Below are positions 1 through 64,000 of a DNA stretch of 64,000 nucleotides, piece by piece. The stretch is from the NCBI GenBank assembly GCA_030429205.1, contig JAUICZ010000001.1:2098806-2162805 (forward strand). The letters are read 5' to 3'. The position numbers and the translations under genes are program-made. This stretch comes from Bacteroidia bacterium (GTDB lineage Bacteria > Bacteroidota > Bacteroidia > Chitinophagales > Chitinophagaceae). How positions within the stretch are numbered: position 1 is the stretch's first letter; each line of letters opens with the position of its first letter. The notes under the pieces were generated by a model that made no database searches, had not been told where the DNA came from, and saw only the letters and a list, made by a program, of their open reading frames with translations.

Positions 1-97
1 TGTAAGCGTTACTCCTTCGCAATGACGAGAGTCGGGTACTCACAGAAATGACCAAGTACTAACAAAGAGCAAAAAGTAAACACATAAATTTATCAAC

Positions 98-487
98 ATG
101 AAACACCTGCTTATCATAATGCTGATATTCTATTCGGTAACAACATCGGCACAGGTACGGCGTGCTTTCACAACAGAGCCACCGAGCTTTTTAAAAGAGA
201 AGCTGATTTTCAAGAAAAACGGAACGTACAGCTATATCTTTCACACCTGCTATTATACCAGGTCTGTAAACGGAACATATATACAAAAGGGAGACAGCAT
301 CGTACTACAGAGTTTTCATATGTCACCGGCATATTCGCCATTTGGCGAAGATACGGCCAACAGTATATGTTGTAACTACGGTAAAATGAAGTACATGATA
401 CTGGGTAAAAAGAAGTTGACATTTGCCGATACAGCGCGCAAACCCAACTACCTTATAAGAAGAACACTCATCAACAGACTTTTTTAA
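98..487 (+). CDS. Small secreted protein of unknown function
   Basis: A 129-residue protein with a clear signal peptide (residues 1-19, ending TSAQ), so it is probably exported. The mature part is short, basic and contains a Cys at about residue 51 and a Cys-Cys pair near residue 92. It alternates short polar and hydrophobic stretches, including a G-T-Y-x-x-K-G-D-S-I-V-L segment of the kind seen in small beta-sheet exported proteins of Bacteroidota. I recognise no family. The neighbour on the right runs in the opposite direction and ends 18 bases away, so this is probably a single-gene unit. Its upstream DNA up to the window edge contains no other gene. Confidence 0.6.
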   Translation: MKHLLIIMLIFYSVTTSAQVRRAFTTEPPSFLKEKLIFKKNGTYSYIFHTCYYTRSVNGTYIQKGDSIVLQSFHMSPAYSPFGEDTANSICCNYGKMKYMILGKKKLTFADTARKPNYLIRRTLINRLF

Positions 488-505
488 AACCAACCACCAT
501 GATAA

Positions 506-748
506 CTAAGTATTACTCCAGTTCACCGTAAATATAAACAGTAGTAACAATGCCAGTAAAAAGTAGAATACGGCTCTGGCTATATTGTAAGCCAATTCGT
601 AACGCTGGTGTTTCTCTGATCCCTTTTGCTGGTTGGCCAAAGACCATTTGCATAATGTTTTTACGATATACATCACCACAACAGCAATGCCCAGCATTAT
701 AAAACCCAGTCCCAATGCCATGCCTCCTTGTAGTAACACAATGTTCAT
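506..748 (-). CDS. Two-helix membrane protein of unknown function
   Basis: An 80-residue protein with two hydrophobic segments (about residues 8-28 and 55-74 from the ATG) separated by a polar, lysine-rich loop. This suggests a small inner-membrane protein with both ends on the same side. I chose the ATG at 748; a GTG at 781 in the same frame would add eleven hydrophobic residues and is the alternative. It converges with the secreted-protein gene on its left. No family is recognised, and its reality rests on the coherent membrane topology and the lack of a competing gene. Confidence 0.5.
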   Translation of the reverse strand: MNIVLLQGGMALGLGFIMLGIAVVVMYIVKTLCKWSLANQQKGSEKHQRYELAYNIARAVFYFLLALLLLFIFTVNWSNT

Positions 749-841
749 AAGTATCACTAAAATAATAAAACCATGAAACACAATCTATTTTCATCCGAAG
801 CCTGGCAGCGCAGTAGTACTGTCGTTGCATCAGTGCGACAC

Positions 842-909
842 CCGATACCGTTGAAGCTTTAGGTATCGGCGCCTTTTCTTTCGTTCTTTCTTTAGGCGAG
901 TAAAGAAAG
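842..909. repeat. Two adjacent palindromic repeats (REP-like)
   Basis: Two perfect stem-loops lie side by side in the 780-1033 intergenic DNA. The first has an 8-bp stem (ccgatacc at 842-849, ggtatcgg at 862-869). The second has a 9-bp stem (ctttcttta at 886-894, taaagaaag at 901-909) around a ggcgag loop. A further partial inverted repeat built on ccctgaatt and aattcaggg brackets about 940-1010. This looks like dispersed palindromic repeat DNA rather than a gene, because no reading frame is kept through it. Confidence 0.5.
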
Positions 910-1033
910 GACAGTAAAAAATATTCATAACGCGAGACCCTGAATTGCGAAGCACTCATTGAGGTAGCTAAAAGACATCGTGAACGAGATAAATAAATTC
1001 AGGGTGACAGATAAGATTTAAAAACCAACCACC

Positions 1034-2026
1034 ATGAATTACAGATACACACTAGAAAAGTATGCAGGTCCTTCGACAAGGTATGCCTGTCCGCAGTGCG
1101 GCATAAAGCGCACCTTCACCCGTTATATAGATACCGAGACCAACCAACACCTGTCTGCCGAGGTAGGGCGTTGCAACCGAGAGCAGAAATGTGGGTATCA
1201 CTACAAGCCCAAACAGTATTTTGCGGATCACCCGGAACAAGTAACACACCCCCAACCCCTCTCAAGAGGGGAGGGCAAGAAACACTTCCCCTCCGAGGAG
1301 GGGTGCAGGGATGGGGCATCTACCATCCACGATACCAAAGCTCAGGAGGTCACTCGCGGCAAGCCACTCGAGACGACGAACATTAATAAACAATCCTTCT
1401 CCACAATGCCACTTAGCACTATGCAAGAGAGTTTCACCCAGTACGATTGTAACCACTTTGTACACTACCTGCGTAACAGGCTGGGGGATGAGCGGGCCTT
1501 TCATCTGGCGAAGCAATACCATGTAGGCACCAGTAATTATTGGGATTGCAGTACCGTTTTCTGGCAGGTAGATGCACAACAACGCATCCGTACGGGCAAG
1601 GTGATGCTGTACAGGCCAGACAATGGCAGGCGCATCAAAACACCCCGCAACTACATCACATGGATGCACAGTGTGCTTAAATGTCAGGACTATCACCTGC
1701 AGCAATGCCTCTTCGGCGAGCACCTGCTCACCGGCAGATGTATGAACATAGGGTTGGTAGAAAGCGAGAAAACAGCCATACTGGCATCGGCACATTTCCC
1801 CGAATATACCTGGCTGGCAACTGGTGGACTTAGTAATATAGGTGCAACGCTGCTCCAAGTGTTAGACGGGCATAACGTCACCCTTTTTCCCGATGCGGGT
1901 GCGGCACATAAATGGGCAGTGCTACAAGGGCAGCTGCGCAAGTGCAGATTGTCTTACCTGCTGGAGCAACACGACGACCTCATCAACAATGGCGACGACC
2001 TTGCCGATGGTTTATTGACTGCTTAG
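1034..2026 (+). CDS. DUF6371-type primase-like zinc finger/toprim protein
   Basis: A 330-residue protein. The N-terminus has four cysteines (C19, C22, C47, C53) spaced like a CHC2-type zinc ribbon of DnaG primases. The C-terminal half has a toprim-like pattern, with VESEKT followed by ATGGLSN and LFPDAGA. This layout matches the DUF6371 family common in Bacteroidota and often linked to mobile DNA. Between the two parts (about residues 72-125) is a low-complexity segment encoded by two perfect GC-rich palindromes, which looks like an in-frame repeat insertion. A DNA-binding or primase-like function is inferred from the domains only. It starts with ATG at 1034 after about 120 bases of repeat-rich DNA. 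Confidence 0.7.
   Translation: MNYRYTLEKYAGPSTRYACPQCGIKRTFTRYIDTETNQHLSAEVGRCNREQKCGYHYKPKQYFADHPEQVTHPQPLSRGEGKKHFPSEEGCRDGASTIHDTKAQEVTRGKPLETTNINKQSFSTMPLSTMQESFTQYDCNHFVHYLRNRLGDERAFHLAKQYHVGTSNYWDCSTVFWQVDAQQRIRTGKVMLYRPDNGRRIKTPRNYITWMHSVLKCQDYHLQQCLFGEHLLTGRCMNIGLVESEKTAILASAHFPEYTWLATGGLSNIGATLLQVLDGHNVTLFPDAGAAHKWAVLQGQLRKCRLSYLLEQHDDLINNGDDLADGLLTA
1256..1303. repeat. Palindromic repeats inside a coding frame
   Basis: Two perfect 7-bp GC-rich stems, each with a 2-base loop, lie 25 bases apart: cccctct/agagggg at 1256-1271 and cccctcc/ggagggg at 1288-1303. Both sit in the reading frame of the DUF6371 gene, which stays open across them. This looks like a mobile palindromic repeat that landed between two domains without destroying the gene. 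Confidence 0.6.
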
Positions 2027-2059
2027 GGATAAACTCTTTATATGTACCTTTAAACTACT

Positions 2060-2782
2060 ATGAAAAGAGTCGCAATAGCATTATCCCTTACATTATTGTC
2101 TATTTGTTCTTGTACTAAAAAAGAAGATGTCTCTAATGTAATTAACATACCTCGAAATGATACAGTAGATAGTAAGGCTTTGGGTTTTGATATTATTCCT
2201 TCAAAAAATGTGGTATGGAAGATTCATTTTCAGGGAGTAGATAATATGTCTGGTTTTGATACAAACGGACACTTTTATAATGTTATAAAGTCAACAGGGT
2301 TAGATACGATCATTAATAATTATAAGTACAATGTTTATGATTTTGAAAATACGTTTATTAATACTCCTAAGAATCAAAACTTCACAACAAGAGGCAGGGC
2401 GTATACAAGGTATGACAGTACGACAAAAAAGTTAATTTGTAGTACATGGGTAGGCAACACATTTAGGGGAGATAGGCTCAATATGCATAATGATCTAGAT
2501 AGTGTTGTAGGAACTATAACAGATTGTGGAACTAAGTTCTTTCAATCAAAAGTGGTTTATGGGGACTCTATAAAAGTAAGTGGAGTTAATTTGCCTTGTT
2601 TGTATATGCTTTACAATGGGCAAAAGTATTTCTATCAAGCAAAAGGAGTAGGAGCATTTTGGAGTCTCATGAGTGGGGTTGGTTGTCCATCGCAATCAAT
2701 ATCAGGTAATGCAGGTGTAATAAGGTCATTTAGTTTTATGTACGGTTCAGACAGCTTATACTTTGAATATCCGAGTTTATAA
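2060..2782 (+). CDS. Putative lipoprotein of unknown function
   Basis: A 240-residue protein that starts with a lipoprotein signal: a hydrophobic core followed by SICSCTKKED, with the lipobox cysteine at about residue 18. It is therefore probably anchored to the outer or inner membrane. The rest is rich in Asn, Tyr, Ser and Thr and probably beta-structured, and contains a few scattered cysteines (around residues 110, 151, 175 and 208). I recognise no domain. The gene follows the DUF6371 gene by 33 bases in the same direction. Its DNA is visibly more AT-rich than that of its left neighbour, which may mean separate origins. Confidence 0.6.
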   Translation: MKRVAIALSLTLLSICSCTKKEDVSNVINIPRNDTVDSKALGFDIIPSKNVVWKIHFQGVDNMSGFDTNGHFYNVIKSTGLDTIINNYKYNVYDFENTFINTPKNQNFTTRGRAYTRYDSTTKKLICSTWVGNTFRGDRLNMHNDLDSVVGTITDCGTKFFQSKVVYGDSIKVSGVNLPCLYMLYNGQKYFYQAKGVGAFWSLMSGVGCPSQSISGNAGVIRSFSFMYGSDSLYFEYPSL

Positions 2783-2901
2783 TATCCACACTTATTAAGC
2801 ATCGATAAATATATAACTGAAATTAGTTGAAAGAGTGCTGTTTGTTCTCTTATATTACTGATTATTAGCTGATTAGGAGTGTTTACCTTACACCTTTCTA
2901 C

Positions 2902-3813
2902 TTAGCCCTTCAACAGTGCTGCAGCCTGTAATATGCTGTTGGGGATGTTATATTCCTGATGTAGCTCTTTCATCTTCTTGTAAAACGCAACTCTATAATA
3001 TTCAGGTAGTTCTGTGTTGTAGCTAAATAGTTTTTTATACCTGTCCAGTAGTTGTGGGTAGTGCTTGGCAATGGCGTTCATCATCAGTACACGGCTATCG
3101 GCCTTTGTGTTGCCAAACAGGGTGATGGTGGCGGGCAGCAGGTAGTGTGCCCCGTGTTCTTTAAAGGTGGAAAAGAGTAGTTGCAGGTTTGCTGCCGTAT
3201 CAGATATGTAGGGTATCAATGGCATCATACTCACCCCTGTTAAGAATCCTTCTTTTATGGTTTGGTCCATGGCAGCCAGTCTATCAGTTGGGCTGGTTGC
3301 TCCGGGTTCAAATATCTTACCTACTGTATCATCTAAAGTAGAGAATGAGAAAGACGTTATAACTCCTTGATTTATTTTATTTTGTAAGTCTGTTGGCAAT
3401 ATAGCGGTCTTGTTTATCTGGTGTAATAGGTCAAAGTCCCGAACGATCATGTCAGACTTGGTGATGATGTGTACAGGAAACTTGTATTTAGCTATAAGCT
3501 CCAGTGCAGCACGGGTTAGCTGGTACTTTTCTTCTATCTGCAGGTAGGGGTCTGTAGCCGATGAGAGTACTATATAGCCGTATTGACCCTTTTTGGCTCT
3601 GTTGTGTAGTTGCCGTTCTAATATCTCTATCGCATTGATCTTGACAGATAAGCTCTGTTCCAGGTTGCTACCATATTTGCTGCCACGTATGTAGCAGTAC
3701 AGGCAGTTGAAGGAGCAGCTGCTATACATGTTCACCGTATAGTCGTCCAGAAACCAAGAGTCTCTCTTCTTGGTCTTGTTCAAAACGCTCTTTACCTCAA
3801 CCTCTTTTGGCAT
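2902..3813 (-). CDS. SPL-family radical SAM protein
   Basis: A 303-residue radical S-adenosylmethionine enzyme. The [4Fe-4S]-binding cysteines C33, C37 and C40 are in the sequence CSFNCLYCY. The family resembles the spore-photoproduct-lyase-like radical SAM proteins that are widespread outside spore formers; an LSSATDPYLQ segment (about residues 82-91) and a late TITLFGN segment fit that group. The substrate is unknown. The start overlaps the end of the upstream AlkD-like gene by 17 bases, so the two are probably translated from one message. That pairing suggests a DNA-repair role, which is inference. Confidence 0.75.
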   Translation of the reverse strand: MPKEVEVKSVLNKTKKRDSWFLDDYTVNMYSSCSFNCLYCYIRGSKYGSNLEQSLSVKINAIEILERQLHNRAKKGQYGYIVLSSATDPYLQIEEKYQLTRAALELIAKYKFPVHIITKSDMIVRDFDLLHQINKTAILPTDLQNKINQGVITSFSFSTLDDTVGKIFEPGATSPTDRLAAMDQTIKEGFLTGVSMMPLIPYISDTAANLQLLFSTFKEHGAHYLLPATITLFGNTKADSRVLMMNAIAKHYPQLLDRYKKLFSYNTELPEYYRVAFYKKMKELHQEYNIPNSILQAAALLKG

Positions 3814-4519
3814 AGTTGTTCCTGTTTAGTCCAATCTCAATCTTTTTTCTAAACCAATTTTCAACTTTCTGTTTATCATTTATTTGTGTGTTGTACTTGA
3901 ATATAATTTTAGGATGAAACTTAGCCGTTGTCTTAGCAGCCCAGCCCACACCTTGCCTTATTTCTTTGTCTTTGGTGTTGGCCATTGTCAGCAGCAGGGC
4001 AAATATCTTATCGGTGTCTTTTGCGGGCAAGCCCTTCTTAATGGCATAGTGGCTACCAGCTCCTAAAGAACGTATTACCCAATTGCTATTATGTTGGGAT
4101 AGGTCTTTAATGATGGGTATGGTTTTCTGCGGATGGTGTAACAGGGCATAACCGTAAGTTCGCTCACCGATGATGTCGCACACATACCATATATCAGCTA
4201 ATGATATATAATGAGTAGCCATTTGTAAAGATTCCTCAAAATGATGCGATAGCCTTTTTTGTAATATAATGCCGATGAGCACATTACCCCCAATGGTTTT
4301 TAGTGCCTCTATAGTAGTACAAAGGTTAATATGTTCTTCTTTGGGCAGGTGCTCATATAATAAAGCTCCTGCATATTCCAGCAGAGGAAACTTTATCTTA
4401 TTTTCTAATATTCGCTGATGTACTGCTGCAACGCATGATGATAATCCACCATCTTTATAAGCGGTCAGGCAGTGTTCAATCTCCTCTTTTACTATCGGCT
4501 TGCGTGTGACGGTTTTCAT
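3797..4519 (-). CDS. AlkD-like HEAT-repeat DNA alkylation repair protein
   Basis: A 240-residue all-helical protein whose C-terminal half resembles the DNA alkylation repair (AlkD/AlkC-type) HEAT-repeat family. The NWVIRSLGAG segment and the later RQGVGWAAKTTAKFHP segment correspond to the paired helices near the active site in AlkD. Such enzymes remove alkylated bases by glycosylase chemistry. I start at the ATG at 4519; a TTG at 4552 would add eleven residues of poor quality. The downstream radical SAM gene overlaps by 17 bases. Catalytic residues cannot be assigned with confidence by eye. Confidence 0.6.
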   Translation of the reverse strand: MKTVTRKPIVKEEIEHCLTAYKDGGLSSCVAAVHQRILENKIKFPLLEYAGALLYEHLPKEEHINLCTTIEALKTIGGNVLIGIILQKRLSHHFEESLQMATHYISLADIWYVCDIIGERTYGYALLHHPQKTIPIIKDLSQHNSNWVIRSLGAGSHYAIKKGLPAKDTDKIFALLLTMANTKDKEIRQGVGWAAKTTAKFHPKIIFKYNTQINDKQKVENWFRKKIEIGLNRNNYAKRG

Positions 4520-4623
4520 AATAGGGTTCAATTTACGAGATGCAAATGACAACCCTATGTCAACAGACGCTAACTGGTCACCCGTAAAATATTAATATGA
4601 TAAAACCATATGTGTGTATGTTG

Positions 4624-4797
4624 TTACCCTTTTATCATAGCCTGCGCAAATATCACACTTACATTACCACCTTCGGCGTCGTTATTGTTCAGCGATGTGG
4701 TAACGCCACCCTGTAGTTTCCAGCCCTGTGTTAGTAGTTCGTTTACTTTAGTTTCCAGCGTCTGTGCGGTATCTCCGTATGCAACTTTGTACTCCAT
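4624..4797 (-). CDS. DUF1737 small protein
   Basis: A 57-residue protein that begins MEYKVAYGDT and ends FAQAMIKG. The pattern 'E-x-K-V-N-E-L-L-x-Q-G-W-K-L-Q-G-G-V' followed by a short loop and a terminal F-x-Q-A-M-I-K matches the DUF1737 family, small proteins of about 55-65 residues with one helix and a sheet. Function unknown. It stands alone between two minus-strand genes, 66 bases before the lipoprotein gene's stop codon. Confidence 0.8.
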   Translation of the reverse strand: MEYKVAYGDTAQTLETKVNELLTQGWKLQGGVTTSLNNNDAEGGNVSVIFAQAMIKG

Positions 4798-4863
4798 TTT
4801 CTGTTGTATTTAATCGCCTCAAATTACAACATAGAAATTAGAAAAGCTTATTAGTTGCAGATA

Positions 4864-5346
4864 CTATTTCAGTGTATTTACGGTATGTTTTACCTTTTCG
4901 GCAAATGCCTTTACCTCCTCAGGCATAGCATCGGTACACTCCTCAAAAGTCCAGTTGTAGGTAGTGCCGTTAATTACAGCGGTTACTTTGCTAAAACTAC
5001 AGTCTGCAATATTTGGGTCGCGGTATTGTGCTCCATTTTGCTCTAAAATGGTAGAGGGTACTTCTGTAAGTATAGATTTTACTTGGTTGTATTTGTCGGC
5101 ACTTAGCTGATAATCGTAATTAAGGCTGCTGGGGTTGCTGCCCGGTTTGTCTGCTGCTGTGTCTTGGTAAGCACCCGATTGGTCGATATGGAAAAAGTAG
5201 AGTAATGTGCCTGTCGGTGCAAAACCCGGGTGGCGTGCTATGGTAATACTTTCTGCAGTAGCAAATGTTACTTGATTGTCTTTCCTTTTGCAAGAAGCTG
5301 CAACGCATAATACGGCGATGAAGCTTAGGATTAAATAGGATCTCAT
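4864..5346 (-). CDS. Putative lipoprotein of unknown function
   Basis: A 160-residue protein with a lipoprotein signal peptide; the lipobox cysteine follows CVAAS at residue 19. The mature part has a beta-rich N-terminus containing GTLLYFFHIDQSG and a C-terminal helix (VKAFAEKVKHTV). Three further cysteines are spread over the second half. I recognise no family. It is separated from the next minus-strand gene by about 60 bases, so co-transcription is possible but not shown. Confidence 0.6.
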   Translation of the reverse strand: MRSYLILSFIAVLCVAASCKRKDNQVTFATAESITIARHPGFAPTGTLLYFFHIDQSGAYQDTAADKPGSNPSSLNYDYQLSADKYNQVKSILTEVPSTILEQNGAQYRDPNIADCSFSKVTAVINGTTYNWTFEECTDAMPEEVKAFAEKVKHTVNTLK

Positions 5347-5408
5347 AATAAGTGTTATTGATTGGTTTAAAAATATACGTCAGCAAGCATTATGCCAGAT
5401 GTATCGGT

Positions 5409-5945
5409 TTATTCTGTGTTTCTTGTGTTTTGATATTTGCGATTACTTTCTTCTTTCATACTCAGTAAATAGTCATCAGGTGTTATGGTTGCAGAGGTGA
5501 TGTAATTACCGTTTTTGTCGTAGTAAATATTCTTAACGTCACAACGGTTTTTATAAGCAAAGTTGAATCTGAAATTATCTCTCATGTTTTCAATCATGTC
5601 CTCTCTGGTAATTTCTTTAAACAAAACAGTATCTGTTTTTAAGAATAGGCTTCTTCCGAAAAGTGTGGTATCAGAAATGTTAACGCTGGTGTCATGTATG
5701 TCATAATCCAGTAGAGAGATGTGGTAAACAAGCATCCTCCCTTTTTCAGCACTCAGGCTATCTTCTCTGGTAAATTCATCCATCATCTGTGGTTCATCCA
5801 TATTTATCTCTTCAATCAGCTCTGCAAGTCTGCGATCTACACGCTCATCTGATGGAAAGTTGAAATAGATAATATATGCTGCGCATAGAAGCATCACCAG
5901 TACTATAAATATTACAAAGTTTCTTTTTCGTTTCTTGTAACTCAT
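5409..5945 (-). CDS. Single-pass membrane-anchored protein of unknown function
   Basis: A 178-residue protein with a basic start (MSYKKRKRN) followed by one transmembrane helix (about residues 10-28). This arrangement puts the remaining 150 residues in the periplasm. The soluble part is acidic at first (repeated E and D, about residues 35-65) and then contains a short Asp/Ser/Thr-rich beta region. No domain is recognised. The gene is divergent from htpG, with about 160 bases between them that hold the promoters for both. Confidence 0.55.
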   Translation of the reverse strand: MSYKKRKRNFVIFIVLVMLLCAAYIIYFNFPSDERVDRRLAELIEEINMDEPQMMDEFTREDSLSAEKGRMLVYHISLLDYDIHDTSVNISDTTLFGRSLFLKTDTVLFKEITREDMIENMRDNFRFNFAYKNRCDVKNIYYDKNGNYITSATITPDDYLLSMKEESNRKYQNTRNTE

Positions 5946-6103
5946 ATCAGGGTATTCTGGTTATCCAAATATACTCATCTATAGTATGTCCTGACAAGAT
6001 ATAGCAGCCAATCTTTACATTTTTCGCTGTCATTTTGACACAGATATACGCGCTGGAATGGTGATTGCTATCTGTAGTGCAGAAAGTAAAAAGTAAAATT
6101 AAG

Positions 6104-7990
6104 ATGCAAGAGAAAGGAACTATTTCGATACACACGGAGAATATATTCCCCATCATTAAGAAGTTTCTCTATTCAGACAACGAGATCTTCTTACGCGAGT
6201 TGGTAGCCAATGCTACAGACGCTACACAAAAACTAAAAAGGCTGGCTTCTTTAGGTGAGTTTAAAGGAGAATTGCCGGAGGCGATCATCAACGTATCGCT
6301 GGATGCAGATAAAAAGACCATCACCATATCGGATAACGGTATCGGTATGACGGCAGAAGAGATCAAAAAGTACATCAACCAAATAGCCTTTTCGGGTGCT
6401 ACAGAGTTTGTAGAGAAGTTTAAAGAGGCGAAAGATGCTAATGAGATCATAGGTAAGTTTGGTTTAGGGTTCTACTCGGCCTTTATGGTGGCAGACAGGG
6501 TAGAGATCAACACACTATCGTACCAAGAGGGTTCAGAAGCTGCTCGTTGGGATTGTGATGGTACAACGGAGTTCGAGATAACTGCAGGTGAAAGAGATAC
6601 GGTAGGTACAGACATTATACTACACGTAAACGAAGAGAGCAGCGAGTTTTTAGACGAGCACAGACTACAGCAGATACTGGATAAGCACTGCCGTTTCTTG
6701 CCGATACCTGTAAAGTTTGGTACACGTACAGAGCAAGTGCCTGATGGTGAGGACGAAGAGGGTAAGCCAAAATACAAGTCGGTAGAGGTAGATAATATAG
6801 TGAACAACACTACACCTATCTGGACAAAAGCACCGTCTGAACTGAAGGACGAAGATTACCTGAACTTCTACAGAGAGTTGTACCCGATGACGGAAGACCC
6901 GCTTTTCTGGATACACCTGAATGTAGACTATCCGTTTAACCTAACGGGGGTATTGTACTTCCCTAAGTTGAAGGACGACTTCAGCATGATGCAGCAGAAC
7001 AAGATCAAGTTGTTCTCTCGTCAGGTGTTTATTACAGACGAAGTGAAGGAGATCGTACCTGAGTTCTTAATGTTACTACATGGTGTTATCGACTCTCCGG
7101 ATATTCCGTTGAACGTATCGCGTAGTTTCTTACAGAGCGATGGTAATGTGAAGAAGATCAACACTTACATTACTAAAAAGGTAGCAGATAAACTGGGCGA
7201 GCTGTTCAAGAACGATAGAGAAGGATATCAGAAGAAGTGGAGCGACATTGGTTTGTTTGTGAAGTATGGTATGGTGACAGACGAGAAGTTTTACGACAAG
7301 GCAAAAGACTATGCATTGCTAGAGAATGTGAAGCATGAGTTCTTTACCCTGGATGAGTATAAAGAGAAGGTAGCACCGGTGCAAACAGATAAAGATGAGC
7401 AGTTGGTATACTTGTATGCTAACGAGCCTGAGAAGCAGAACTTCCAGATACAGGCAGCAGAGAAAAAGGGCTACGATACATTGTTAATGAACTCTCCGAT
7501 AGACAACCACTTTGTAGGTTTCTTAGAGCATAAACTGGAGAAGATATCACTGAAGCGTGTAGATAGCGATGTGATAGATAACCTGATCAAGAAGACAGAC
7601 GCGGTAGCTCATGCGCTGACTGAAGATGAGACCCAAAAGGTACAGGAGATATTCGACAAGGCGATACATAAAGACAGTATGAAGGTAGAAGTAGAGAGTA
7701 TTAGTGCAGATGAGTTGCCTGTTACTGTTACTATGGACGAGATGACACGCCGCATGCAGGATATGGCTAAGATGAATCCGAACATGGCTATGTTTGGTGC
7801 TATGCCTGAAAGTTATAAAGTAGGGGTGAACGGTAATCACGAGTTGATCAGCCGTATACTAAAAGCTGGTAGTGAAGAAGAACAAGTGAAGATAGCCCGC
7901 CATGCATACGACCTTGCATTACTATCTCAAGACATGTTGAAAGGCGAAGAGCTGACCAACTTCCTGAACCGTAGTGTGAGCATGATGTAA
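6104..7990 (+). CDS. htpG: Molecular chaperone HtpG (Hsp90)
   Basis: A 628-residue Hsp90. The N-terminal GHKL ATPase domain shows all hallmark motifs: LRELVANATDAT (catalytic Glu and the conserved Asn), DNGIGMT, and GKFGLGFYSAFMVAD. The middle domain contains the conserved IPLNVSRSFLQ segment, and the C-terminal dimerisation domain ends near FLNRSVSMM. Length matches the bacterial family. I chose the ATG at 6104 because the family begins just before the GTISIHTENIFPII segment; an upstream TTG at 6065 would add thirteen unrelated residues. It is a single gene followed by a strong terminator. Confidence 0.97.
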   Translation: MQEKGTISIHTENIFPIIKKFLYSDNEIFLRELVANATDATQKLKRLASLGEFKGELPEAIINVSLDADKKTITISDNGIGMTAEEIKKYINQIAFSGATEFVEKFKEAKDANEIIGKFGLGFYSAFMVADRVEINTLSYQEGSEAARWDCDGTTEFEITAGERDTVGTDIILHVNEESSEFLDEHRLQQILDKHCRFLPIPVKFGTRTEQVPDGEDEEGKPKYKSVEVDNIVNNTTPIWTKAPSELKDEDYLNFYRELYPMTEDPLFWIHLNVDYPFNLTGVLYFPKLKDDFSMMQQNKIKLFSRQVFITDEVKEIVPEFLMLLHGVIDSPDIPLNVSRSFLQSDGNVKKINTYITKKVADKLGELFKNDREGYQKKWSDIGLFVKYGMVTDEKFYDKAKDYALLENVKHEFFTLDEYKEKVAPVQTDKDEQLVYLYANEPEKQNFQIQAAEKKGYDTLLMNSPIDNHFVGFLEHKLEKISLKRVDSDVIDNLIKKTDAVAHALTEDETQKVQEIFDKAIHKDSMKVEVESISADELPVTVTMDEMTRRMQDMAKMNPNMAMFGAMPESYKVGVNGNHELISRILKAGSEEEQVKIARHAYDLALLSQDMLKGEELTNFLNRSVSMM

Positions 7991-8011
7991 GTCTATTTCA
8001 TATGATAATAA

Positions 8012-8042
8012 AAAAGGGTGCCGATTTATTCAGCACCCTTTT
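8012..8042. terminator. Bidirectional terminator after htpG
   Basis: A perfect 10-bp stem (aaaagggtgc at 8012-8021, gcaccctttt at 8033-8042) with an 11-base loop and A/T runs on both sides. It sits between the convergent htpG and a minus-strand lipoprotein gene and can serve both. Confidence 0.85.
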
Positions 8043-8061
8043 TGTTTATATATAGAGTCGA

Positions 8062-8919
8062 TTATTTCAAGTTGATCGAAGTAGTCATAGTATAGTAGTT
8101 GCCCACTCCGTTTTGGTCTTGCGCATAGTAGTTGATGGTGATCGTTCCTTTCTCAGGATCTATAGTACCGGTACCACTCATGTCATAATCTTTATATGCC
8201 ACAGTGCTGCTTAACCTGCGTCCCTGGATTCTTTGGTCTGGTACAGTTACAGTACGTTTAGCACAGTTGGTAATCAAATACAGGCCTTTGTTGTAGCTGA
8301 TAAAAGGAGTACCGCTACTGTCTTCCTGCATAAACAGGTTGTCTATCATTACCACATTCTTTTTCGTGCTGCTGTCATACTTAGATGTCATGTTGCTTTG
8401 GCTGTATATAACAGTTTTGCTGTCTTTCTTAGTCGTAGTAAAGCTTTTAGTAACGGCATTTGGTAAGAAGGAGTCGCAATCCAGCTTATCTACAATAGTT
8501 AGTTGCAAGTTATATTCTCTTGTTTTACCATCCTGAGATAAACCTGTTAACGTAATTGGGTAAGAACCCGGATCAGCCAATGTAGTACTAATGCTCATGG
8601 TTGTAGCAAAGCCAGGGATACCTGCTTTGGGGCTAAAACTGGCATAACAATATTTAGGCAAACCGGTGATCATTAAAGACACCTTTTTCTGCTGTCCGCC
8701 TACAAACTCAAGTTGTATGGGGATGTTAATGCTGTTCTTATTACCGATAGTAATATCCGATAATCCGTTAATGATATATGTCCTGTCTGTATTGTCTACA
8801 GGAGGGTTGGGGTTAGTGGGGTTGTTTGTTGTGTTCTTTCCGGGAACAATATTTTCTTTCTCTTTACAAGCCGAAAAAGTAAATACCAGTAATGCTGTAA
8901 TCAATAAGTAATGCTTCAT
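8062..8919 (-). CDS. Lipoprotein with a BACON/Ig-like domain region
   Basis: A 285-residue lipoprotein; the signal peptide ends FTFSACKEKE with the lipobox cysteine at residue 18. A flexible Asn/Pro/Thr-rich linker (about residues 27-45) follows, typical of surface lipoproteins. Residues 50-150 look like an Ig-like or BACON-type beta sandwich (LPKYCYASFSPKAG, then DPGSYPITLTGLS). The rest resembles small beta-sheet domains common in surface lipoproteins. Function unknown; a carbohydrate- or host/surface-binding role is only a guess. It ends at the shared terminator after htpG. Confidence 0.6.
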   Translation of the reverse strand: MKHYLLITALLVFTFSACKEKENIVPGKNTTNNPTNPNPPVDNTDRTYIINGLSDITIGNKNSINIPIQLEFVGGQQKKVSLMITGLPKYCYASFSPKAGIPGFATTMSISTTLADPGSYPITLTGLSQDGKTREYNLQLTIVDKLDCDSFLPNAVTKSFTTTKKDSKTVIYSQSNMTSKYDSSTKKNVVMIDNLFMQEDSSGTPFISYNKGLYLITNCAKRTVTVPDQRIQGRRLSSTVAYKDYDMSGTGTIDPEKGTITINYYAQDQNGVGNYYTMTTSINLK

Positions 8920-9002
8920 AATTATCTAGTTGTGGCATGAATATTACAAAAACATTACCTGTTTTTATTAATAAAGTGTATTAAGTTTTGTAAAGGTGTG
9001 TG

Positions 9003-9566
9003 TTAAGCCCTGATTTTCAGTAATTCTTTTTTGTTAGGCTTGTGCGTAATCTCCTCAATAGGGAATATCTTCTTTATTTCTTGTGTTAGTTTTACTATTT
9101 GGCGTGTAGGTGTTTTTACGCTAGACTTGAATATAGAAACAGGTACATCTCTGGTCGTTTTACCGCCAAATTCAATAATACTCAAATCATTGTCCATATC
9201 CTGTTTGATAATATTGTAATACAGCGGTTTATATTTTTTTGTATGCCAATTTGTAGTAAGCACTCCGTAGCTTCTACGATAGTTTATAGTGTTTTCGCTC
9301 ACTACAATTTCTTCTTTCCCATAAAGGTTCCAGAATAGGTATTTACTGATGGGGAAAAGTATAGTGGCAGGAAATAATACAAATACAGCTAATATTGCAC
9401 CTCCTGTTGGGTTGCTATTTAATGTGTGGACTATTGCTGACACATAAAGAATAAGTGCTATTATAAATAACACTATTAAAATGGCTTGTGCGTACTTCTT
9501 GGGTTTTACTACACTTATTAGAAATACAGATGAACCATCGCTGCTAACTTCGGCACTATTATGCAT
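9003..9566 (-). CDS. Two-helix membrane protein with a PH-like domain
   Basis: A 187-residue protein with two close transmembrane helices (about residues 26-48 and 56-76) followed by a soluble domain of about 100 residues. The order 'two helices, then a beta-rich domain beginning KEEIVVSENTINYRRSYG' is like the bacterial PH/DUF304 membrane proteins, in which a lipid-binding-like fold follows a helical hairpin. No catalytic motif is visible. The gene stands apart from its neighbours by 40-80 bases. Confidence 0.5.
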   Translation of the reverse strand: MHNSAEVSSDGSSVFLISVVKPKKYAQAILIVLFIIALILYVSAIVHTLNSNPTGGAILAVFVLFPATILFPISKYLFWNLYGKEEIVVSENTINYRRSYGVLTTNWHTKKYKPLYYNIIKQDMDNDLSIIEFGGKTTRDVPVSIFKSSVKTPTRQIVKLTQEIKKIFPIEEITHKPNKKELLKIRA

Positions 9567-9607
9567 AGGGTTGTGTTTATATCACCCTAAGGTATGAAAC
9601 TTGATAA

Positions 9608-10114
9608 TTACTCAGGCAGGTCCCAGTGGTCGTTGAGTTTCAATACTTTTTCTATTACATCGCGTACACAGCCTTGCCCTCCGTTGATCTTAGATATGTA
9701 TTTACTCACTCTTTTTATCTCGTTGCAGGCATCGGCAGGGCAGGTAGGTAAGCCACATGCTTGCATTACAGCATAGTCGGGTATGTCATCACCCATATAC
9801 AGTGTGGTGTTCAGGTCTACCTTATGTTTCTCTGCCAGCTCCAGTAAAAGGGCTTTTTTGTTTTTTACCCTGATGTGTACTTCTTGCAACCCCAGGTTCT
9901 CAAAACGGCTTTTGATGGCATCAGAACTACCACCCGAGATGATCCACATTTGGTAGCCCTTTTTTACGGCTAGCTGTAAGGCATAGCCGTCTTTAATATT
10001 TACGCTGCGCAGCAGGCTGCCATCTTCCATAGCCAGCAACTGATTATTAGTCAGTACGCCATCTACATCAAAAACAAAAGTCTTTATTGGTTGAAATTGC
10101 TTGAGTACATTCAT
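9608..10114 (-). CDS. kdsC: KdsC-type HAD phosphatase (KDO-8-phosphate phosphatase)
   Basis: A 168-residue C0-type HAD hydrolase. The nucleophile motif is FVFDVDGVLT (D16 and D18), motif II is the Ser in IISGGSS, and the metal-binding motif is YMGDDIPDYAVM. The small size without a cap and the K-N-K-K-A-L-L-L-E-L spacing fit KDO-8-phosphate phosphatase, which makes free KDO for lipopolysaccharide. It is the last gene of the minus-strand run ung-plsC-DUF2520-fdx-iscX-kdsC, four bases after iscX. Substrate is inferred from family resemblance. Confidence 0.85.
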   Translation of the reverse strand: MNVLKQFQPIKTFVFDVDGVLTNNQLLAMEDGSLLRSVNIKDGYALQLAVKKGYQMWIISGGSSDAIKSRFENLGLQEVHIRVKNKKALLLELAEKHKVDLNTTLYMGDDIPDYAVMQACGLPTCPADACNEIKRVSKYISKINGGQGCVRDVIEKVLKLNDHWDLPE

Positions 10115-10118
10115 GAGC

Positions 10119-10358
10119 TTAGTCTTGGTTGTCTCTCCATTCGTACACCCAGCTGCTTTGTATCATTTCCAGGTGTCCTTCGTTACAGTCTTCTCGCTTA
10201 CCTTCAAAATTATCAATCTCCAACACCCATTCTATCAAGTCTGTAAAACGGATGCGGTATATCTTACCTTCAGGGTAATCATCTCCAAAACGCTCGTATA
10301 GCTTAATAGCTATATCCTCATAATCTCTCCAATTGATCGGCGGTTCAAAATGTGCCAT
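10119..10358 (-). CDS. iscX: Iron-sulfur assembly protein IscX-like
   Basis: A 79-residue acidic helical protein with the IscX pattern: INWRDYEDIAIKLYERFGDD near the start, then IRFTDLIEWVLEIDNFEG, and a C-terminal acidic WVYEWRD. IscX binds the cysteine desulfurase IscS and regulates Fe-S cluster assembly. It lies directly between a 2Fe-2S ferredoxin and kdsC; next to ferredoxin is the usual place for iscX in isc operons. Other isc genes are not in this window. Confidence 0.85.
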   Translation of the reverse strand: MAHFEPPINWRDYEDIAIKLYERFGDDYPEGKIYRIRFTDLIEWVLEIDNFEGKREDCNEGHLEMIQSSWVYEWRDNQD

Positions 10359-10387
10359 TTATATTCAAATATTTTCTGTCAAATAAA

Positions 10388-10723
10388 TTATTCTCCGTGT
10401 ATCAAAGTTTGGTCGGGTAGTGTCACTTCTACATCTCCGTTACCATCTTCAAGTATACATTGGCAGCCTAGTCTGGAGTTCAGCCTAGGGTTGCGTGCTC
10501 TGTCTACAAAATCTTCTTCTTTGTCAGATATTTCGGGTAGATGCTCTTCGCCCTTGTCTACATACAAGTGGCAGGTACTACAGGCACAAACCATACCGCA
10601 GTTGTGGTGTAGCTCTATATCGTTATCCAAAGCTACTTCCAATATACTCTGGTCGGGCTCTACGTCTTTTATTACAATAGGGTCTTTCCCCTTCTCTTCG
10701 AACTTAAAAGTAATATTATACAT
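10388..10723 (-). CDS. fdx: Adrenodoxin-type 2Fe-2S ferredoxin
   Basis: A 111-residue ferredoxin. The cluster ligands follow the C-x5-C-x2-C-x35-C pattern: C42, C48, C51 and C87, within HNCGMVCACSTCH and RLGCQC. Two extra cysteines (C46, C89) flank them. The acidic region after the third ligand fits the adrenodoxin/Isc ferredoxin class, an electron donor for Fe-S cluster assembly. It precedes iscX by 29 bases and follows the DUF2520 gene. Confidence 0.92.
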   Translation of the reverse strand: MYNITFKFEEKGKDPIVIKDVEPDQSILEVALDNDIELHHNCGMVCACSTCHLYVDKGEEHLPEISDKEEDFVDRARNPRLNSRLGCQCILEDGNGDVEVTLPDQTLIHGE

Positions 10724-10767
10724 TCCTTATATCTTCTGTATTTGCGGCAAAAATAAGGTATGAAGAA

Positions 10768-11547
10768 CTATTCTTCCTTATCATTCCTATACATCTTATC
10801 TATCGAGGTAGTGATAGAGTCGTATATCGTTGCCCATTCGGGGTGTTTAGCCAGTAATTCCATGTGTTTTTCCAGCGTATTTACATCGTGCCTTTTGGCA
10901 GGCCCTGTTTGTAAATTCTTTGGAGAAGCTTGTTTTATGCGATCTGTAGTTTGGTTGACGATGGGGTATAGCAACGAAAAAGGTATGCGTTGTTTATTAC
11001 ATATTTCCTCGCTAATAGACATGAGGTGGTTCACAAAGTTGTTACTGAGTACTGCACAGAGGTGTAACCACTGCCTTTGCTCCCAGCTGATGGTATAACA
11101 TATGTCAGACATATCATCTACCAGCTGTTTCAGTACTTTTTCAGAATGTTCTGTAGTACCCTTAATAACTATAGGTATTTCTCTATGAAGGGGTAGGCTG
11201 TCTTTTACAATAGAATACACCGGCCATATAATACCTGCGTGTTGGGCGTATGGTTCCAGTACCATTCTACCTACAGAGCCCGCAGTGTGTATTAGTGTGG
11301 TATTCTTAAAAGAGAAGTTTGCTGCAACATCTTTAATGGCTTTGTCTGTAATAGCCAGTATGCAAGCATCTGCATCATCTTGAATGTCTTGCAGCTCTGC
11401 CAATACAGGAGCATTGATTGCTGCTGCCAGTTTTTTAGCTTTTTCCTCGTTTCTACCCCAAATACCCAGGCAAGAGTTACCTGCTTTCGATAGCCTTTTG
11501 GCCATGAACCATGCTGTATTACCGGTGCCAATTATATAATAGGTCAT
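10768..11547 (-). CDS. DUF2520 Rossmann-fold oxidoreductase-like protein
   Basis: A 259-residue protein with an N-terminal NAD(P)-binding Rossmann fold (IIGTGNTAWFMAKRL) resembling F420/NADP-dependent and pyrroline-carboxylate-reductase-type folds, then LIHTAGSVG and a helical C-terminal domain. This is the DUF2520 architecture found in Bacteroidota; the substrate is not known. I start at the ATG at 11547, whose A overlaps the TGA stop of plsC (TGATG), so translation is probably coupled. A GTG at 11550 is the alternative. The context is an operon with housekeeping lipid and Fe-S genes. Confidence 0.8.
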   Translation of the reverse strand: MTYYIIGTGNTAWFMAKRLSKAGNSCLGIWGRNEEKAKKLAAAINAPVLAELQDIQDDADACILAITDKAIKDVAANFSFKNTTLIHTAGSVGRMVLEPYAQHAGIIWPVYSIVKDSLPLHREIPIVIKGTTEHSEKVLKQLVDDMSDICYTISWEQRQWLHLCAVLSNNFVNHLMSISEEICNKQRIPFSLLYPIVNQTTDRIKQASPKNLQTGPAKRHDVNTLEKHMELLAKHPEWATIYDSITTSIDKMYRNDKEE

Positions 11548-12281
11548 CACTTATTAGCAATATAATATTCTTGCATCAACTTATGTACTTTTTCTTTCAG
11601 TGCTGGCAGGTCATTAATAGTTAAGCCCTTTGTAGGTATTGCAGGCAAAAAGTCGAAACGTATAGGCATAGGGCGAGCCCAAAGCTTTTTATCATGTGGT
11701 AATATCGTCTTGGTGTTGAAGATTACTCCGGGTATGATCGGTTTTTGCGAGTTAATGGCTACAATAAAAGCACCATCTTTAAACTTCTGTAACGGTTGAT
11801 CTGTTTTATTGCGTGTCCCTTCGGGGTACAGGCATAGATGTAGTCCCATATCCAGTACATTTTTCATGTCTGCAAAGCTTTTGGCTTTACTGTTTTTACT
11901 TTTTCTATCTACCAGTACAGATCCTGTTTTATAGATCATACCAAAAATAGGTATGCGAGACATTTCAACCTTTGCCAGTGTCTTATTCGGGCCGGGTATC
12001 CAGGGAGATGATACGGGGATATCTACCAGAGAGTTATGGTTGGTAACGACAACGTAGTTCTCTCCCTTTTTAAAGTGTTCTTTTCCTTTTCTGATGACAG
12101 GGCAACCTACTATAGGCATAAATACACCCATCCATAAGCGGAATACCGGGTGTAGTGCTTTTGTCTTTTGAGGTTCTGGTAGTAAAGAGATGATCCATAT
12201 AGGTATGGCCACTATCAGCATGGTGATGACAAACATCAGCATGCCCAGAAAGAAATATATATGACCTAGTATCCTCTTCAT
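11547..12281 (-). CDS. plsC: 1-acyl-sn-glycerol-3-phosphate acyltransferase
   Basis: A 244-residue acyltransferase of the PlsC family. It has an N-terminal membrane helix (about residues 8-34), the catalytic H-x4-D motif (H82 and D87 in NHNSLVD) and the substrate motif YPEGTRNK (about residues 152-159), followed by the late P-I-I-P-G motif. The enzyme acylates lysophosphatidic acid to phosphatidic acid in phospholipid synthesis. Its stop overlaps the next gene's start. It follows ung by 12 bases. Confidence 0.93.
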   Translation of the reverse strand: MKRILGHIYFFLGMLMFVITMLIVAIPIWIISLLPEPQKTKALHPVFRLWMGVFMPIVGCPVIRKGKEHFKKGENYVVVTNHNSLVDIPVSSPWIPGPNKTLAKVEMSRIPIFGMIYKTGSVLVDRKSKNSKAKSFADMKNVLDMGLHLCLYPEGTRNKTDQPLQKFKDGAFIVAINSQKPIIPGVIFNTKTILPHDKKLWARPMPIRFDFLPAIPTKGLTINDLPALKEKVHKLMQEYYIANK

Positions 12282-12293
12282 TGGTGGTGCAAG

Positions 12294-12965
12294 TTATAAA
12301 CTCCAGTCGATAGGTGTAGCACCTTGTTGTTGCAACCATGCATTAGCCTTGCTAAAATGCTTACAATAGAAAAAACCGTTGTAGGCAGAAAGGGGTGATG
12401 GGTGTGCCGCTGTTAATACACAGTGTTTGTTACTATCTATCAAGCTCATTTTACTTTTAGCAAAGCCACCCCAAAGCATAAATACAAGATGCTCGCGCTG
12501 TTCTGATAGTGTTTTTATGACGCTGTTTGTGAACTCATGCCAGCCAATTTTACTGTGTGACATGGGCTTGTTCTGTTCAACAGTAAGCGAAGCATTTAGT
12601 AATAGTACACCCTGTTCGGCCCACTTTTGCAGGTTGCCATGTGTCGGTCTGGGTATGTTTAGATCTGTGCCCAGCTCTTTATATATGTTTACCAAAGAAG
12701 GTGGTGGTGCAATACCGTCTTGTACAGAGAAGCTAAGCCCGTGTGCCTGATGCGGATTGTGGTAGGGATCTTGCCCCAGTATGACCACCTTTACATTTGC
12801 AAATGGGGTTGTATTAAAGGCATTGAATATATACTTACCTGCAGGGTAAATGATTTTGCCTGCCTGCTTTTCAGCTTTTAAAAACTGTACAATTTCAGCA
12901 AAGTAGGGTTTATCAAACTCCGGCTGTAGCACCTGTTTCCAGCTCTGCTCAATTTGTACGTCCAT
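12294..12965 (-). CDS. ung: Uracil-DNA glycosylase
   Basis: A 223-residue family-1 uracil-DNA glycosylase. The water-activating loop is [11 protein letters not shown], with catalytic D66, and the minor-groove loop is AAHPSPLSA near the C-terminus. The protein removes uracil from DNA to start base excision repair. Length is normal for the family. It is the first gene of the minus-strand run leading to kdsC. Confidence 0.97.
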
Positions 12966-12977
12966 ACTTAGTTATTA

Positions 12978-13448
12978 TTATTCGGCATTAGACTTCAACT
13001 GTTGCATAACGGTAAGGCTACCGCAAACCTCTCCGCCACCACGTATCTTCTGTCCCGCTACAATCAGGTACACATCAGATTTTTTAGGCATAAAAGAGTA
13101 TATAATATAGTTTTTCCCGTCTTTTTCTTTCAGGGTTATGCTTTCCAGCTTTTCATCGTTACCATCAAAAAGTTCAAAAAATATTTTTGAAGATAGTTTA
13201 CTACCCACAAATACAAACTGGTATAGTTGTCCCTGCTGTAGTTGTAGTGCAATAGGATATGGCTCTTGAGATTGCATGTTAAGCATCGCATTTTTATATA
13301 CCTCCATCCCTTGTGCTCTGAAATTGTGCTTAAACTGTTCTGATTGAACACGAATGTCTTTATCCATACATCCGATTTTAGCTTGCTGAGCATTTGCATT
13401 AACGGATATTAAAATGAAACCGATCAAGAAAGTAACAAGAATACGCAT
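12978..13448 (-). CDS. Small secreted protein of unknown function
   Basis: A 156-residue protein with a signal peptide (about residues 1-20, ending NANAQ). The mature part contains a beta-rich region with QLQQGQLYQFVFVGS and IIYSFMPKKSDVYLIVAG, like a small C2-like or prepeptidase-like sandwich. Two cysteines (about residues 27 and 142) lie at opposite ends. I recognise no named family. It precedes ung by 12 bases on the same strand, so it may be the real start of that transcript. Confidence 0.6.
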   Translation of the reverse strand: MRILVTFLIGFILISVNANAQQAKIGCMDKDIRVQSEQFKHNFRAQGMEVYKNAMLNMQSQEPYPIALQLQQGQLYQFVFVGSKLSSKIFFELFDGNDEKLESITLKEKDGKNYIIYSFMPKKSDVYLIVAGQKIRGGGEVCGSLTVMQQLKSNAE

Positions 13449-13520
13449 GGGTTGAATTTATGTTGGCTAAGATAACCAATATCTATACTTAAAACCAGAA
13501 CAAACCGTTAAGTATAATTA

Positions 13521-14405
13521 TTATAATATCTCTGCTACGTGTTTTCTAATATTAGCCGCCAATTTGGCCATAGGTAAATCATTAGCATCGTGCCCAAAAG
13601 GGTCTTCAATTTCTTCTGCAATAAGTTCTAAACTGGCCATTACGTAGAACACCATCGCAACAACCGGTATTACCAGATATTGCAAAGAAAACACATAGCC
13701 AAGAGGTAATGTCATTATGTAAATAAAGATGAACTTCTTTATAAATGCACTGTATGAATAGGGGATTGGTGTATTCTTAATTCTTTCGCAAGCACCACAT
13801 ATATCTGTAAAAGCGTTCAAATTGTCGTTTACAAATAACAACTGCTCTCCGGTAATTTTTTTCTGTTGGTGCATTAATATAAGCCTGTCACTCATCATGG
13901 CAGCTATCTGGTTGGGCGCATGTTGAGAGGCATCAATCTGTTTGAGTTCAGGGTGGTCTATTTCGTCCAGTGAATATCGGGTATATTCAGACTGTAAGTG
14001 ATCTTTTAATACGCTTGCATACATAGGTATAGCATTCCTAAAGAATACACGATCCTCTTCATCATTATCTCCTGAAACTAGTAATGAGTTGATCTTGATG
14101 GCTAGGTTTCTGCTGGTGTTTACCAACGCTCCCCAATGTTTACGCCCTTCCCACCAGCGGTCGTAAGCAGTATTTGTTCTAAAAACCAATAGTAAGGATA
14201 ATGCAAACCCCAGCAGGTTGTGCATTTGGAATATGTTCTTTACGTAGGGCTTGTCGCTTATTTTAAAATGGTTTAACTCCAGATAAGCAATGATACCTGT
14301 ATATATACATATAAAGATGATGAGTAAAGAAAGCTTTCTTAGTGTATCAGATTTATGGAACTGAAACAGAATTCCAAACCACTTTTTAGGGTTATATACC
14401 TGCAT
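13521..14405 (-). CDS. Bestrophin-family ion channel
   Basis: A 294-residue membrane protein of the bestrophin/RFP-TM family. Recognisable are the early segment YDRWWEGRKHWGALVNTSR after the second helix, several hydrophobic segments, and the late E-E-I-E-D-P-F-G (about residues 267-274), the conserved cytoplasmic acidic motif. Bacterial homologues form pentameric cation or anion channels. The 3' neighbour runs in the same direction but is separated by 70 bases; the upstream fumarylacetoacetase-family gene ends one base before its start region. Confidence 0.9.
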   Translation of the reverse strand: MQVYNPKKWFGILFQFHKSDTLRKLSLLIIFICIYTGIIAYLELNHFKISDKPYVKNIFQMHNLLGFALSLLLVFRTNTAYDRWWEGRKHWGALVNTSRNLAIKINSLLVSGDNDEEDRVFFRNAIPMYASVLKDHLQSEYTRYSLDEIDHPELKQIDASQHAPNQIAAMMSDRLILMHQQKKITGEQLLFVNDNLNAFTDICGACERIKNTPIPYSYSAFIKKFIFIYIMTLPLGYVFSLQYLVIPVVAMVFYVMASLELIAEEIEDPFGHDANDLPMAKLAANIRKHVAEIL

Positions 14406-14406
14406 G

Positions 14407-15018
14407 TTATCTTATATCTACTTTTAATAATTCTTCGCCTTCTAATGTGCCGATAAAGGTGTCGTATACGTTAACAGCGCCAACACCAGCCGGTGTTCCT
14501 GTAAATATAAGGTCTCCGATGTTAATGGTAATGTATTGAGATACATACTCTATAATTGAATTAATAGAGAAAATCATATCCTTAGTGTGTCCTGATTGTA
14601 ACACCTCCCCGTTCCTGGATAGCTCAAACTTTAAGTTGTTGATATCCATTTCAGGGGTAAGTTCTTTAAATTTCCCTACAGCTGCAGATGCGTCAAATGC
14701 TTTTGAAAGCTCCCAGGGTAGTCCTTGGTCTTTCAGCTTTTTTTGAAGATCTCTGGCCGTAAAATCAATTCCAACACTAACAGCGTTGTAGTACTTATGT
14801 GCAAACTTTTCTTGTATATACTTGCCATTCTTACAGATCTTCACTACCAATTCACATTCGTAGTGCAAGTTGTCAGTAAACTCCGGATAGTAGAGTGGTT
14901 TTTTGGGTAGTAAAAGGGCACTTTTAGGTTTCATAAATATTACCGGCTGTGTCGGTACGTCGTTGTTCAATTCTTTAGCGTGATCTGCGTAATTTCGTCC
15001 TATACAGATTATCTTCAT
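14407..15018 (-). CDS. Fumarylacetoacetate hydrolase family protein
   Basis: A 203-residue enzyme of the FAH family (2-hydroxyhepta-2,4-diene-1,7-dioate isomerase type). It begins MKIICIGRNYADHAKEL, the usual opening, and has the metal-binding set E-x-E in HYECELVVKI, a downstream D in VGIDFTARD, and the late IFTGTPAGVG. Members act as acylpyruvate hydrolases or decarboxylases. The ATG at 15018 matches family length; a longer start at 15075 adds nineteen unsupported residues. It is divergent from the thioesterase gene, with 24 bases between their starts. Confidence 0.9.
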   Translation of the reverse strand: MKIICIGRNYADHAKELNNDVPTQPVIFMKPKSALLLPKKPLYYPEFTDNLHYECELVVKICKNGKYIQEKFAHKYYNAVSVGIDFTARDLQKKLKDQGLPWELSKAFDASAAVGKFKELTPEMDINNLKFELSRNGEVLQSGHTKDMIFSINSIIEYVSQYITINIGDLIFTGTPAGVGAVNVYDTFIGTLEGEELLKVDIR

Positions 15019-15042
15019 CCTATATCCCTTTAAAAATTCGTA

Positions 15043-15474
15043 ATGAGTCGCATAAAAATAAAATTTCCTGAACAAAATGCATTGTTTACAACTACGATAC
15101 CTGTTCGAATAGGAGATTTAAACTACGGTGCCCATGTCGGGAATGATGCAGTATTGTCAATAATACATGAATCGAGAGTGCAATGGCTAAAAAAACATAA
15201 TTACACAGAGCTAAATGTTGCCGGGGTAGGACTGATTATGGCAGACTCTGCAATAGTATACAAAGGAGAAGGGTTTTACGGAGATGTATTTGAAATTGAA
15301 ATATTTGTTGATGACCTGACCAATGTTTCTTTCGACCTGTTATATAAGATACAAACAGAAAAGGATGGCAAAGCTATTGCAGAGGCTAAGACAGGTATGG
15401 TGTGTTTTGATTATGATGCAAGAAAAGTAACTGCTATGCCCGAGGAATTAAAAAGAGTACTGACAACTGTTTAA
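15043..15474 (+). CDS. Hotdog-fold acyl-CoA thioesterase-like protein
   Basis: A 143-residue protein of the 4-hydroxybenzoyl-CoA thioesterase (hotdog) superfamily. It shows the pattern of strand, then DLNYGAHVGNDAVLSIIHESR (the long hotdog helix preceded by the catalytic-region D-x-N-Y/G-H), then the sheet ending VCFDYDARKV. The probable job is hydrolysis of an acyl-CoA; the substrate is unknown. It is divergent from the FAH-family gene and is the last protein gene before the tRNA at which the islands begin. Confidence 0.85.
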   Translation: MSRIKIKFPEQNALFTTTIPVRIGDLNYGAHVGNDAVLSIIHESRVQWLKKHNYTELNVAGVGLIMADSAIVYKGEGFYGDVFEIEIFVDDLTNVSFDLLYKIQTEKDGKAIAEAKTGMVCFDYDARKVTAMPEELKRVLTTV

Positions 15475-15525
15475 TAATTTAAGTTTTTGACTTACCTTTG
15501 CCGCTCTCTAAAACAAACCACAATT

Positions 15526-15599
15526 GGCGAGGTAGCTCAGGTGGTTAGAGCGCAGGATTCATAACCCTGAGGTCGAGGGTTCAACTCCCTCTCTCGCTA
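15526..15599 (+). tRNA. tRNA-Met (anticodon CAT)
   Basis: A 74-base cloverleaf. The acceptor arm is ggcgagg pairing with tctcgct (with G-T pairs at both ends), the D arm is gctc/gagc, the anticodon loop is ttCATaa, and the T arm is gaggg/ccctc around ttcaact. The discriminator base is A and no CCA is encoded. The last anticodon-stem pair is A-C. The anticodon is CAT; whether it is an elongator or a lysidine-modified isoleucine tRNA cannot be fully told by eye, but elongator Met is most likely. Its 3' half is repeated twice downstream. Confidence 0.93.
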
Positions 15600-15601
15600 C
15601 T
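15557..15601 (+). repeat. Attachment-site core: 3' half of tRNA-Met (copy 1)
   Basis: These 45 bases, from the anticodon loop to just past the tRNA end, are identical to 29526-29570 and match 23578-23621 with one mismatch. The 3' end of a tRNA is the usual insertion site of tyrosine-recombinase elements, so this is read as the intact attachment site. Confidence 0.8.
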
Positions 15602-15840
15602 CTCTTAAAAGCCGCTTTTATAGCGGCTTTTATCGTTTTTGACTTGTTTGGCTTTTATCTTTATTTTATTGATGGGTAAAACATAGGTAAAACATTTGTT
15701 GTATTATCTTGGTCTCTTTTAAGCCTTATTGGCTTCGCCGTTTTTTTATTTATCCCATTCATATTAAATATTTCATAGCTCCATTTTGCTTATTCCTACG
15801 GCTAAGGTAGCCTCAGCTCCGTTGTAAAGTGTACTACAAA
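15602..15840 (+). repeat. Diverged long repeat following the tRNA (copy 1)
   Basis: The noncoding DNA after the tRNA is clearly similar to 29571-29810. Shared blocks include the terminator hairpin, two ggtaaaac direct repeats, and attcctacggctaaggtagc. The stretch from 15600 to 15988 has no gene; besides this repeat it holds the palindrome at 15830-15860. Confidence 0.7.
15607..15631 (+). terminator. Terminator after tRNA-Met
   Basis: A perfect 10-bp stem (aaaagccgct and agcggctttt) around a 5-base loop, followed by tatcgttttt. Suits termination of the tRNA transcript. Confidence 0.85.
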
Positions 15841-15860
15841 AGACTGTTTTTTGTAGTACA
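15830..15860. promoter_or_regulatory. 12-bp perfect inverted repeat
   Basis: tgtactacaaaa (15830-15841) and ttttgtagtaca (15849-15860) form a perfect palindrome with a 7-base loop. It lies at the left end of the first island, about 130 bases beyond the stop of the desaturase gene, and has no gene of its own. It could be a protein-binding site, an element end, or a hairpin terminator for the minus-strand desaturase. Confidence 0.45.
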
Positions 15861-15988
15861 TTAATGTGTCGTAGTTGCTTTGCATGATTTTAAATAATTA
15901 TTCCATGCTTAGTACATTTACGTTTTTCTACTCCTTTGCTAAGAAATATTTAATGTCAAGCCAGATAATATACCAATAATAAATAAAA

Positions 15989-16744
15989 TTAGTTCCTATT
16001 AACTATCATAGCTGGTGGCAATTGTTGAAGACGAATTATGCGTATCCAAGCTAATAGTTTTATGATAGGATATACGGGATCTATTTCATGCCAACGTTTT
16101 CCGAAATTTACCGCAGAAGGCCTTTTGTGGTGATTATTGTGATACGATTCCCCAAGCATCAATATATCAATAAACAAAAGATTGCGAGAGGTGTTTTTAA
16201 GTCTGAAATTGATATACCCATATTTGTGAGCAAACCAGTTTATAAGCGCACCATGAAATGCACCCATACCTAGTATAATTGGCAATAAAAGATACATCCA
16301 GGGTGTTGTTGCAAATATCACGAATAATGCAATGTAAACTAAACCCCATAATACTCGTGAAGCAGTAGAGTTTGCCCACTTGTCAAATACATCCCATTTA
16401 GGAAGATTCTTTGTGAAGCGTTCCTCTACTATCATATGTCCTTTTACAATATCATTATAAAAACGACGAGTACGCAGCATCATACTGATAAGGTTGGATG
16501 AGAATGCCGGAGAGTGCGGATCATTCTCAGTATCAGTATAAGCATGATGCATTCTGTGCATTATGGCATAAGCACGCGGGCTCATATAGTGAGTACCTTG
16601 TGTTATATAGGTAAATACAAAAAAGAAACGTTCCCAAAACTTGTTCATAGTAAATGCACCATGAGAAGCATATCTATGGTGAAAGAATGTTTGAGAGAAT
16701 AACGATAAATACCATATTGCTATGAATAAAATAATAATAAACAT
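15989..16744 (-). CDS. Delta-9-type acyl-CoA/acyl-lipid fatty acid desaturase
   Basis: A 251-residue integral membrane desaturase. It carries the three histidine boxes that bind the di-iron centre: HHRYASH (about residues 22-28), HRMHH (63-67) and a late HNNHH (around residue 202). Four hydrophobic stretches fit the two helical hairpins of the family. It inserts a double bond in fatty acyl chains to adjust membrane fluidity, often at low temperature. The gene is the first of the first island and is transcribed toward the tRNA. At 251 residues it is shorter than many delta-9 enzymes but complete for the bacterial short form. Confidence 0.88.
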   Translation of the reverse strand: MFIIILFIAIWYLSLFSQTFFHHRYASHGAFTMNKFWERFFFVFTYITQGTHYMSPRAYAIMHRMHHAYTDTENDPHSPAFSSNLISMMLRTRRFYNDIVKGHMIVEERFTKNLPKWDVFDKWANSTASRVLWGLVYIALFVIFATTPWMYLLLPIILGMGAFHGALINWFAHKYGYINFRLKNTSRNLLFIDILMLGESYHNNHHKRPSAVNFGKRWHEIDPVYPIIKLLAWIRIIRLQQLPPAMIVNRN

Positions 16745-16918
16745 GACGCACCTTATTTAAAAAGGGTGAAAAATACTCAAGAGTAATACTGTATTTAATT
16801 GTAGTGCGACTGTGGTAATAACTGCAGCAAAAGAATTGAAACTTTAATTTTAATCTTGGTGTTACTGTTGTAACTAAATGAAGGTAGTGTATTTAAAGTT
16901 AAAGAAAATGTAATGTCA

Positions 16919-16947
16919 TAAAGTTCTTTAGATCCTAAAGAACTTTA
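16919..16947. terminator. 13-bp perfect hairpin in the gap before the desaturase
   Basis: taaagttctttag (16919-16931) pairs perfectly with ctaaagaacttta (16935-16947) with a 3-base loop. It is the main structure in the gene-free stretch 16745-17072 and may end the minus-strand transcript of the RRM gene. No strong T-run follows, so it could also be a binding site. Confidence 0.45.
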
Positions 16948-17072
16948 TTGTTGTGTTAGAGTATTTGCTCTAGGGTTGTCATAGTTATATGCAAAAGACA
17001 TGAGCGTTTGGTTTTAAGCCAATGCTTTATATGATTATATGCAGAGCATTGGTCATTAAATAAACTTGTCGG

Positions 17073-17324
17073 TTATGAATGTATTTTATCTCTTAATGAC
17101 GCTCTCGATACAGTGATTTTGTTATTTTGATATATTGAGCCATTTAGAGTTAGTATTGCATTGTTAGCATCCGATTGCTCTGTCATTATAACCCACCAAA
17201 ATCTACTTTTGTCATTTCTACTTCGCTTAAAAAAAACAGATATAACACTGCCAAACTCTGAAAATAAATTTTTTATATTTTGTTCTGAGACATTTACACC
17301 AGTATTACTTATGAAAACATTCAT
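17073..17324 (-). CDS. Single-RRM RNA-binding protein
   Basis: An 83-residue protein consisting of one RNA recognition motif. The RNP2-like strand is NVFISNTGVN at the start; the RNP1-like strand is SRFWWVIMTE near residue 41, less aromatic-perfect than the KGFGFV consensus. Between them are two helices and the sheet order expected of the fold. Such short RRM proteins in bacteria are often cold- or stress-related. It lies in the first island, beside the desaturase, which supports a cold-stress reading; that is inference. Confidence 0.75.
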   Translation of the reverse strand: MNVFISNTGVNVSEQNIKNLFSEFGSVISVFFKRSRNDKSRFWWVIMTEQSDANNAILTLNGSIYQNNKITVSRASLRDKIHS

Positions 17325-17376
17325 ACAATTGTAGCATTAAGGCTTAAAATAATGTTTTGTCTTTAGAATGAAACTA

Positions 17377-17595
17377 CTATTGGGACAACCCATAGTTTGT
17401 CAGTGTAACGGAAATGACTTTAGTTCGATGAAGTTTTATTAAACCTGCTGATTCGAGTTCAGTAATGAGCAATAATAATTCATCATTGGGTAATGTGAGC
17501 GCTGAAGCAATATCAATAAGTAAAGTACGATGCTGTGAGTTATATGTCTTCTTGCTCATTTCCTTTATCATCTCAAATACTACAGAACTATCCAT
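17377..17595 (-). CDS. Small winged-helix-like protein
   Basis: A 72-residue protein from the ATG at 17595. The pattern of helices, then LPNDELLLLITELESAGLIKLHRT followed by a beta-hairpin (KVISVTLTNYG), reads like a minimal winged-helix domain with recognition helix and wing. No named family is recognised. An in-frame upstream start at 17622 would add nine residues. It lies 52 bases upstream of the RRM gene on the same strand and may share its transcript. Confidence 0.5.
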   Translation of the reverse strand: MDSSVVFEMIKEMSKKTYNSQHRTLLIDIASALTLPNDELLLLITELESAGLIKLHRTKVISVTLTNYGLSQ

Positions 17596-17747
17596 TATAC
17601 TTACGTTTTGTTTAAGGTACACCTATTATTCTACTGTATGGAAACTATTTTACGGTTATTCTATATTAATAAGTAGTACCTTTTGAGTATTCTGCGATTA
17701 GAACCCCCCAATGCAGTGTTGAATAGCAACATTAATAAATTGTCAGC

Positions 17748-18308
17748 ATGAAAATATATATAAAATATATGGTCAGTTTAAGATGTAAAATGATGGTCAA
17801 AGTAGAGCTTGAAAAATTGAATATCAGTTATATGTCTATTGACTTAGGCGTAGTTGAAATACTTGAAGGACTATCTGTTGAAAAAAGAAAGTTACTTAAT
17901 GAAAATCTTATGCTTTCAGGTCTTGAACTATTAGATGATAAAAAAAGTATACTTATTGAAAGAATCAGAAATGTCATTATAAATATGATACATCATTCAG
18001 ATAGTCTGCCTACTCTAAATTATTCTGAATTTATTAGTGACAAGTTAGGTTATGATTACACTTATTTAGCAAATATTTTCTCTGAAGTGACGGGAGTAAC
18101 CATCCAACAGTACATTATTATAAATAGGGTTGAGAGAGCTAAAGAGTTGATATTATATAATGAACTTACCCTCACAGAAATTGCATTTCAATTGAATTAC
18201 AGTAACGTAGCACATCTATCTACACAGTTTAAAAAAATAACAGGCTTAACACCGTCCTTCTTCAAGAAAATTGGTCAGAAAAAAAGGGTCGAATTAGAAA
18301 ATATGTGA
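17748..18308 (+). CDS. AraC-family transcriptional regulator
   Basis: A 186-residue protein whose C-terminal 85 residues form the AraC-type double helix-turn-helix: helix FISDKLGYDYTYLANIFSEVTG, then ELTLTEIAFQLNYSNVAHLSTQFKKITGLTPSFFKK. The N-terminal 100 residues contain no cupin and may be a helical sensor or dimer domain. Other in-frame starts (17769, 17790, 17793) cannot be excluded. It is encoded directly before the first CsbD gene, 101 bases away, and is a likely regulator of the stress genes of this island; the paired duplicated leaders support a shared regulator. Confidence 0.85.
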   Translation: MKIYIKYMVSLRCKMMVKVELEKLNISYMSIDLGVVEILEGLSVEKRKLLNENLMLSGLELLDDKKSILIERIRNVIINMIHHSDSLPTLNYSEFISDKLGYDYTYLANIFSEVTGVTIQQYIIINRVERAKELILYNELTLTEIAFQLNYSNVAHLSTQFKKITGLTPSFFKKIGQKKRVELENM

Positions 18309-18386
18309 ATAATGTAATACTACGTTGAAATGATGTAATGATATGTCTTACACTTTTGCCCACCTTTGTATTGCGAGAAAGTTCTT
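18302..18386 (+). promoter_or_regulatory. Duplicated leader upstream of first CsbD gene
   Basis: About 85 bases resemble 21054-21146. Shared are an aatgatgtaa-gatat block, cttttgcccacctttgtat, and gagaaagttctt. Both copies precede CsbD genes, so they are probably promoters under one regulator. A CACCTTTG near the 3' end is one base from the Bacteroidota -7 box TAnnTTTG. Confidence 0.6.
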
Positions 18387-18409
18387 TCGCAAAATAAATT
18401 TTACAGATT

Positions 18410-18634
18410 ATGGAAAAGGTACAAGACAAGATCACAGAGGGGTTTAAGATCACCGGAAATTGGGAGAAACAATCTAAAAGTCTAAAAGAAAAGTTTCCGT
18501 CACTAACTGACTCTGATTTGAAATTTGAGCCGGGAAAAGAAAAAGAGCTTATTAGTCGTGTCGGCTCAAGGCTAAATAAAAAAGAAGAGGAAGTGACAAA
18601 TATTATTAAAAAAGGCTTAGAGGTAAAATCTTAA
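18410..18634 (+). CDS. CsbD-like stress protein (copy 1)
   Basis: A 74-residue helical protein with the CsbD pattern: KITGNWEKQSKSLKEKFPSL, then a loop and a C-terminal helix. CsbD proteins are small hydrophilic general-stress proteins with no known biochemical role. It carries a basic C-terminus (KKGLEVKS). It is followed by a hairpin terminator and shares its leader DNA with the second CsbD gene 2.7 kb downstream, to which it is a diverged paralogue. Confidence 0.8.
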   Translation: MEKVQDKITEGFKITGNWEKQSKSLKEKFPSLTDSDLKFEPGKEKELISRVGSRLNKKEEEVTNIIKKGLEVKS

Positions 18635-18656
18635 GTTGTTTATTCAATCCATTTTT

Positions 18657-18684
18657 AAAAGGGCAGTTATCAAACTGTCCTTTT
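18657..18684 (+). terminator. Terminator after first CsbD gene
   Basis: An 11-bp stem with one G-T pair (aaaagggcagt and actgtcctttt) around tatcaa, followed by aatgttttt. It ends the CsbD transcript and separates it from the SPFH gene. Confidence 0.7.
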
Positions 18685-18757
18685 AATGTTTTTACATATT
18701 TCACTCTAACTATCTATCAGGTATAGTTTTTTTTAAATCCTAAAAATTAACCCAGTT

Positions 18758-19672
18758 ATGATTTTCGTATTGCTTGGTGCTTTATTGTTTTTTGTTTCTT
18801 TTGTCATTACTAAAACTGGCCTTGAAGTTCATAAGCTAATGCCACTTGTAAAAGGTGGGCGTATATTGGGACTTTCTCTTATTCTAATAGGCGGACTACT
18901 TGCAAGTATTGTACAGATTGATGCGGGGCATATAGGCGTGAAAAAGCTGTTTGGCAAAGTACAGAACAAGGTATTACCAAGTGGACTACACATGATAAAT
19001 CCATTGGTTGAAATAGTAGAGATGGACATCCGAACGATGAATTATACAATGAGCAGCACCACGGATGAAGGTAACCGTGCAGGTGATGATGCCATCATAA
19101 CTTTATCAGCAGATGGTTTGGAAGTAATAATTGACCTTACTGTACTTTACAGGGTGATACCTGAAAAAGCACCGCAACTGATTGATAAAATCGGTATCAA
19201 TTATGAAGATAAGATAGTTCGCCCTGTTGCCCGTACAAAGATACGTGACAATGCGGTAAACTATAACGCGGTATCTCTATACTCTACTAAGCGAAAAGAG
19301 TTTCAGACATTAATATATAAAAGCATAGAGGAAGAATTTAACAAAAGGGGATTAGTTGTGGAAAACCTACTTATACGTAACATTACCCTGCCTACCTCTG
19401 TTAAAAAAGCTATCGAACAAAAGATAAATGCTGAACAAGAAGCTCAAAAAATGGAATTTGTATTGCAGAAAGAAACACAAGAAGCAGAGCGCAAGCGTAT
19501 TGAGGCAAAAGGTATTGCCGATTACCAGCGTATTATTAGTCTAAACTTAACTGAGAAACAACTACAGTATGAACAGATTAAAGCTTTAAGAGACTTAGCT
19601 CAATCTTCTAATACTAAAATAGTACTTATGGGTAGTGGTAAAGGTGGTAATATCATTTTAAATGCCCAGTAG
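18758..19672 (+). CDS. SPFH/prohibitin-like membrane protein
   Basis: A 304-residue protein with two N-terminal hydrophobic stretches (about residues 1-20 and 33-52), then an SPFH (band 7) domain beginning AGHIGVKKLFGKV, and a C-terminal charged helix (EQKINAEQEAQKMEFVLQ). This is the prohibitin/stomatin-like layout; such proteins form membrane rings and scaffold other membrane proteins. Its ATG follows a 70-base AT-rich stretch. The nhaA gene starts 29 bases after its stop, so the two likely form an operon in which the SPFH protein may organise or protect the antiporter. Confidence 0.88.
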   Translation: MIFVLLGALLFFVSFVITKTGLEVHKLMPLVKGGRILGLSLILIGGLLASIVQIDAGHIGVKKLFGKVQNKVLPSGLHMINPLVEIVEMDIRTMNYTMSSTTDEGNRAGDDAIITLSADGLEVIIDLTVLYRVIPEKAPQLIDKIGINYEDKIVRPVARTKIRDNAVNYNAVSLYSTKRKEFQTLIYKSIEEEFNKRGLVVENLLIRNITLPTSVKKAIEQKINAEQEAQKMEFVLQKETQEAERKRIEAKGIADYQRIISLNLTEKQLQYEQIKALRDLAQSSNTKIVLMGSGKGGNIILNAQ

Positions 19673-19701
19673 CAACTCAACAACGCGATAAAAGCCTTGC
19701 A

Positions 19702-21063
19702 ATGCCGCATTCTAAAAAATCCCCGATAGATACTATAACAAAGCCAATACAGAGATTTATCGACAGGGAGAAATCCGGGGGTATTATATTGGCAATTAGT
19801 GTTGTCCTTGCATTGATATTAGCAAATTCCCCCTGGTCAGAGGACTATCATTCAATTCTTAATAATAAACTTGGGTTTGAGTGGGGCAATTCCATTTATT
19901 TTAAATATAGTCTTCATCAATGGATTAGTGACGGCCTTATGGCTATTTTCTTTTTTGTTGTAGGGCTGGAATTAAAGAGAGAAATAGTAGGAGGTGAGCT
20001 TTCGCATTTTAAAAAAGCTTTACTGCCGATTTCTGCGGCATTAGGCGGTATAATATTACCGGCATGTATTTATTTGCTATTTAACCCTTTTGGTGAAGTA
20101 AGTAAAGGCTGGGGCATACCCATGGCTACAGACATAGCATTTGCATTAGGAGTTTTGCACTTACTCGGAAATAGAATACCGCTATCTGTAAAAGTGTTTC
20201 TCACAGCATTAGCAATTGTAGACGACTTGTGTGCTATTCTGGTAATCGGTGTTTTCTATACCGCAGATATTTCAGTAGTTTATTTATCCGTAGCATTTGG
20301 TATTTTATTAGTAATGTATACAGGAAACAGAATGGGTGTGCGGAATATTATATTCTATTCGATATTGGGTATTGGTGGTATGTGGACAGCATTTTTATTA
20401 TCCGGAATACATGCCACTTTAGCAGCGGTACTTGCTGCATTTGTAATTCCTGCCAATGTAAAAATCAAAGAACAGGTGTTTATAACTAAATTACAGAACT
20501 CCTTAAATATGTTTAGCCGAATTGACCGTGAAGAAAATCAACCAACTCTAACTGTAAAGCAACTTCATGTGCTCGAAGATATGAGTAGCACAATTGTAGA
20601 TGCATCACCACCTTTGCAGCGTCTTGAACGTGCAATGCACCCCCTGGTAACATTTCTTATTATTCCAATTTTTGCTTTAGCAAACGCGGGTTTTTCATTT
20701 GATATTGATGTACGCAGTTTGTTTGACTCAAATATTGTAGTAGGTGTTGCTGCAGGCTTGTTGGCAGGTAAAGTAGTAGGGATAGTTGGAATTACTCTAT
20801 TGTTATTAAAATTAAAGGTTGTGCGACTACCTGATGGTATGAACCGACGCAATCTGGTTGGTGTCAGCTTTTTAGCTGCTATTGGGTTTACTATGTCATT
20901 ATTCATTACATCGCTTGCGTTTACCAATGATGAATTTATCATTCAGGCTAAAACAGGCATCTTTTTAGCTTCAGTTATTGGAGGTTTGGTTGGGTATATT
21001 ATATTATTCAGATGTCGAAATGGTAAGGTGCCCCATCATACTAAAAAGAGAACATGTGAATGA
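19702..21063 (+). CDS. nhaA: Na+/H+ antiporter NhaA
   Basis: A 453-residue antiporter. Key residues are visible: MATDIAFALG (about residues 141-150), and the aspartate pair D174-D175 in ALAIVDDLCAIL, which bind and exchange Na+ and H+. About twelve membrane segments are predicted by eye. Relative to E. coli NhaA (about 390 residues) it has an N-terminal extension of about 25 residues and a basic C-terminal tail ending HHTKKRTCE. It works in sodium and pH homeostasis. It is encoded behind an SPFH protein in the first genomic island. Confidence 0.95.
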   Translation: MPHSKKSPIDTITKPIQRFIDREKSGGIILAISVVLALILANSPWSEDYHSILNNKLGFEWGNSIYFKYSLHQWISDGLMAIFFFVVGLELKREIVGGELSHFKKALLPISAALGGIILPACIYLLFNPFGEVSKGWGIPMATDIAFALGVLHLLGNRIPLSVKVFLTALAIVDDLCAILVIGVFYTADISVVYLSVAFGILLVMYTGNRMGVRNIIFYSILGIGGMWTAFLLSGIHATLAAVLAAFVIPANVKIKEQVFITKLQNSLNMFSRIDREENQPTLTVKQLHVLEDMSSTIVDASPPLQRLERAMHPLVTFLIIPIFALANAGFSFDIDVRSLFDSNIVVGVAAGLLAGKVVGIVGITLLLLKLKVVRLPDGMNRRNLVGVSFLAAIGFTMSLFITSLAFTNDEFIIQAKTGIFLASVIGGLVGYIILFRCRNGKVPHHTKKRTCE

Positions 21064-21146
21064 TATAACATTGTATTAAAATGATGTAACGATATATATT
21101 CCGCTTTTGCCCACCTTTGTATAGTGAGAAAGTTCTTACAGAAAGT
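21054..21146 (+). promoter_or_regulatory. Duplicated leader upstream of second CsbD gene
   Basis: Second copy of the leader described at 18302-18386, overlapping the end of nhaA and running into the next gene. Shared blocks are the same. It implies that the second CsbD gene is transcribed separately from nhaA. Confidence 0.6.
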
Positions 21147-21156
21147 AAAATTAAAT

Positions 21157-21399
21157 ATGATGAACGAGATACAAGGCAAGAACAAAGAGATTTTTAAGAT
21201 TACAGGAAATTGGGGAGTACAGTCGAAAATGTTAAAAGATAAGTATAATCAATTGAAGGATACTAACCTTTCGATTGAGCATCAAGAGGAAGGTGTTATG
21301 TTAATAGCATTGCAAAACATTTTAGGCAAAACAGCAATACAGGTGCAGAATATAATAAGAAGGTTACAAACGGATATATCATACTTTCACAAGAGGTAG
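21157..21399 (+). CDS. CsbD-like stress protein (copy 2)
   Basis: An 80-residue protein from the ATG at 21157 (a second ATG follows immediately at 21160). It shares the FKITGNWGVQSKMLKDKYNQL segment with the first CsbD gene but has diverged in the second half. The longer upstream start at 21124 falls in the duplicated leader, so I reject it. A paralogue made by duplication of gene plus leader is the simplest account. Function as for CsbD: unknown stress role. Confidence 0.7.
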   Translation: MMNEIQGKNKEIFKITGNWGVQSKMLKDKYNQLKDTNLSIEHQEEGVMLIALQNILGKTAIQVQNIIRRLQTDISYFHKR

Positions 21400-21421
21400 A
21401 GACTTTATCATACGGCTTTAC

Positions 21422-21520
21422 ATGAGTAGTACCTCTTTGTTTAATAACAGACTTATTGATTTTCTACTAATTGCTATAAGTGTGATCATGATATTGTTAG
21501 GCTTATTGATCGTTATATAA
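21422..21520 (+). CDS. Possible one-helix peptide
   Basis: A 32-residue open frame with a short polar start (MSSTSLFNNR) followed by a hydrophobic helix rich in Ile and Leu to the end. It follows the second CsbD gene by 22 bases in an otherwise gene-free 260-base stretch. It could be a small membrane peptide; no homologue is recognised and it may be chance. Confidence 0.25.
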   Translation: MSSTSLFNNRLIDFLLIAISVIMILLGLLIVI

Positions 21521-21660
21521 AAGTACCTGCGGACATCCCTAATACTTACCTGTAAGCAACTATTTTATTTCATATAATCTTTAACATGTTTTCCTGTCAA
21601 ATAAGAGGTGTCAGATACTGACGCAATATATCAATCAAAGTAATGACTATATCTTAAACT

Positions 21661-21951
21661 ATGGAAACGAAAATAATCTCGGCAGAACAGGTTTCTCAGT
21701 TAGAAATTGGAATGATAATAAAACGAATCCCATCAAATGGGATTCATGAAGACATTTTCGATGAAAAGAAAACAAAGCTTATTGATACTTATGTTATAAG
21801 ATCCATTCATCCGCTTAATAAAATGATTGGGCTGGTTATGACAGATGTGTCCTTAATTTTTAATGCTTCCCCCGGAGATGTGGGCCGTCTGTTTATTCAT
21901 TCGGACAAGCTTGTGGAACAAAATATTTGGTGGTTAAAGAAGATGCATTAG
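21661..21951 (+). CDS. Small protein of unknown function
   Basis: A 96-residue soluble protein. It reads as a mixed alpha/beta domain (LEIGMIIKRIPSNG; DTYVIRSIHPLNKMIGLVMTDVS) without cysteines and without a signal. I recognise no family. It lies between the CsbD2 gene and a two-helix membrane protein, separated by 260 and 70 bases. It may belong to the stress island, but nothing in the sequence tells its job. Confidence 0.55.
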   Translation: METKIISAEQVSQLEIGMIIKRIPSNGIHEDIFDEKKTKLIDTYVIRSIHPLNKMIGLVMTDVSLIFNASPGDVGRLFIHSDKLVEQNIWWLKKMH

Positions 21952-22021
21952 CCGATGCAATACTAAGATCTTATAATTAACCAGAGTCAAATAGAAAATA
22001 TTAAAGAATAGAGAATAATAT

Positions 22022-22306
22022 ATGTTAAAAGATTTTTTAATCGATTATGCATGGGGTGTTATAGCAATATTGCTAATAGTATTTACCATCACAAAGTTTA
22101 TAATTATCAGGTTATTCAAGCTTTCAAAAAAGTATTTAAACACTTATTTATCCTCGCTACGCATCGCTAACCAGTATGTAATAGCAACATCAAATGGTAA
22201 TAACTTAAAGCGTTATTACCGTATCAGTAATAAGGTAAATGCATTATTCTATATAGTGAATGCAGGTGTGGTTTTAACATACATATTTTTAAAGTATGGG
22301 GTGTAA
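22022..22306 (+). CDS. Two-helix membrane protein of unknown function
   Basis: A 94-residue protein with one transmembrane helix near the start (about residues 8-28) and one at the end (about residues 74-91), joined by a basic loop containing KLSKKYLNTYLSSLRIAN. Topology suggests a membrane hairpin with the loop in the cytoplasm. Function unknown. It precedes the carboxyethylornithine-synthase-like gene by 56 bases in the same direction. Confidence 0.55.
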   Translation: MLKDFLIDYAWGVIAILLIVFTITKFIIIRLFKLSKKYLNTYLSSLRIANQYVIATSNGNNLKRYYRISNKVNALFYIVNAGVVLTYIFLKYGV

Positions 22307-22362
22307 AAACGGGTGTTTTGTTAATCTTTTTAAGAATAATGTAGTCGAAAAAAGAAAGTGAC

Positions 22363-23505
22363 ATGAGCAAATTAACAATTGGTGTTATAGGTACTTCAAA
22401 GAAAAAAGATGAACGCCGAGTTCCAATCCATCCGGAACATTTATCCCGTTTACCAGAGGACATCCGACATCAATTGATCTTTGAAAAAAACTATGGAGCT
22501 CCATTTGGGATAGAGGATGCCGAAATAGTTACTCAAGTGAGTGGTATTGCTACACGTAGCGAGTTACTATCTTGTGCTGATGTTGTAATAATCGCTAAAC
22601 CTACACTAGCTGATTTTGAAGAACTACGCGAAGGAGGTACACTATGGGGATATCCTCACTGCGCCCAACAACAAGCAGTTACGCAGGTAGCAGTAGATCG
22701 AAAACAAACGCTTATTGCTTTTGAGGACATGTTTGTTTGGAGTCCTACTGGGGTAATGGGTCGTCATACTTTTTATAAAAATAATGAGATGGCAGGTTAT
22801 TGTGCTGTATTACATGCATTACAGCTAAAAGGTATTGATGGACATTACGGGAACCAGCGTAAGGTGTTAATATTTTCTTTTGGTGCAGTTAGCAGAGGAG
22901 CTATATATGCGCTTAAAGCGCATGGGTTTCGTGATATAACTATCTGTATCCAACGGCCAAATCATGAAGTGAGGGAAGAAATTTTAGATTGCCATTATAC
23001 ACGTGTGGCTAAGGGCTCGGAAGGGAAAGCACGTATGGTTGTTATTGAACATGATGGTACAGAGCGTCCTTTAAATGATTTGATTAGCGAATCAGATATA
23101 ATAATTAATGGAACTTATCAAAACCCTAATGATCCTGTTCATTTTGTTACAAGAGAGGAAGCGCACTATTTAAAGCCTGGTTGCTTGGTTATTGATGTAA
23201 GTTGTGACAAAGGTATGGGGTTCTTTTTTGCTAAACCCACAACGTTTGAAAACCCTATTTTGAAAATTGGTTCTGTAGAATACTATGCTGTAGACCATAC
23301 TCCTAGCTATTTGTGGGAAAGTGCCTCGCGTGCTATATCTGCTGCGCTCATTGTATACTTGCCAATAATTATTGCAGGTCGAGATAGCTGGCTAGGAAAT
23401 GATACTGTTAATAGAGCGATTAACATGAATGAAGGGACTATTCAAAAAGATGCAATTTTAGATTTTCAAAACCGTTTACCAGAGTATCCGCATAATTTTA
23501 AATAA
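22363..23505 (+). CDS. N5-(carboxyethyl)ornithine synthase-like dehydrogenase
   Basis: A 380-residue enzyme of the alanine dehydrogenase/transhydrogenase fold. It begins IGVIGTSKKKDERRVPIHP, the usual first-strand pattern, has a nucleotide-binding VLIFSFGAVSRGA (about residues 167-179) with a partly atypical Rossmann loop, and ends with the substrate-domain motif DHTPSYLWESASR. This resembles N5-(carboxyethyl)ornithine synthase, which joins pyruvate to ornithine, and related saccharopine-dehydrogenase-like proteins. The exact substrate is unknown. It is the last gene of the first island, before the second tRNA fragment. Confidence 0.7.
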   Translation: MSKLTIGVIGTSKKKDERRVPIHPEHLSRLPEDIRHQLIFEKNYGAPFGIEDAEIVTQVSGIATRSELLSCADVVIIAKPTLADFEELREGGTLWGYPHCAQQQAVTQVAVDRKQTLIAFEDMFVWSPTGVMGRHTFYKNNEMAGYCAVLHALQLKGIDGHYGNQRKVLIFSFGAVSRGAIYALKAHGFRDITICIQRPNHEVREEILDCHYTRVAKGSEGKARMVVIEHDGTERPLNDLISESDIIINGTYQNPNDPVHFVTREEAHYLKPGCLVIDVSCDKGMGFFFAKPTTFENPILKIGSVEYYAVDHTPSYLWESASRAISAALIVYLPIIIAGRDSWLGNDTVNRAINMNEGTIQKDAILDFQNRLPEYPHNFK

Positions 23506-23577
23506 AGATTCTTAAACGACTAAAGGAAACTATGAACAGGTATTTATACCTGAACTTATTTAATTATATCAAATTGA

Positions 23578-23621
23578 ATTCATAAGCCTGAGGTCGAGGG
23601 TTCAACTCCCTCTCTCGCTAC
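23578..23621 (+). repeat. tRNA-Met 3' fragment (attachment site copy 2)
   Basis: 44 bases match the 3' half of the tRNA-Met gene with a single difference (c to g after ataa). The following DNA also keeps the remnant of the terminator hairpin and a cttttgtcgttttaag block. This is read as the junction between the first and second islands. The gene-free stretch 23506-23879 holds only this and AT-rich DNA. Confidence 0.8.
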
Positions 23622-23879
23622 CAGATAAAAAGCACCTTAAAAGTAGCTTTTGTCGTTTTAAGTCTTACTGTCTTTTTTGTTAGGTAAAGCAATTTGTCAT
23701 ACAAAATGGTGCCTTTATTCTTGATTAAGGTTTGTATAGCATAAAGGTTATATAAGACATCTTTACAAGCTGTTAACCATGCATGTGACCTCACCTTTAT
23801 ATATTAGAGGTTTAATAAGGGATATCTATAAAGTGCTAGATCATTTTATAATTCACTTTCATACTGCAACAGATTCATT

Positions 23880-25538
23880 ATGAGGCTCAGGCTGATTTTT
23901 TTACTACTGGTATTTTGTAATACTTCTTATGCTCAGTACGATTTTTTGTTGCATAAAAGTTATGCAGAGCGTACGCTCCTTTTAGATTCTTTATTAAAGA
24001 GTGAAGAAGCAGATAAAGATCAACTAAGTAAAAACATCCGGTTACTTTATGATAAGGCAATAGCAGAGAATGACCAGGGGCTGGTGCTTGAGTTGTCAAT
24101 AAACGCATCTCGCATACTCAACAAAGATTACGGAGGCAAAAACGACAATGTAGTAGCTTATCTGAGAGATATCCTCAAAGGTCTAAATAAAAAAAAGTAT
24201 CCTGAGTATGAACTATTGTTGAAATATCGTATCGGGCGTATTCTGTTTAAAAAAAATAAAGATTACCTACCTGCTTTTCGATATTATATCGATGTGTATG
24301 AAGGTATGAAGAACTATTCCTACAAAGATTTTCCATATAAAAAAACAATGCTAACGTATATCGGCAATGCCTATTATGGGCTTGGTGATTATGATAATGC
24401 AATAAAGCTTTATAGAGAGGCTTCCTATATTCCTGGCATAATGGGCAACACCACAAATGTTCGATACCATCCTATAAATGGTATCGGTATGTGTTACAGA
24501 AATTCAGGTGTTTATGATTCAGCAATATATTATTTCAATCAAATAAAAAAACTGGCAATAGCGAATAATAATATTAAATGGGAGGGTATTGCATCTGGCA
24601 ATATGGGTGCCACTTTTTACAGACAGAACAAATATGATATAGCATTACCGCTTCTTCGCCATGACCTGACAATCAGCCTCAAAACACATAATTACAATAA
24701 TTATTCACTTAAAGCTTTGATCGCAATTGCTGATATACATGTTCAGCAAGATAGCCTGGGATTAGCAGAGGAAGAGATAGACCTCATCACACGTAATAAA
24801 AATAAATACAGCGACAATCTTAAGCTTGGCAGTATATATTTCCCTTTGTTGGCCGGTTATTACTACAAAAAGGGAAATTATAAAAATGCTTATTTATATC
24901 GTGACTCTGCTGCTGTCTATATAGATAGTCTTACCCGTCGTGATAATATACTAGAACTGGAAAAAGCAAAATTTAGATCAGAAATAGAACAATATAATGT
25001 GGAAATAGATCAGTTGGTCGCAAGAAAACGAATGACTGAACGAGAACGGGATGTGCTATTAGCAGGTATTATTCTTTTATTCGTGATTGTAATATTGGTT
25101 GTTAACAGGCATAGACTAAAGAACAGAATCAAACAAAACGAGCTGGATAATTATACCAAACGTCTGCAGGAAAAAAGTGCCTTAATAGAAAAGTTGGAGC
25201 ATAACCTTTCTGCTACAAAACGAGACGAGGAAAATAATGAGTTGATTCAACAGCTATACACTTCTACAATACTTACTGATGAAGAGTGGGAACAGTTCAG
25301 ACAAATATTTGAGCGTGTACATAAAGGGTTCATACACAGATTGAAAGAACAATTGCTCGGCCTTACTCCGGCAGACATACGTTTTCTGGTACTCACGAAA
25401 CTAAAGATGTCCAACAAAGAGATGGCAGGAATATTAGGGGTGCAGCCTGACAGTATTCGAACTTACAAATACCGTCTGCGCAAAAAATTCAACCTTGGCG
25501 AGGACGAATCTATAACAAAGTATGTAGATAAGATATAA
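23880..25538 (+). CDS. TPR-HTH transmembrane regulator (cassette 1)
   Basis: A 552-residue protein with signal peptide (residues 1-18, ending NTSYAQ), a helical region of tetratricopeptide-like repeats to about residue 350 (ALAPLY-like helical pairs such as YIGNAYYGLGDYDNAIKLYR), one transmembrane helix (about 390-411), a coiled coil, and a C-terminal helix-turn-helix (PADIRFLVLTKLKMSNKEMA, then SIRTYKYRLRKKF) of the LuxR/GerE-like type. It should sense something in the periplasm and bind DNA inside. It is about 40% similar by eye to the product at 42041, including start and HTH. It opens a three-gene cassette with the genes at 25691 and 25899. Confidence 0.85.
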   Translation: MRLRLIFLLLVFCNTSYAQYDFLLHKSYAERTLLLDSLLKSEEADKDQLSKNIRLLYDKAIAENDQGLVLELSINASRILNKDYGGKNDNVVAYLRDILKGLNKKKYPEYELLLKYRIGRILFKKNKDYLPAFRYYIDVYEGMKNYSYKDFPYKKTMLTYIGNAYYGLGDYDNAIKLYREASYIPGIMGNTTNVRYHPINGIGMCYRNSGVYDSAIYYFNQIKKLAIANNNIKWEGIASGNMGATFYRQNKYDIALPLLRHDLTISLKTHNYNNYSLKALIAIADIHVQQDSLGLAEEEIDLITRNKNKYSDNLKLGSIYFPLLAGYYYKKGNYKNAYLYRDSAAVYIDSLTRRDNILELEKAKFRSEIEQYNVEIDQLVARKRMTERERDVLLAGIILLFVIVILVVNRHRLKNRIKQNELDNYTKRLQEKSALIEKLEHNLSATKRDEENNELIQQLYTSTILTDEEWEQFRQIFERVHKGFIHRLKEQLLGLTPADIRFLVLTKLKMSNKEMAGILGVQPDSIRTYKYRLRKKFNLGEDESITKYVDKI

Positions 25539-25605
25539 TACAGTATCTTTTGTTATGCGACTATTTTTCATCTATATCAGTTTGGCAGTTAGCCGATAAT
25601 GAAAA

Positions 25606-25649
25606 TGCTACGTTTTTGTGACGCAGTAACCACCTTATTGCTACGCAGA
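25606..25649 (+). promoter_or_regulatory. 11-bp-phased direct repeats (cassette 1)
   Basis: TGCTACGT (25606), TGTGACGC (25617) and TGCTACGC (25639) lie at offsets 0, 11 and 33; the 22 position (25628) is degenerate. The block sits 45 bases before the one-helix gene. The same layout occurs at 43838-43881. The reverse complement resembles LytTR-type half-sites (ACCGTT-like). Confidence 0.6.
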
Positions 25650-25690
25650 TTTTTTGCATGTAACATACCCCACAACACATCTTTGGGCGA

Positions 25691-25882
25691 ATGCCTGTTT
25701 TCAAAAAAAAACTAGCCTTCAGGCCTGGAAAAATAATAATTCCGGTAGTAGTTGTCAGCTCGCTGGTCTGCCTCTGTATGGTATGGTGGATATACGACAG
25801 GAAGGTAGCTTCAATGGATGCAGAACTGAAAAAAATGAGACAAGAAGACAGCATGATAAGCAAACGAGACATTGATCAGTAA
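25691..25882 (+). CDS. One-helix cassette protein (cassette 1)
   Basis: A 63-residue protein: basic start (MPVFKKKLAFRPGK), one transmembrane helix (about residues 19-38, ending WWIYDRK), then a short charged helix (MDAELKKMRQED). No signal cleavage site. The gene at 43922 encodes the same layout in 62 residues and sits at the same place, 16 bases before a large T9SS protein. The competing frame on the same strand (25654-25875) has no such pattern and is rejected. Function unknown; the constant position suggests a role linked to the following protein or to its sensing. Confidence 0.65.
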   Translation: MPVFKKKLAFRPGKIIIPVVVVSSLVCLCMVWWIYDRKVASMDAELKKMRQEDSMISKRDIDQ

Positions 25883-25898
25883 CACTAAAAAATAAATT

Positions 25899-28736
25899 AT
25901 GAAAAAAACACTTTTCACTTACAGCTTGCCTGTATTGATGGTACTTACTTGTACTGTGGCCCGGGGGCAATGGGCAAAGGTGGGTAATGCCGGCATTTCT
26001 GCAGATGCTGTTTATGGCCAATCCATTGCCATGAGCAATAATGGCACACCATATATAGTTTACAAGGATGACAATAAAAGCGGTAAGACAACAGTAAAAA
26101 AATACAATGGCAGTAATTGGGTGACAGTTGGGAGTGCCGGGTTTTCAGCCGGGGGGGCTTTTTACGTAGATATTGCTTTTGATAGTAATGATACACCCTA
26201 TGTAGCATACAGAGATATAGGGAGCGGCTTTAAAGCTACTGTAATGAAGTACAACGGTAGTAGCTGGGTAACAGTTGGTAGTGCCGGGTTTTCTAACGGT
26301 GATGCATACCTTATTTCATTAGCATTTGATAGTAACGATACTCTTTATATCTCCTACATGGATTTTGCGAATAGCAAAAAAGCTACTGTAGAGAAATTCA
26401 ATGGGAGTAGTTGGACTGTAGTTGGCAGTGCCGGATTCTCAGCTGGGAGTGCAGAGTATATCACTATGGCCATTGATGGAAATGACAATCCTCATGTTGC
26501 ATTTAGGGATGGGAATAATAGCGATAAGGTTACTGTTATGAAATATAACGGCAGTAGCTGGACAGTTGTTGGTAGTGCCGGATTCTCAGCTGGGGATGTA
26601 ACCTATACAGATATTGCCTTTGATAGCAATGATACGCCCTATGTAGCCTACCGGGATTTTGGGAAATCCGGTAAAGCTAGCGTAATGAAGTACAATGGCA
26701 GCAGTTGGGTAAATGTAGGTAGTGCCGGCTTTTCTGCCAGTAGTGCTGATTACACTTCCTTGTCTATCGATGGTAACGATAAGCCCTATGTAGCTTACAG
26801 AGATTTCGGCAATTCAGGAAAAGCTACCGTAATGAAATACAATGGCAGCAGTTGGGTAGTGGTAGGTAGTGCCGGATTTTCTGCGAGTGGCGCAAGTTAC
26901 TTCTCCTCGTCCTTTGATGATAACGATGTCCTTCATATAGGGTTTACGGATGCCAGCAAGTCCGACAAAGCTACAGTAATGAAATATGTACAAAATACCT
27001 GGAATGGCTCTGGCTGGAGCGATGGCACCCCCGATTCTACATTAGACGCATATATTGCATCTGCCACTGCTCCTGCATCATTTACTTGTAAGGATCTATA
27101 TATTAATGACGGAGCTACACTAAATACAGGAACAAGTAGTACTACAACCATATATGGCGACCTTACAAATAATGGTAATGGAGTTTCCGGGCAAGGCACT
27201 TTGAATTTTACTGCAAGTGATAGTGTAGAGATAACAGGAGATACTGTAGAGCATGAAGGAACAGTGATAGTAGAAAGTGGCTGTACACTAACTACCAATA
27301 GCTTACTACGTTTAACCTCTGATGCCAGCAACACAGGCCGTATCGGCGAGAGCGACGGAACCATCAGTGGCAATGTTTATGTGCAACGCTACATGCCGGG
27401 TAAGAGGTGCTTCCGGTTTTACGGGCATCCGTTCAGTTCTTCTATCCCTCTTTCTCAATTAACTGATGAGATAGATATAACAGGTAGTGGTGGCGCATCA
27501 AATGGTTTTACAACGACAGGTAGCAATAACCCTTCTGCCTTTTACTTCGATGTAGACTCTGCTGATAACAGCACAGGGGTTAACCCTGGTTGGCAGCCAT
27601 TTACATCAGCCAATTCTGCAGATTGGGATCAATACGAACTGCTGCGTTTACTGGTACGTGGCGCTAAAGGTGAGGGGCTAACTGGCGGTAGCTATACACC
27701 AAGTGCTGCAACTTTTGAGGCTGTAGGTGTAGTTAACCAAGGCACACAGGTCATCACACTCACAAAGGGTTCTAACTCAACCTTTGTAGGCTGTGGTAAT
27801 CCATTCCCTAGTCCTGTAGAAATGGACAAAGTTACAGTTGGTAGTAACGTGGGCGCTAACTATTACGCATGGGATGCGACCAGCGGTGCAAGTGGTGCTT
27901 ATGTAACCAATGCATGGACACTACCATATGACCTGCCTGCTTATGCAGCTTTCTTTACTAATGTTTCTGCTAATAGTAATAATACCCTCACTTTTGAAGA
28001 AGCAGATAAAGTGGCTACAAGCGCGAGCCTGTTCAAGACAACTTCTGCTGAAAACTGGGTAGAGTTATACATCTACGACAGTACTACCAAGTGGGACAGA
28101 TTGCTCATCAACTTCAACACTAATGGTATGGAAGTAGAAGATCAATTAGATGGTAAGAAACTCTACAATCCGAACCTTGATTTCTTCACACTATCAAAAG
28201 ATGATACACGCTTAGCGGTAGATGTTCGCCCATATGATGATGGTAAGAGTATTCCTCTTGGCCTAACAGCATACAACAGGTACAATAAGTATGTGATCAA
28301 AACAGGCATGTTTGATGTGCCTGCAGGTACCAAACTCATTCTGTACGATAAGTACACCAACGAGAAGCACGAACTGAAAGCTGGTTTTGAATACTGGTTT
28401 GATGTAACAAGTGATAGTTTAACTCAGGGCAACAACCGTTTCGAAATAAATATGGTGGGCAAGCCAAGTAGTGTTATTGAGGCTGCGGTTACTGAACCAG
28501 CGATTCAACTGATACCTAACCCGGCACGAGACGAAGTGAAAGTGTCGTTTAAAGCAGTAGAGGGAGATGCTTATATCTCAATAGTAAGTATTACAGGGCA
28601 GGTATTCTATAATAAAGCAGTAACTGCCTCCGAAGGCAGCGTGGTTATTACACTGACTAATATGCCGTCTGGTTTATACTTAGTAAACATGAAAGGTAAT
28701 AATATCAACTTCACAGAAAAACTAATTAAAGAATAA
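25899..28736 (+). CDS. T9SS-exported beta-propeller surface protein
   Basis: A 945-residue exported protein. After a signal peptide (residues 1-23, ending CTVARGQ) come seven repeats of about 46-48 residues (VGSAGFS...YNGSSW pattern), suggesting a seven-bladed beta-propeller to about residue 360. A linker, a beta-rich stretch with GDLTNNGNG-type motifs and a second region (about 500-850) follow. The C-terminal ~75 residues form a type A T9SS sorting domain (LIPNPARDEVKVSFK, MPSGLYLVNMK). It is probably released or attached outside the outer membrane, as an adhesin or binding protein. It is the third gene of cassette 1. Confidence 0.85.
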   Translation: MKKTLFTYSLPVLMVLTCTVARGQWAKVGNAGISADAVYGQSIAMSNNGTPYIVYKDDNKSGKTTVKKYNGSNWVTVGSAGFSAGGAFYVDIAFDSNDTPYVAYRDIGSGFKATVMKYNGSSWVTVGSAGFSNGDAYLISLAFDSNDTLYISYMDFANSKKATVEKFNGSSWTVVGSAGFSAGSAEYITMAIDGNDNPHVAFRDGNNSDKVTVMKYNGSSWTVVGSAGFSAGDVTYTDIAFDSNDTPYVAYRDFGKSGKASVMKYNGSSWVNVGSAGFSASSADYTSLSIDGNDKPYVAYRDFGNSGKATVMKYNGSSWVVVGSAGFSASGASYFSSSFDDNDVLHIGFTDASKSDKATVMKYVQNTWNGSGWSDGTPDSTLDAYIASATAPASFTCKDLYINDGATLNTGTSSTTTIYGDLTNNGNGVSGQGTLNFTASDSVEITGDTVEHEGTVIVESGCTLTTNSLLRLTSDASNTGRIGESDGTISGNVYVQRYMPGKRCFRFYGHPFSSSIPLSQLTDEIDITGSGGASNGFTTTGSNNPSAFYFDVDSADNSTGVNPGWQPFTSANSADWDQYELLRLLVRGAKGEGLTGGSYTPSAATFEAVGVVNQGTQVITLTKGSNSTFVGCGNPFPSPVEMDKVTVGSNVGANYYAWDATSGASGAYVTNAWTLPYDLPAYAAFFTNVSANSNNTLTFEEADKVATSASLFKTTSAENWVELYIYDSTTKWDRLLINFNTNGMEVEDQLDGKKLYNPNLDFFTLSKDDTRLAVDVRPYDDGKSIPLGLTAYNRYNKYVIKTGMFDVPAGTKLILYDKYTNEKHELKAGFEYWFDVTSDSLTQGNNRFEINMVGKPSSVIEAAVTEPAIQLIPNPARDEVKVSFKAVEGDAYISIVSITGQVFYNKAVTASEGSVVITLTNMPSGLYLVNMKGNNINFTEKLIKE

Positions 28737-28755
28737 CCCTTCAAAAAACACAATC

Positions 28756-28965
28756 ATGACCAGACTAAAAATAATATTGATATATACGGGACTGTTGTTA
28801 GCGATTAGCTGCATAGCACCCAACACATTACAGGCGCAAGGTCCCGGCTTTGATGAAGATGTAGATGACACACCAATAGACGGAGGGGCAACCATTATGC
28901 TGGTAGCAGCAGCCGGATATGGTTATAAGAAAATTGCAGACAGGCGTAAAAAGAATGTGGAATAA
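28756..28965 (+). CDS. PID-CTERM peptide (exosortase substrate)
   Basis: A 69-residue protein: signal peptide (about residues 1-28, ending LQAQ), a very short acidic middle (GPGFDEDVDD), then the sorting domain TPIDGGATIMLVAAAGYGYKK: the PID motif, a hydrophobic helix and a basic tail. This is the PID-CTERM signal of Bacteroidota, recognised by exosortase-family enzymes. Only about a dozen residues remain between the two signals. It overlaps the exosortase gene by 11 bases, which is strong evidence for a dedicated enzyme-substrate pair. Confidence 0.85.
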   Translation: MTRLKIILIYTGLLLAISCIAPNTLQAQGPGFDEDVDDTPIDGGATIMLVAAAGYGYKKIADRRKKNVE

Positions 28966-29509
28966 AGTTTCAGGTAACAAAACAGCAGTACGATTTGTAC
29001 TGCTGTTTTGTCTTACGTATGGATTATTATATACTACAAACTACATCCTTACAGGCCTGATTCAACCTGGCGGCTACTATTCTGAATGGCTGCACAATCA
29101 CTTAGATTATGTAACGAGATTCAGAATTTTTTTACTAAGTAGTACAGCATTTGTAGCGGAGTTATTTAGTCATGATATTTACCTAAAGGGTGATATACTA
29201 TTTGTAAAGGGTGGCCATAATATAAGGATGATTTACTCGTGTTTGGGCATTAACATACTGTGCTTGTGGTGGGCATTTGTTATTACTATCCCAATGCAAT
29301 TAAAGAGTAAGCTGCTCTATTTCATTACGGGTACTATATGTCTGATAGTATTAAACATTACACGGTTAAGTTTACTCACCATGTCACCTGATGATTTTTT
29401 ATTCGGGCAATTAGTTGTTGACCATCACACAATATACAACTGGGTGGTGTACGGACTTATATTATTGGTAATGAAACAAGTGATTGATAATAAAGTAGTA
29501 TTAAGATAA
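28955..29509 (+). CDS. Exosortase-family transpeptidase
   Basis: A 184-residue multi-pass membrane protein with the exosortase/archaeosortase catalytic set: C96 in IYSCLGIN, R137 in LNITRLSLL and a histidine at 157 or 158 in DHHTIYNW. The fold has about six hydrophobic segments. These enzymes cleave C-terminal sorting signals and attach the protein to another group. I start at the ATG at 28955, inside the end of the PID-CTERM gene; an upstream start at 28919 adds twelve residues. It closes the second island; the third tRNA fragment follows 17 bases later. The exact exosortase class is not assigned. Confidence 0.88.
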   Translation: MWNKVSGNKTAVRFVLLFCLTYGLLYTTNYILTGLIQPGGYYSEWLHNHLDYVTRFRIFLLSSTAFVAELFSHDIYLKGDILFVKGGHNIRMIYSCLGINILCLWWAFVITIPMQLKSKLLYFITGTICLIVLNITRLSLLTMSPDDFLFGQLVVDHHTIYNWVVYGLILLVMKQVIDNKVVLR

Positions 29510-29525
29510 TATTCCTAATTATGGA

Positions 29526-29570
29526 ATTCATAACCCTGAGGTCGAGGGTTCAACTCCCTCTCTCGCTACT
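29526..29570 (+). repeat. tRNA-Met 3' fragment (attachment site copy 3)
   Basis: 45 bases identical to 15557-15601, from the anticodon loop past the tRNA end. The preceding bases (atggA) differ from the tRNA, so this is a fragment and not a gene. It marks the end of the second island and the start of a third segment. Confidence 0.85.
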
Positions 29571-29810
29571 AGATCAAAAGCCGCTTTTATAGCGGCTTTT
29601 GTCGTTTTAAGCTCGTTTGTTTTTTATCTTTATTTTATTGCTGGGTAAAACATAGGTAAAACTTTTGCTGTATTATCTTGTTGTCTCTTAAACCTTATTG
29701 GTTTATATAATATTACGTTTACCCCATTCATATTAAATATTTCATCGCTCCATTTTGCTAATTCCTACGGCTAAGGTAGCCTCGGTTCAGTTGTGAAGTG
29801 GACCACAATG
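29571..29810 (+). repeat. Diverged long repeat (copy 2)
   Basis: Matches 15602-15840 over about 235 bases, with many substitutions. It carries the same terminator, the two ggtaaaac repeats and the attcctacggctaaggtagc block. It fills most of the gene-free stretch 29510-29955. Confidence 0.7.
29576..29600 (+). terminator. Terminator in third attachment region
   Basis: Perfect 10-bp stem (aaaagccgct and agcggctttt) around tttat, then gtcgtttt. Identical in its stem to the terminator at 15607-15631. Confidence 0.8.
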
Positions 29811-29955
29811 GATTTGCTTCATGGCTGAATTCCTCCATTGTGGCAACGTGCCCCTTCGGCTTTTTCCTTGCCTGGGAATTAAGCCAATTCCGATGATTTA
29901 TTACTTAATCCGTCTGATACTCAAATCCAAACCATCAGACACAAATCAAAAGATT

Positions 29956-30330
29956 ATGAGAACTGTAAAAAGTAATCAGAAAAATGGGGCAGCAAGTAAG
30001 GCAATTACTCCTGCTCAAACACAAAAAGCAAGTGAAACTTCAACAGCGAAACAGCAGCCGAAAGTTTCGTTAGAAGATCGAATTCAAAAGGTCGAAGAGT
30101 TGCGGTCCTTAACCGGGAAGAGACAACGTACCGTTGACACGTATCATCAACTTAGAACCTTTCAGTTTGGAAGTGATGAGAATTGTACACTTGTTCTAAC
30201 CGACAGTCAGGGTCAGAAATTTGCGACAAACAATTCTGCACTCATCTCAATGTTGACAGATTATTTTGCAACATTGTTGAATGACAAAGTTTCCGAATTG
30301 GATGATGAGATCATAGGATTTAAATTGTAG
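29956..30330 (+). CDS. Mobile-element small protein of unknown function
   Basis: A 124-residue soluble protein starting MRTVKSNQKNGA. A low-complexity Lys/Thr/Gln-rich start is followed by a charged helix (VSLEDRIQKVEELRSL) and a domain containing LRTFQFGSDENCTLVLTDSQ and a final helix. I chose this ATG because the 45 residues upstream (start 29821) look unlike it. I recall similar uncharacterised proteins near ssb genes in Bacteroidota elements, which fits the ssb genes 6 kb downstream; no function is known. Confidence 0.6.
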   Translation: MRTVKSNQKNGAASKAITPAQTQKASETSTAKQQPKVSLEDRIQKVEELRSLTGKRQRTVDTYHQLRTFQFGSDENCTLVLTDSQGQKFATNNSALISMLTDYFATLLNDKVSELDDEIIGFKL

Positions 30331-30350
30331 ACATTAGGCATCATGGCACA

Positions 30351-30380
30351 AAGGCAAACCAGTTATTCGGTTTGCCTTTT
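30351..30380 (+). terminator. Terminator after the small element gene
   Basis: Perfect 10-bp stem (aaggcaaacc at 30351-30360, ggtttgcctt at 30369-30378) followed by tttaatgttt. The remaining stretch to 30630 is AT-rich and holds nothing else clear. Confidence 0.8.
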
Positions 30381-30630
30381 TAATGTTTATTCTTACTGAT
30401 TTACTAGTTTATCGTAAAAGAGAGATTGAGGTATATGTATCGCCTTGAAAGTGAAATATAAAAATATTTATTAATTTTGCAATAAATAGAGGGTATTTGT
30501 TTGCTGGCAGAAATATTATTTTGATTTCTGGAAATTGATTTAGTATTTTGCTCGCCAATTAGAAGAACCGAACCATTATGGCAGTGAATTTGATAATACA
30601 CTCACTAGACCTTATCAAATCACTTAAATC

Positions 30631-32166
30631 ATGAAACCGAACATCACCTTTTTAGGCATATGCCTATTCATCACATGGGGCGTAAAGGCTCAAACACTTG
30701 ATAACAGTTTTGGTCAAAACGGAGTTGTTGTGCTCAAAGCAAATGGAGCGTACATACAGTCTGTAGCAGAACAATCAGATGATAAACTTGTTACGCTTAA
30801 TCCTGCAATCGGCATAATTGAGGTTACGCGCTTTAACCTCAATGGTACCTATGACAATAGCTTTGGCGTTAATGGAGCATTATCTGTAAAGTTTAATGAT
30901 GCATTATCATATTATGGTGCAGAAATTCTTATTCAGCAAGACGAGAAGATCTTAATTTCAGGAAGCGCCAGTAAACCTTTGGATGGCGGAACAGATAATA
31001 GTCACGACATTGTATTAGCGAGGTTTCTTAAAAGTAGTCAACCTGATTTGACATTTGGACAAAATGGTCAGGTTCGCATAAACCTTGAAGGACGTGATAA
31101 ATGTAGTGGAGCAGCATTGCAAAGCGATGGAAAGATAGTTTTGTGTGGTAGTGTAGCTCAATCACAAAAGTTGGCTGTACTTAGATTGGATACTGATGGC
31201 AACCTAGATACAAGCTTTAATCATACAGGCAGCTTTACGCAGAAATATGGTGATTTTTCAGAGAATTTGAATGCCATTGTAGTGAAGCCAAATGGTAAAA
31301 TAATTACATGTGGGCAGTTTAATAAGAATGGAGAACTTCAATTTATTCTTATACAATTTAATAGCGACGGCTCACTAGATCATGCTTTTGGGAATAACGG
31401 GGTCGTTAAAACCAGTTGGGGCAATGGCGGTGGTTTTGCCCACGATATCGCATTGCAACCTGACGGGAAAATTATTGTTGGAGGTCGCTCTGTAAATGCT
31501 TCAAATTCGATGACAAGTTTGATTGCTCGTTATTTAATTGATGGAGGTTTGGATAATTCATTCGGTATTGGAGGTATGGTTGTTTTAACATCTTCAATTG
31601 GGCAGCCAGGAATTGAGGAAATCGAAGTAAATGCAAAAGGAAAAATCTATGGTGCAGGACACCTCATCTTAAATAATGATCTCAAGGAAGACTCTTATCT
31701 TATTCGATTGAATAATGATGGATCTATCGATCAACAGTTTTCAAAAGAAGGGATAGTTACAAGTCTTAGCTTGGATAATGAACGAACTCATTCAATGATT
31801 CTTCAGAAAGACGGTCGAATTTTAACGGCTGGTTATGCTAGTTTTGATGGAGGAAATGAATCAAAAATAATGATGAAGCGACATTTCCCGTGGCCCGTTA
31901 GCGTGCCTGAAATTAGTTCGGCAAAAAGTAGTATTCAACTATATCCAAATCCAGCACAAAATTCACTATCAATACATATACCTGAATTTAAAGCAGTATG
32001 TGATTATACTATTATAGACATGTTTGGTCATGTTCTAATAAAAGGTCAATTCTCTAATCCCGATATCGAACTAGATATTTCCATATTACCGCCCGGAACA
32101 TATCTTTTAAACACCCAATTGCACACCTCAGAAAACATAATCTCGAACACTTTTTCCAAACTTTAA
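30631..32166 (+). CDS. Delta-60 repeat T9SS surface protein
   Basis: A 511-residue exported protein (signal peptide residues 1-18). The middle consists of delta-60-type repeats, each of about 50-60 residues with a pattern like LDNSFGQNG / PDGKIIVGG / LARY-L-DGSLD. About seven repeats are visible, suggesting a beta-propeller. The C-terminal ~75 residues are a type A T9SS sorting domain (IQLYPNPAQNSLSIHIP, LPPGTYLLNTQ). It is a surface or secreted protein of unknown ligand. It is 9 bases before the subtilisin-like gene and likely in one operon with it. Confidence 0.85.
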   Translation: MKPNITFLGICLFITWGVKAQTLDNSFGQNGVVVLKANGAYIQSVAEQSDDKLVTLNPAIGIIEVTRFNLNGTYDNSFGVNGALSVKFNDALSYYGAEILIQQDEKILISGSASKPLDGGTDNSHDIVLARFLKSSQPDLTFGQNGQVRINLEGRDKCSGAALQSDGKIVLCGSVAQSQKLAVLRLDTDGNLDTSFNHTGSFTQKYGDFSENLNAIVVKPNGKIITCGQFNKNGELQFILIQFNSDGSLDHAFGNNGVVKTSWGNGGGFAHDIALQPDGKIIVGGRSVNASNSMTSLIARYLIDGGLDNSFGIGGMVVLTSSIGQPGIEEIEVNAKGKIYGAGHLILNNDLKEDSYLIRLNNDGSIDQQFSKEGIVTSLSLDNERTHSMILQKDGRILTAGYASFDGGNESKIMMKRHFPWPVSVPEISSAKSSIQLYPNPAQNSLSIHIPEFKAVCDYTIIDMFGHVLIKGQFSNPDIELDISILPPGTYLLNTQLHTSENIISNTFSKL

Positions 32167-32175
32167 TACAACAGC

Positions 32176-35100
32176 ATGAAACACTTTCTCAAGTGTGTCA
32201 TGGGGGTATTGGCTTTAACCTGTATTAGCCAATACGCTCATGCACAAATCGACTACACTAGCTTTTTTATTAGGATTGAAGATGCAAACTATGTCCCTTC
32301 TGTTCAAACAATTACCAGTGGCGAAGGAGGAGTTACAGTTACTTTTAGTCAGAGTAATTTAAATACAATATCGTCAAACTACCACTTGAGGCAATTTCAT
32401 TTAGCATTCCCTGGCACGACTGATGAAGACCTTGATAATATTTATTTAGTGGAAGTCAACGACATTAACTATATGGATGAAATTGTTGCATTTGATGATT
32501 CAAAGTTTTTGGACCCAGAGATAGCTGTATTTCATGAATACTATATTGAGATTACTGATCCTAACTATGTTCCCGCTTACTCATTTAATAACTATGTGAC
32601 AACCATATCCTTTACTCAATCAGCACTAAATGATATTGCAGCTGATTATGCATTTAACAATTTTAGTTTAGCATTTCCTAACTCTACCGATCCAGCTCTT
32701 CAGAATGTATATGTTGTTGGGGTAAATAATGGAGGGTTTCCAATTGCACTAAATAACTATAATGCTGGTGTTTTTTTAGCTCCTGTTCCTGGTGCATATT
32801 ACAAATTTGCAATTTCTGTTGTTGATCCTGATTATATAGCGTTTGCATCTATGAATATGAATTACCAAACACTATATACTTTCAATAATGCCAGTGTACA
32901 GGCGATTGCAAACAATTACAGAATTAGAAAGTTTGAACCTCTTTATCCGGGATCTGATTTCGAGCATTTGCGTCAAATCTATATGGTGGAATGTAATGAT
33001 TTGCAGTTTATGAATGACTTGATCGCTTTTGATAATACAATTTACCCAAGGGGTAGAGAAATGCATCACATTGCACCTTTAGCTACAACAAATGATTACG
33101 GATGTACGCAAAATTTATTTCCTAACCCAAGTCATCAACATCAGAGATATTTAGATCTTATTGAAGCAAAAACTGCTTGGGATTACTCTACGGGTGTAGA
33201 TGCAAAAGTAGGTATATGTGATTGGTATGTTGATATAGATCATCCTGAGATATTACCTCCTGCACAGGCAGGTTCAAAAGTGCATGATATATTTTCAAAT
33301 AATAAAACACATTTTTATCATAACCCGAATACCAATCAACCTGACCCGGACTATTACAGCCACGGCACAGCAGTATTTGGGACGATAGCCGGGGCCACTA
33401 ATAATGGCTTAGGGATGGCAAGTATTGGTTACAATGTCAAAGTCGGTATTTATTCTCATCAAGATGCAAATAATGGTCACAACAACGCGAGAATATTATC
33501 AAAGAAAGGTTACAGAGCTATAAATTGTAGTTGGGGGTATCAATTTATATGCCGAAATGAAACAGATGACAAGACGGAGAATAGTTTTTATTTAAGTGCT
33601 GATCTGGAAGATATCTATAATGAAATATATAATAATGGTGCAGTAGCAGTATTTGGAGCTGGTAATGGAGGTCCTTCATCTACTCTAGGAGGAGTAACTT
33701 GTGATAATAGCAGCTTCCGTTATCCAGCATCTTTAAATCACAACTTGTCCATTACCTCAGTAGGCAGCGATGTTAGTCAGTTGAATGCCATTCTTGGATC
33801 AAAATCTGTATTTGATGAGCATGAACGAACAAGAAAGGCTACACCTGACCCAGATCGTCAAGAAAATCATCATCATAATACCGAAGTTGATTTGTGCGCA
33901 CCGGGCTATACAGTACATGCTTTAGATTATGATAGGAAGGATGCTACAAAAAAGTATCAACCTAACATTGCCGGAACCTCTATAGCGGCACCTCTGGTAA
34001 CAGGTACAATAGGTTTGATGGTAGCAAAAAAACCTTGTTTAACACCTTATCAAATTGAATATTTACTCAAGGATAATGCTGCTAGTAGCATTTATAATTT
34101 ATCTGCGAATTCACCCTATGTTAACCCCAAAAGGTTAGGTGCGGGACGATTAGATGCGGGCGCTACGTTAGCTGCTGTCAATAATTTTAATTGTAATTCC
34201 GTACCTCCTGATTTACAGACGATGTATATCGAGGAAATTAAAATCTCAAATGTTTGCTGGACAGGTAATCCTGCAACATCAAATATTCAACTTACTCCAG
34301 TCATTAAAAACGGTAATGGGAATTATGAATATCGTTGGCAATATATCTCAAATGGAACTGCAACATTAGATGACCAATATATCGCAACACCAACTGTTGT
34401 AGCGAGTTACCCTCCTCATGTTCTTTATTTACTTCTAATCGTTAAGGAGAAAAATAAAGATATTCCGCGCGTAGCATCAAAGCGTATTAAAGTGAATTTA
34501 ATTACAGATGTAAACCGTTGGGATATAGCTATAAAGGATGCTTATGAGGATAACTTTAATGAAGCAAATGATATGGATATCGTCTATTCAAAAAATTGGG
34601 ATTATTGGAATAGTCCCTGGATATGGAATACGTTTGCCTCTAATAATTCTTCTTTACCTCATCACAATCCAGAATACTCAACTGTTTCGGATAACTATTT
34701 GCATATACGTGTGAAGAATGTTGGATGTGCTGCTGTACCTAGTAGTGAGGTAGAAGTGAAAACTTATTGGACTATTGCTGCGGCTGGAGAGAATTGGCCA
34801 GTTGATTGGACAACTGGTAATATGCAAGGAACAAATGGAACAGAACCACAAGGAAGAGAGATTACTGACCCGTCAAACCCAATCTATGTAGGTGCCTTGG
34901 CTAAAGGTGGTGAACAGATTATCTCAATTCCATGGCATCCGATTGATCCGGCGGATTATGTATCAAATAACGAGATTGCTACCTGTATTTATGTTCGATT
35001 GTTCGAACATAATACAACCAATCCACCAAATGGGTTAGATGAACTGACAGCACCGATAGATACACATTTGCGTCACAATATCCGACAGAATAATAATATC

Positions 35101-35925
35101 GCTACTCGGAACTGGTATACAACAGATTACTCCAGTCCCAAACGGGAGCATACAGTAAGAGCATTGTTTGCAAACCAAACTGATGTTGATGAGATTTTGA
35201 ACTTACAGGTAATAACAAATAAAGATATTATGCCTACTATGACAGGCAATCTTTCAGCGTACCTATATGGTGTAATTCACTTAGGTGACTTGTTTGATAT
35301 TTGGGTTGATGGAGGTTATGAAGGAAATGTTACTGAATACGATGAGATAGCAAAAACTGTATTTTATGATCCTTCTGTACCTTTGCATTTAAATAATCTT
35401 GTACTCGGATCATATGAAAAATATCCTATCGATTTTGAGTTTAAACTCAGAGATAATATTGATGTTCCTGATGAGGTTAAAAGTGCAGTAATACATTTTA
35501 GGCAAACAAAAATGATCACACCTCCGAATAGTGAGGTGGCTGAAGAAGTTGTTTTAGGTGCGGTATCTTTTTCTGTCGCAATTGATACAATGTCTGATAC
35601 ATCATCAGGAAGTAAGCATGCAAAATCTCAATTACTTCCTTTTGAAGAAAACGCCAGGCCTTCAACCAATCACTACGTTAAGGCATATCCAAATCCGGCT
35701 AAAAGCAATGTCTACTTTAGTTATCAATTGCCAAAGGCAAATGAACATCTAATGCTGACAATCACCAATACAACCGGACAAGTGATTGCGAAATATATTC
35801 AGAACGATAAACAACTTGGAACATTCAACTGGGAGGTAGGAAAAAACGCTTCAGGCGTTTACTTCTATAATCTCAGTGATGGAAATCTGATACTCGATAG
35901 AGGACGAGTCGTAATAACGAAATAA
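32176..35925 (+). CDS. T9SS-exported subtilisin-like (S8) serine protease
   Basis: A 1249-residue exported protease. The signal peptide (ending YAHAQ) is followed by three repeats of about 95 residues (ITDPNYVP ... LAFPNSTDPALQNVYVVGVNN pattern) that may be a pro- or inhibitory region. The S8 domain holds the catalytic triad D349 (in GICDW), H396 (HGTAVFG) and S602 (GTSIAAPL). Then come Ig-like or jelly-roll regions and a C-terminal T9SS type A domain (AYPNPAKSNVYFSYQLP). Its likely target is extracellular protein. The three leading repeats are unusual for S8 proteases. Confidence 0.9.
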   Translation: MKHFLKCVMGVLALTCISQYAHAQIDYTSFFIRIEDANYVPSVQTITSGEGGVTVTFSQSNLNTISSNYHLRQFHLAFPGTTDEDLDNIYLVEVNDINYMDEIVAFDDSKFLDPEIAVFHEYYIEITDPNYVPAYSFNNYVTTISFTQSALNDIAADYAFNNFSLAFPNSTDPALQNVYVVGVNNGGFPIALNNYNAGVFLAPVPGAYYKFAISVVDPDYIAFASMNMNYQTLYTFNNASVQAIANNYRIRKFEPLYPGSDFEHLRQIYMVECNDLQFMNDLIAFDNTIYPRGREMHHIAPLATTNDYGCTQNLFPNPSHQHQRYLDLIEAKTAWDYSTGVDAKVGICDWYVDIDHPEILPPAQAGSKVHDIFSNNKTHFYHNPNTNQPDPDYYSHGTAVFGTIAGATNNGLGMASIGYNVKVGIYSHQDANNGHNNARILSKKGYRAINCSWGYQFICRNETDDKTENSFYLSADLEDIYNEIYNNGAVAVFGAGNGGPSSTLGGVTCDNSSFRYPASLNHNLSITSVGSDVSQLNAILGSKSVFDEHERTRKATPDPDRQENHHHNTEVDLCAPGYTVHALDYDRKDATKKYQPNIAGTSIAAPLVTGTIGLMVAKKPCLTPYQIEYLLKDNAASSIYNLSANSPYVNPKRLGAGRLDAGATLAAVNNFNCNSVPPDLQTMYIEEIKISNVCWTGNPATSNIQLTPVIKNGNGNYEYRWQYISNGTATLDDQYIATPTVVASYPPHVLYLLLIVKEKNKDIPRVASKRIKVNLITDVNRWDIAIKDAYEDNFNEANDMDIVYSKNWDYWNSPWIWNTFASNNSSLPHHNPEYSTVSDNYLHIRVKNVGCAAVPSSEVEVKTYWTIAAAGENWPVDWTTGNMQGTNGTEPQGREITDPSNPIYVGALAKGGEQIISIPWHPIDPADYVSNNEIATCIYVRLFEHNTTNPPNGLDELTAPIDTHLRHNIRQNNNIATRNWYTTDYSSPKREHTVRALFANQTDVDEILNLQVITNKDIMPTMTGNLSAYLYGVIHLGDLFDIWVDGGYEGNVTEYDEIAKTVFYDPSVPLHLNNLVLGSYEKYPIDFEFKLRDNIDVPDEVKSAVIHFRQTKMITPPNSEVAEEVVLGAVSFSVAIDTMSDTSSGSKHAKSQLLPFEENARPSTNHYVKAYPNPAKSNVYFSYQLPKANEHLMLTITNTTGQVIAKYIQNDKQLGTFNWEVGKNASGVYFYNLSDGNLILDRGRVVITK

Positions 35926-35935
35926 GAATAAGTCA

Positions 35936-35959
35936 AAAGCCCTGCATATGCGGGGCTTT
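35936..35959 (+). terminator. Terminator after the protease operon
   Basis: A 7-bp stem (aaagccc at 35936-35942, gggcttt at 35953-35959) around a self-complementary tgcatatgcg loop, then gttatttat. Ends the delta-60/S8 operon. Confidence 0.75.
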
Positions 35960-36073
35960 GTTATTTATATACACCAATCACAATAGGAAAATATTCCTTG
36001 ACAGAAGATATTATTTAGGGTAGAAGCTCTATCCTTCAAACACCCCCAATGTATCTAATGAAAGGAATACTCC

Positions 36074-36442
36074 ATGAGTACCAACAACCATGTGGCTTTA
36101 AAAGGCCGCCTAGGTGCAGACCCTAAACTCGTTCAACTCGAAGGCAAATGCTTTGCCTCTTTTTCAATTGCCACACAGGACCGTTATCAGGACATGGATC
36201 AAAATTTCAAAACCCTTGATACCGTATGGCACCGTTGCCTTGTGTTTAATGCGAGCCTTGTTGATGTTGCTGAGAAGCTGAAAAAAGGCACATTAGTCAA
36301 AGTCACCGGAACATTAAGCTATCGTTCTTTTGAAGCACTGCTTGCCGATAATAAAACAATCAAAAAGCAGGAAGCCTCGGTCATTGCGCACCATATTGAA
36401 CCTTTACCTTCATCTTCCGCTGCTTCACAAATCCCCTCTTAA
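36074..36442 (+). CDS. ssb: Single-stranded DNA-binding protein (element type)
   Basis: A 122-residue OB-fold SSB: VALKGRLGADPKLVQLEGK at the start, then FSIATQDRYQ, VWHRCLVFN and LVKVTGTLSYRSF. It lacks the acidic C-terminal tip (D-D-x-I-P-F) of housekeeping SSB, ending SSAASQIPS, so it may not recruit the usual partners. This fits an SSB carried by a mobile element. A second, broken ssb lies 240 bases downstream; both are preceded by an aatgaaagga sequence, so the leader was duplicated too. Confidence 0.85.
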   Translation: MSTNNHVALKGRLGADPKLVQLEGKCFASFSIATQDRYQDMDQNFKTLDTVWHRCLVFNASLVDVAEKLKKGTLVKVTGTLSYRSFEALLADNKTIKKQEASVIAHHIEPLPSSSAASQIPS

Positions 36443-36499
36443 CAATAATTGCGCGTGGTATGGTCTGTTTTCTAACTCTTTCATCGATTAAGTAAACAA

Positions 36500-36624
36500 T
36501 CAAGGGGCCGAATTCTGGCCGATACCTCAAGCGCATGTCAATGGCGCAGCCGCAAAGGCGGTTATCAGCATTGAAATTTTAAACAAGTGAAAATTTCTAA
36601 TGCCTGCTGATGACATCCCCTTGA
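36500..36624 (+). ncRNA. Candidate structured RNA between two ssb genes
   Basis: A nested set of complementary segments: an outer pair tcaagggg (36500-36507) with ccccttga (36617-36624); inside it ggcc/ggcc (36506-36520, competing with the outer stem), ccgc/gcgg (36550-36561), and a long arm made of atcagca/tgctgat (36564-36570 with 36605-36611) and gaaatttt/aaaatttc (36573-36580 with 36590-36597). No frame is open across it. It could be a regulatory leader of the second ssb or an element-specific site. Confidence 0.35.
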
Positions 36625-36682
36625 AGGCTCGTCCTTTATTGAATTCGTCATATTTACTTTAACCAATGAAAGGAGCAAAAAC

Positions 36683-36889
36683 ATGGCATACAACAACACA
36701 GTTATATTAACAGGAAACCTTGGAACCGAAGCACGGATCATAGAACAGGACGGCACAACATTTGCCGCAGTGTCTATGGCTACTGCCGATAGTTATAAAG
36801 ACGAGGCAGAGCAGTGGGGTCAAAAGGAAAAGGTTTGGCTGCAATTGAATATTTGCTTTTCGGGGATAATAATAGCATTGGTGCTGTAG
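36683..36889 (+). pseudogene. Truncated ssb fused to foreign sequence
   Basis: Starts like a normal SSB (NNTVILTGNLGTEARIIEQDGTTF, then VSMATADSYKDEAEQW) with a good upstream aaagga, but after about residue 50 (QKEKVWLQ) the SSB sequence stops. Downstream of about 36815-36835 the DNA codes, in another frame, for part of an imelysin-family protein. So only the first half of the OB fold remains and the protein is not functional. The break marks a recombination or deletion joint. Confidence 0.8.
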
Positions 36890-37517
36890 TTGATAGCTTG
36901 AATGCCATACCAAGAAAACTTGAATGCCTGATTGCATTAGGTGAAAATTTGAAGAATGTTGCAGTTGAAATAAATAATTTATGGATTGAGAGTAACGGCA
37001 ATTATCAGGCAAGATTTATTAGCTCTACAGGTACTGATTTTGGCAGCAGTACACACCATTTGGTGAACGAAATGGTTGGTTTGTTGGAAAAAATGCTTAA
37101 AACTAAAATAGGTAGACCTCTAGGTAAGACTACTGATAATAGTACTTATTTAGAACTACTAGAAGCATATAGAGGCAGATATTCCTTACAGTTATTCAAT
37201 AGCAACCTTCAGGTATTTAAAAAATGTACCACGGAGGCTCAAACGATTCTGACGCAGGTATTGATGATTATCTGAATGCTGTTGGAGCTAAATATGATGA
37301 TATGTCGCTTTCAGAAAAGATAGATCAACAATTCACGTTAGTAGAGGATAAAATCAATGGGTTAAACAGTGCTTCTTTATATGACGCTTTGTCTAGTAAC
37401 AGGCAGACTGTAGAACTGCTTTATGAAGAAACTCAAAATTTGCTAGTGCTATTTAAAGTAGATGTGATCAGTAACTTGTCAATTACACTAGTATTGAATG
37501 ATAATGATGGTGATTGA
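36814..37517 (+). pseudogene. Imelysin-family (M75) remnant, 5'-truncated and frameshifted
   Basis: The first frame (36814 on) gives KGLAAIEYLLFGDN, then KIGRPLGK and AYRGRYSLQLFNSNLQVF, which match the imelysin/insulin-cleaving (Peptidase_M75) pattern. The second frame (from 37224) continues with MYHGGSNDSDAGIDDYL and ends LSITLVLNDNDGD, a typical imelysin C-terminus. The shift falls at a run of six A (37219-37224). The start of the gene is missing; it is joined to the broken ssb. Imelysins are periplasmic proteins linked to iron or metal uptake in other bacteria. Confidence 0.75.
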
Positions 37518-37520
37518 TAT

Positions 37521-37552
37521 GTGTATGATTGTCTTATTAAACAATCATACAC
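37521..37552. terminator. 12-bp perfect hairpin after the imelysin remnant
   Basis: gtgtatgattgt (37521-37532) pairs perfectly with acaatcatacac (37541-37552) over an 8-base loop. No T-run follows directly, so it is a stem-loop of the terminator kind but weaker. The next 200 bases have no gene. Confidence 0.5.
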
Positions 37553-37751
37553 CTGAGGCCAGCGGCTAGTCCTTTTCTCATTCAGCATAAGCATTTTTTA
37601 TTTACATAGTTTGATAGTCTCAATATAGATTATAGAATTCATCTTTGTTTATTTATGCTTTAAGGTAGTTGTCTGAGTTTTATCCGTAGTATTTGCTGAA
37701 AGCGGTACTATCGATGAATTTTCAACAAGTAGCACACATAGGTGGCAACAA

Positions 37752-38486
37752 TCAAATTCTATCAAACAGTTGAAGGAATGATTCTCTTGAGCTTTTGGCA
37801 ACAGGTATTTCATAACCACCTTCCATAAATACAATGCCGTTACTTTCATAACGTTTTACTTTTCTGATATTAATTATATAAGACCTGTGGACGGAGTGAA
37901 AATCATATTGCTCTATCACTGACTTAAACTTACCAATGTTATTCGAGCTTGTATATTCTTTATTTGTCGTAATGATTTTGGTACATCGGGATAATGCTTT
38001 CAGGAATAATATATCATTGACATCAATGTAATCAAGCCCGTTACTGTTTTTTATTCCGATCTTCCCTTTTTGGTGAAATACTTTTTCTGATGTAAACCGT
38101 TCAGCAAGTTTCTTGTCTTGTATATGTTTGATCGCCCTGTTTATAGCAATGGTGAGTTTGTTTAAATTAATTGGCTTAAGAATATATCCTGTCGGACCGA
38201 AATTAAGAGCTTGTAATGCATGTTCCTCATGTGCAGTAACAAATATGATTTCGCAATCAAGTTCAGGCATTTGCTCCAGTAGTTTAATGCCTGTTTTTTG
38301 AGGCATAGAAATATCAAGGAATAATAGATCGAAGTCTTCTTGATGCATTACTTCAATAAAGTCTACAGGTGATGAGTATGTCCCTACACAAGTTAAGTTT
38401 TTGCAGTGTTTTGACAGTGTCTTTTGTAATAAGTTAATGGCTTTTACTTCATCGTCGATGATGATGTACTTATATCTGTTTTCCAT
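37752..38486 (-). CDS. LytTR-type response regulator
   Basis: A 244-residue response regulator. Receiver domain: acidic pair D11-D12, phosphorylated D58 in DLLFLDISMP, conserved T and K (VTAHEE, ILKPIN). LytTR DNA-binding domain from about residue 138: GLDYIDVNDILFLKALSR, then HSVHRSYIINIRKVKRYESNG. LytTR proteins bind pairs of direct repeats about one or two helical turns apart, with half-sites near ACCGTT. It overlaps the sensor kinase gene by 17 bases. Phased repeats of the matching type lie upstream of the cassette at 43.9 kb, a plausible target. Confidence 0.92.
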   Translation of the reverse strand: MENRYKYIIIDDEVKAINLLQKTLSKHCKNLTCVGTYSSPVDFIEVMHQEDFDLLFLDISMPQKTGIKLLEQMPELDCEIIFVTAHEEHALQALNFGPTGYILKPINLNKLTIAINRAIKHIQDKKLAERFTSEKVFHQKGKIGIKNSNGLDYIDVNDILFLKALSRCTKIITTNKEYTSSNNIGKFKSVIEQYDFHSVHRSYIINIRKVKRYESNGIVFMEGGYEIPVAKSSRESFLQLFDRI

Positions 38487-41400
38487 GACTCTTTGTTTTT
38501 ATTGTAATGATAACTTTCGTTCCGGTTAACGGAGGCGATTTGTCAACGTATTCGATCTCTATTTTTACAGTGTTTTCTGTATTGATAATGTCGATAAGTT
38601 CTTTTATCAGTTCATTGCCATAAGAGGCTTCGCTTCTGCCTTTTTCTTCTTTTAGTTGTGCAGATTTTTCACGACCAATACCGTTATCATCAATAGTGCA
38701 TACAATATGATCATCTCTGCGTAAAAAGCTTAATGTAAGAAGCCCCTGCTCTTCTTTATGTAGTAGTCCATGATTTATTGCATTTTCAACAAATGGTTGA
38801 AATAGTAAAGCCGGAATTATTCTTGCATTGAGGTCAAGACTTTCATCAACCTTTATAGAATAGATAAACTTATTCTCGTAACGAGACTGGTATAGTTGTA
38901 TATAGTTTTCCAGGTTCTCAATTTCCTCTGATAAAGAGATGTACTTGTTTCTGGCAGACCTGATATAGGAGCGGAGCAATTCTGAGAAAGTTGAAATGTG
39001 CCTGTATGCATCTTCGTTTTTGTTCTCACTTATATAGTAGAGGCTGGTATTTAGTGTGTTGAAAATAAAGTGCGGGTTTATTTGTGAATATATCACCTTT
39101 AATTCTAGCGATAAGAGGTAGTTTTTTTCGGCATTCTTTTTAGAGACAACCTTTACTGTATAATACGCCGTTGCTATAACAACTACAAACGATAGTATGC
39201 AAATGCACAGCCAGAAAACAAAGCGGCCTGCTTCTGTTTGCCAGAATGTAGGGATTATATAAATAACAATTGAGTTTAAATTATTTTCCGAGACTTCGTC
39301 AATTGCCTTCACATTTATAGTGTAGTACTTGCCGGTTTCTATTTTTGATAAATGGATTTCATTTGCATTCCAAACATTCCAAGTCGTATCAATACCTTCT
39401 ATTAAAGATTGGAAAGTTACCTGTCCAATACCTGACGGATTAATTATTCCAAACTGCAAACTTCTGTCTTGTTGGTCAATAAGTACAGTGTCGAAGCTTT
39501 GTATAGAACGATGTTTGTTTTTATGTTTTAATATAAAACGGTATGCCGGCTCTGTATTTATTGATTTGTTATAATAAAAAGAGTCATGAGGAATAGATAT
39601 AGATATATGTCCACTGTCTGTAACCAAGGTTGCAATATTACCGTTGATGCTGATGTTGAAAACTACATTATAGGCTAGGTTCTTTGTGTTTGGGTACAGG
39701 ATATTTTGTGTGGTTGCGTTTTCAGTGTTTATTTTAGAAAATTGTACTCCAAACTTTCCGGCGACTATTAATACATCATTATGTAAATACATTATTGCCT
39801 TTTTCAGTTTTTGCTGGTTTAGGAGTTCTTCAAATTTTCGATTATATATATTGTACCGAACTATTTTGTCATAATCTTTTATTAACGCATCGCCATTCTT
39901 GTCAATTATTATTTTTTCGATCCTTGAAATGTTATTCTTTTCAAGGATGTCTTTAGGAACTTTAGATATAGTGTTTTTTGAGTTGATTAAGATATTAGTG
40001 CCATTATATAGAATATAGGCATTGTTTAATGAGTCGTAAGCAATATCGTTAAATCTACCTGCATCTAGTTCATTACATATAAGCGTATCACCACTATATT
40101 TGATGTACACATATCCATAGCCTCTGGTGACGCAATGTAGGCCACCATTCTTGTCAGGAAGAATGCGCAATGTTGATTCTGTCATGTATTTATTATCACC
40201 GCTTAAGTCGATGTGCTTGGATAGTAAAGGGTTAATGGAGTTGTAAGTATAATGTCTGGCTCTCTCGCTAAAAGAGGTCAGTTCCATCGTTTTTTTATTT
40301 AAAATATAGATGTCACCTTGTGTATATAAAAGCGATTCTGTTGATGTATATGGTGTGATCCCCTCAATATTTCCTATTTCTGAGTATTTTTTTTCTTTAT
40401 ACTCAATATTGTTATATGAATATTTTAAAATTTTACTTTCATTATTCCACCAGTATGTTAGGTTATCTGTACCATTCACTACCAGTTTGAACTTTGCCAT
40501 GTTGCTTATGTCGTGATGCCTAAAATAAGGCATTTCGAAGCGGAAGAACATCCCCGATTTTTTTGTTGCAATGCAGTCACTCCAGAAACTGTCTTCCATT
40601 ATATATGCTACTCTGTAATTAGGTTGTATTGTATTTGGTACATAATCAGATAAGGGGTAAGATCTGCTATATTTCAGGTTTTTATCAAGTATATATACTC
40701 TTTGGTCAGTAATAATGTAGTTGTCCTGGCCATTCTCATATTGATTATATATTCGGTCGTTGCCTTCAAATTCAAGTTCAACTTCTCTACAGTTTTTTAC
40801 ATTCAGGGCAAACAGTCTGTCCAAAAACAGTCCGCTTTTGGGCATTATAAGGTTCCTCAACAACCCCCGTTCAGGATATCTGTTATTCCGGCATTTCTCT
40901 ATTAGTTTGAGTTTTCCATTTTTTTCACGAATAGCTTCGTATATCACTTCTTTAGTACAGTATAAAATAGTACCATCTTTTGTTATGCATGCTTCAGACG
41001 GACGGTCCCATATTGCGAGTTCGTCAAAGTGTAGGCTGTCGTTTTGTTCTGTAACCAAATAATAAATACCGGCTTCAACTGTAACGAACATTATACCCGT
41101 TTCATGTTCTCTGATGTATTTGGGGTAAAATGTAGAAATAGGGCAATTATTAACATGTACTTTGTGATATTCTTCATTGTAAATGTACCCTAGCTCTCCG
41201 GATATACGAGACAACCATATACGTCCTTTTTTGTCTTCATAAAAATCCCAAACGTCATCATCGATTAAGCCGTTTGAGACGTTATAAACCTTAGACTCAT
41301 ATCCATTGTATTGTACTACTCCGTTTTCAGTGCCTATCCATAAATAACCCAGCTTGTCTTGAAACATGCAATACACATAATTTGAAGGCAGGCTATTGTT

Positions 41401-41493
41401 ACTGTTTAAGTTGTGGAAATATTTGTTTTGTGCAGCACTGCTAATGCTGATAAGGAGTAGTAACCATGGTGCATATATCCGTAGTAGAGTCAA
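38470..41493 (-). CDS. LytS-type sensor kinase with propeller sensor
   Basis: A 1007-residue sensor kinase: signal peptide, then a large periplasmic propeller of about 700 residues made of two-component-regulator propeller repeats (YVYCMFQDKLGYLWIGTENG opening), a Y_Y_Y domain (LIEGIDTTWNVWNA; about 690-760), one transmembrane helix, and a LytS/HisKA_5-type kinase (INPHFIFNTLNTSLYYIS with the His, and a HATPase N box PFVENAINHGL). The start is a TTG at 41493; no in-frame ATG sits near and the signal peptide follows at once. It pairs with the LytTR regulator. The large propeller suggests sensing of extracellular polysaccharide or protein. Confidence 0.9.
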   Translation of the reverse strand: MTLLRIYAPWLLLLISISSAAQNKYFHNLNSNNSLPSNYVYCMFQDKLGYLWIGTENGVVQYNGYESKVYNVSNGLIDDDVWDFYEDKKGRIWLSRISGELGYIYNEEYHKVHVNNCPISTFYPKYIREHETGIMFVTVEAGIYYLVTEQNDSLHFDELAIWDRPSEACITKDGTILYCTKEVIYEAIREKNGKLKLIEKCRNNRYPERGLLRNLIMPKSGLFLDRLFALNVKNCREVELEFEGNDRIYNQYENGQDNYIITDQRVYILDKNLKYSRSYPLSDYVPNTIQPNYRVAYIMEDSFWSDCIATKKSGMFFRFEMPYFRHHDISNMAKFKLVVNGTDNLTYWWNNESKILKYSYNNIEYKEKKYSEIGNIEGITPYTSTESLLYTQGDIYILNKKTMELTSFSERARHYTYNSINPLLSKHIDLSGDNKYMTESTLRILPDKNGGLHCVTRGYGYVYIKYSGDTLICNELDAGRFNDIAYDSLNNAYILYNGTNILINSKNTISKVPKDILEKNNISRIEKIIIDKNGDALIKDYDKIVRYNIYNRKFEELLNQQKLKKAIMYLHNDVLIVAGKFGVQFSKINTENATTQNILYPNTKNLAYNVVFNISINGNIATLVTDSGHISISIPHDSFYYNKSINTEPAYRFILKHKNKHRSIQSFDTVLIDQQDRSLQFGIINPSGIGQVTFQSLIEGIDTTWNVWNANEIHLSKIETGKYYTINVKAIDEVSENNLNSIVIYIIPTFWQTEAGRFVFWLCICILSFVVVIATAYYTVKVVSKKNAEKNYLLSLELKVIYSQINPHFIFNTLNTSLYYISENKNEDAYRHISTFSELLRSYIRSARNKYISLSEEIENLENYIQLYQSRYENKFIYSIKVDESLDLNARIIPALLFQPFVENAINHGLLHKEEQGLLTLSFLRRDDHIVCTIDDNGIGREKSAQLKEEKGRSEASYGNELIKELIDIINTENTVKIEIEYVDKSPPLTGTKVIITIKTKSHGKQI

Positions 41494-41525
41494 ACGGTCT
41501 AATGTAATACGAAGGTTAATAATGT

Positions 41526-41545
41526 ACGTGAGTTATAATTCACGT
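41526..41545. promoter_or_regulatory. Near-perfect 20-bp palindrome before the sensor kinase
   Basis: The 10-base arms acgtgagtta and taattcacgt match at nine of ten positions. It lies 33 bases before the kinase start and within the 547-base gene-free stretch 41494-42040. Its symmetry suits a dimeric repressor or activator binding site. Confidence 0.45.
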
Positions 41546-41672
41546 GATTATAGGGAATCAATACTTTAATAGGGTACTAGCTCAATTTATACTTTAAATG
41601 TGATAGCACAGCTAAATAATTGAACAATAGAGGTTTAATGATAAAGTAAAGCAATACTAAAGATTAATACGT

Positions 41673-41700
41673 AACAATTGTACGAATTGTTCTTTTTTTT
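41673..41700 (+). terminator. AT-rich hairpin with a T run, no gene upstream
   Basis: aacaatt (41673-41679) pairs with aattgtt (41685-41691), then ctttttttt. It looks like a weak intrinsic terminator on the + strand although no protein gene precedes it; it could end a small RNA or a leader. AT richness makes chance possible. Confidence 0.3.
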
Positions 41701-42040
41701 AATAAAATGGCTAAATAATGTAATGAATGAATATTTAAACACGTAATGTTTAGTAATTGCTTTACAGAAAAACTCATAATGCAATGTGGAGAATACTTCG
41801 AATTTATTTAAAGTTGATATTGTGTTTTTGTAGTATATATAGCCAAATGTTGAGAGGGGGATAAATAGAGCAATAATAAAGTGTATATATATATCAACAA
41901 TTAAGATAGTATGATTAAGACATGGCAGAGCGTTAAAGCTATATTCAGTTTATGTTCGTACCTGTACAACAGCTTATTGTATAAGCTGATAATCATAGTG
42001 TTATATTGACTTCTCTATCTTATATTTGTGATCCTTTTAT

Positions 42041-43777
42041 ATGGGTTTGAAAAAGTATATATATGTTACTGTTTTAATTGTTTTCTCTGTGCATGTACAG
42101 AGTAATGCTCAGTATGAATATTTACTTGACATACCATATGCTCAGTTAGCTCCTACATTCGATACTGTTGTTTTTAAAAAATTAAGAAACTTACCTCAAG
42201 CATCTTTCCAAAAAGAGATATCTATAATAAAAGCGACTGCTAAAAAGCATAATGATGCCCAGCTTTTCATGGAAGCCAGGTTGCACGAGTGGTACTATTT
42301 GAATGTAAATAAGCTACACAAGTCTTTAGATTCCAGTTTGCAGTTATTGGAGCTATTGTTGCAAGAGGCCATAGATAAGAAGCTAACTTATTATGTTACA
42401 CTTATTAGGTTTGAAATAGCACTGGCATACTTTTATGAATTTCATGACTACGAAGCTGCTTTTACACGTTTTATAGTCAATTTTCCTGATGTTATGAATG
42501 TTTCTTCTGCAGAAATGCCTACCAAGAAGGCTATTATTATGCATACAGGAAATGTGTATTATAACTTCGGAGACTATTTTAATGCAAAAAAATATATAAG
42601 CATTGCAGATACGGTATACTTTGCATGGAGGCCCAGGGTAGCCTTGCAGTGTAAAAACACATTGGGGTTAATTCATAGAGAGTGGGGTAATTACGATTCT
42701 GCTATATATTATTTTCAACAGGGTATAGATCTGGCTAAGTTAAATGGTAGTGATATTTGGGTGGCTATATTGTCTGGTAATATCGGCATTACTTACTATT
42801 TGCAGGGCGAGTACGATGAGGCAATACCTTTACTAAAAAAGGATATAGATAAATGTTTGGAATACGGTTCATTCGATAATGGTATTAACTCTATAATAAA
42901 GTTGATAAGTGCTTATATGACTGTTGGTGAACGAGAGCTGGCAGAGCAAGAAATGAAAAGAGGCTGGAAGTATGTGGACAGTATGTTTGATAAAGTAAAG
43001 CACCTGCCCGGCTTGTATACAGCACAGGCAAAGTTGAAAATTGCATCCGGTGAATATAAAGAGGCGCATAGGTATAGGGATTCTGCCAGTAAGTACAGGG
43101 ATAGTTTGCTTAAAAGAGACAATACCTATCAACTAAGCAAGGTGCAAAACCGTTTAAAGCAAGAGCTACACGATAAAGAGGTAGAATCATTACTAATAGA
43201 GAAAAGGCTTATTTCAACCACCCGAAATGCTTTGTTAGGGGCTGTTGCGCTTATCGGTATCATAGCGTATTTGGTAGTAAATCGTCAGAGAACGAAAACC
43301 CAGTTATTAAAGTCTCAAAAAAGTTTTGCTATAGCAGAGTTGCAAAATGCAACACATGAACTGGAAAGTTATACAAAGAGCCTTCAGGAAAAAAATGCTT
43401 TGATAGAAAAGTCAGTTAAAGAGATAGAACGACTCCATAAAGAGCGAGAAGAAATAGAGGTGCAGGAAAGTAATAATGAAATATTGCAGCAGCTATACTC
43501 GTCTACTATACTTACTGATGATGAATGGATGGAGTTTAAAATGTTATTTGATAAAGTTCATAAAGGGTACATACTAAGGTTAAAAGAAAAGTATCCGGAC
43601 CTTTCTCCTGCTGATATCAGGTTTGTAGTGTTAAGCAAACTTAAGTTGAATAATAAAGAGATGGCTGGTATACTGGGAGTTCGTTCAGACTCTATCAGAA
43701 CCTATAAACATCGTTTACGAAAGAAGTTCAACCTTCCTGAAGACTCCTCACTAACTCTGATTATCGATAGTATATAG
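42041..43777 (+). CDS. TPR-HTH transmembrane regulator (cassette 2)
   Basis: A 578-residue paralogue of the protein at 23880. Signal peptide (ending QSNAQ), helical TPR-like repeats to about residue 360, one membrane helix (about 396-413), coiled coil (about 425-490) and C-terminal LuxR-like helix-turn-helix (PADIRFVVLSKLKLNNKEMA, then SIRTYKHRLRKKF). The two proteins share the first mature residues (QYEYLLDIPYA against QYDFLLHKSYA) and the HTH is near identical. It heads cassette 2, separated by 144 bases from the one-helix gene. Confidence 0.85.
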   Translation: MGLKKYIYVTVLIVFSVHVQSNAQYEYLLDIPYAQLAPTFDTVVFKKLRNLPQASFQKEISIIKATAKKHNDAQLFMEARLHEWYYLNVNKLHKSLDSSLQLLELLLQEAIDKKLTYYVTLIRFEIALAYFYEFHDYEAAFTRFIVNFPDVMNVSSAEMPTKKAIIMHTGNVYYNFGDYFNAKKYISIADTVYFAWRPRVALQCKNTLGLIHREWGNYDSAIYYFQQGIDLAKLNGSDIWVAILSGNIGITYYLQGEYDEAIPLLKKDIDKCLEYGSFDNGINSIIKLISAYMTVGERELAEQEMKRGWKYVDSMFDKVKHLPGLYTAQAKLKIASGEYKEAHRYRDSASKYRDSLLKRDNTYQLSKVQNRLKQELHDKEVESLLIEKRLISTTRNALLGAVALIGIIAYLVVNRQRTKTQLLKSQKSFAIAELQNATHELESYTKSLQEKNALIEKSVKEIERLHKEREEIEVQESNNEILQQLYSSTILTDDEWMEFKMLFDKVHKGYILRLKEKYPDLSPADIRFVVLSKLKLNNKEMAGILGVRSDSIRTYKHRLRKKFNLPEDSSLTLIIDSI

Positions 43778-43837
43778 AGTTTTTGTATTTAACTTTTTTG
43801 GGTTCATAAGTCCTGCAATATCAAGATTTAATAGTGT

Positions 43838-43881
43838 TGTAACGGTTTTGCAACGGTGCTGTAACCCTACTGCAACGGTAA
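43838..43881 (+). promoter_or_regulatory. Four 11-bp-phased direct repeats (cassette 2)
   Basis: TGTAACGG (43838), TGCAACGG (43849), TGTAACCC (43860) and TGCAACGG (43871) are spaced at exactly 11 bases. The block sits 43 bases before the one-helix gene. The complement (CCGTTGCA/CCGTTACA) resembles LytTR half-sites, and a LytTR regulator is encoded 6 kb away. Confidence 0.7.
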
Positions 43882-43921
43882 ATATTTGTGTTCTCACCGG
43901 TACTGATAGCATATTTACAGT

Positions 43922-44110
43922 ATGCTCATTTTTGGCAATAACATTATCAATTCGGTAAAAAAATATGCTGCAGTCATTGTGATAGTTGCAATGTGTTTTT
44001 TGATATCTGTTGTAGTGTGGTACATGTACCACCAAAGGATTTCTGCTATAGATGATAGAATAAATAATGTTGGCACAGAAAGGGTAGAACGTATAACAAC
44101 AAGGGATTAA
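43922..44110 (+). CDS. One-helix cassette protein (cassette 2)
   Basis: A 62-residue protein: short start (MLIFGNNIINSVKKY), one transmembrane helix (about residues 17-36), an aromatic end (VVWYMYHQR), then a short polar helix (ISAIDDRINNV). It has the same size, layout and place as the gene at 25691, and 15 bases separate it from the very large T9SS gene. Sequence similarity is low, but topology and the aromatic-basic helix end are shared. Function unknown; it may be a partner of the regulator or of secretion of the following protein. Confidence 0.65.
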   Translation: MLIFGNNIINSVKKYAAVIVIVAMCFLISVVVWYMYHQRISAIDDRINNVGTERVERITTRD

Positions 44111-44125
44111 CGAAAAAGGGTCATT

Positions 44126-47100
44126 ATGTCCATGCACTACACTAAAAAGCTAGTACTACTCATCAATGTTTTAGTACTATCGGTATTAAGTATTGATGCT
44201 TTTGCTCAGGCACCATCCATTTCATCACATCCAAGCCATGATACTGCATGTCAGGGTGGAGCAGGTTATTTTCTGGTAACTGCAAGTAATACCACCTCGT
44301 ATCAATGGCAAGTAAATACAGGTAGTAGTTGGAGTAATTTGTCTAATGGGGGAGTATATGGTGGTGTTACTACCGACTCTTTATACATAACAGCACCTAC
44401 CATAGCAATGGATGGATATCAATACCGATGTATTGCTACAGGTAGTACCAGTCCTGCTGCAACATCAAATGCAGCTACATTATATGTGTCAGGTATTACA
44501 GCAACAACAAACGATACTGTATGTGCGGGACAAAATGGGCAATTAACAGCTACAGCAACTAGTAGTACATCATTAATAAATTGGTATACCGCATCTTCCG
44601 GAGGTACATTGGTAGACACGGGTTCGACATTGACAATTAATGCAGCCAGTGCTACAACTACATACTATGCAGAGACGCAAGGGCCAGGATCTGGTAGCAG
44701 TGGAGGCGACTCTTTGGCTACATCATATAACCAAAACAATGGGCAAAGAGGGGCCATGTTTGATGTGGTAGCAGGTAGTTCTCCAATAACAGTTACGGGT
44801 TTTGACGCAAACTTGTATACTGGTACTACTGCATACTACGAATTATATTACAGGCAGAGTACACATGTTGGTTACCAAAATAGTAGTACGGGCTGGATAT
44901 TTTTGGACAGTGCCTACAATGTAACATCACTGGGTAATAATGTGCCAACACCCTTACCATTTACTTTTTCGGTAACCATACCTGCAAATACAAGGTACTC
45001 GTTTTACATCACCAATAGCTTTGGTGGCGGTCTCTTATATACTGATGGAACAGCGGTAGGCAATACATTGGCTAGTAACAGTGATGCTACTATTTATGAA
45101 GGTGTGGGTAAGTCATATCCCTTTGGTTTAACCTTTACAGTAAGAAATGTAAACGCAACAATGCACTACACTTTAGGTAGCCCTTCTTGTAATAGTGCAT
45201 CAAGAGTTGCTGCAACGTTGACGGTAAACCCGCAGTCTAACATTACATCAAATCCTTCTAACAGCAGTATCTCTTCAGGAGCAAATACATCTTTCAGCAT
45301 TTCTGCAACAGGTGCTACATCTTATCAATGGCAGCTAAGCACAAACAGTGGTAGTACATGGACAAACATTACTAATACCGGTGTGTATAGTAATGCTACA
45401 ACCACTACATTAGGTTTGACTTCCGTTACTGGATCATACAATGGTTATCAATACCGTTGTATAGCATCTAATGCTTCTGGTTGTGACGATACATCTACCG
45501 CAGCAACATTATCTGTCAGTGGTACATCTCCTTCTATAAGTGCTCACCCATCAGATAGTACGATTTGTAGTGGTAACAATGCCTCTTTTGCAGTCGCCGC
45601 ATCAGGTACGTCTCTTACTTACCAGTGGCAGGTGAGCACAAACAGTGGTAGTACATGGAGCAATTTATCTAATACAGGCATTTATAGCGGAGCAACTTCA
45701 GCTACATTGTCGTTAACAGCAGCCACAACCAGCTACAATAGTTATCAGTATCGCTGTGTAGTTTCAGGGTCAGTATCGCCTTCTGCAACCAGTAATGCTG
45801 CTACATTAACTATAGACAGTAGTTTTACAGCTGCTTTAATAAATGATTACCCTGAAATATGTTTAGGTTCAGATACCTCTTTTACAGCATATGCAACTGG
45901 TAGTAGTAACTACACATATCAGTGGTATGTTAGTACTAACTATGGTAGTAGCTTTAGCAGTATTAGTAACGGTGGTATTTATAGTGGAGCAACAAGTTCA
46001 ACACTTACATTGACATCACCACCTGCATCGGCACATGCATATTATTATTACTGTGCTATAACCAATGGCTGTAGTGTAACTGTAAATACTGATACAGGAT
46101 TTATAGGCATCTATTCACCTCCTTCAATAAGTACTTCTCCTTCAGACAGTACAGTATGTGTTGGTAATAATGCTAGTTTTTCAGTATCTGCAACAGGTGC
46201 ATCTCTTACATACCAATGGCAGGTGAGTACTAACAGTGGTAGTACATGGAGTAATATTTCAAATACTGGGGTGTACAGCACGGCTACTACCGCAACTTTG
46301 AATATTACAGGTGCTACTTCCGGCATGAACAGTTATCAATATCGTTGTGTTGTAAGTGGTTCTTGTTCACCTTCAGCAACAAGTAGTGCTGCAACTATAA
46401 CAATAACACCAACACCTTCTATAAGTAGTCATCCTGGTAGTAGCAGCGTGTCTGTAAATGGCAACACTACATTCACGGTTTCTGCAAACAATGCAAGCTC
46501 ATATCAATGGCAGATAAGTACCAATAGTGGTAGTACATGGAGTAATTTATCAAACGGAGGTGTCTACAGTGGCGTTACAACTAGTACCTTATCATTAACA
46601 ACAATACCTTTATCATATAATGGCTATCAGTACCGTTGTGTGGCTTCAGGCACTTGTAACCCTGCAGCCAATTCAAACGCAGCGACATTAACGGTTACGG
46701 GTTCTGCACCTTCTATCAGTAGCCATCCTCAGGATAGTACGATCTGTAGTGGTAACAACGCCTCTTTTGCAGTTGCCGCATCAGGTACATCTCTTACTTA
46801 CCAATGGCAGGTGAGTACAAACAGTGGTAGCACCTGGAGCAACTTAGCTAATGCAGGTATTTATAGTGGTGTTACAACAAGCGCATTATTATTAACCAGT
46901 GCTACAACAACACATAGTAGTTATCAATATCGTTGTGTAGTGTCGGGTTCTGTGTCGCCATCTGCAACCAGTAATGCGGCAACGTTAACTATAGACAGCG
47001 CCTTTACTTCAGCTTTAGGGCATGATTATCCTGAAATATGTTTGGGTTCTGATACATCTTTTACGGCATATCCCACAGGTAGCAGTAACTATACCTACCA

Positions 47101-50100
47101 ATGGAAAGTAAGTTCTAATTACGGATCCAGCTTTAGTAATGTCACTAACACTGGTTTCTACGGAGGTGCAACAGCACAAACATTATCGCTAACCTCGCCG
47201 CCGGTATCAGCACATGCATATTATTATTTCTGTACGGTAACAAATGGCTGTAGTGTGTCTGTGAATACAGATACAGGGTTTATCGCTATTTATTCTCCGC
47301 CATCTATTAGCAGTCACCCTGTTAACAGTACAATAGGTGCAGGTAGTAATACATCTTTTTCTGTTACAGCCTCTGCATCGTCAATAGTCTATCAATGGCA
47401 GGTGAGTACTAATGGTGGTAGCACTTGGAGTAACTTGTCTAATACGGGTATCTACTCTGGCGTTACAACAGCAACTTTAACGCTAACAGCAGCCAGTGCT
47501 GCTTACAATTCTTATCAGTACCGTTGTGTTGTAAGTGGAACATGCGCTCCTACTGCAACATCAAATGCGGCAACGCTAACAGTGAATACCGCACCTGCTA
47601 TCACTGCTCAACCTACTGATAGTACAATTTGTAATGGAGCAAATGCAACATTCGGTATATCTGCTACAAATGCTACTGCCTACCAATGGCAGGTAAGTAC
47701 TAATGGTGGTAGCTCATGGAGTAACCTTTCTAATACAGGTATCTACTCCGGAGTAACAACAGCTACACTAACACTAACAGCAGCTACTTTATCATATAAT
47801 AACTACCAGTACCGTTGTGAGGTAACAGGGTTAACAACGCCTAACGCTATCTCAAACGGTGCCACTTTAACGATCAATACAGCCCCTGCAATATCCAGTC
47901 ACCCAACAGACAGCACGGTATGTGAAACAGCCAATGCCAGCTTCTCAGTATCGGCTACAGGTACTTCATTAAGCTATCAATGGCAAGAGAATACAGGTAG
48001 CGGATGGGGTAACATAGCAAACGGGGGGGGGTACAGTAATGCAACTACAGCTGGTTTGACTATTACTGGCGCTTCTGCAAGTATGTCTACATATCAGTAT
48101 CGCTGTGTGGTAACAGGAGGATGTGCTCCCGCAGCAACATCCAATGCCGCTACGTTGACGGTTAATACTGCACCATTGATCACGGCACAGGCGGCACACC
48201 GAACAATCTGTAACGGAGACAACACTACATTCTCTATAACTGCAACAGGTACTTCATTAACCTATCAATGGCAGGTGAATACAGGTAGCGGTTGGTCTAA
48301 TGTGAGTAATGCAGGTATATACAGTGGTGCAACAACCAGTACGTTGGCATTAACAGCTGCTACAACTGCTGAAGATGGTTATCAGTATCGTTGTGTAGTA
48401 AGTGGTGCTTGCTCGCCATCAGAGACTAGTAGTGCAAGGTCATTAACAATATATACAGCTCCTGTAATCAATACCCAGCCAGCCAACACAACAGTGTGTT
48501 CTGGTGGTAATGCAAACTTTAGTGTTGCTGCATCGGGTAATGGACTTACTTATCAATGGCAGGTGAACACGGGTAGCTCATGGAGTAACTTATCTAATAC
48601 AGGTATCTACTCTGGTACTACAAACAGCACATTAACTCTAACTGGTGCTACAACAGGTAGTGTTAGCGGTTATTATTATCGTTGTATAGTAAACGGAACT
48701 TGTAGCCCCGCGGTTACGTCAGATTCTGCTGAGCTATCAATCAATTCATTACTTTCTGTTACTACACAGCCTACTAACAGTACTATCTGTTCTGGTAATA
48801 GTACCAGCTTTACTGTAGTTGCGTCGGCTTCGGGTCTTACTTATCAGTGGCAAGTAAATACAGGTAGTGGTTGGAGTAACGTAACCAATACAGGTATTTA
48901 TACTGGTGCAACAACAGCAACACTAAACCTGGCAACACCTGCAACATCTGCCAGCGGTAATCAGTATCGCTGCGTGTTGAGCAGCTCTTGTGCAGCACCG
49001 ATTAATTCAAATTCTGCGACACTAACAGTAAATGTAGCACCTGCAATTACTGCACAGCCTACTAACAGTACAGTATGTTTGGGTAGTAACACTTCCTTCT
49101 CTGTTGCTGCAACAGGTAGTGGTATTGTCTATCAATGGCAGGTGAATAGTGGTAGTGGCTGGAGCAACGTAATCAATACGGGTATTTATAGCGGAGCAAC
49201 TACAAGCACATTAGCACTAACTGCACCAACTGCCAGTGTGAGCACTTACCAATATAGATGTGTGATAGGAGGTTCTTGTGTGCCTGGCGTTAATTCAGAT
49301 TCTGTAATGCTTATTGTGAACACGCCACCAAGTATTAATACACAGCCAAGTGTTAGTACTATCTGTTCTGGAAATAATACAAACTTTAAAGTATCTGCAA
49401 CTGGTACATCACTTACTTATCAATGGGAAGTGAATAGTGGTAGCGGTTGGGCGAATGTTACAAATACAGGTATCTACTCTGGAGTAACATCAGACTCATT
49501 GGTGTTGACAGCAGCTACTACTGCTGAAAATGGTAATCAGTATCGCTGTGTAGTGAGTGGAGCTTGCACACCAAGCGTAACCTCTTCTTCAGTAGCATTA
49601 ACTGTAAATAGTGCTCCAGCATTAACATTGCAACCAGCTAATAGTACGATCTGTGAAGGTGCAAGTACCTCTTTTGGAATTACGGCATCCGGAACATCAT
49701 TGACATACCAGTGGGAAGTGAATACAGGTAGTGGTTGGAGCAATGTAACCAATACAGGTGTGTACGCGGGAGCAACAACTAATACATTGAGTTTAACTAC
49801 TCCTCCTGCATCTATGTCATCTTACCAATATCGTTGTATAGTTGGAGGAACGTGCGTACCCGGTGTAAACTCCAATACAGCAACGCTAACCGTGAATACA
49901 TTGCCGACTATTACAAACCAACCAATAAGCAGTATTATTTGTTCTGGTAATAACACTAGCTTTAAAGTATCTGCAACTGGTACATCGCTTGCTTATCAAT
50001 GGCAAGTGAATAGTGGTAGTGGCTGGAGCAATGTTGCAAATACAGGTATCTACTCTGGAGCTACAACAGATTCATTAGTGCTGACTGCAGCCACAACTGC

Positions 50101-53100
50101 TGAAAGTGGTTATCAGTATCGTTGTGTAGTAAGTGGAACATGTACACCAAGTGTAACATCTTCTGTCGTAGCGTTGACAGTAAACAGCGCTCCTGCTTTG
50201 ACTCTGCAACCAACTAATAGTACAATTTGTGAAGGCGCAAGTACATCTTTCGGAATTACAGCAACAGGAACATCATTGACTTATCAATGGGAAGTGAATA
50301 GTGGTAGTGGCTGGAGTAACGTTACGAATGCGGGTGTGTACGCAGGAGCAACATCAAATACATTGAGTTTAACTACACCTCCTGCATCTATGTCATCTTA
50401 TCAGTACCGTTGTATTGTTGGGGGAACGTGTGTGCCGGGTGTAACTTCTAATACTGCAACATTAACAGTAAATACGTTGCCTGCAATAACTGGCCAGCCA
50501 ACAAGTAGTGTAATCTGTTCTGGTAGTAATACCAGCTTCAAAGTGTCAGCAATAGGCACATCATTAGCTTACCAGTGGCAAGTAAATACAGGTAGCGGTT
50601 GGGGCAATGTAACAAATACAGGTATCTACTCGGGTGCTACAACAGACTCATTAGTGTTAACAGCTGCCACAACTGCAGCAAATGGTTCTCAGTATCGTTG
50701 CGTGGTAAGCGGTACATGTACACCAAGTGTAACGTCTTCTGCAGTAGCATTAACAGTAAATACAGCGCCGTCAATTTCTACGCAACCATTAGCGAGTGTT
50801 ATATGCGAAGGTGCTAATACAAGTTTTACTGTGTCAGCAACGGGAACATCGCTTGCTTATCAATGGGAAGTAAATACAGGTAGTGGTTGGAGTAACGTTG
50901 TTAATGCAGGTGTATACGCTGGTGCTACAACTAATACATTAAGCTTAACAGCTCCTGCTGCAGCTATGTCAGGTTATCAATACCGTTGTGTGATTGGTGG
51001 TGTGTGTGTGCCGGGAGTAACAACCTCTGCAGTATCATTAACAGTAAATACAGCTCCAGTAATCACAAGTCAACCTGTAAATGGTGTTGTTTGTTTTGGT
51101 CAGGATACATCATTTAGTATATCGGCTACAGGAACATCACTTAACTATCAATGGGAAGTGAACAGTGGAAGTGGCTGGAGCAATGTAACTAATACAGGTG
51201 TTTATAGTGGAGCTACAACAAGCATGCTAAGTCTTACAACACCTGCAGCAAGTATTAGCGGTTATCAGTACCGCTGTGTAGTAAGTGGTACGTGTACACC
51301 AAGTGTTACTTCTTCAACTGTTTCTATAACAGTGAATACTGCGCCATCAATATCAACGCAACCGAGTAATAGTATAATATGTACAGGTGGTAATACTTCG
51401 TTTAGTATTTCAGCTAGTGGCACGGCCCTTACTTACCAGTGGCAGGTAAATAGTGGTAGCGGTTGGAGTAATGTAACCAATGCAGGTATCTACAATGGTG
51501 CTACAACAAATACACTTAGCTTGACAGCAGCCACAACAGTGGTGAATAGTTATCAATACCGTTGTTTGGTAAACGGTACCTGCAACCCTGGTGTTACATC
51601 TAACGTAGCATCTCTTACAGTGAATATACCGCCTGCTATAACGGCTAGTCCAAGTGATAGTACGATCTGTTCTGGTGATAATGCCAGCTTTAGCATAACG
51701 GCTACAGGTACCAGTATAGGTTATCAGTGGCAAGTAAATAGTGGTAGTGGTTGGAGTAATGTGACAAATACAGGTGTTTATAGTGGTGCTACAACTAATA
51801 CATTGAGCTTGACAGCCGCAACTACAACTGTTCATGGATATCAATATCGTTGCTTGGTTAATGGTGTATGTCCACCACAAGCAACATCTGGTGTGGCTAC
51901 CTTAACTGTTAATGCATTACCTGCAATAACATCTCAACCAACGAACAGTGTTATTTGTGAGCATACCAATACTTCATTTTCTATATCAGCTACGGGTACA
52001 GGTATTACTTACCAGTGGCAAGTCAATAGTGGCAGTGGTTGGAGTAATGTAACGAATACAGGTATCTACAGCGGTGTTACAACCAATACTCTTAGTTTGA
52101 CAGCTGCTACAATAGCAGTACATAATTACCAATACCGTTGTGTAGTAACTGGCACATGTAGCCCAAGTGTTACATCTAATGCGGTAAGTATTACAATACA
52201 AACTGCACCAGTAGTAACAGCAGACCCTGTTAGTAAGATCATCTGTGAAGGTTTGAACCATACATTCAGTGCGACAGCGGTAGGTACAGCGCTTACATAT
52301 CAGTGGCAGGTAAATAGTGGTAGCGGTTGGAGTAATATTACTAATGGTGGTGTGTACAGCAATGCTACAACCAATGCACTTACACTAACTAGTATTCCAC
52401 CTGCTTATACAACTTATCAATATCGTTGTGTTGTGAGTGGTACTTGTGCTCCTAACGATACAACAACAGCAGCTACATTGACTGTTTATACAAACCCTGT
52501 CATCACAGCTCAACCAACTGGTAATATTACCATATGTAGTGGTGATTCTACAGGTTATAGTTTGTCGGCTACAGGTACAGGCCTAACGTATCAGTGGAGA
52601 GTGTTTAATGGTAGCACATGGAGTAATGTAACTAACAATAGTGTGTATAGTGGTGCAACTACCAATAGCTTAAGCATTGATGGAGCAACAGCGCCTACAA
52701 CAGCACTTACTTATCAGTACTATTGCAATATTACTGGTACTTGTGCGTCAGTTAACTCTGATACATCTACTTTGTTGATCAATGCAAGGCCTGCAATAGT
52801 AACACAGCCTTCTGCTGTTGCTGTTTGTGATAGCACTACAAATGTTCAGTTTTCAGTTGTAGCTACGGGAACTAACCTTAGCTACCAATGGCAGGAGCGA
52901 GTAGGTAGTACATGGGTAAACTTGGCAAATGGAGGTATTTACAGCGGAGCAACTACAAATCAATTAAGTATGTCTCAGGTATACTACTCTATGAATGGGT
53001 ACAACTACAGGTGTATAATAAGCGGAACTTGTCCACCATCGGTTACAACACAACAAAAACAATTGACTGTACACCCATTAAAGACACCTGCGGTATTCTT

Positions 53101-54424
53101 AACAGCGTCAAATCTGGATATTTGTGTAGGAACTCCTGTTACATTTACTCCGCATCATATTAACGGAGGTAGTACTCCAAGTTATGTATGGAGGGTAAAT
53201 AACACTAATGTAGCCACAGGTAGTACATTTACATCATCTACACTCGCTGATGGAGATACAGTTTCTTGTATCATGACATCCAGCTATGTATGCCCAAGGC
53301 CAGCAACAGCAACAAGTGCCGGGTTAGGAGTGAAAGTAACTCCATACTCGAAACCAACGGTGACAATATCTTCTCCTAACGGTAATAAAGGGTGTTTGGG
53401 TAGAGATGTGAAATTCTATACACAAACAACACATGCCGGACCAACACCAATATTTACATGGCAGGTAAATGGTCAAACAATTGGTGGAAATACGGATTCG
53501 TTTATTAACAACACAGTACTTAACGGAGATGTCATTAGTTGTATCATGACCAGTAGCATTAAATGCCCTAAACCCAATCCGGTAAGTAGTAACAGCGTTA
53601 TAATGGATATGATTAAGGTTACAAAGGCAAGTATACAAATAGCTGCAGCCCCTGATACTGAAATATGTAAAGAGCAGAAAGTAACATTGTATACCTACTA
53701 CACTAATGGTGGTAGCCTGCCAAGATATCAATGGATGGTTAATGGTAAGGATATAGTAGGAGACACTAATGCAACATTGATAATAACAAACATCAAAGAT
53801 CTGGATACGATACAATGTCGTTTCATGAGTAGTGCAAGATGCGTGTTCCCTGAAGTCAGTAATCCTATCAAGTTTAACGTAGATAGTGTAAGAACTCCTG
53901 TAGTCGATGTGTCGGTATATGGAACAGGTAATAATAGTTACACATTCAGAGCCATAACCCAATATGGCGGTATTAATCCTAAATTTCAATGGTTTAAGAA
54001 TGGTCGCGTGATTCCTGGTGCTACTGATAGTATATATGTTGCAAATGATTTAAAGAGGTACGATAAGATAACAGTTGAATTGGTAAGTAGCATAGAGTGC
54101 GTAAGTAAGAAAGTAGTAATGAGTAGAAATATTACTACAGGTATAGTAGAAAATCAGAGTGCTGCTGATGATTTAGAGTTATACCCTAACCCTAATAATG
54201 GATCGTTCTATATAACAAGTACTAGCGGCGGTGTTATGTTTAATAATGCGACGATAAAAATAGTAAACGCAGTAGGGCAGAAGGTATACGAGCGATCAAT
54301 AAAAATTACAGGTAGTAGGTTGAAAGAGCAAGTCAAGCTGAATGACCTGGCTGCAGGTATGTACATGTTGTATATAAACACTGATAGTAAAAACTACATG
54401 AAGAAATTCATGATTAGTAAATGA
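44126..54424 (+). CDS. Giant Ig-like-repeat T9SS surface protein
   Basis: A 3432-residue exported protein (signal peptide ending DAFAQ). After one Ig-like domain and a separate ~200-residue beta domain (GPGSGSSGGDSLATSYNQ onward), about 28 tandem Ig-like domains of 80-90 residues follow, each with a YQW core (TYQWQVNTGSGWSNV) and a YQYRCV strand with a cysteine pair. The last four domains are of a different sort (e.g. SYVWRVNN, ISCIMTSS). It ends with a type A T9SS sorting domain (LELYPNPNNGSFYITS, DLAAGMYMLYIN). Such proteins are adhesins. Repeats are close at DNA level, implying recombinational copying. Confidence 0.92.
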   Translation: MSMHYTKKLVLLINVLVLSVLSIDAFAQAPSISSHPSHDTACQGGAGYFLVTASNTTSYQWQVNTGSSWSNLSNGGVYGGVTTDSLYITAPTIAMDGYQYRCIATGSTSPAATSNAATLYVSGITATTNDTVCAGQNGQLTATATSSTSLINWYTASSGGTLVDTGSTLTINAASATTTYYAETQGPGSGSSGGDSLATSYNQNNGQRGAMFDVVAGSSPITVTGFDANLYTGTTAYYELYYRQSTHVGYQNSSTGWIFLDSAYNVTSLGNNVPTPLPFTFSVTIPANTRYSFYITNSFGGGLLYTDGTAVGNTLASNSDATIYEGVGKSYPFGLTFTVRNVNATMHYTLGSPSCNSASRVAATLTVNPQSNITSNPSNSSISSGANTSFSISATGATSYQWQLSTNSGSTWTNITNTGVYSNATTTTLGLTSVTGSYNGYQYRCIASNASGCDDTSTAATLSVSGTSPSISAHPSDSTICSGNNASFAVAASGTSLTYQWQVSTNSGSTWSNLSNTGIYSGATSATLSLTAATTSYNSYQYRCVVSGSVSPSATSNAATLTIDSSFTAALINDYPEICLGSDTSFTAYATGSSNYTYQWYVSTNYGSSFSSISNGGIYSGATSSTLTLTSPPASAHAYYYYCAITNGCSVTVNTDTGFIGIYSPPSISTSPSDSTVCVGNNASFSVSATGASLTYQWQVSTNSGSTWSNISNTGVYSTATTATLNITGATSGMNSYQYRCVVSGSCSPSATSSAATITITPTPSISSHPGSSSVSVNGNTTFTVSANNASSYQWQISTNSGSTWSNLSNGGVYSGVTTSTLSLTTIPLSYNGYQYRCVASGTCNPAANSNAATLTVTGSAPSISSHPQDSTICSGNNASFAVAASGTSLTYQWQVSTNSGSTWSNLANAGIYSGVTTSALLLTSATTTHSSYQYRCVVSGSVSPSATSNAATLTIDSAFTSALGHDYPEICLGSDTSFTAYPTGSSNYTYQWKVSSNYGSSFSNVTNTGFYGGATAQTLSLTSPPVSAHAYYYFCTVTNGCSVSVNTDTGFIAIYSPPSISSHPVNSTIGAGSNTSFSVTASASSIVYQWQVSTNGGSTWSNLSNTGIYSGVTTATLTLTAASAAYNSYQYRCVVSGTCAPTATSNAATLTVNTAPAITAQPTDSTICNGANATFGISATNATAYQWQVSTNGGSSWSNLSNTGIYSGVTTATLTLTAATLSYNNYQYRCEVTGLTTPNAISNGATLTINTAPAISSHPTDSTVCETANASFSVSATGTSLSYQWQENTGSGWGNIANGGGYSNATTAGLTITGASASMSTYQYRCVVTGGCAPAATSNAATLTVNTAPLITAQAAHRTICNGDNTTFSITATGTSLTYQWQVNTGSGWSNVSNAGIYSGATTSTLALTAATTAEDGYQYRCVVSGACSPSETSSARSLTIYTAPVINTQPANTTVCSGGNANFSVAASGNGLTYQWQVNTGSSWSNLSNTGIYSGTTNSTLTLTGATTGSVSGYYYRCIVNGTCSPAVTSDSAELSINSLLSVTTQPTNSTICSGNSTSFTVVASASGLTYQWQVNTGSGWSNVTNTGIYTGATTATLNLATPATSASGNQYRCVLSSSCAAPINSNSATLTVNVAPAITAQPTNSTVCLGSNTSFSVAATGSGIVYQWQVNSGSGWSNVINTGIYSGATTSTLALTAPTASVSTYQYRCVIGGSCVPGVNSDSVMLIVNTPPSINTQPSVSTICSGNNTNFKVSATGTSLTYQWEVNSGSGWANVTNTGIYSGVTSDSLVLTAATTAENGNQYRCVVSGACTPSVTSSSVALTVNSAPALTLQPANSTICEGASTSFGITASGTSLTYQWEVNTGSGWSNVTNTGVYAGATTNTLSLTTPPASMSSYQYRCIVGGTCVPGVNSNTATLTVNTLPTITNQPISSIICSGNNTSFKVSATGTSLAYQWQVNSGSGWSNVANTGIYSGATTDSLVLTAATTAESGYQYRCVVSGTCTPSVTSSVVALTVNSAPALTLQPTNSTICEGASTSFGITATGTSLTYQWEVNSGSGWSNVTNAGVYAGATSNTLSLTTPPASMSSYQYRCIVGGTCVPGVTSNTATLTVNTLPAITGQPTSSVICSGSNTSFKVSAIGTSLAYQWQVNTGSGWGNVTNTGIYSGATTDSLVLTAATTAANGSQYRCVVSGTCTPSVTSSAVALTVNTAPSISTQPLASVICEGANTSFTVSATGTSLAYQWEVNTGSGWSNVVNAGVYAGATTNTLSLTAPAAAMSGYQYRCVIGGVCVPGVTTSAVSLTVNTAPVITSQPVNGVVCFGQDTSFSISATGTSLNYQWEVNSGSGWSNVTNTGVYSGATTSMLSLTTPAASISGYQYRCVVSGTCTPSVTSSTVSITVNTAPSISTQPSNSIICTGGNTSFSISASGTALTYQWQVNSGSGWSNVTNAGIYNGATTNTLSLTAATTVVNSYQYRCLVNGTCNPGVTSNVASLTVNIPPAITASPSDSTICSGDNASFSITATGTSIGYQWQVNSGSGWSNVTNTGVYSGATTNTLSLTAATTTVHGYQYRCLVNGVCPPQATSGVATLTVNALPAITSQPTNSVICEHTNTSFSISATGTGITYQWQVNSGSGWSNVTNTGIYSGVTTNTLSLTAATIAVHNYQYRCVVTGTCSPSVTSNAVSITIQTAPVVTADPVSKIICEGLNHTFSATAVGTALTYQWQVNSGSGWSNITNGGVYSNATTNALTLTSIPPAYTTYQYRCVVSGTCAPNDTTTAATLTVYTNPVITAQPTGNITICSGDSTGYSLSATGTGLTYQWRVFNGSTWSNVTNNSVYSGATTNSLSIDGATAPTTALTYQYYCNITGTCASVNSDTSTLLINARPAIVTQPSAVAVCDSTTNVQFSVVATGTNLSYQWQERVGSTWVNLANGGIYSGATTNQLSMSQVYYSMNGYNYRCIISGTCPPSVTTQQKQLTVHPLKTPAVFLTASNLDICVGTPVTFTPHHINGGSTPSYVWRVNNTNVATGSTFTSSTLADGDTVSCIMTSSYVCPRPATATSAGLGVKVTPYSKPTVTISSPNGNKGCLGRDVKFYTQTTHAGPTPIFTWQVNGQTIGGNTDSFINNTVLNGDVISCIMTSSIKCPKPNPVSSNSVIMDMIKVTKASIQIAAAPDTEICKEQKVTLYTYYTNGGSLPRYQWMVNGKDIVGDTNATLIITNIKDLDTIQCRFMSSARCVFPEVSNPIKFNVDSVRTPVVDVSVYGTGNNSYTFRAITQYGGINPKFQWFKNGRVIPGATDSIYVANDLKRYDKITVELVSSIECVSKKVVMSRNITTGIVENQSAADDLELYPNPNNGSFYITSTSGGVMFNNATIKIVNAVGQKVYERSIKITGSRLKEQVKLNDLAAGMYMLYINTDSKNYMKKFMISK
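45270..53050 (+). repeat. Tandem DNA repeats encoding Ig-like domains
   Basis: About 27 tandem units of roughly 240-270 bases encode the Ig-like domains. Neighbouring units between about 48.2 and 52.5 kb are most alike: the tggagtaatgt-acaaataca and tatcagtatcgttgtgt segments return almost unchanged, as do the gcaacaggtacatc-type stretches. The pattern suggests expansion by unequal exchange; repeat number may vary between strains. Confidence 0.85.
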
Positions 54425-54450
54425 TACTTATTCACACGCACAATTAAGAG

Positions 54451-54474
54451 CACCTCACTTATCTAAGTGAGGTG
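54451..54474 (+). terminator. Terminator after the giant gene
   Basis: Perfect 11-bp stem (cacctcactta and taagtgaggtg) with a 2-base loop, followed by tttgttttt. Strong + strand terminator. Confidence 0.9.
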
Positions 54475-54489
54475 TTTGTTTTTAGCAGA

Positions 54490-55677
54490 TTACAGTAAGT
54501 GGATTTTTATGTAACCGGATTGAATGAGTGTTTTAGCCAGAGACAGCTTTTGTGATTCTGTAACAAGTCCCTTTATCTCTTTTATAAGAAATGGCTCGTC
54601 TTGTAAGAATACATTTGGGTCGATCAATTTAGGTATTGATATTTTTTGATTGCCAAAATTGATAACAATACCATTTTCGTCTTTTGTTACTTGATATTCA
54701 ACTCCACTATATCTGGCAACTTGAGTAGTGAGTGTTAGTCGCTCGGCCTCAATAATATTACTTAAGCGTCCTTTTAAGTCTAGCGCTTGCTTCTCAATAA
54801 AAAGGTTTTGTTGAGTTTGGAGTAAAGATTCTGTTGGGAACTGGTTGATGAGGTTGGTTAGATGCTCGTTGAATAACTTAATGTATTCCTCTCTTTTATT
54901 AGTAGAAGTGTATCTGTTAGGAATAGTTTTTCTGAAAAATGTATCATTTTCTTCAGCAAGTTTTGCCAGTTCCTCTATTAAGTGAAACCCATATCGAGGT
55001 TTAATGGAGAAGTTTACATGTATTGTTGCTACGTCTGAACTAAAAGCCTCGTGAACAACACCCCTGGGCATGTATAGTAGGTCTCCTGTTTCAATATTGA
55101 TCTCTTCGAGTAATTTTGGCTCTTTTTTAAAACTATTTACGCTTGTAGGTAGCTCTTCACCACTGTGGTACATGCGCCATGTTTTGGGGCCTTTTATTTG
55201 TAGTAAAAATATATCGTGTGTATCGTAGTGTTTTGAAAATCCCTGAGCATTTGGTGGGGTGATGTAAACATTTGCCTGAGATTTTATTCCTAATTCATGC
55301 TCAATACATTTATTTATTCTTCCCAGTGCTGGGATCATCATATCCGCAAAACTGATAATAATGGTTGCTCCGTCGTTATAATGACGGAGTACCAGTTCTG
55401 GAGCAACGGTAATATTCTTAACTCCATCTAGTATAGTGTAAGTTTTTGTCCACTCTTTTTCCGGAATTTGCTCTCCGTTTTTAGCTAACCGTAAACCTTC
55501 CGGCTTAAGGTTTTGCAGGCTTAAGAAATCATCTAATTGGTCAATTGTTATTAGGTCTTCATACGAATGGTTTTCTTTTTGTACATGTATGTAGTTTTGC
55601 TCCCAATAGTTTTCGAAAAAATCATTGATAGACAATGGAGCTAAAAGCTGTGATATGCTTATCTGATCATCTGCCAT
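54490..55677 (-). CDS. JmjC-type cupin oxygenase (lasso locus)
   Basis: A 395-residue protein of the JmjC/ribosomal-oxygenase-like family: a cupin core with the iron ligands H150, D152 (HYD in FSKHYDTHD) and H209 (GVVHEAF), followed by a helical region and a small C-terminal winged-helix-like part. JmjC oxygenases use 2-oxoglutarate to hydroxylate protein residues. It is the last gene of the lasso-peptide operon, 10 bases after the kinase, so the lasso peptide or its precursor is the likely substrate; this is inference, since no JmjC lasso tailoring is known to me with certainty. Confidence 0.85.
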   Translation of the reverse strand: MADDQISISQLLAPLSINDFFENYWEQNYIHVQKENHSYEDLITIDQLDDFLSLQNLKPEGLRLAKNGEQIPEKEWTKTYTILDGVKNITVAPELVLRHYNDGATIIISFADMMIPALGRINKCIEHELGIKSQANVYITPPNAQGFSKHYDTHDIFLLQIKGPKTWRMYHSGEELPTSVNSFKKEPKLLEEINIETGDLLYMPRGVVHEAFSSDVATIHVNFSIKPRYGFHLIEELAKLAEENDTFFRKTIPNRYTSTNKREEYIKLFNEHLTNLINQFPTESLLQTQQNLFIEKQALDLKGRLSNIIEAERLTLTTQVARYSGVEYQVTKDENGIVINFGNQKISIPKLIDPNVFLQDEPFLIKEIKGLVTESQKLSLAKTLIQSGYIKIHLL

Positions 55678-55687
55678 ACAATACTTT

Positions 55688-56659
55688 TTAAAGAAGTTCT
55701 CTGAAATCGTTTACGATCTCATTACAGTTTTCGTTTAGTAGGTCAAGGTTATGTTCGAAGTTAATTTTTCGTATTGGTATTTGTTTGGTTAAATACGCAA
55801 AAAATGAAAATTCCTGACGTTTTAACTCCTTGTTCAGCATGTAAGCGGCAAAAGAGTGTTCCATAACCTGTACCAGCTTTTGTGCAGCAGTTACAGCTTC
55901 AAACTGTGGTTTGTTTCCAATGTTTTCAGTGGGGTTAAGTATGTATATAGCTTTCAGAGGTAGCTCTTTTTCTTCAAAACTATCTTCGATGTTTGTATAT
56001 CTACTATCTCTGTTTGGGTATACTTGTTGAAAGTCTTCTGCTTGTTTACTGTGTATAGCTTCAAGGCTTTGTGGCCTCAGACGAACTTTTGGATACCCGG
56101 GAGCTACTAAAAAAGTGTCTTCTGATTTTGATAAAACAGCTAAATCATCGGCAATGACATTAAACCCATTTTTAACAAAAGTAGCTGCCATTGTAGATTT
56201 GCCTGCTCTTTTTCTGCCTATAAATGCTACCGCATTGCAATCGATATTTATTACAGAAGAGTGCAGGCAGACAATTCCTTTTAAGCGTTGTACAGCGCCC
56301 AGGGCAGGCCCTACAAGTATAGATTCGATATTGTATATAGGCTCTTTTTTATCATGGACGATCCACATTTGGTCAAAAGAAGGGTTTAGTATAAATAATA
56401 GAATGCCTGTATCTGTAAAATAATTTAGTTTGTGATATGTGCCTTCTTTTGACTCAGCTGTAAATACGTGTAAGCGTTGTCTGTTTTCGAGCCCCTTATT
56501 CAAGAAACGTTCCCATTTTAATGAATTGAAAGGTGTGCTGTTTTTATCAGTAGTCCAATGTATTGATAAGTCTGTAGTGTCAGTTAGGGTAGTGGGTAGA
56601 ATATCAATTTCCTTAGAACTGTTGATCTGAAGCCCGTATATTTTGTAGTTAAAATTCAT
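55688..56659 (-). CDS. HPr kinase-like lasso peptide kinase
   Basis: A 323-residue protein resembling HPr kinase/phosphorylase: a Walker A loop G148-RKRAGKS (in AFIGRKRAGKST) and an ADDLAVL acid motif (about residues 170-176). HPr-kinase-like enzymes in lasso-peptide loci phosphorylate the C-terminal serine of the precursor (known for paeninodin). Both precursors here end in Ser. The ATG at 56659 is chosen; a GTG at 56668 lies next to the stop of the cyclase gene. It follows the cyclase by 9 bases. Confidence 0.85.
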   Translation of the reverse strand: MNFNYKIYGLQINSSKEIDILPTTLTDTTDLSIHWTTDKNSTPFNSLKWERFLNKGLENRQRLHVFTAESKEGTYHKLNYFTDTGILLFILNPSFDQMWIVHDKKEPIYNIESILVGPALGAVQRLKGIVCLHSSVINIDCNAVAFIGRKRAGKSTMAATFVKNGFNVIADDLAVLSKSEDTFLVAPGYPKVRLRPQSLEAIHSKQAEDFQQVYPNRDSRYTNIEDSFEEKELPLKAIYILNPTENIGNKPQFEAVTAAQKLVQVMEHSFAAYMLNKELKRQEFSFFAYLTKQIPIRKINFEHNLDLLNENCNEIVNDFRELL

Positions 56660-56668
56660 TAATCGCAC

Positions 56669-58570
56669 TTATTGAAATTCTCGGAAGCGTCTTAGAAAAT
56701 GAATAAGATAAATTCCTTGTGGTAAATAATGCAGTGCAATATTAATAGTATTCCTGTCTTTTTCTGTATTTGAAACAGGTATTTCTGCCCATCGTTTCAG
56801 CTTTTCAACATCTACAACATTTCTAATAGGATCGTTTTCAGATATTGCATTTAGGAAGGCTTTACCTATTTCTATTTGCTTGTTGTATTTTCTGTAATAA
56901 TCCGGAGAAAAAGGTTTTTTGTCATTTCTCCATTGTATTTCTTTAGGCAATATGCCATCTAACCCACTACGTATCATATACCTTTTGTATCCATTTTTTA
57001 TCTTATACTCAGCTGGTGTGTTCAGTGCAAATTCAATGAGCCGAATATCTTTAAAGGGGTATCTATATTCACCAAGATCAAAGCTCTCTCTTGGGTTCCC
57101 TTTATGTTGAATAGTCTTTATAACCTTAATTTGATTGCGTTTATGATCATAGGATGGTGTGGTAAAACGACGTGGCAAATATTCTTTTCTGTGCTTTAAC
57201 TGTTCTACAAGCTCTGTAGCAAGGTTAGAGTTAATAAAGTTGAATTTATTAGGTTTAAGCAGCTCTGATTCTCCTCTTACTTTGTAAATGATCTCATCTG
57301 GCACAAAGGGTTTTAAAGTATGATAGCGTAAGTTGTGTGTTATAGTTTCTTTTGTGATTTTTTTACGGGTAATAAGTTCATCCATAAGCCATAACCAGTT
57401 GAACTTCTTTAGCTGCTCTGCATATATACCATGTCCATGAAATGTTGGCCCAAGCTCTCCATATGCACCGTCAAGAATAGTTCTGCTACCTAGTGTGGTT
57501 GCTCTTTTTGCAAAAGCATCATAAAGATAATGGCGTGACGTTAATGGTGCTGCTGTATGTGATGTATTTAGCTTATCCAGATTGTCTAAAAAACCAGTAT
57601 TTGTTTCATCTATGTAGTGGATGTTAATGTTAGGGAACTTTTTAAATAAGTCGATGTAATATCTTTCGTCTTCAATTCCACTTTTATCACCTTCAGGTAG
57701 TACAGAAGAAAATACATCCAATGTTTTATTTTCTTTCTCTAATATTTTTGCAGCTACAGCCACGACAGCTGAGGAGTCCAGCCCACCACTTAATAACGCC
57801 GTAACAGGGTAGTGGCTATTGAGCCGTTCTTTGACTGATGAAAAGAAAATGTCCTGAAATGCCTCTCTGAAAGCCATTTCATTTTTGAAGTAAAGAGTAT
57901 TACCCACTGCAGGCTTCCAATATCTTTGGTTTCTTATACCATCTTTACTTACAGTAATTACTGTAGCTGCGGGTACCGGATAAATATCTTTAAACCATGT
58001 TTCTGTCCTAAAAAGCTCTTTTGCAGCATCAATAACAAGTGTAGAAAGCTTGTTATCATTGATCTGGTTTGGGACACCATCTACTGCAACTATTTGTTGT
58101 ATATCTGATGCAAAGATGAATTTTTGCCCATTATAGTAATAGTATAAAGGAACAGTTGCAAAGTGGTCGGCAAAACAATGAAGCTGTTGCTTATTGGCAT
58201 CCCAAATAACGAAAGCAAAATCGCCCAGAAGGTGTTCTACACAGTTAGTTTCCCACTTTCTGTATGCATTAAGTATAAGCTGTCCGTCAGTTTTGTCGGC
58301 GCTACTGCTTAGCTGTAATTTTTTAATTAGCTGTGCCTTGTTATCTAGCCTAATGTCACCAATTAGAACCAAAGATGATTGATCATCTTTTAAAGGATAC
58401 ATATCCAGTAGTGAATCATGAGTATTGTAAACAGTATTCTGCCCTAATGCAATATTGTCAATATACCACGCGTCTGCCCTGTCTGAATTTAAAAAAGGCC
58501 GTGATAGTTGCTTAAAGCAAACGTCACAACCTTTTTTATCAATATTATAAATGCCATAAATAGCTGACAT
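56669..58570 (-). CDS. Lasso peptide cyclase (Asn-synthetase-like)
   Basis: A 633-residue protein of the asparagine synthetase B fold used as lasso macrolactam synthetase (C protein). The N-terminal glutaminase-like domain starts MSAIYGIYNI, where the catalytic Cys of true AsnB (position 2) is Ser, so no ammonia is made. The synthetase domain holds the ATP pyrophosphatase loop SGGLDSS (261-267). It activates the side chain carboxylate of the core (Asp8 predicted) and joins it to the N-terminal amine. It follows the second precursor by 28 bases. Confidence 0.93.
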   Translation of the reverse strand: MSAIYGIYNIDKKGCDVCFKQLSRPFLNSDRADAWYIDNIALGQNTVYNTHDSLLDMYPLKDDQSSLVLIGDIRLDNKAQLIKKLQLSSSADKTDGQLILNAYRKWETNCVEHLLGDFAFVIWDANKQQLHCFADHFATVPLYYYYNGQKFIFASDIQQIVAVDGVPNQINDNKLSTLVIDAAKELFRTETWFKDIYPVPAATVITVSKDGIRNQRYWKPAVGNTLYFKNEMAFREAFQDIFFSSVKERLNSHYPVTALLSGGLDSSAVVAVAAKILEKENKTLDVFSSVLPEGDKSGIEDERYYIDLFKKFPNINIHYIDETNTGFLDNLDKLNTSHTAAPLTSRHYLYDAFAKRATTLGSRTILDGAYGELGPTFHGHGIYAEQLKKFNWLWLMDELITRKKITKETITHNLRYHTLKPFVPDEIIYKVRGESELLKPNKFNFINSNLATELVEQLKHRKEYLPRRFTTPSYDHKRNQIKVIKTIQHKGNPRESFDLGEYRYPFKDIRLIEFALNTPAEYKIKNGYKRYMIRSGLDGILPKEIQWRNDKKPFSPDYYRKYNKQIEIGKAFLNAISENDPIRNVVDVEKLKRWAEIPVSNTEKDRNTINIALHYLPQGIYLIHFLRRFREFQ

Positions 58571-58598
58571 GAGCTATATGGATATGTCTTTCAAAATA

Positions 58599-58763
58599 TT
58601 AAGACAAAGAACAATCTGCTATACCACCATCAGAACCTACGCCCGGGTTGAATTGTACTAGTTCAGACAGGCTACCGTACTTTTTTAATTCTGGTGATGT
58701 GTACTCTTTTTTAGTTTCCTCTTGTTGGTTAACTGGCTGTATGTTATTCTTTTCTCTGTTCAT
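58599..58763 (-). CDS. Lasso peptide precursor A2
   Basis: A 54-residue precursor. The leader has the lasso recognition pattern Y21-x2-P24-x-L26-x3-G30-x4-L35 (YTSPELKKYGSLSEL). Predicted core from residue 38: FNPGVGSDGGIADCSLS (17 residues), with Asp at core position 8 allowing an 8-residue ring. The usual Thr at leader position -2 is Val36, which weakens the cleavage assignment. It ends in Ser, the acceptor of HPr-kinase-like enzymes. It is identical to A1 in the core and differs only at residues 3-4. Its own upstream DNA (about 50 bases) is also copied from A1. Confidence 0.9.
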   Translation of the reverse strand: MNREKNNIQPVNQQEETKKEYTSPELKKYGSLSELVQFNPGVGSDGGIADCSLS

Positions 58764-58939
58764 CTCTTAGATGTATTTACTTTTAGATAATTAACTGAGC
58801 ACAAAGTACGTAAAAATCTACAACTTGTTAATTAAAAGGGTAATACATAGTGGCTGTTTTTACTTAATAATACTTGATTTGTATTAAGTAGCAGCACAAT
58901 ATCACGATGCGGATTAATTGATTATCAATGATAAACACA

Positions 58940-58975
58940 AATAAGGTTGCAAGTAGTTAACTATACAACCTTATT
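58940..58975 (-). terminator. Hairpin between the two precursor genes
   Basis: A perfect 10-bp stem (aataaggttg at 58940-58949, caaccttatt at 58966-58975) with a 16-base loop lies 35-70 bases after the first precursor stop (minus strand). It may end or attenuate transcripts after A1, giving more precursor RNA than cyclase RNA. Confidence 0.65.
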
Positions 58976-59008
58976 TAATATGTTTAATTTAGTTAGGGTG
59001 TTCTGCTA

Positions 59009-59173
59009 TTAAGACAAAGAACAGTCTGCGATACCACCATCAGAACCTACGCCCGGGTTGAATTGTACTAATTCAGACAGGCTACCGTACTTTTTTAATT
59101 CTGGTGATGTGTACTCTTTTTTAGTTTCCTCTTGTTGGTTAACTGGCTGTATGTTATTCTTCTGGTTGTTCAT
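59009..59173 (-). CDS. Lasso peptide precursor A1
   Basis: A 54-residue precursor, same as A2 except for residues 3-4 (NQ instead of RE). Leader motif YTSPELKKYGSLSEL; predicted core FNPGVGSDGGIADCSLS with one Cys (core 14), two Asp (8 and 13) and three Ser (7, 15, 17), no Tyr or Thr. It starts 53 bases after the B2 gene, so it is probably in the same transcript, followed by a hairpin that may limit reading into A2 and the cyclase. Confidence 0.9.
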   Translation of the reverse strand: MNNQKNNIQPVNQQEETKKEYTSPELKKYGSLSELVQFNPGVGSDGGIADCSLS

Positions 59174-59226
59174 CGTATAGATGTATTTGTTTTTTAGATG
59201 TTAATTTGGCTGCAAAATAGTAAAAA

Positions 59227-59667
59227 TTATGCAATCGGCTTATCAAAAGATGTATACTTAATATTTATTTCATTTTCATCCGTAAATGGCTGACCTTCAT
59301 ATTCGAGCCAAGAGTGCGCCTTTAGCTTATTTTCCTCCAAAATCATGCCGAATTTTAGTTCTGAAATAATGCCCCTTCGTCTTAACAAAATCCAGTATGC
59401 AATACATAGGGCTAGGCAGTTAAAAAGAGGTTTGCCGGCTCTGTAACTTAAAGCAGATAGTTTATTGTATTTTTTTATATCTACCGGCTGGTATTTATCA
59501 GTTTTTCTGAATTTTGAGAATGGGGCAGCCATTTTCATGGTTTTTTTGAACCCTAATACTCGAATACTTCCTCTGAGTGCAGTTGCTAATAAATATGCCC
59601 TGAAAAAAAGCCACTTGTCAGCAAGTGACAAGCGGCGAATATTACTTATAATGACCCGAGCCCTCAT
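59227..59667 (-). CDS. Lasso peptide leader peptidase B2 (transglutaminase-like)
   Basis: A 146-residue protein of the McjB C-terminal/transglutaminase-like family that cuts the leader. The catalytic triad is visible: C84 in NCLALC, H118 in AHSWLE and D130 (12 after the His, same spacing as in McjB). The context segment LLRRRGI after the Cys is typical. Its ATG overlaps the stop of B1 (TAATG), so the two are translationally coupled. The usual recognition part is absent because B1 is a separate protein. Confidence 0.93.
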   Translation of the reverse strand: MRARVIISNIRRLSLADKWLFFRAYLLATALRGSIRVLGFKKTMKMAAPFSKFRKTDKYQPVDIKKYNKLSALSYRAGKPLFNCLALCIAYWILLRRRGIISELKFGMILEENKLKAHSWLEYEGQPFTDENEINIKYTSFDKPIA

Positions 59668-59951
59668 TAGGCCTCGATGGTAATTAAGTGTTCATTATTA
59701 AGTTCATGTAGCAGACGTGATATATCAGAGGTAAGCTCTTCAATACTCACATTGTATTCTCCCATAATTTGGTTCAGCACCCTTTCTGTATTACCATCTT
59801 CAGAGATGATATGCCACACTTTCGCTCCAATCTCATCTAAACCGAAGTATTGCTCAGATTCCATGTTTAGCAAAACATACTCATTATCAATTTCTTGAAA
59901 AAGTACGTTGTCTGATATTTTTACTTTTTTTGGTAATGTTAGCTCGCTCAT
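59667..59951 (-). CDS. Lasso peptide RRE protein B1 (PqqD-like)
   Basis: A 94-residue PqqD-like protein: VLFQEIDNEYVLLNMESEQYFGLDEIGAKVW then a helical C-terminus. It is the RiPP recognition element that binds the leader (YxxP and L-G motif) and presents it to B2. The split of B1 and B2 with a 1-base overlap is typical of lasso loci outside Proteobacteria. PQQ synthesis is rejected because no other pqq gene is nearby. Confidence 0.92.
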   Translation of the reverse strand: MSELTLPKKVKISDNVLFQEIDNEYVLLNMESEQYFGLDEIGAKVWHIISEDGNTERVLNQIMGEYNVSIEELTSDISRLLHELNNEHLITIEA

Positions 59952-60006
59952 AACATCAATTTAAAGGTGAAATTACGTTCTATATCTATTAATTCTAGTA
60001 AATGTG

Positions 60007-60654
60007 CTAAAGTTGCGCTTTGTGTCTTGTAAAATACTGTTTAGCAAAGGTATTAAAGTCCGGTTCTGCTCTAAACCAGCCTACACCTACAGTTCTTGTT
60101 CCAGTTTCTACTAAGGATAGTCTGTGCTGTAGGTCAGGGTGTATTTCAAAAATAAAAGCATCCCCTGGTTCTGTCTGCCCAAATTCGCGAATGATAGTAT
60201 CCGAGCCTTTTTTACGCATTTGAAATTTAGCGCCGGTATATCTATCTCTACCCAAGTTCAATGTCATGGCTAAGAGTCTGGTATCCGTATTGTCTCCATG
60301 CCATTTAATTTGATGTTGTTCCCCTCCTTGGCTACGGTGTATACGCCCCATGAAGTTCCCTATACTATTGCAACCTGTTATTTCTTCCAACTGCTTAAAT
60401 AGTGCTCGATCATTCATTAGCATATGGAACATAAACGGTACAGGATTGTCTAGAGGCATAAATAAAACTTCTCCAAAGGCTCCGGTATGCTCATCTTTCT
60501 CAATTTTAGTAAGAAAGTCAGTACGTTCAAGTCTGTCAACAAGTTTGTCTAATACATTCTTTTCTATTAAAGAAGGAAAGAATACACAATGAGTGTCTTT
60601 ATATTCAGCCTTATAATCGTTTATTTTAGACTGGTCTATATTAAACTTCACCAT
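60007..60654 (-). CDS. 2OG-Fe(II) oxygenase, lasso locus (OxyA)
   Basis: A 215-residue 2-oxoglutarate/Fe(II) oxygenase. The iron triad is H119, D121 (WHGDNTD) and H177 (LQHRLS), with R187 in the place that binds 2-oxoglutarate. It is a paralogue of the next gene upstream (60664), sharing the ITGC and GxKFQxRxKGSD-type segments. It lies 55 bases before B1 in the same direction. In other lasso loci, 2OG enzymes hydroxylate core Asp residues; the two core Asp and the Pro here are possible targets. The symbol OxyA is a local label. Confidence 0.88.
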   Translation of the reverse strand: MVKFNIDQSKINDYKAEYKDTHCVFFPSLIEKNVLDKLVDRLERTDFLTKIEKDEHTGAFGEVLFMPLDNPVPFMFHMLMNDRALFKQLEEITGCNSIGNFMGRIHRSQGGEQHQIKWHGDNTDTRLLAMTLNLGRDRYTGAKFQMRKKGSDTIIREFGQTEPGDAFIFEIHPDLQHRLSLVETGTRTVGVGWFRAEPDFNTFAKQYFTRHKAQL

Positions 60655-60663
60655 ATTAACTAT

Positions 60664-61305
60664 TTAGTTGTGAAAGCCGGAGTGAGGTACGTCGTCTGTA
60701 AACCAACCGGCTGCTGCAATTCTTGGATTTTCACCTGTTGTTTTTGTAACCCTGTGCAGTAAATTATCTGAAATGTCAAAAATATGGGTATCCCCTAATT
60801 TACCGCAGGAGACTTCTCGCAAAATGTCGTCAGAGTGTTTATGTTTAATTTGAAATTTGCCACCTTCATAAGGTTCTCTGCTTAAGTTAATGCTTATGGC
60901 CAAAACCCTGGTAGGGTCGAAAGTGTCTTCATGCCAGTCGAGCCTGTGTTCTTCATTGGCTTCTAGTTTATAAACCCTACCCTTAAAAGCTTTTATCTCT
61001 CTACAACCTGTAATTTGTTGTATCACTTTAAACAGCTCTTTATTATTGACAATAAAGTGAATAAGGTGTGTAGCTATATTTTTACTTTTTAGTGTATTTT
61101 CTAGTGTGTAAAGGCCTTTTTTGTTGTGCGCATGATCATTTTCATAAAACTCACCATTGGTAATACCTTGTAATGTTTTTTCCAAAAGTTTCTCTTCTAC
61201 CAATTGAGGTAGTACAATGCAACGCTTTTTTTCAAACTCTTGCTGTAGTTCAACAATTTCCGTTTCTGATGGTTTGGTCAGGCCTTTTTGTGTTAGTTGT
61301 ATCAT
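60664..61305 (-). CDS. 2OG-Fe(II) oxygenase, lasso locus (OxyB)
   Basis: A 213-residue paralogue of the preceding enzyme: iron ligands H125, D127 (WHEDTFD) and H184 (LLHRVT), 2OG-binding R195 (PRIAAAGWF). It is the first gene of the minus-strand operon, next to the divergent promoter region at 61306-61407. Two oxygenases of one type plus a JmjC protein suggest two or three separate hydroxylations. Label OxyB is local. Confidence 0.88.
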   Translation of the reverse strand: MIQLTQKGLTKPSETEIVELQQEFEKKRCIVLPQLVEEKLLEKTLQGITNGEFYENDHAHNKKGLYTLENTLKSKNIATHLIHFIVNNKELFKVIQQITGCREIKAFKGRVYKLEANEEHRLDWHEDTFDPTRVLAISINLSREPYEGGKFQIKHKHSDDILREVSCGKLGDTHIFDISDNLLHRVTKTTGENPRIAAAGWFTDDVPHSGFHN

Positions 61306-61367
61306 TGCCTACATATTACAGCACAATTATAAGGCTATTTTTCAGCTTTTCCTCTCTGCAATAGTTA

Positions 61368-61375
61368 TATCTTTG
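61368..61375 (+). promoter_or_regulatory. Promoter of the plus-strand lasso genes
   Basis: TATCTTTG matches the Bacteroidota -7 box TAnnTTTG, 32 bases before the ATG of the 61408 gene, with a TTTT at 61347-61350 as a weak -33 box. It lies in the divergent region between the two halves of the locus. Confidence 0.5.
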
Positions 61376-61407
61376 GCAGTTAGCAGCGTATAAGAAGCAG
61401 ATATTAT

Positions 61408-61863
61408 ATGGTCTATGTTATCTTTTTTATAGCAATATGTCTTGTTTTAATAGTAGTGACCATTATCGGTAAAGATTTTTGGCCCTTTTCTCACTATCCC
61501 ATGTTCTCTGTAGAACAAAAGATGGAGGATGTCAAGGTGGTAAGGTTGGCTTTGGAGGATGAGCATGGTAATGTAGAGTGGTGGCGGTCCCGTTTTTTTC
61601 GTTATCCTGAATTTACCGGCAGAAAACTTCAGAAAATCTACAACATGAATGTGCAGGGTAAAAAGCTGACGGCTTTTATTAATGTAGAAAGAGATAAGTT
61701 GTTACGATCGGTATTAAAACTGGTAGAAAAAGAAGGTTTTGGCATTAATAAATATGCCGCTATACATGTTATAGAGCGAACGGTAACAAACTCTTTTGAG
61801 GTAAAAGAAAAAACTATTGATATTATACCAATTGCAGAACTAAATGCAGGAAGTATTAAATAA
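61408..61863 (+). CDS. Membrane-anchored protein paired with HTTM protein
   Basis: A 151-residue protein with one N-terminal transmembrane helix (about residues 3-21), then KDFWPFSHYPMFSVEQK and a soluble domain with an FRYPEFTGRKLQ segment. No catalytic motif is recognised. It overlaps the following HTTM-like gene by 20 bases, so the two are likely expressed together and perhaps form a complex. Its place at the head of the plus operon of the lasso locus suggests a role in modification or export; that is inference. Confidence 0.7.
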   Translation: MVYVIFFIAICLVLIVVTIIGKDFWPFSHYPMFSVEQKMEDVKVVRLALEDEHGNVEWWRSRFFRYPEFTGRKLQKIYNMNVQGKKLTAFINVERDKLLRSVLKLVEKEGFGINKYAAIHVIERTVTNSFEVKEKTIDIIPIAELNAGSIK

Positions 61864-62665
61864 TATATTCGAACCATCAGGTGTTAACCATGTTGCTGCA
61901 TTTACAAAATTGTTTTGTGGTCTGTTGGCGTTAACTGTAATAATCAACTTTAGAGATCAGTTGGCTTATTACAGGTCTCAACCAATGAATATATATGGGA
62001 AGCCTATAAAATTATTAAGAACAATAAGCATACCTCACCCTAATGAAAAGTGGTTTATTATCTTGGGCTTAATGTTTCTTATAAGTTTGATTGTTGTAGT
62101 ATCAGGCCTATATGTAAAGTTGTTTCTGGCGATAGCACTGATTTGTTACTTCTTCTATTTCAATCCTATATCTACACTTGCTTACATACAAAGGAAAACA
62201 AACCTAATATCTTTTGTTTTGTTGATATTATTAGTGTCTCCGAACTCAGGAACGCAATTGTACGCACCAGGTACAGAATGGGAGTTAATACTAGTAAAGC
62301 TTGGTTTGGCCCAAGTATATATTTCTGCAGGTATACAAAAGTTGAAGGGCTCTGGTTGGAAATGGGCAGATGGGAAAGCGCTTCAATCTAGTTTAATGAA
62401 TAATTTTCTTTGGAGTGATAGCAAAAGCGGGTCGTGGCTGGCCAAACAAAATGGGTTATGTGTATTCTTTAGTGCGGTAACTTTACTTTTTGAATTAACT
62501 TTTGCTATAATCATATTTGTACCATGGCTGACAGGTATATATGTAATTACAGCATTGTCGTTTCATGCAGTAATACTAATAACAATGCGCATTAATTATT
62601 TGAAGTACATTTTACCTGTCTACATGGTGTTTGTTACAGATGTGCTATTTTGGCTAATGAAGTAA
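61844..62665 (+). CDS. HTTM-like multi-pass membrane protein
   Basis: A 273-residue protein with about seven hydrophobic segments. The pattern YISAGIQKLKGSGWKWADGKALQ after the fourth segment and the surroundings resemble the HTTM (vitamin-K-dependent gamma-carboxylase-like) family. Activity unknown in bacteria; gamma-carboxylases use reduced quinone. It overlaps the upstream gene by 20 bases and its TAA stop overlaps the sulfotransferase ATG (TAATG). It could be a membrane tailoring or exporter protein. No ABC transporter is encoded in the window. Confidence 0.75.
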   Translation: MQEVLNNIFEPSGVNHVAAFTKLFCGLLALTVIINFRDQLAYYRSQPMNIYGKPIKLLRTISIPHPNEKWFIILGLMFLISLIVVVSGLYVKLFLAIALICYFFYFNPISTLAYIQRKTNLISFVLLILLVSPNSGTQLYAPGTEWELILVKLGLAQVYISAGIQKLKGSGWKWADGKALQSSLMNNFLWSDSKSGSWLAKQNGLCVFFSAVTLLFELTFAIIIFVPWLTGIYVITALSFHAVILITMRINYLKYILPVYMVFVTDVLFWLMK

Positions 62666-63531
62666 TGGTTGATAAGCATTTGGATATAGGTGATTTTATG
62701 AGGGTTTGGGCTAAAATGCCCGGCCTTATTCCTGTATCAATTCAAAAAGGTAAAGTGGTATGGAAAGATGTAGGTCGGTATCACTTTTATGAAGGTTTCT
62801 TTCATAAATCCTTGAATACATTATCATTGCTAACAAATGTGCCAGAGTACACGACAGATTTGAGCATTTTGCTAAACAGTAGTTTAAGTAAAGAGGGCAT
62901 ACAGCCAACTGGTTTTATATTTCATGCCGGAAGGTGCGGCTCAACATTATTAGCTAAAGTGTTAGCCAGTAGTAGAAATAATCACCTTATCAGCGAGGCA
63001 GAACCATTAAATAAGATTTTCTTTCATTTTACAAACGACGGTTCTAAAAAATTTGAACTTGATGATGAAAAAGTGCTGATGTATAAAAACTTGTTATTAG
63101 CACTATCCAGAAAAAGGGTGGAAACGCACAGTCGATGTTTTGTGAAGTTTAGTTCGTATAATATTCACTTTTTTAATTTTATTAATAAAGCTTTCCCATT
63201 AGTACCTAAGATATTTATTTCAAGAGATACAGATGAAATTGTAGCGTCATTTCAAAAAAAGCCGGCAGCGTGGATGCATGAGGAAAATTATAGTGTCGTA
63301 AAAGAGGTTTTTAAATTGCAAGGCAGTGACATAAAGGGGATAGTAGAGGGCTTTAAGTTAGAGGCTGAGGGGCTTAATAGGTTAGATTACAAAGAGTTGA
63401 CGCAGACAAATATCAAGAGGGTTTGTAATTACTTTGATTATGTTCCCAACGAAATGGATCTGAGTAGAATGCAAAAACAATTCAGCTACGATTCAAAGAT
63501 AGAGTTTAATAAAAAGCAGTTTGAACGTTAA
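62665..63531 (+). CDS. Sulfotransferase (lasso locus)
   Basis: A 288-residue sulfotransferase-like protein. The 5'-phosphosulfate-binding loop is GRCGSTLLAK (near residue 92), the later 3'-phosphate region IFISRDTDEIVASF. It should move sulfate from PAPS to an acceptor. The ATG at 62665 overlaps the HTTM stop. The predicted lasso core has no Tyr or Thr, so the acceptor would be Ser or a hydroxyl made by one of the oxygenases. CysD follows 8 bases later, which supports a local PAPS supply. Confidence 0.85.
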   Translation: MVDKHLDIGDFMRVWAKMPGLIPVSIQKGKVVWKDVGRYHFYEGFFHKSLNTLSLLTNVPEYTTDLSILLNSSLSKEGIQPTGFIFHAGRCGSTLLAKVLASSRNNHLISEAEPLNKIFFHFTNDGSKKFELDDEKVLMYKNLLLALSRKRVETHSRCFVKFSSYNIHFFNFINKAFPLVPKIFISRDTDEIVASFQKKPAAWMHEENYSVVKEVFKLQGSDIKGIVEGFKLEAEGLNRLDYKELTQTNIKRVCNYFDYVPNEMDLSRMQKQFSYDSKIEFNKKQFER

Positions 63532-63539
63532 AAATTTCG

Positions 63540-64000
63540 ATGGACTACCTGAAGACACTAGAAGCAGAAGCGATTTTCATATTGAGGGAAACTGCAGCAC
63601 AGTTCAAGAACCCTGTTTTGCTATTTTCCGGTGGGAAAGATTCTACAGTACTCATCCATTTAGCACAGAAAGCATTTTACCCTTTATCTACTCCGTTTAA
63701 AGTTTTGCACGTAGACACAGGTCATAACTTTGATGAAGCGTTAACATTCAGAGATAGTTTAGTTGCTCAAAATAACTTGGAACTTATAGTAAGAAGGGTT
63801 GAGGATACGGTTAGAAAATATAATATTGAAGAATCGATACAGAAACTCCCCAGCAGAAATGCATTACAGGCGTTAACATTAACAGATGCTATAAAAGAGC
63901 TTCATATAGATGCTTGTATTGGAGGAGGAAGACGGGATGAAGAAAAAGCTAGGGCAAAAGAAAGAATCTTTTCAATAAGAGATGTAGATGGCAAGTGGTT
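63540..64000 (+). CDS. cysD: Sulfate adenylyltransferase subunit 2 (CysD), partial
   Basis: The first 153 residues of CysD: VLLFSGGKDSTVLIHLAQKA (PP-loop), then LHVDTGHNFDEALTFRD and IGGGRRDEEKARAKERIFS. It makes adenosine phosphosulfate from sulfate and ATP together with CysN; APS kinase then gives PAPS. The gene runs off the window edge and starts 8 bases after the sulfotransferase. Whether it also serves cysteine synthesis cannot be told; a cysN/C gene should follow. Confidence 0.95.
   Translation, partial: MDYLKTLEAEAIFILRETAAQFKNPVLLFSGGKDSTVLIHLAQKAFYPLSTPFKVLHVDTGHNFDEALTFRDSLVAQNNLELIVRRVEDTVRKYNIEESIQKLPSRNALQALTLTDAIKELHIDACIGGGRRDEEKARAKERIFSIRDVDGKW

Follow-up and report, generated by a model that had tools for sequence, protein, structure and literature searches.

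Within the window studied here, a 64,000-nucleotide stretch of DNA from a bacterium of the Chitinophagaceae, and continuing past its end, is a cluster of approximately 15 kb (window-equivalent 54490-69384) with genes for lasso peptide formation, oxygenases, a kinase, sulfation and export. It is likely that this is one cluster for a heavily tailored lasso peptide, which would be hydroxylated, O-sulfated, phosphorylated and perhaps capped with a sugar. Among the lasso peptides already known are ones modified with phosphate, sugar, hydroxyl, methyl or acetyl groups. The chemistry of the present product, the order of the steps and the modification sites are what we infer from the genes and their order, the motifs and predicted folds, the recurrence of the cluster elsewhere and the reductases not found in the genome.

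Lasso core genes and precursors

The lasso set is complete within window positions 54490-64000, with two precursors sharing one 17-residue core, B1, B2 and C. This had been claimed in an earlier note on the DNA, and both the open reading frames and the family matches bear it out. All genes named here are intact at the positions given, and the 17 reading frames of the cluster are all open, including those past the window end, which encode cysN, cysC, an ABC exporter and a PF14907 nucleotidyltransferase. Places beyond the window are given as window equivalents, position p of the locus record being window position 52000+p.

The lasso core genes are on the minus strand. The asparagine-synthetase-like cyclase C (56669..58570) matches NF033535 (9e-119; 398 bits, under the curated 525), PF00733 (5.5e-29) and GATase_7, and has Ser2 at the place of the glutaminase Cys2, the replacement that the earlier note had read there. 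The B2 leader peptidase (59227..59667) matches NF033537 above its cut-off (2.8e-13) and PF13471 (2.3e-12), and a Cys84-His118-Asp130 triad can be read by eye. B1, a PqqD-like RRE protein (59667..59951), matches PF05402 (6.7e-14) and, under the cut-off, NF033536 (8.1e-16). These genes support a lasso cluster of the split B1/B2 plus C type, for which a threaded product is predicted.

Both precursor A copies are of 54 aa and have the core FNPGVGSDGGIADCSLS, in which there is neither Tyr nor Glu. The first copy (59009..59173) matches NF033528 lasso_cyano at 0.0031, and the NCBIfam precursor models match the window precursors under cut-off only; the second (58599..58763) is recognized by its leader motif, its Asp8 and the duplication. 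The pair is a 188-nt duplication, 94% identical, in which the differences within the core are all silent. Each copy has Tyr-17, Pro-14 and Leu-12, which make up the YxxPxL leader motif, together with Val-2, and Asp8 would provide the ring acceptor, an Asp or Glu at core position 7-9. The recomputed macrolactam mass of 1576.683 Da agrees with the earlier figure of about 1576.7 Da. Modified forms would have neutral masses of 1592.678 (+O), 1656.640 (+SO3), 1656.649 (+HPO3, 9.5 mDa from the sulfated form), 1672.635 (+O+SO3), 1752.601 (+O+SO3+HPO3) and 1620.673 Da (+CO2).

Relatives of the cyclase were matched in 81 of 294 family genomes at E 1e-30, none of them above 33% identity except the window's own, and we take many of these 81 genomes to hold other asparagine-synthetase-like proteins. 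In a phylum sample of 395 genomes the model of lasso B2 has matches in 36, of which the only two inside the window's own family are the window genome and G022.

Oxygenases and kinase

Three oxygenase genes and a kinase gene are also on the minus strand. The first oxygenase (54490..55677; 395 aa) is a JmjC Fe(II)/2OG enzyme of the ribosomal-oxygenase, NO66/MINA type, matching PF08007 (JmjC_2; 1.9e-24) and the NO66 (9.5e-34) and MINA (1.6e-31) profiles, with an HxD...H triad (H150, D152, H209) invariant in four of four aligned sequences. The others are 2OG-Fe(II) oxygenases, paralogues that are 30% identical. Oxygenase 1 (60007..60654) matches PF13640 just under the cut-off (2.7e-05) and its H119xD121...H177 and R187 are invariant in all five aligned sequences; oxygenase 2 (60664..61305) matches the same family above the cut-off (2.3e-09). 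The HPr-kinase-like putative peptide kinase, of the paeninodin PadeK type (55688..56668; 326 aa), has matches to TIGR04352 (4.9e-11) and PF07475 (8.5e-05), both under the curated cut-offs, and a Walker A motif, GRKRAGKST, seen by eye. All four genes had been named from the letters alone; they are intact and their families match.

Sulfotransferase and sulfate activation

The set p151-HTTM-sulfotransferase-cysD-cysN is divergent from the lasso operon. The frames of p151, HTTM and the sulfotransferase (ST) overlap, and the gaps from ST to cysD and from cysD to cysN are 8 bp and 9 bp, so these genes are probably one operon.

The ST (62650..63531, plus strand) has a TPST-like PAPS fold in its model (pLDDT 87.4; best PDB match TPST2, E 7.9e-06). 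It matches the TPST1 profile (4.4e-05) and has an RCGST loop at 95-99, R192 and S200. Its match to PF13469 (Sulfotransfer_3; 9.7e-04) reaches 19.9 bits against a gathering threshold of 27, while 12 of 15 aligned members of its family match that model at E 0.01 (best 1e-08). By motifs and fold the window protein is a PAPS-dependent sulfotransferase, with the activity predicted.

The cysD gene (63540..64000, on to window-equivalent 64433, plus strand) matches TIGR02039 above the cut-off, as cysN (64443-65663, plus strand) does TIGR02034. They are followed by the cysC/APS kinase gene (65698-66303, minus strand; TIGR00455 above the cut-off, PF01583 2.2e-58), the ABC exporter (66401-68188, plus strand; PF00005 2.9e-29) and the PF14907 nucleotidyltransferase (68185-69384, plus strand; 4.1e-44). 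The ST and cysDNC thus sit between the lasso core and the exporter and nucleotidyltransferase genes.

Are cysDNC simply constitutive genes of sulfate assimilation? The earlier note had named this, for the sulfotransferase and cysD, as the finding that would count against it. We reject it, as the reductases of assimilation were not found with Pfam models, which a very divergent family would escape: in the window genome (100% complete, 12 contigs) there is no sulfite reductase match, and the sole other match to the PAPS-reductase family (PAPS_reduct) reads as DndC. The only cysD and the only APS kinase of the genome are inside the cluster, and for these reasons cysDNC appears to serve as a PAPS supply. 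Since CysD is matched in 95 of 147 genomes of the family at E 0.001 (87 above the cut-off), finding it would be no proof in itself; the argument is carried by the gene order and by the reductases that were not found. With sulfate-activation genes in the cluster and no assimilation reductases found in the genome, sulfation is directly testable.

The ST family and its neighbours

ST loci were compared in the best 80 of 99 relatives, a set with some redundancy (L118 and L119 are one species, L120 and L149 one MAG, L123 is the L107 locus and L176 the L079 locus) and counted with profiles built partly from the same loci. Among these best 80 of 99, at least two of B1, B2 and C are present in 14 loci, one is present in 3, and no lasso gene was detected in 63. 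One of the 14, L140, is counted by B1 and B2; C was not detected there and a radical SAM gene was, so it may be of another RiPP type. The kinase is present in all 14, and the lasso ST loci fall on separate branches of the ST tree.

An Fe/2OG oxygenase gene is within 600 bp of the ST in 55 of the best 80 of 99 loci, and none was detected at that distance in 25. Of the 30 AspH matches in the 37 non-lasso ST loci with complete flanks, 29 are within 600 bp of the ST. With 63 and 25 exceptions, neither the link of ST to lasso genes nor that to oxygenases is universal. The pairing, seen in lasso loci as well as elsewhere, points to a two-step route in bacterial peptides and proteins, in which a side chain would be hydroxylated and then sulfated.

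Could the ST and cysDNC act instead on a lipid, a glycan or a protein, and stand beside the lasso genes by accident or as an adjoining unit? We think this unlikely. Most of the ST family is indeed found outside lasso loci, where it often adjoins Asp/Asn beta-hydroxylase and phage-tail-collar proteins. Nor does any other lasso ST locus have cysC close by: within 3 kb of the ST it is found in 0 of 14 lasso loci versus 18 of 63 non-lasso loci (best 80 of 99), which makes the in-cluster cysDNC a trait of the window genome and not of the group. Against this, p151-HTTM-ST adjoins lasso genes in three diverged genomes, the lasso-locus STs are on several branches of the tree, and in the window the ST and cysDNC are enclosed between the lasso core and the exporter. 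In addition, no homologues of the JmjC, 2OG, p151 or HTTM proteins were found in 36 control lasso loci picked regardless of ST, 35 of which are without this ST. The exporter kind is present in 23 of these 36, the nucleotidyltransferase kind in 24, cysC in 5 and cysD in 1. The link between sulfation and the lasso genes proposed in the earlier note therefore stands on gene order, recurrence, the control loci and the reductases not found.

The cluster recurs, except for cysDNC, in a Mucilaginibacter and a Bacteroidetes MAG (L108 and L109), with proteins 32-56% identical to those of the window (24-26% for the nucleotidyltransferase). The APS kinase of each of these genomes is elsewhere, outside the cluster. 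Nearer to the window genome, the gene at the right-hand junction is retained in three congeners, two of them with incomplete genomes. Nucleotide BLAST, to which a strongly diverged cluster would be invisible, showed no cluster next to that gene, and the ST was not found anywhere in the three. One congener (G200) has a cyclase-like match elsewhere, at 29% identity. This distribution would suit a silent or decaying island, which we regard as very improbable given the open frames, the kept catalytic residues (JmjC, 2OG and ST by alignment, B2 by eye) and the purely silent differences between the precursor cores.

p151 and the HTTM protein

The first gene of the divergent operon, p151 (61408..61863, plus strand), is of no known family, with zero Pfam matches at E 0.01. 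Its product has an N-terminal hydrophobic stretch and can be aligned with counterparts in L108, L109 and L111. The HTTM protein (61844..62665, plus strand; 273 aa) likewise matches no Pfam model, and PF05090 is matched by four of six aligned members. With the profiles of relatives, the structural models and TIGR02039, the divergent HTTM-like protein, sulfotransferase and cysD of the earlier note are confirmed.

The HTTM protein is predicted to fold like the membrane domain of the vitamin K-dependent gamma-glutamyl carboxylase (GGCX). Sequence searches of the HTTM proteins against solved structures found no match, and it was only the comparison of folds that linked them to GGCX. With the AlphaFold model (pLDDT 76.6, pTM 0.78), ranks 1-14 in Foldseek are all GGCX, the best at E 0.013 and none at E 0.001. 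In VIA-align, where helical models without kinship can reach Z 13-14, GGCX is matched at Z 15.2, rows 1-16 are all GGCX and the next, unrelated match is at 7.6. The match stops at GGCX 318-321, and GGCX beyond about residue 319 has no counterpart. Lys166 is invariant in all six aligned HTTM members; the catalytic residue of GGCX we take to be Lys218.

This membrane protein beside a sulfotransferase is a lead to a further tailoring step. Together with p151 it might be a menaquinol- and O2-driven modifier of the core, for example by carboxylation of a conserved Asp (+43.990 Da), in a peptide whose tail Asp would also be O-sulfated after hydroxylation. We consider that quite unlikely. If true, chemistry of the vitamin-K-carboxylase type would be at work on a bacterial natural peptide, and the product would stand for a new acid-rich and possibly metal-binding class of lasso peptides.

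A proposed pathway

In the pathway that we propose, B1 would bind and present the leader of either precursor. The oxygenases would act on the linear core, where the conserved tail Asp13 is the most likely site of hydroxylation, by analogy with CanE and the C-terminal Asp of canucin. A hydroxyl, most likely the newly made beta-hydroxyl, would then be O-sulfated by the TPST-like ST, with PAPS supplied by CysD/CysN, whose genes run in the same direction, and by CysC, encoded next to them. The HPrK-type kinase would phosphorylate a Ser, probably Ser17, with which the window core ends (the last residue is Leu in the L108 core and Gly in that of L109). B2 would cleave after Gln(-1), and C would join Phe1 to Asp8. 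A sugar or nucleotide may be attached to the phosphate by the PF14907 enzyme, and the ABC protein would export the finished peptide.

The tail-Asp pattern comes from eight hand-picked cores of loci with HTTM or JmjC, with no control set, and leaves out the candidates of other ST loci (e.g. L129, L150, L166 and L176); the last 20 residues of the L176 candidate precursor are free of Asp. Hydroxyproline was rejected as a target, Pro3 being present in only two of three related cores.

Must hydroxylation come before sulfation at all? The ST might act directly on Ser7, Ser15, Ser17 or Cys14, or the nucleotidyltransferase might attach a sugar for it to sulfate, and the oxygenases would then act independently. 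This is a real possibility, if short of a probable one. All three related cores contain a Ser or Thr and a Cys, and PsmK/PsmN provide a precedent for phosphate plus hexose, as described in PMC8498205 and PMC9266682. What favours the hydroxylation-dependent route is that the ST family is physically paired with Fe/2OG oxygenases of three kinds, a pairing that is not proof of a joint substrate.

Comparison with known systems

Human TPST1/2 share the predicted fold and the PAPS-binding motifs with the window ST at 14-18% identity, but their substrate is Tyr, which the window core does not have. Likewise, GGCX shares its predicted membrane-domain fold with the window's 273-aa protein, and the window lasso core has no Glu.

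The canucin A cluster, likened here by enzyme type and setting, also has an Fe/2OG enzyme with HxD...H in a lasso cluster. According to PMC9266682, CanE acts on the tail Asp of the linear precursor, helped by B1. The window has three oxygenases from two families. The bsf cluster of Bradymonas, with Ile/Val(-2) leaders, shares the hydrophobic -2 residue, the motif from -17 to -12, ring closure at Asp8 and a kinase; as related in PMC10368454, BsfK phosphorylates Ser3, and that account mentions no sulfation or oxygenase.

The earlier note held the combination to be undescribed. In the open-licence literature we found no report of it or of a sulfated lasso peptide, but a sulfotransferase gene in lasso clusters is not new: a putative one was noted in Firmicutes by Zhu et al. 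2016, according to PMC8498205. Compared by that description only, those clusters share the sulfotransferase gene, and the account mentions no cysDNC, oxygenases or sulfated product.

Paeninodin and pseudomycoidin, in which an HPrK-type kinase places phosphate on the C-terminal Ser (as described in PMC8498205 and PMC9266682), share the lasso genes with the window, whose putative kinase would be of the same type, and pseudomycoidin shares the nucleotidyltransferase also. In contrast to both, the window cluster is in the Bacteroidota, has Val replacing Thr at -2, and adds three oxygenases, a sulfotransferase, cysDNC, p151 and a GGCX-fold protein.

Organisation of the cluster

At the end of the window, the minus strand carries genes for a JmjC oxygenase, an HPrK-type kinase, the lasso cyclase C, two precursors (A), the leader peptidase B2, the RRE protein B1 and two 2OG oxygenases. 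The plus strand carries p151 (61408..61863), an HTTM-like protein (61844..62665), a sulfotransferase (ST, 62650..63531) and cysD. Beyond the window the chromosome sequence adds cysN, separated from cysD by 9 bp, followed by cysC in the opposite orientation and by genes for an ABC exporter and a nucleotidyltransferase (PF14907), so that the cluster measures about 15 kb (window-equivalent 54490-69384). All cluster ORFs in the window are intact and, save for p151 and the HTTM-like protein, have the expected family matches in profile searches, those of the kinase, ST and one 2OG oxygenase lying below the curated cut-offs. The earlier note's lasso gene set with oxygenases, kinase and sulfation genes is thus present, and it extends past the window. 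Directly flanking the cluster (44126-54424) is a 3432-aa protein that, judged by eye, is secreted, consists of many similar repeats and has a sorting-signal-like tail.

The two precursors, each of 54 aa, have the identical core FNPGVGSDGGIADCSLS. They form a 188-nt duplication with copies 94% identical, and the differences in the core-coding part are silent only. Phe1 and the ring residue Asp8 were placed from Tyr(-17), Pro(-14), Leu(-12) and Val(-2).

Recurrence of the cluster

Relatives of ST were sought with an ST alignment in one genome per species, and the best 80 of 99 were kept. Two of these 80 have the same cluster: L108 (Mucilaginibacter sp. L3T2-6) and L109 (a Bacteroidetes MAG). The order in both is JmjC (in L109 cut off by the end of the stretch), kinase, C, A, B2, B1 and 2OG gene(s), with p151, HTTM and ST divergent and then the nucleotidyltransferase; L109 has a single 2OG gene of the window kind and a PhyH-type oxygenase. 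Proteins are 32-56% identical to those of the window (nucleotidyltransferases 24-26%), and Gly6, Asp8, Gly9 and a tail Asp-Cys-Ser/Thr are retained in the precursors. Neither stretch contains cysD, cysN or cysC. L109 also has a second set (6391-8689) immediately ahead of p151-HTTM-ST: a protein of 165 aa, one resembling HTTM and a sulfotransferase distinct from ST (PF13469), with a PhyH-type oxygenase nearby. L111, from an Acidobacteriia MAG, has B2, p151, HTTM, ST and nucleotidyltransferase; B1 and C were undetected. Among 72,556 plasmid records the window ST matched two, Tistrella pTM3 and Azospirillum TSH100, both matches lying in lasso loci that encode B1, C, JmjC and the kinase.

In an ST tree of 82 rows (short search), the window sequence groups with those of L108, L109 and L111 (SH-aLRT 95). 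The lasso label changes 8 times on this tree, each a gain or a loss, at least 5 being forced by well-supported branches; shuffled labels gave a mean of 15.0 changes, and as few as 8 in 0/500.

Is ST usually a lasso gene? Of the three genes B1, B2 and C, two or more were detected in 14 of the best 80 of 99 ST loci, a single one in three and none in 63. In 55 of these 80 (6/14, 2/3 and 47/63, respectively) there is a gene for an Fe/2OG oxygenase, of the Asp/Asn hydroxylase, JmjC or 2OG kind, within 600 bp of ST, and cysC lies within 3 kb in 0/14, 0/3 and 18/63, the profiles being made partly from the very loci counted, which favours matches in them. As a control, 40 loci were picked by B2 or cyclase irrespective of ST, and 36 of them carry two or more of the B1, B2 and C genes. 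These 36 include kinase in 27, nucleotidyltransferase in 24, exporter in 23, cysC in 5, collar proteins in 4 and cysD in 1; this ST and the Asp/Asn hydroxylase occur once each, both in L079, and JmjC, 2OG, p151 and HTTM homologues in none.

Members of the wider ST family often adjoin a gene for an Asp/Asn beta-hydroxylase, as in the non-lasso loci L138, L118 and L143; its assignment to PF05118 was checked in L138 and L108. The hydroxylase profile has 30 matches in 37 non-lasso ST loci whose flanks are complete, and 29 of these fall within 600 bp of ST. Phage-tail-collar proteins (PF07484) occur anywhere in the locus in 45 of the best 80 of 99, and cysC sometimes. Collar-domain proteins may be the target of a hydroxylation-sulfation system, so far undescribed, in these non-lasso loci. 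An Acidobacteria locus, L140 (7734-13167), has a kinase, a radical SAM protein (by eye), ST and a PqqD protein. Its HTTM protein, of 425 aa, is probably the member with a DCC1-like thiol oxidoreductase part, and the locus is perhaps another RiPP type.

Sulfate genes

Could the sulfation genes simply be constitutive assimilation genes, the case that the earlier note named as a refutation? The window's genome (100% complete, 12 contigs) has no match to sulfite reductase, and its one APS kinase is that of the cluster. It has two PAPS-reductase-family matches (CysD included): the cluster cysD and a weak one on contig C4 (1105714-1106385), which we take to be DndC-like and which, with the ATPase gene behind it, is a probable DNA phosphorothioation system. 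With no assimilation reductase found by the Pfam models, cysDNC look like a PAPS supply and not like constitutive assimilation genes. CysD is found in 95 of 147 genomes of the family and is missing in both congeners of that sample; ST was found in none of three congeners. All three retain the right-hand junction gene, but in the congener stretches examined, one on a contig that ends 1.8 kb onward, it has no sign of the cluster next to it. APS kinase is present in 9/9 tested genomes with such loci, the window's included.

Predicted folds

The ST model (pLDDT 87.4) best matches human TPST2 (E 7.9e-06, TM 0.45), and the ST profile matches TPST1 (4.4e-05). The JmjC profile matches NO66 (9.5e-34) and MINA (1.6e-31); 2OG matches are weak, the best 0.02. 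For the HTTM model (pLDDT 76.6, pTM 0.78), Foldseek ranks 1-14 are all human GGCX, with best E 0.013, none at 0.001 and probability mostly 1.00. Its Z of 15.2 against GGCX compares with 7.6 for the next unrelated protein; because unrelated helical models can score as high as Z 13-14, the case rests on this gap, the run of GGCX ranks and PF05090 matches in 4 of 6 aligned members. HTTM is rare: 296 Bacteroidota genomes gave the window's own and one weak match.

Proposed pathway and known systems

The linear precursor would first be hydroxylated, then O-sulfated with PAPS supplied by CysDNC, then phosphorylated. Leader cleavage and cyclisation would follow; the nucleotidyltransferase might cap the product before export. 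Confidence in this best reading is lowered slightly because cysC adjacency is missing from the other lasso ST loci. The tail Asp is suggested as the most likely modification site by the canucin hydroxylase CanE, by the Asp/Asn hydroxylase partners of ST and by the presence of an Asp beyond the ring residue in 8/8 cores (counted by eye, hand-picked from HTTM or JmjC loci, candidates from other ST loci left out); Ser, Cys or a sugar are possible alternatives. The kinase site is uncertain because the L108 and L109 cores end in a residue other than Ser.

According to PMC8498205, PMC9266682 and PMC10368454, the linear precursor is the substrate of several lasso tailoring enzymes; CanE and BsfK, the kinase of the Bradymonas bsf cluster, are aided by B1 (PMC9266682, PMC10368454), and the pseudomycoidin enzymes PsmK/PsmN make phosphate plus hexose (reviews PMC8498205, PMC9266682).

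Sulfotransferases look like a recurrent theme of lasso clusters, since the gene of a second, different kind is found next to the kinase gene, or overlapping with it, in L079/L176, L097, L102, L103, L107/L123, L122, L129, L139, L144, L150, L152 and L166, and in L097 cysD and cysN also adjoin the lasso genes. In L097 and L102 this second kind was confirmed as PF00685. Its gene and the kinase gene overlap or touch at L097:10569-12259, L102:11257-13015 and L107:2124-3976, among others.

According to PMC8498205, Zhu et al. 2016 had already pointed out a sulfotransferase gene in Firmicutes lasso clusters. In a search of open-licence literature, passages of PMC9266682, PMC13352647, PMC12325987, PMC13381572, PMC10368454 and PMC7533575 describe no sulfated lasso peptide. 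The spacing of the window precursors is that of the Ile/Val(-2) lasso peptides in PMC10368454.
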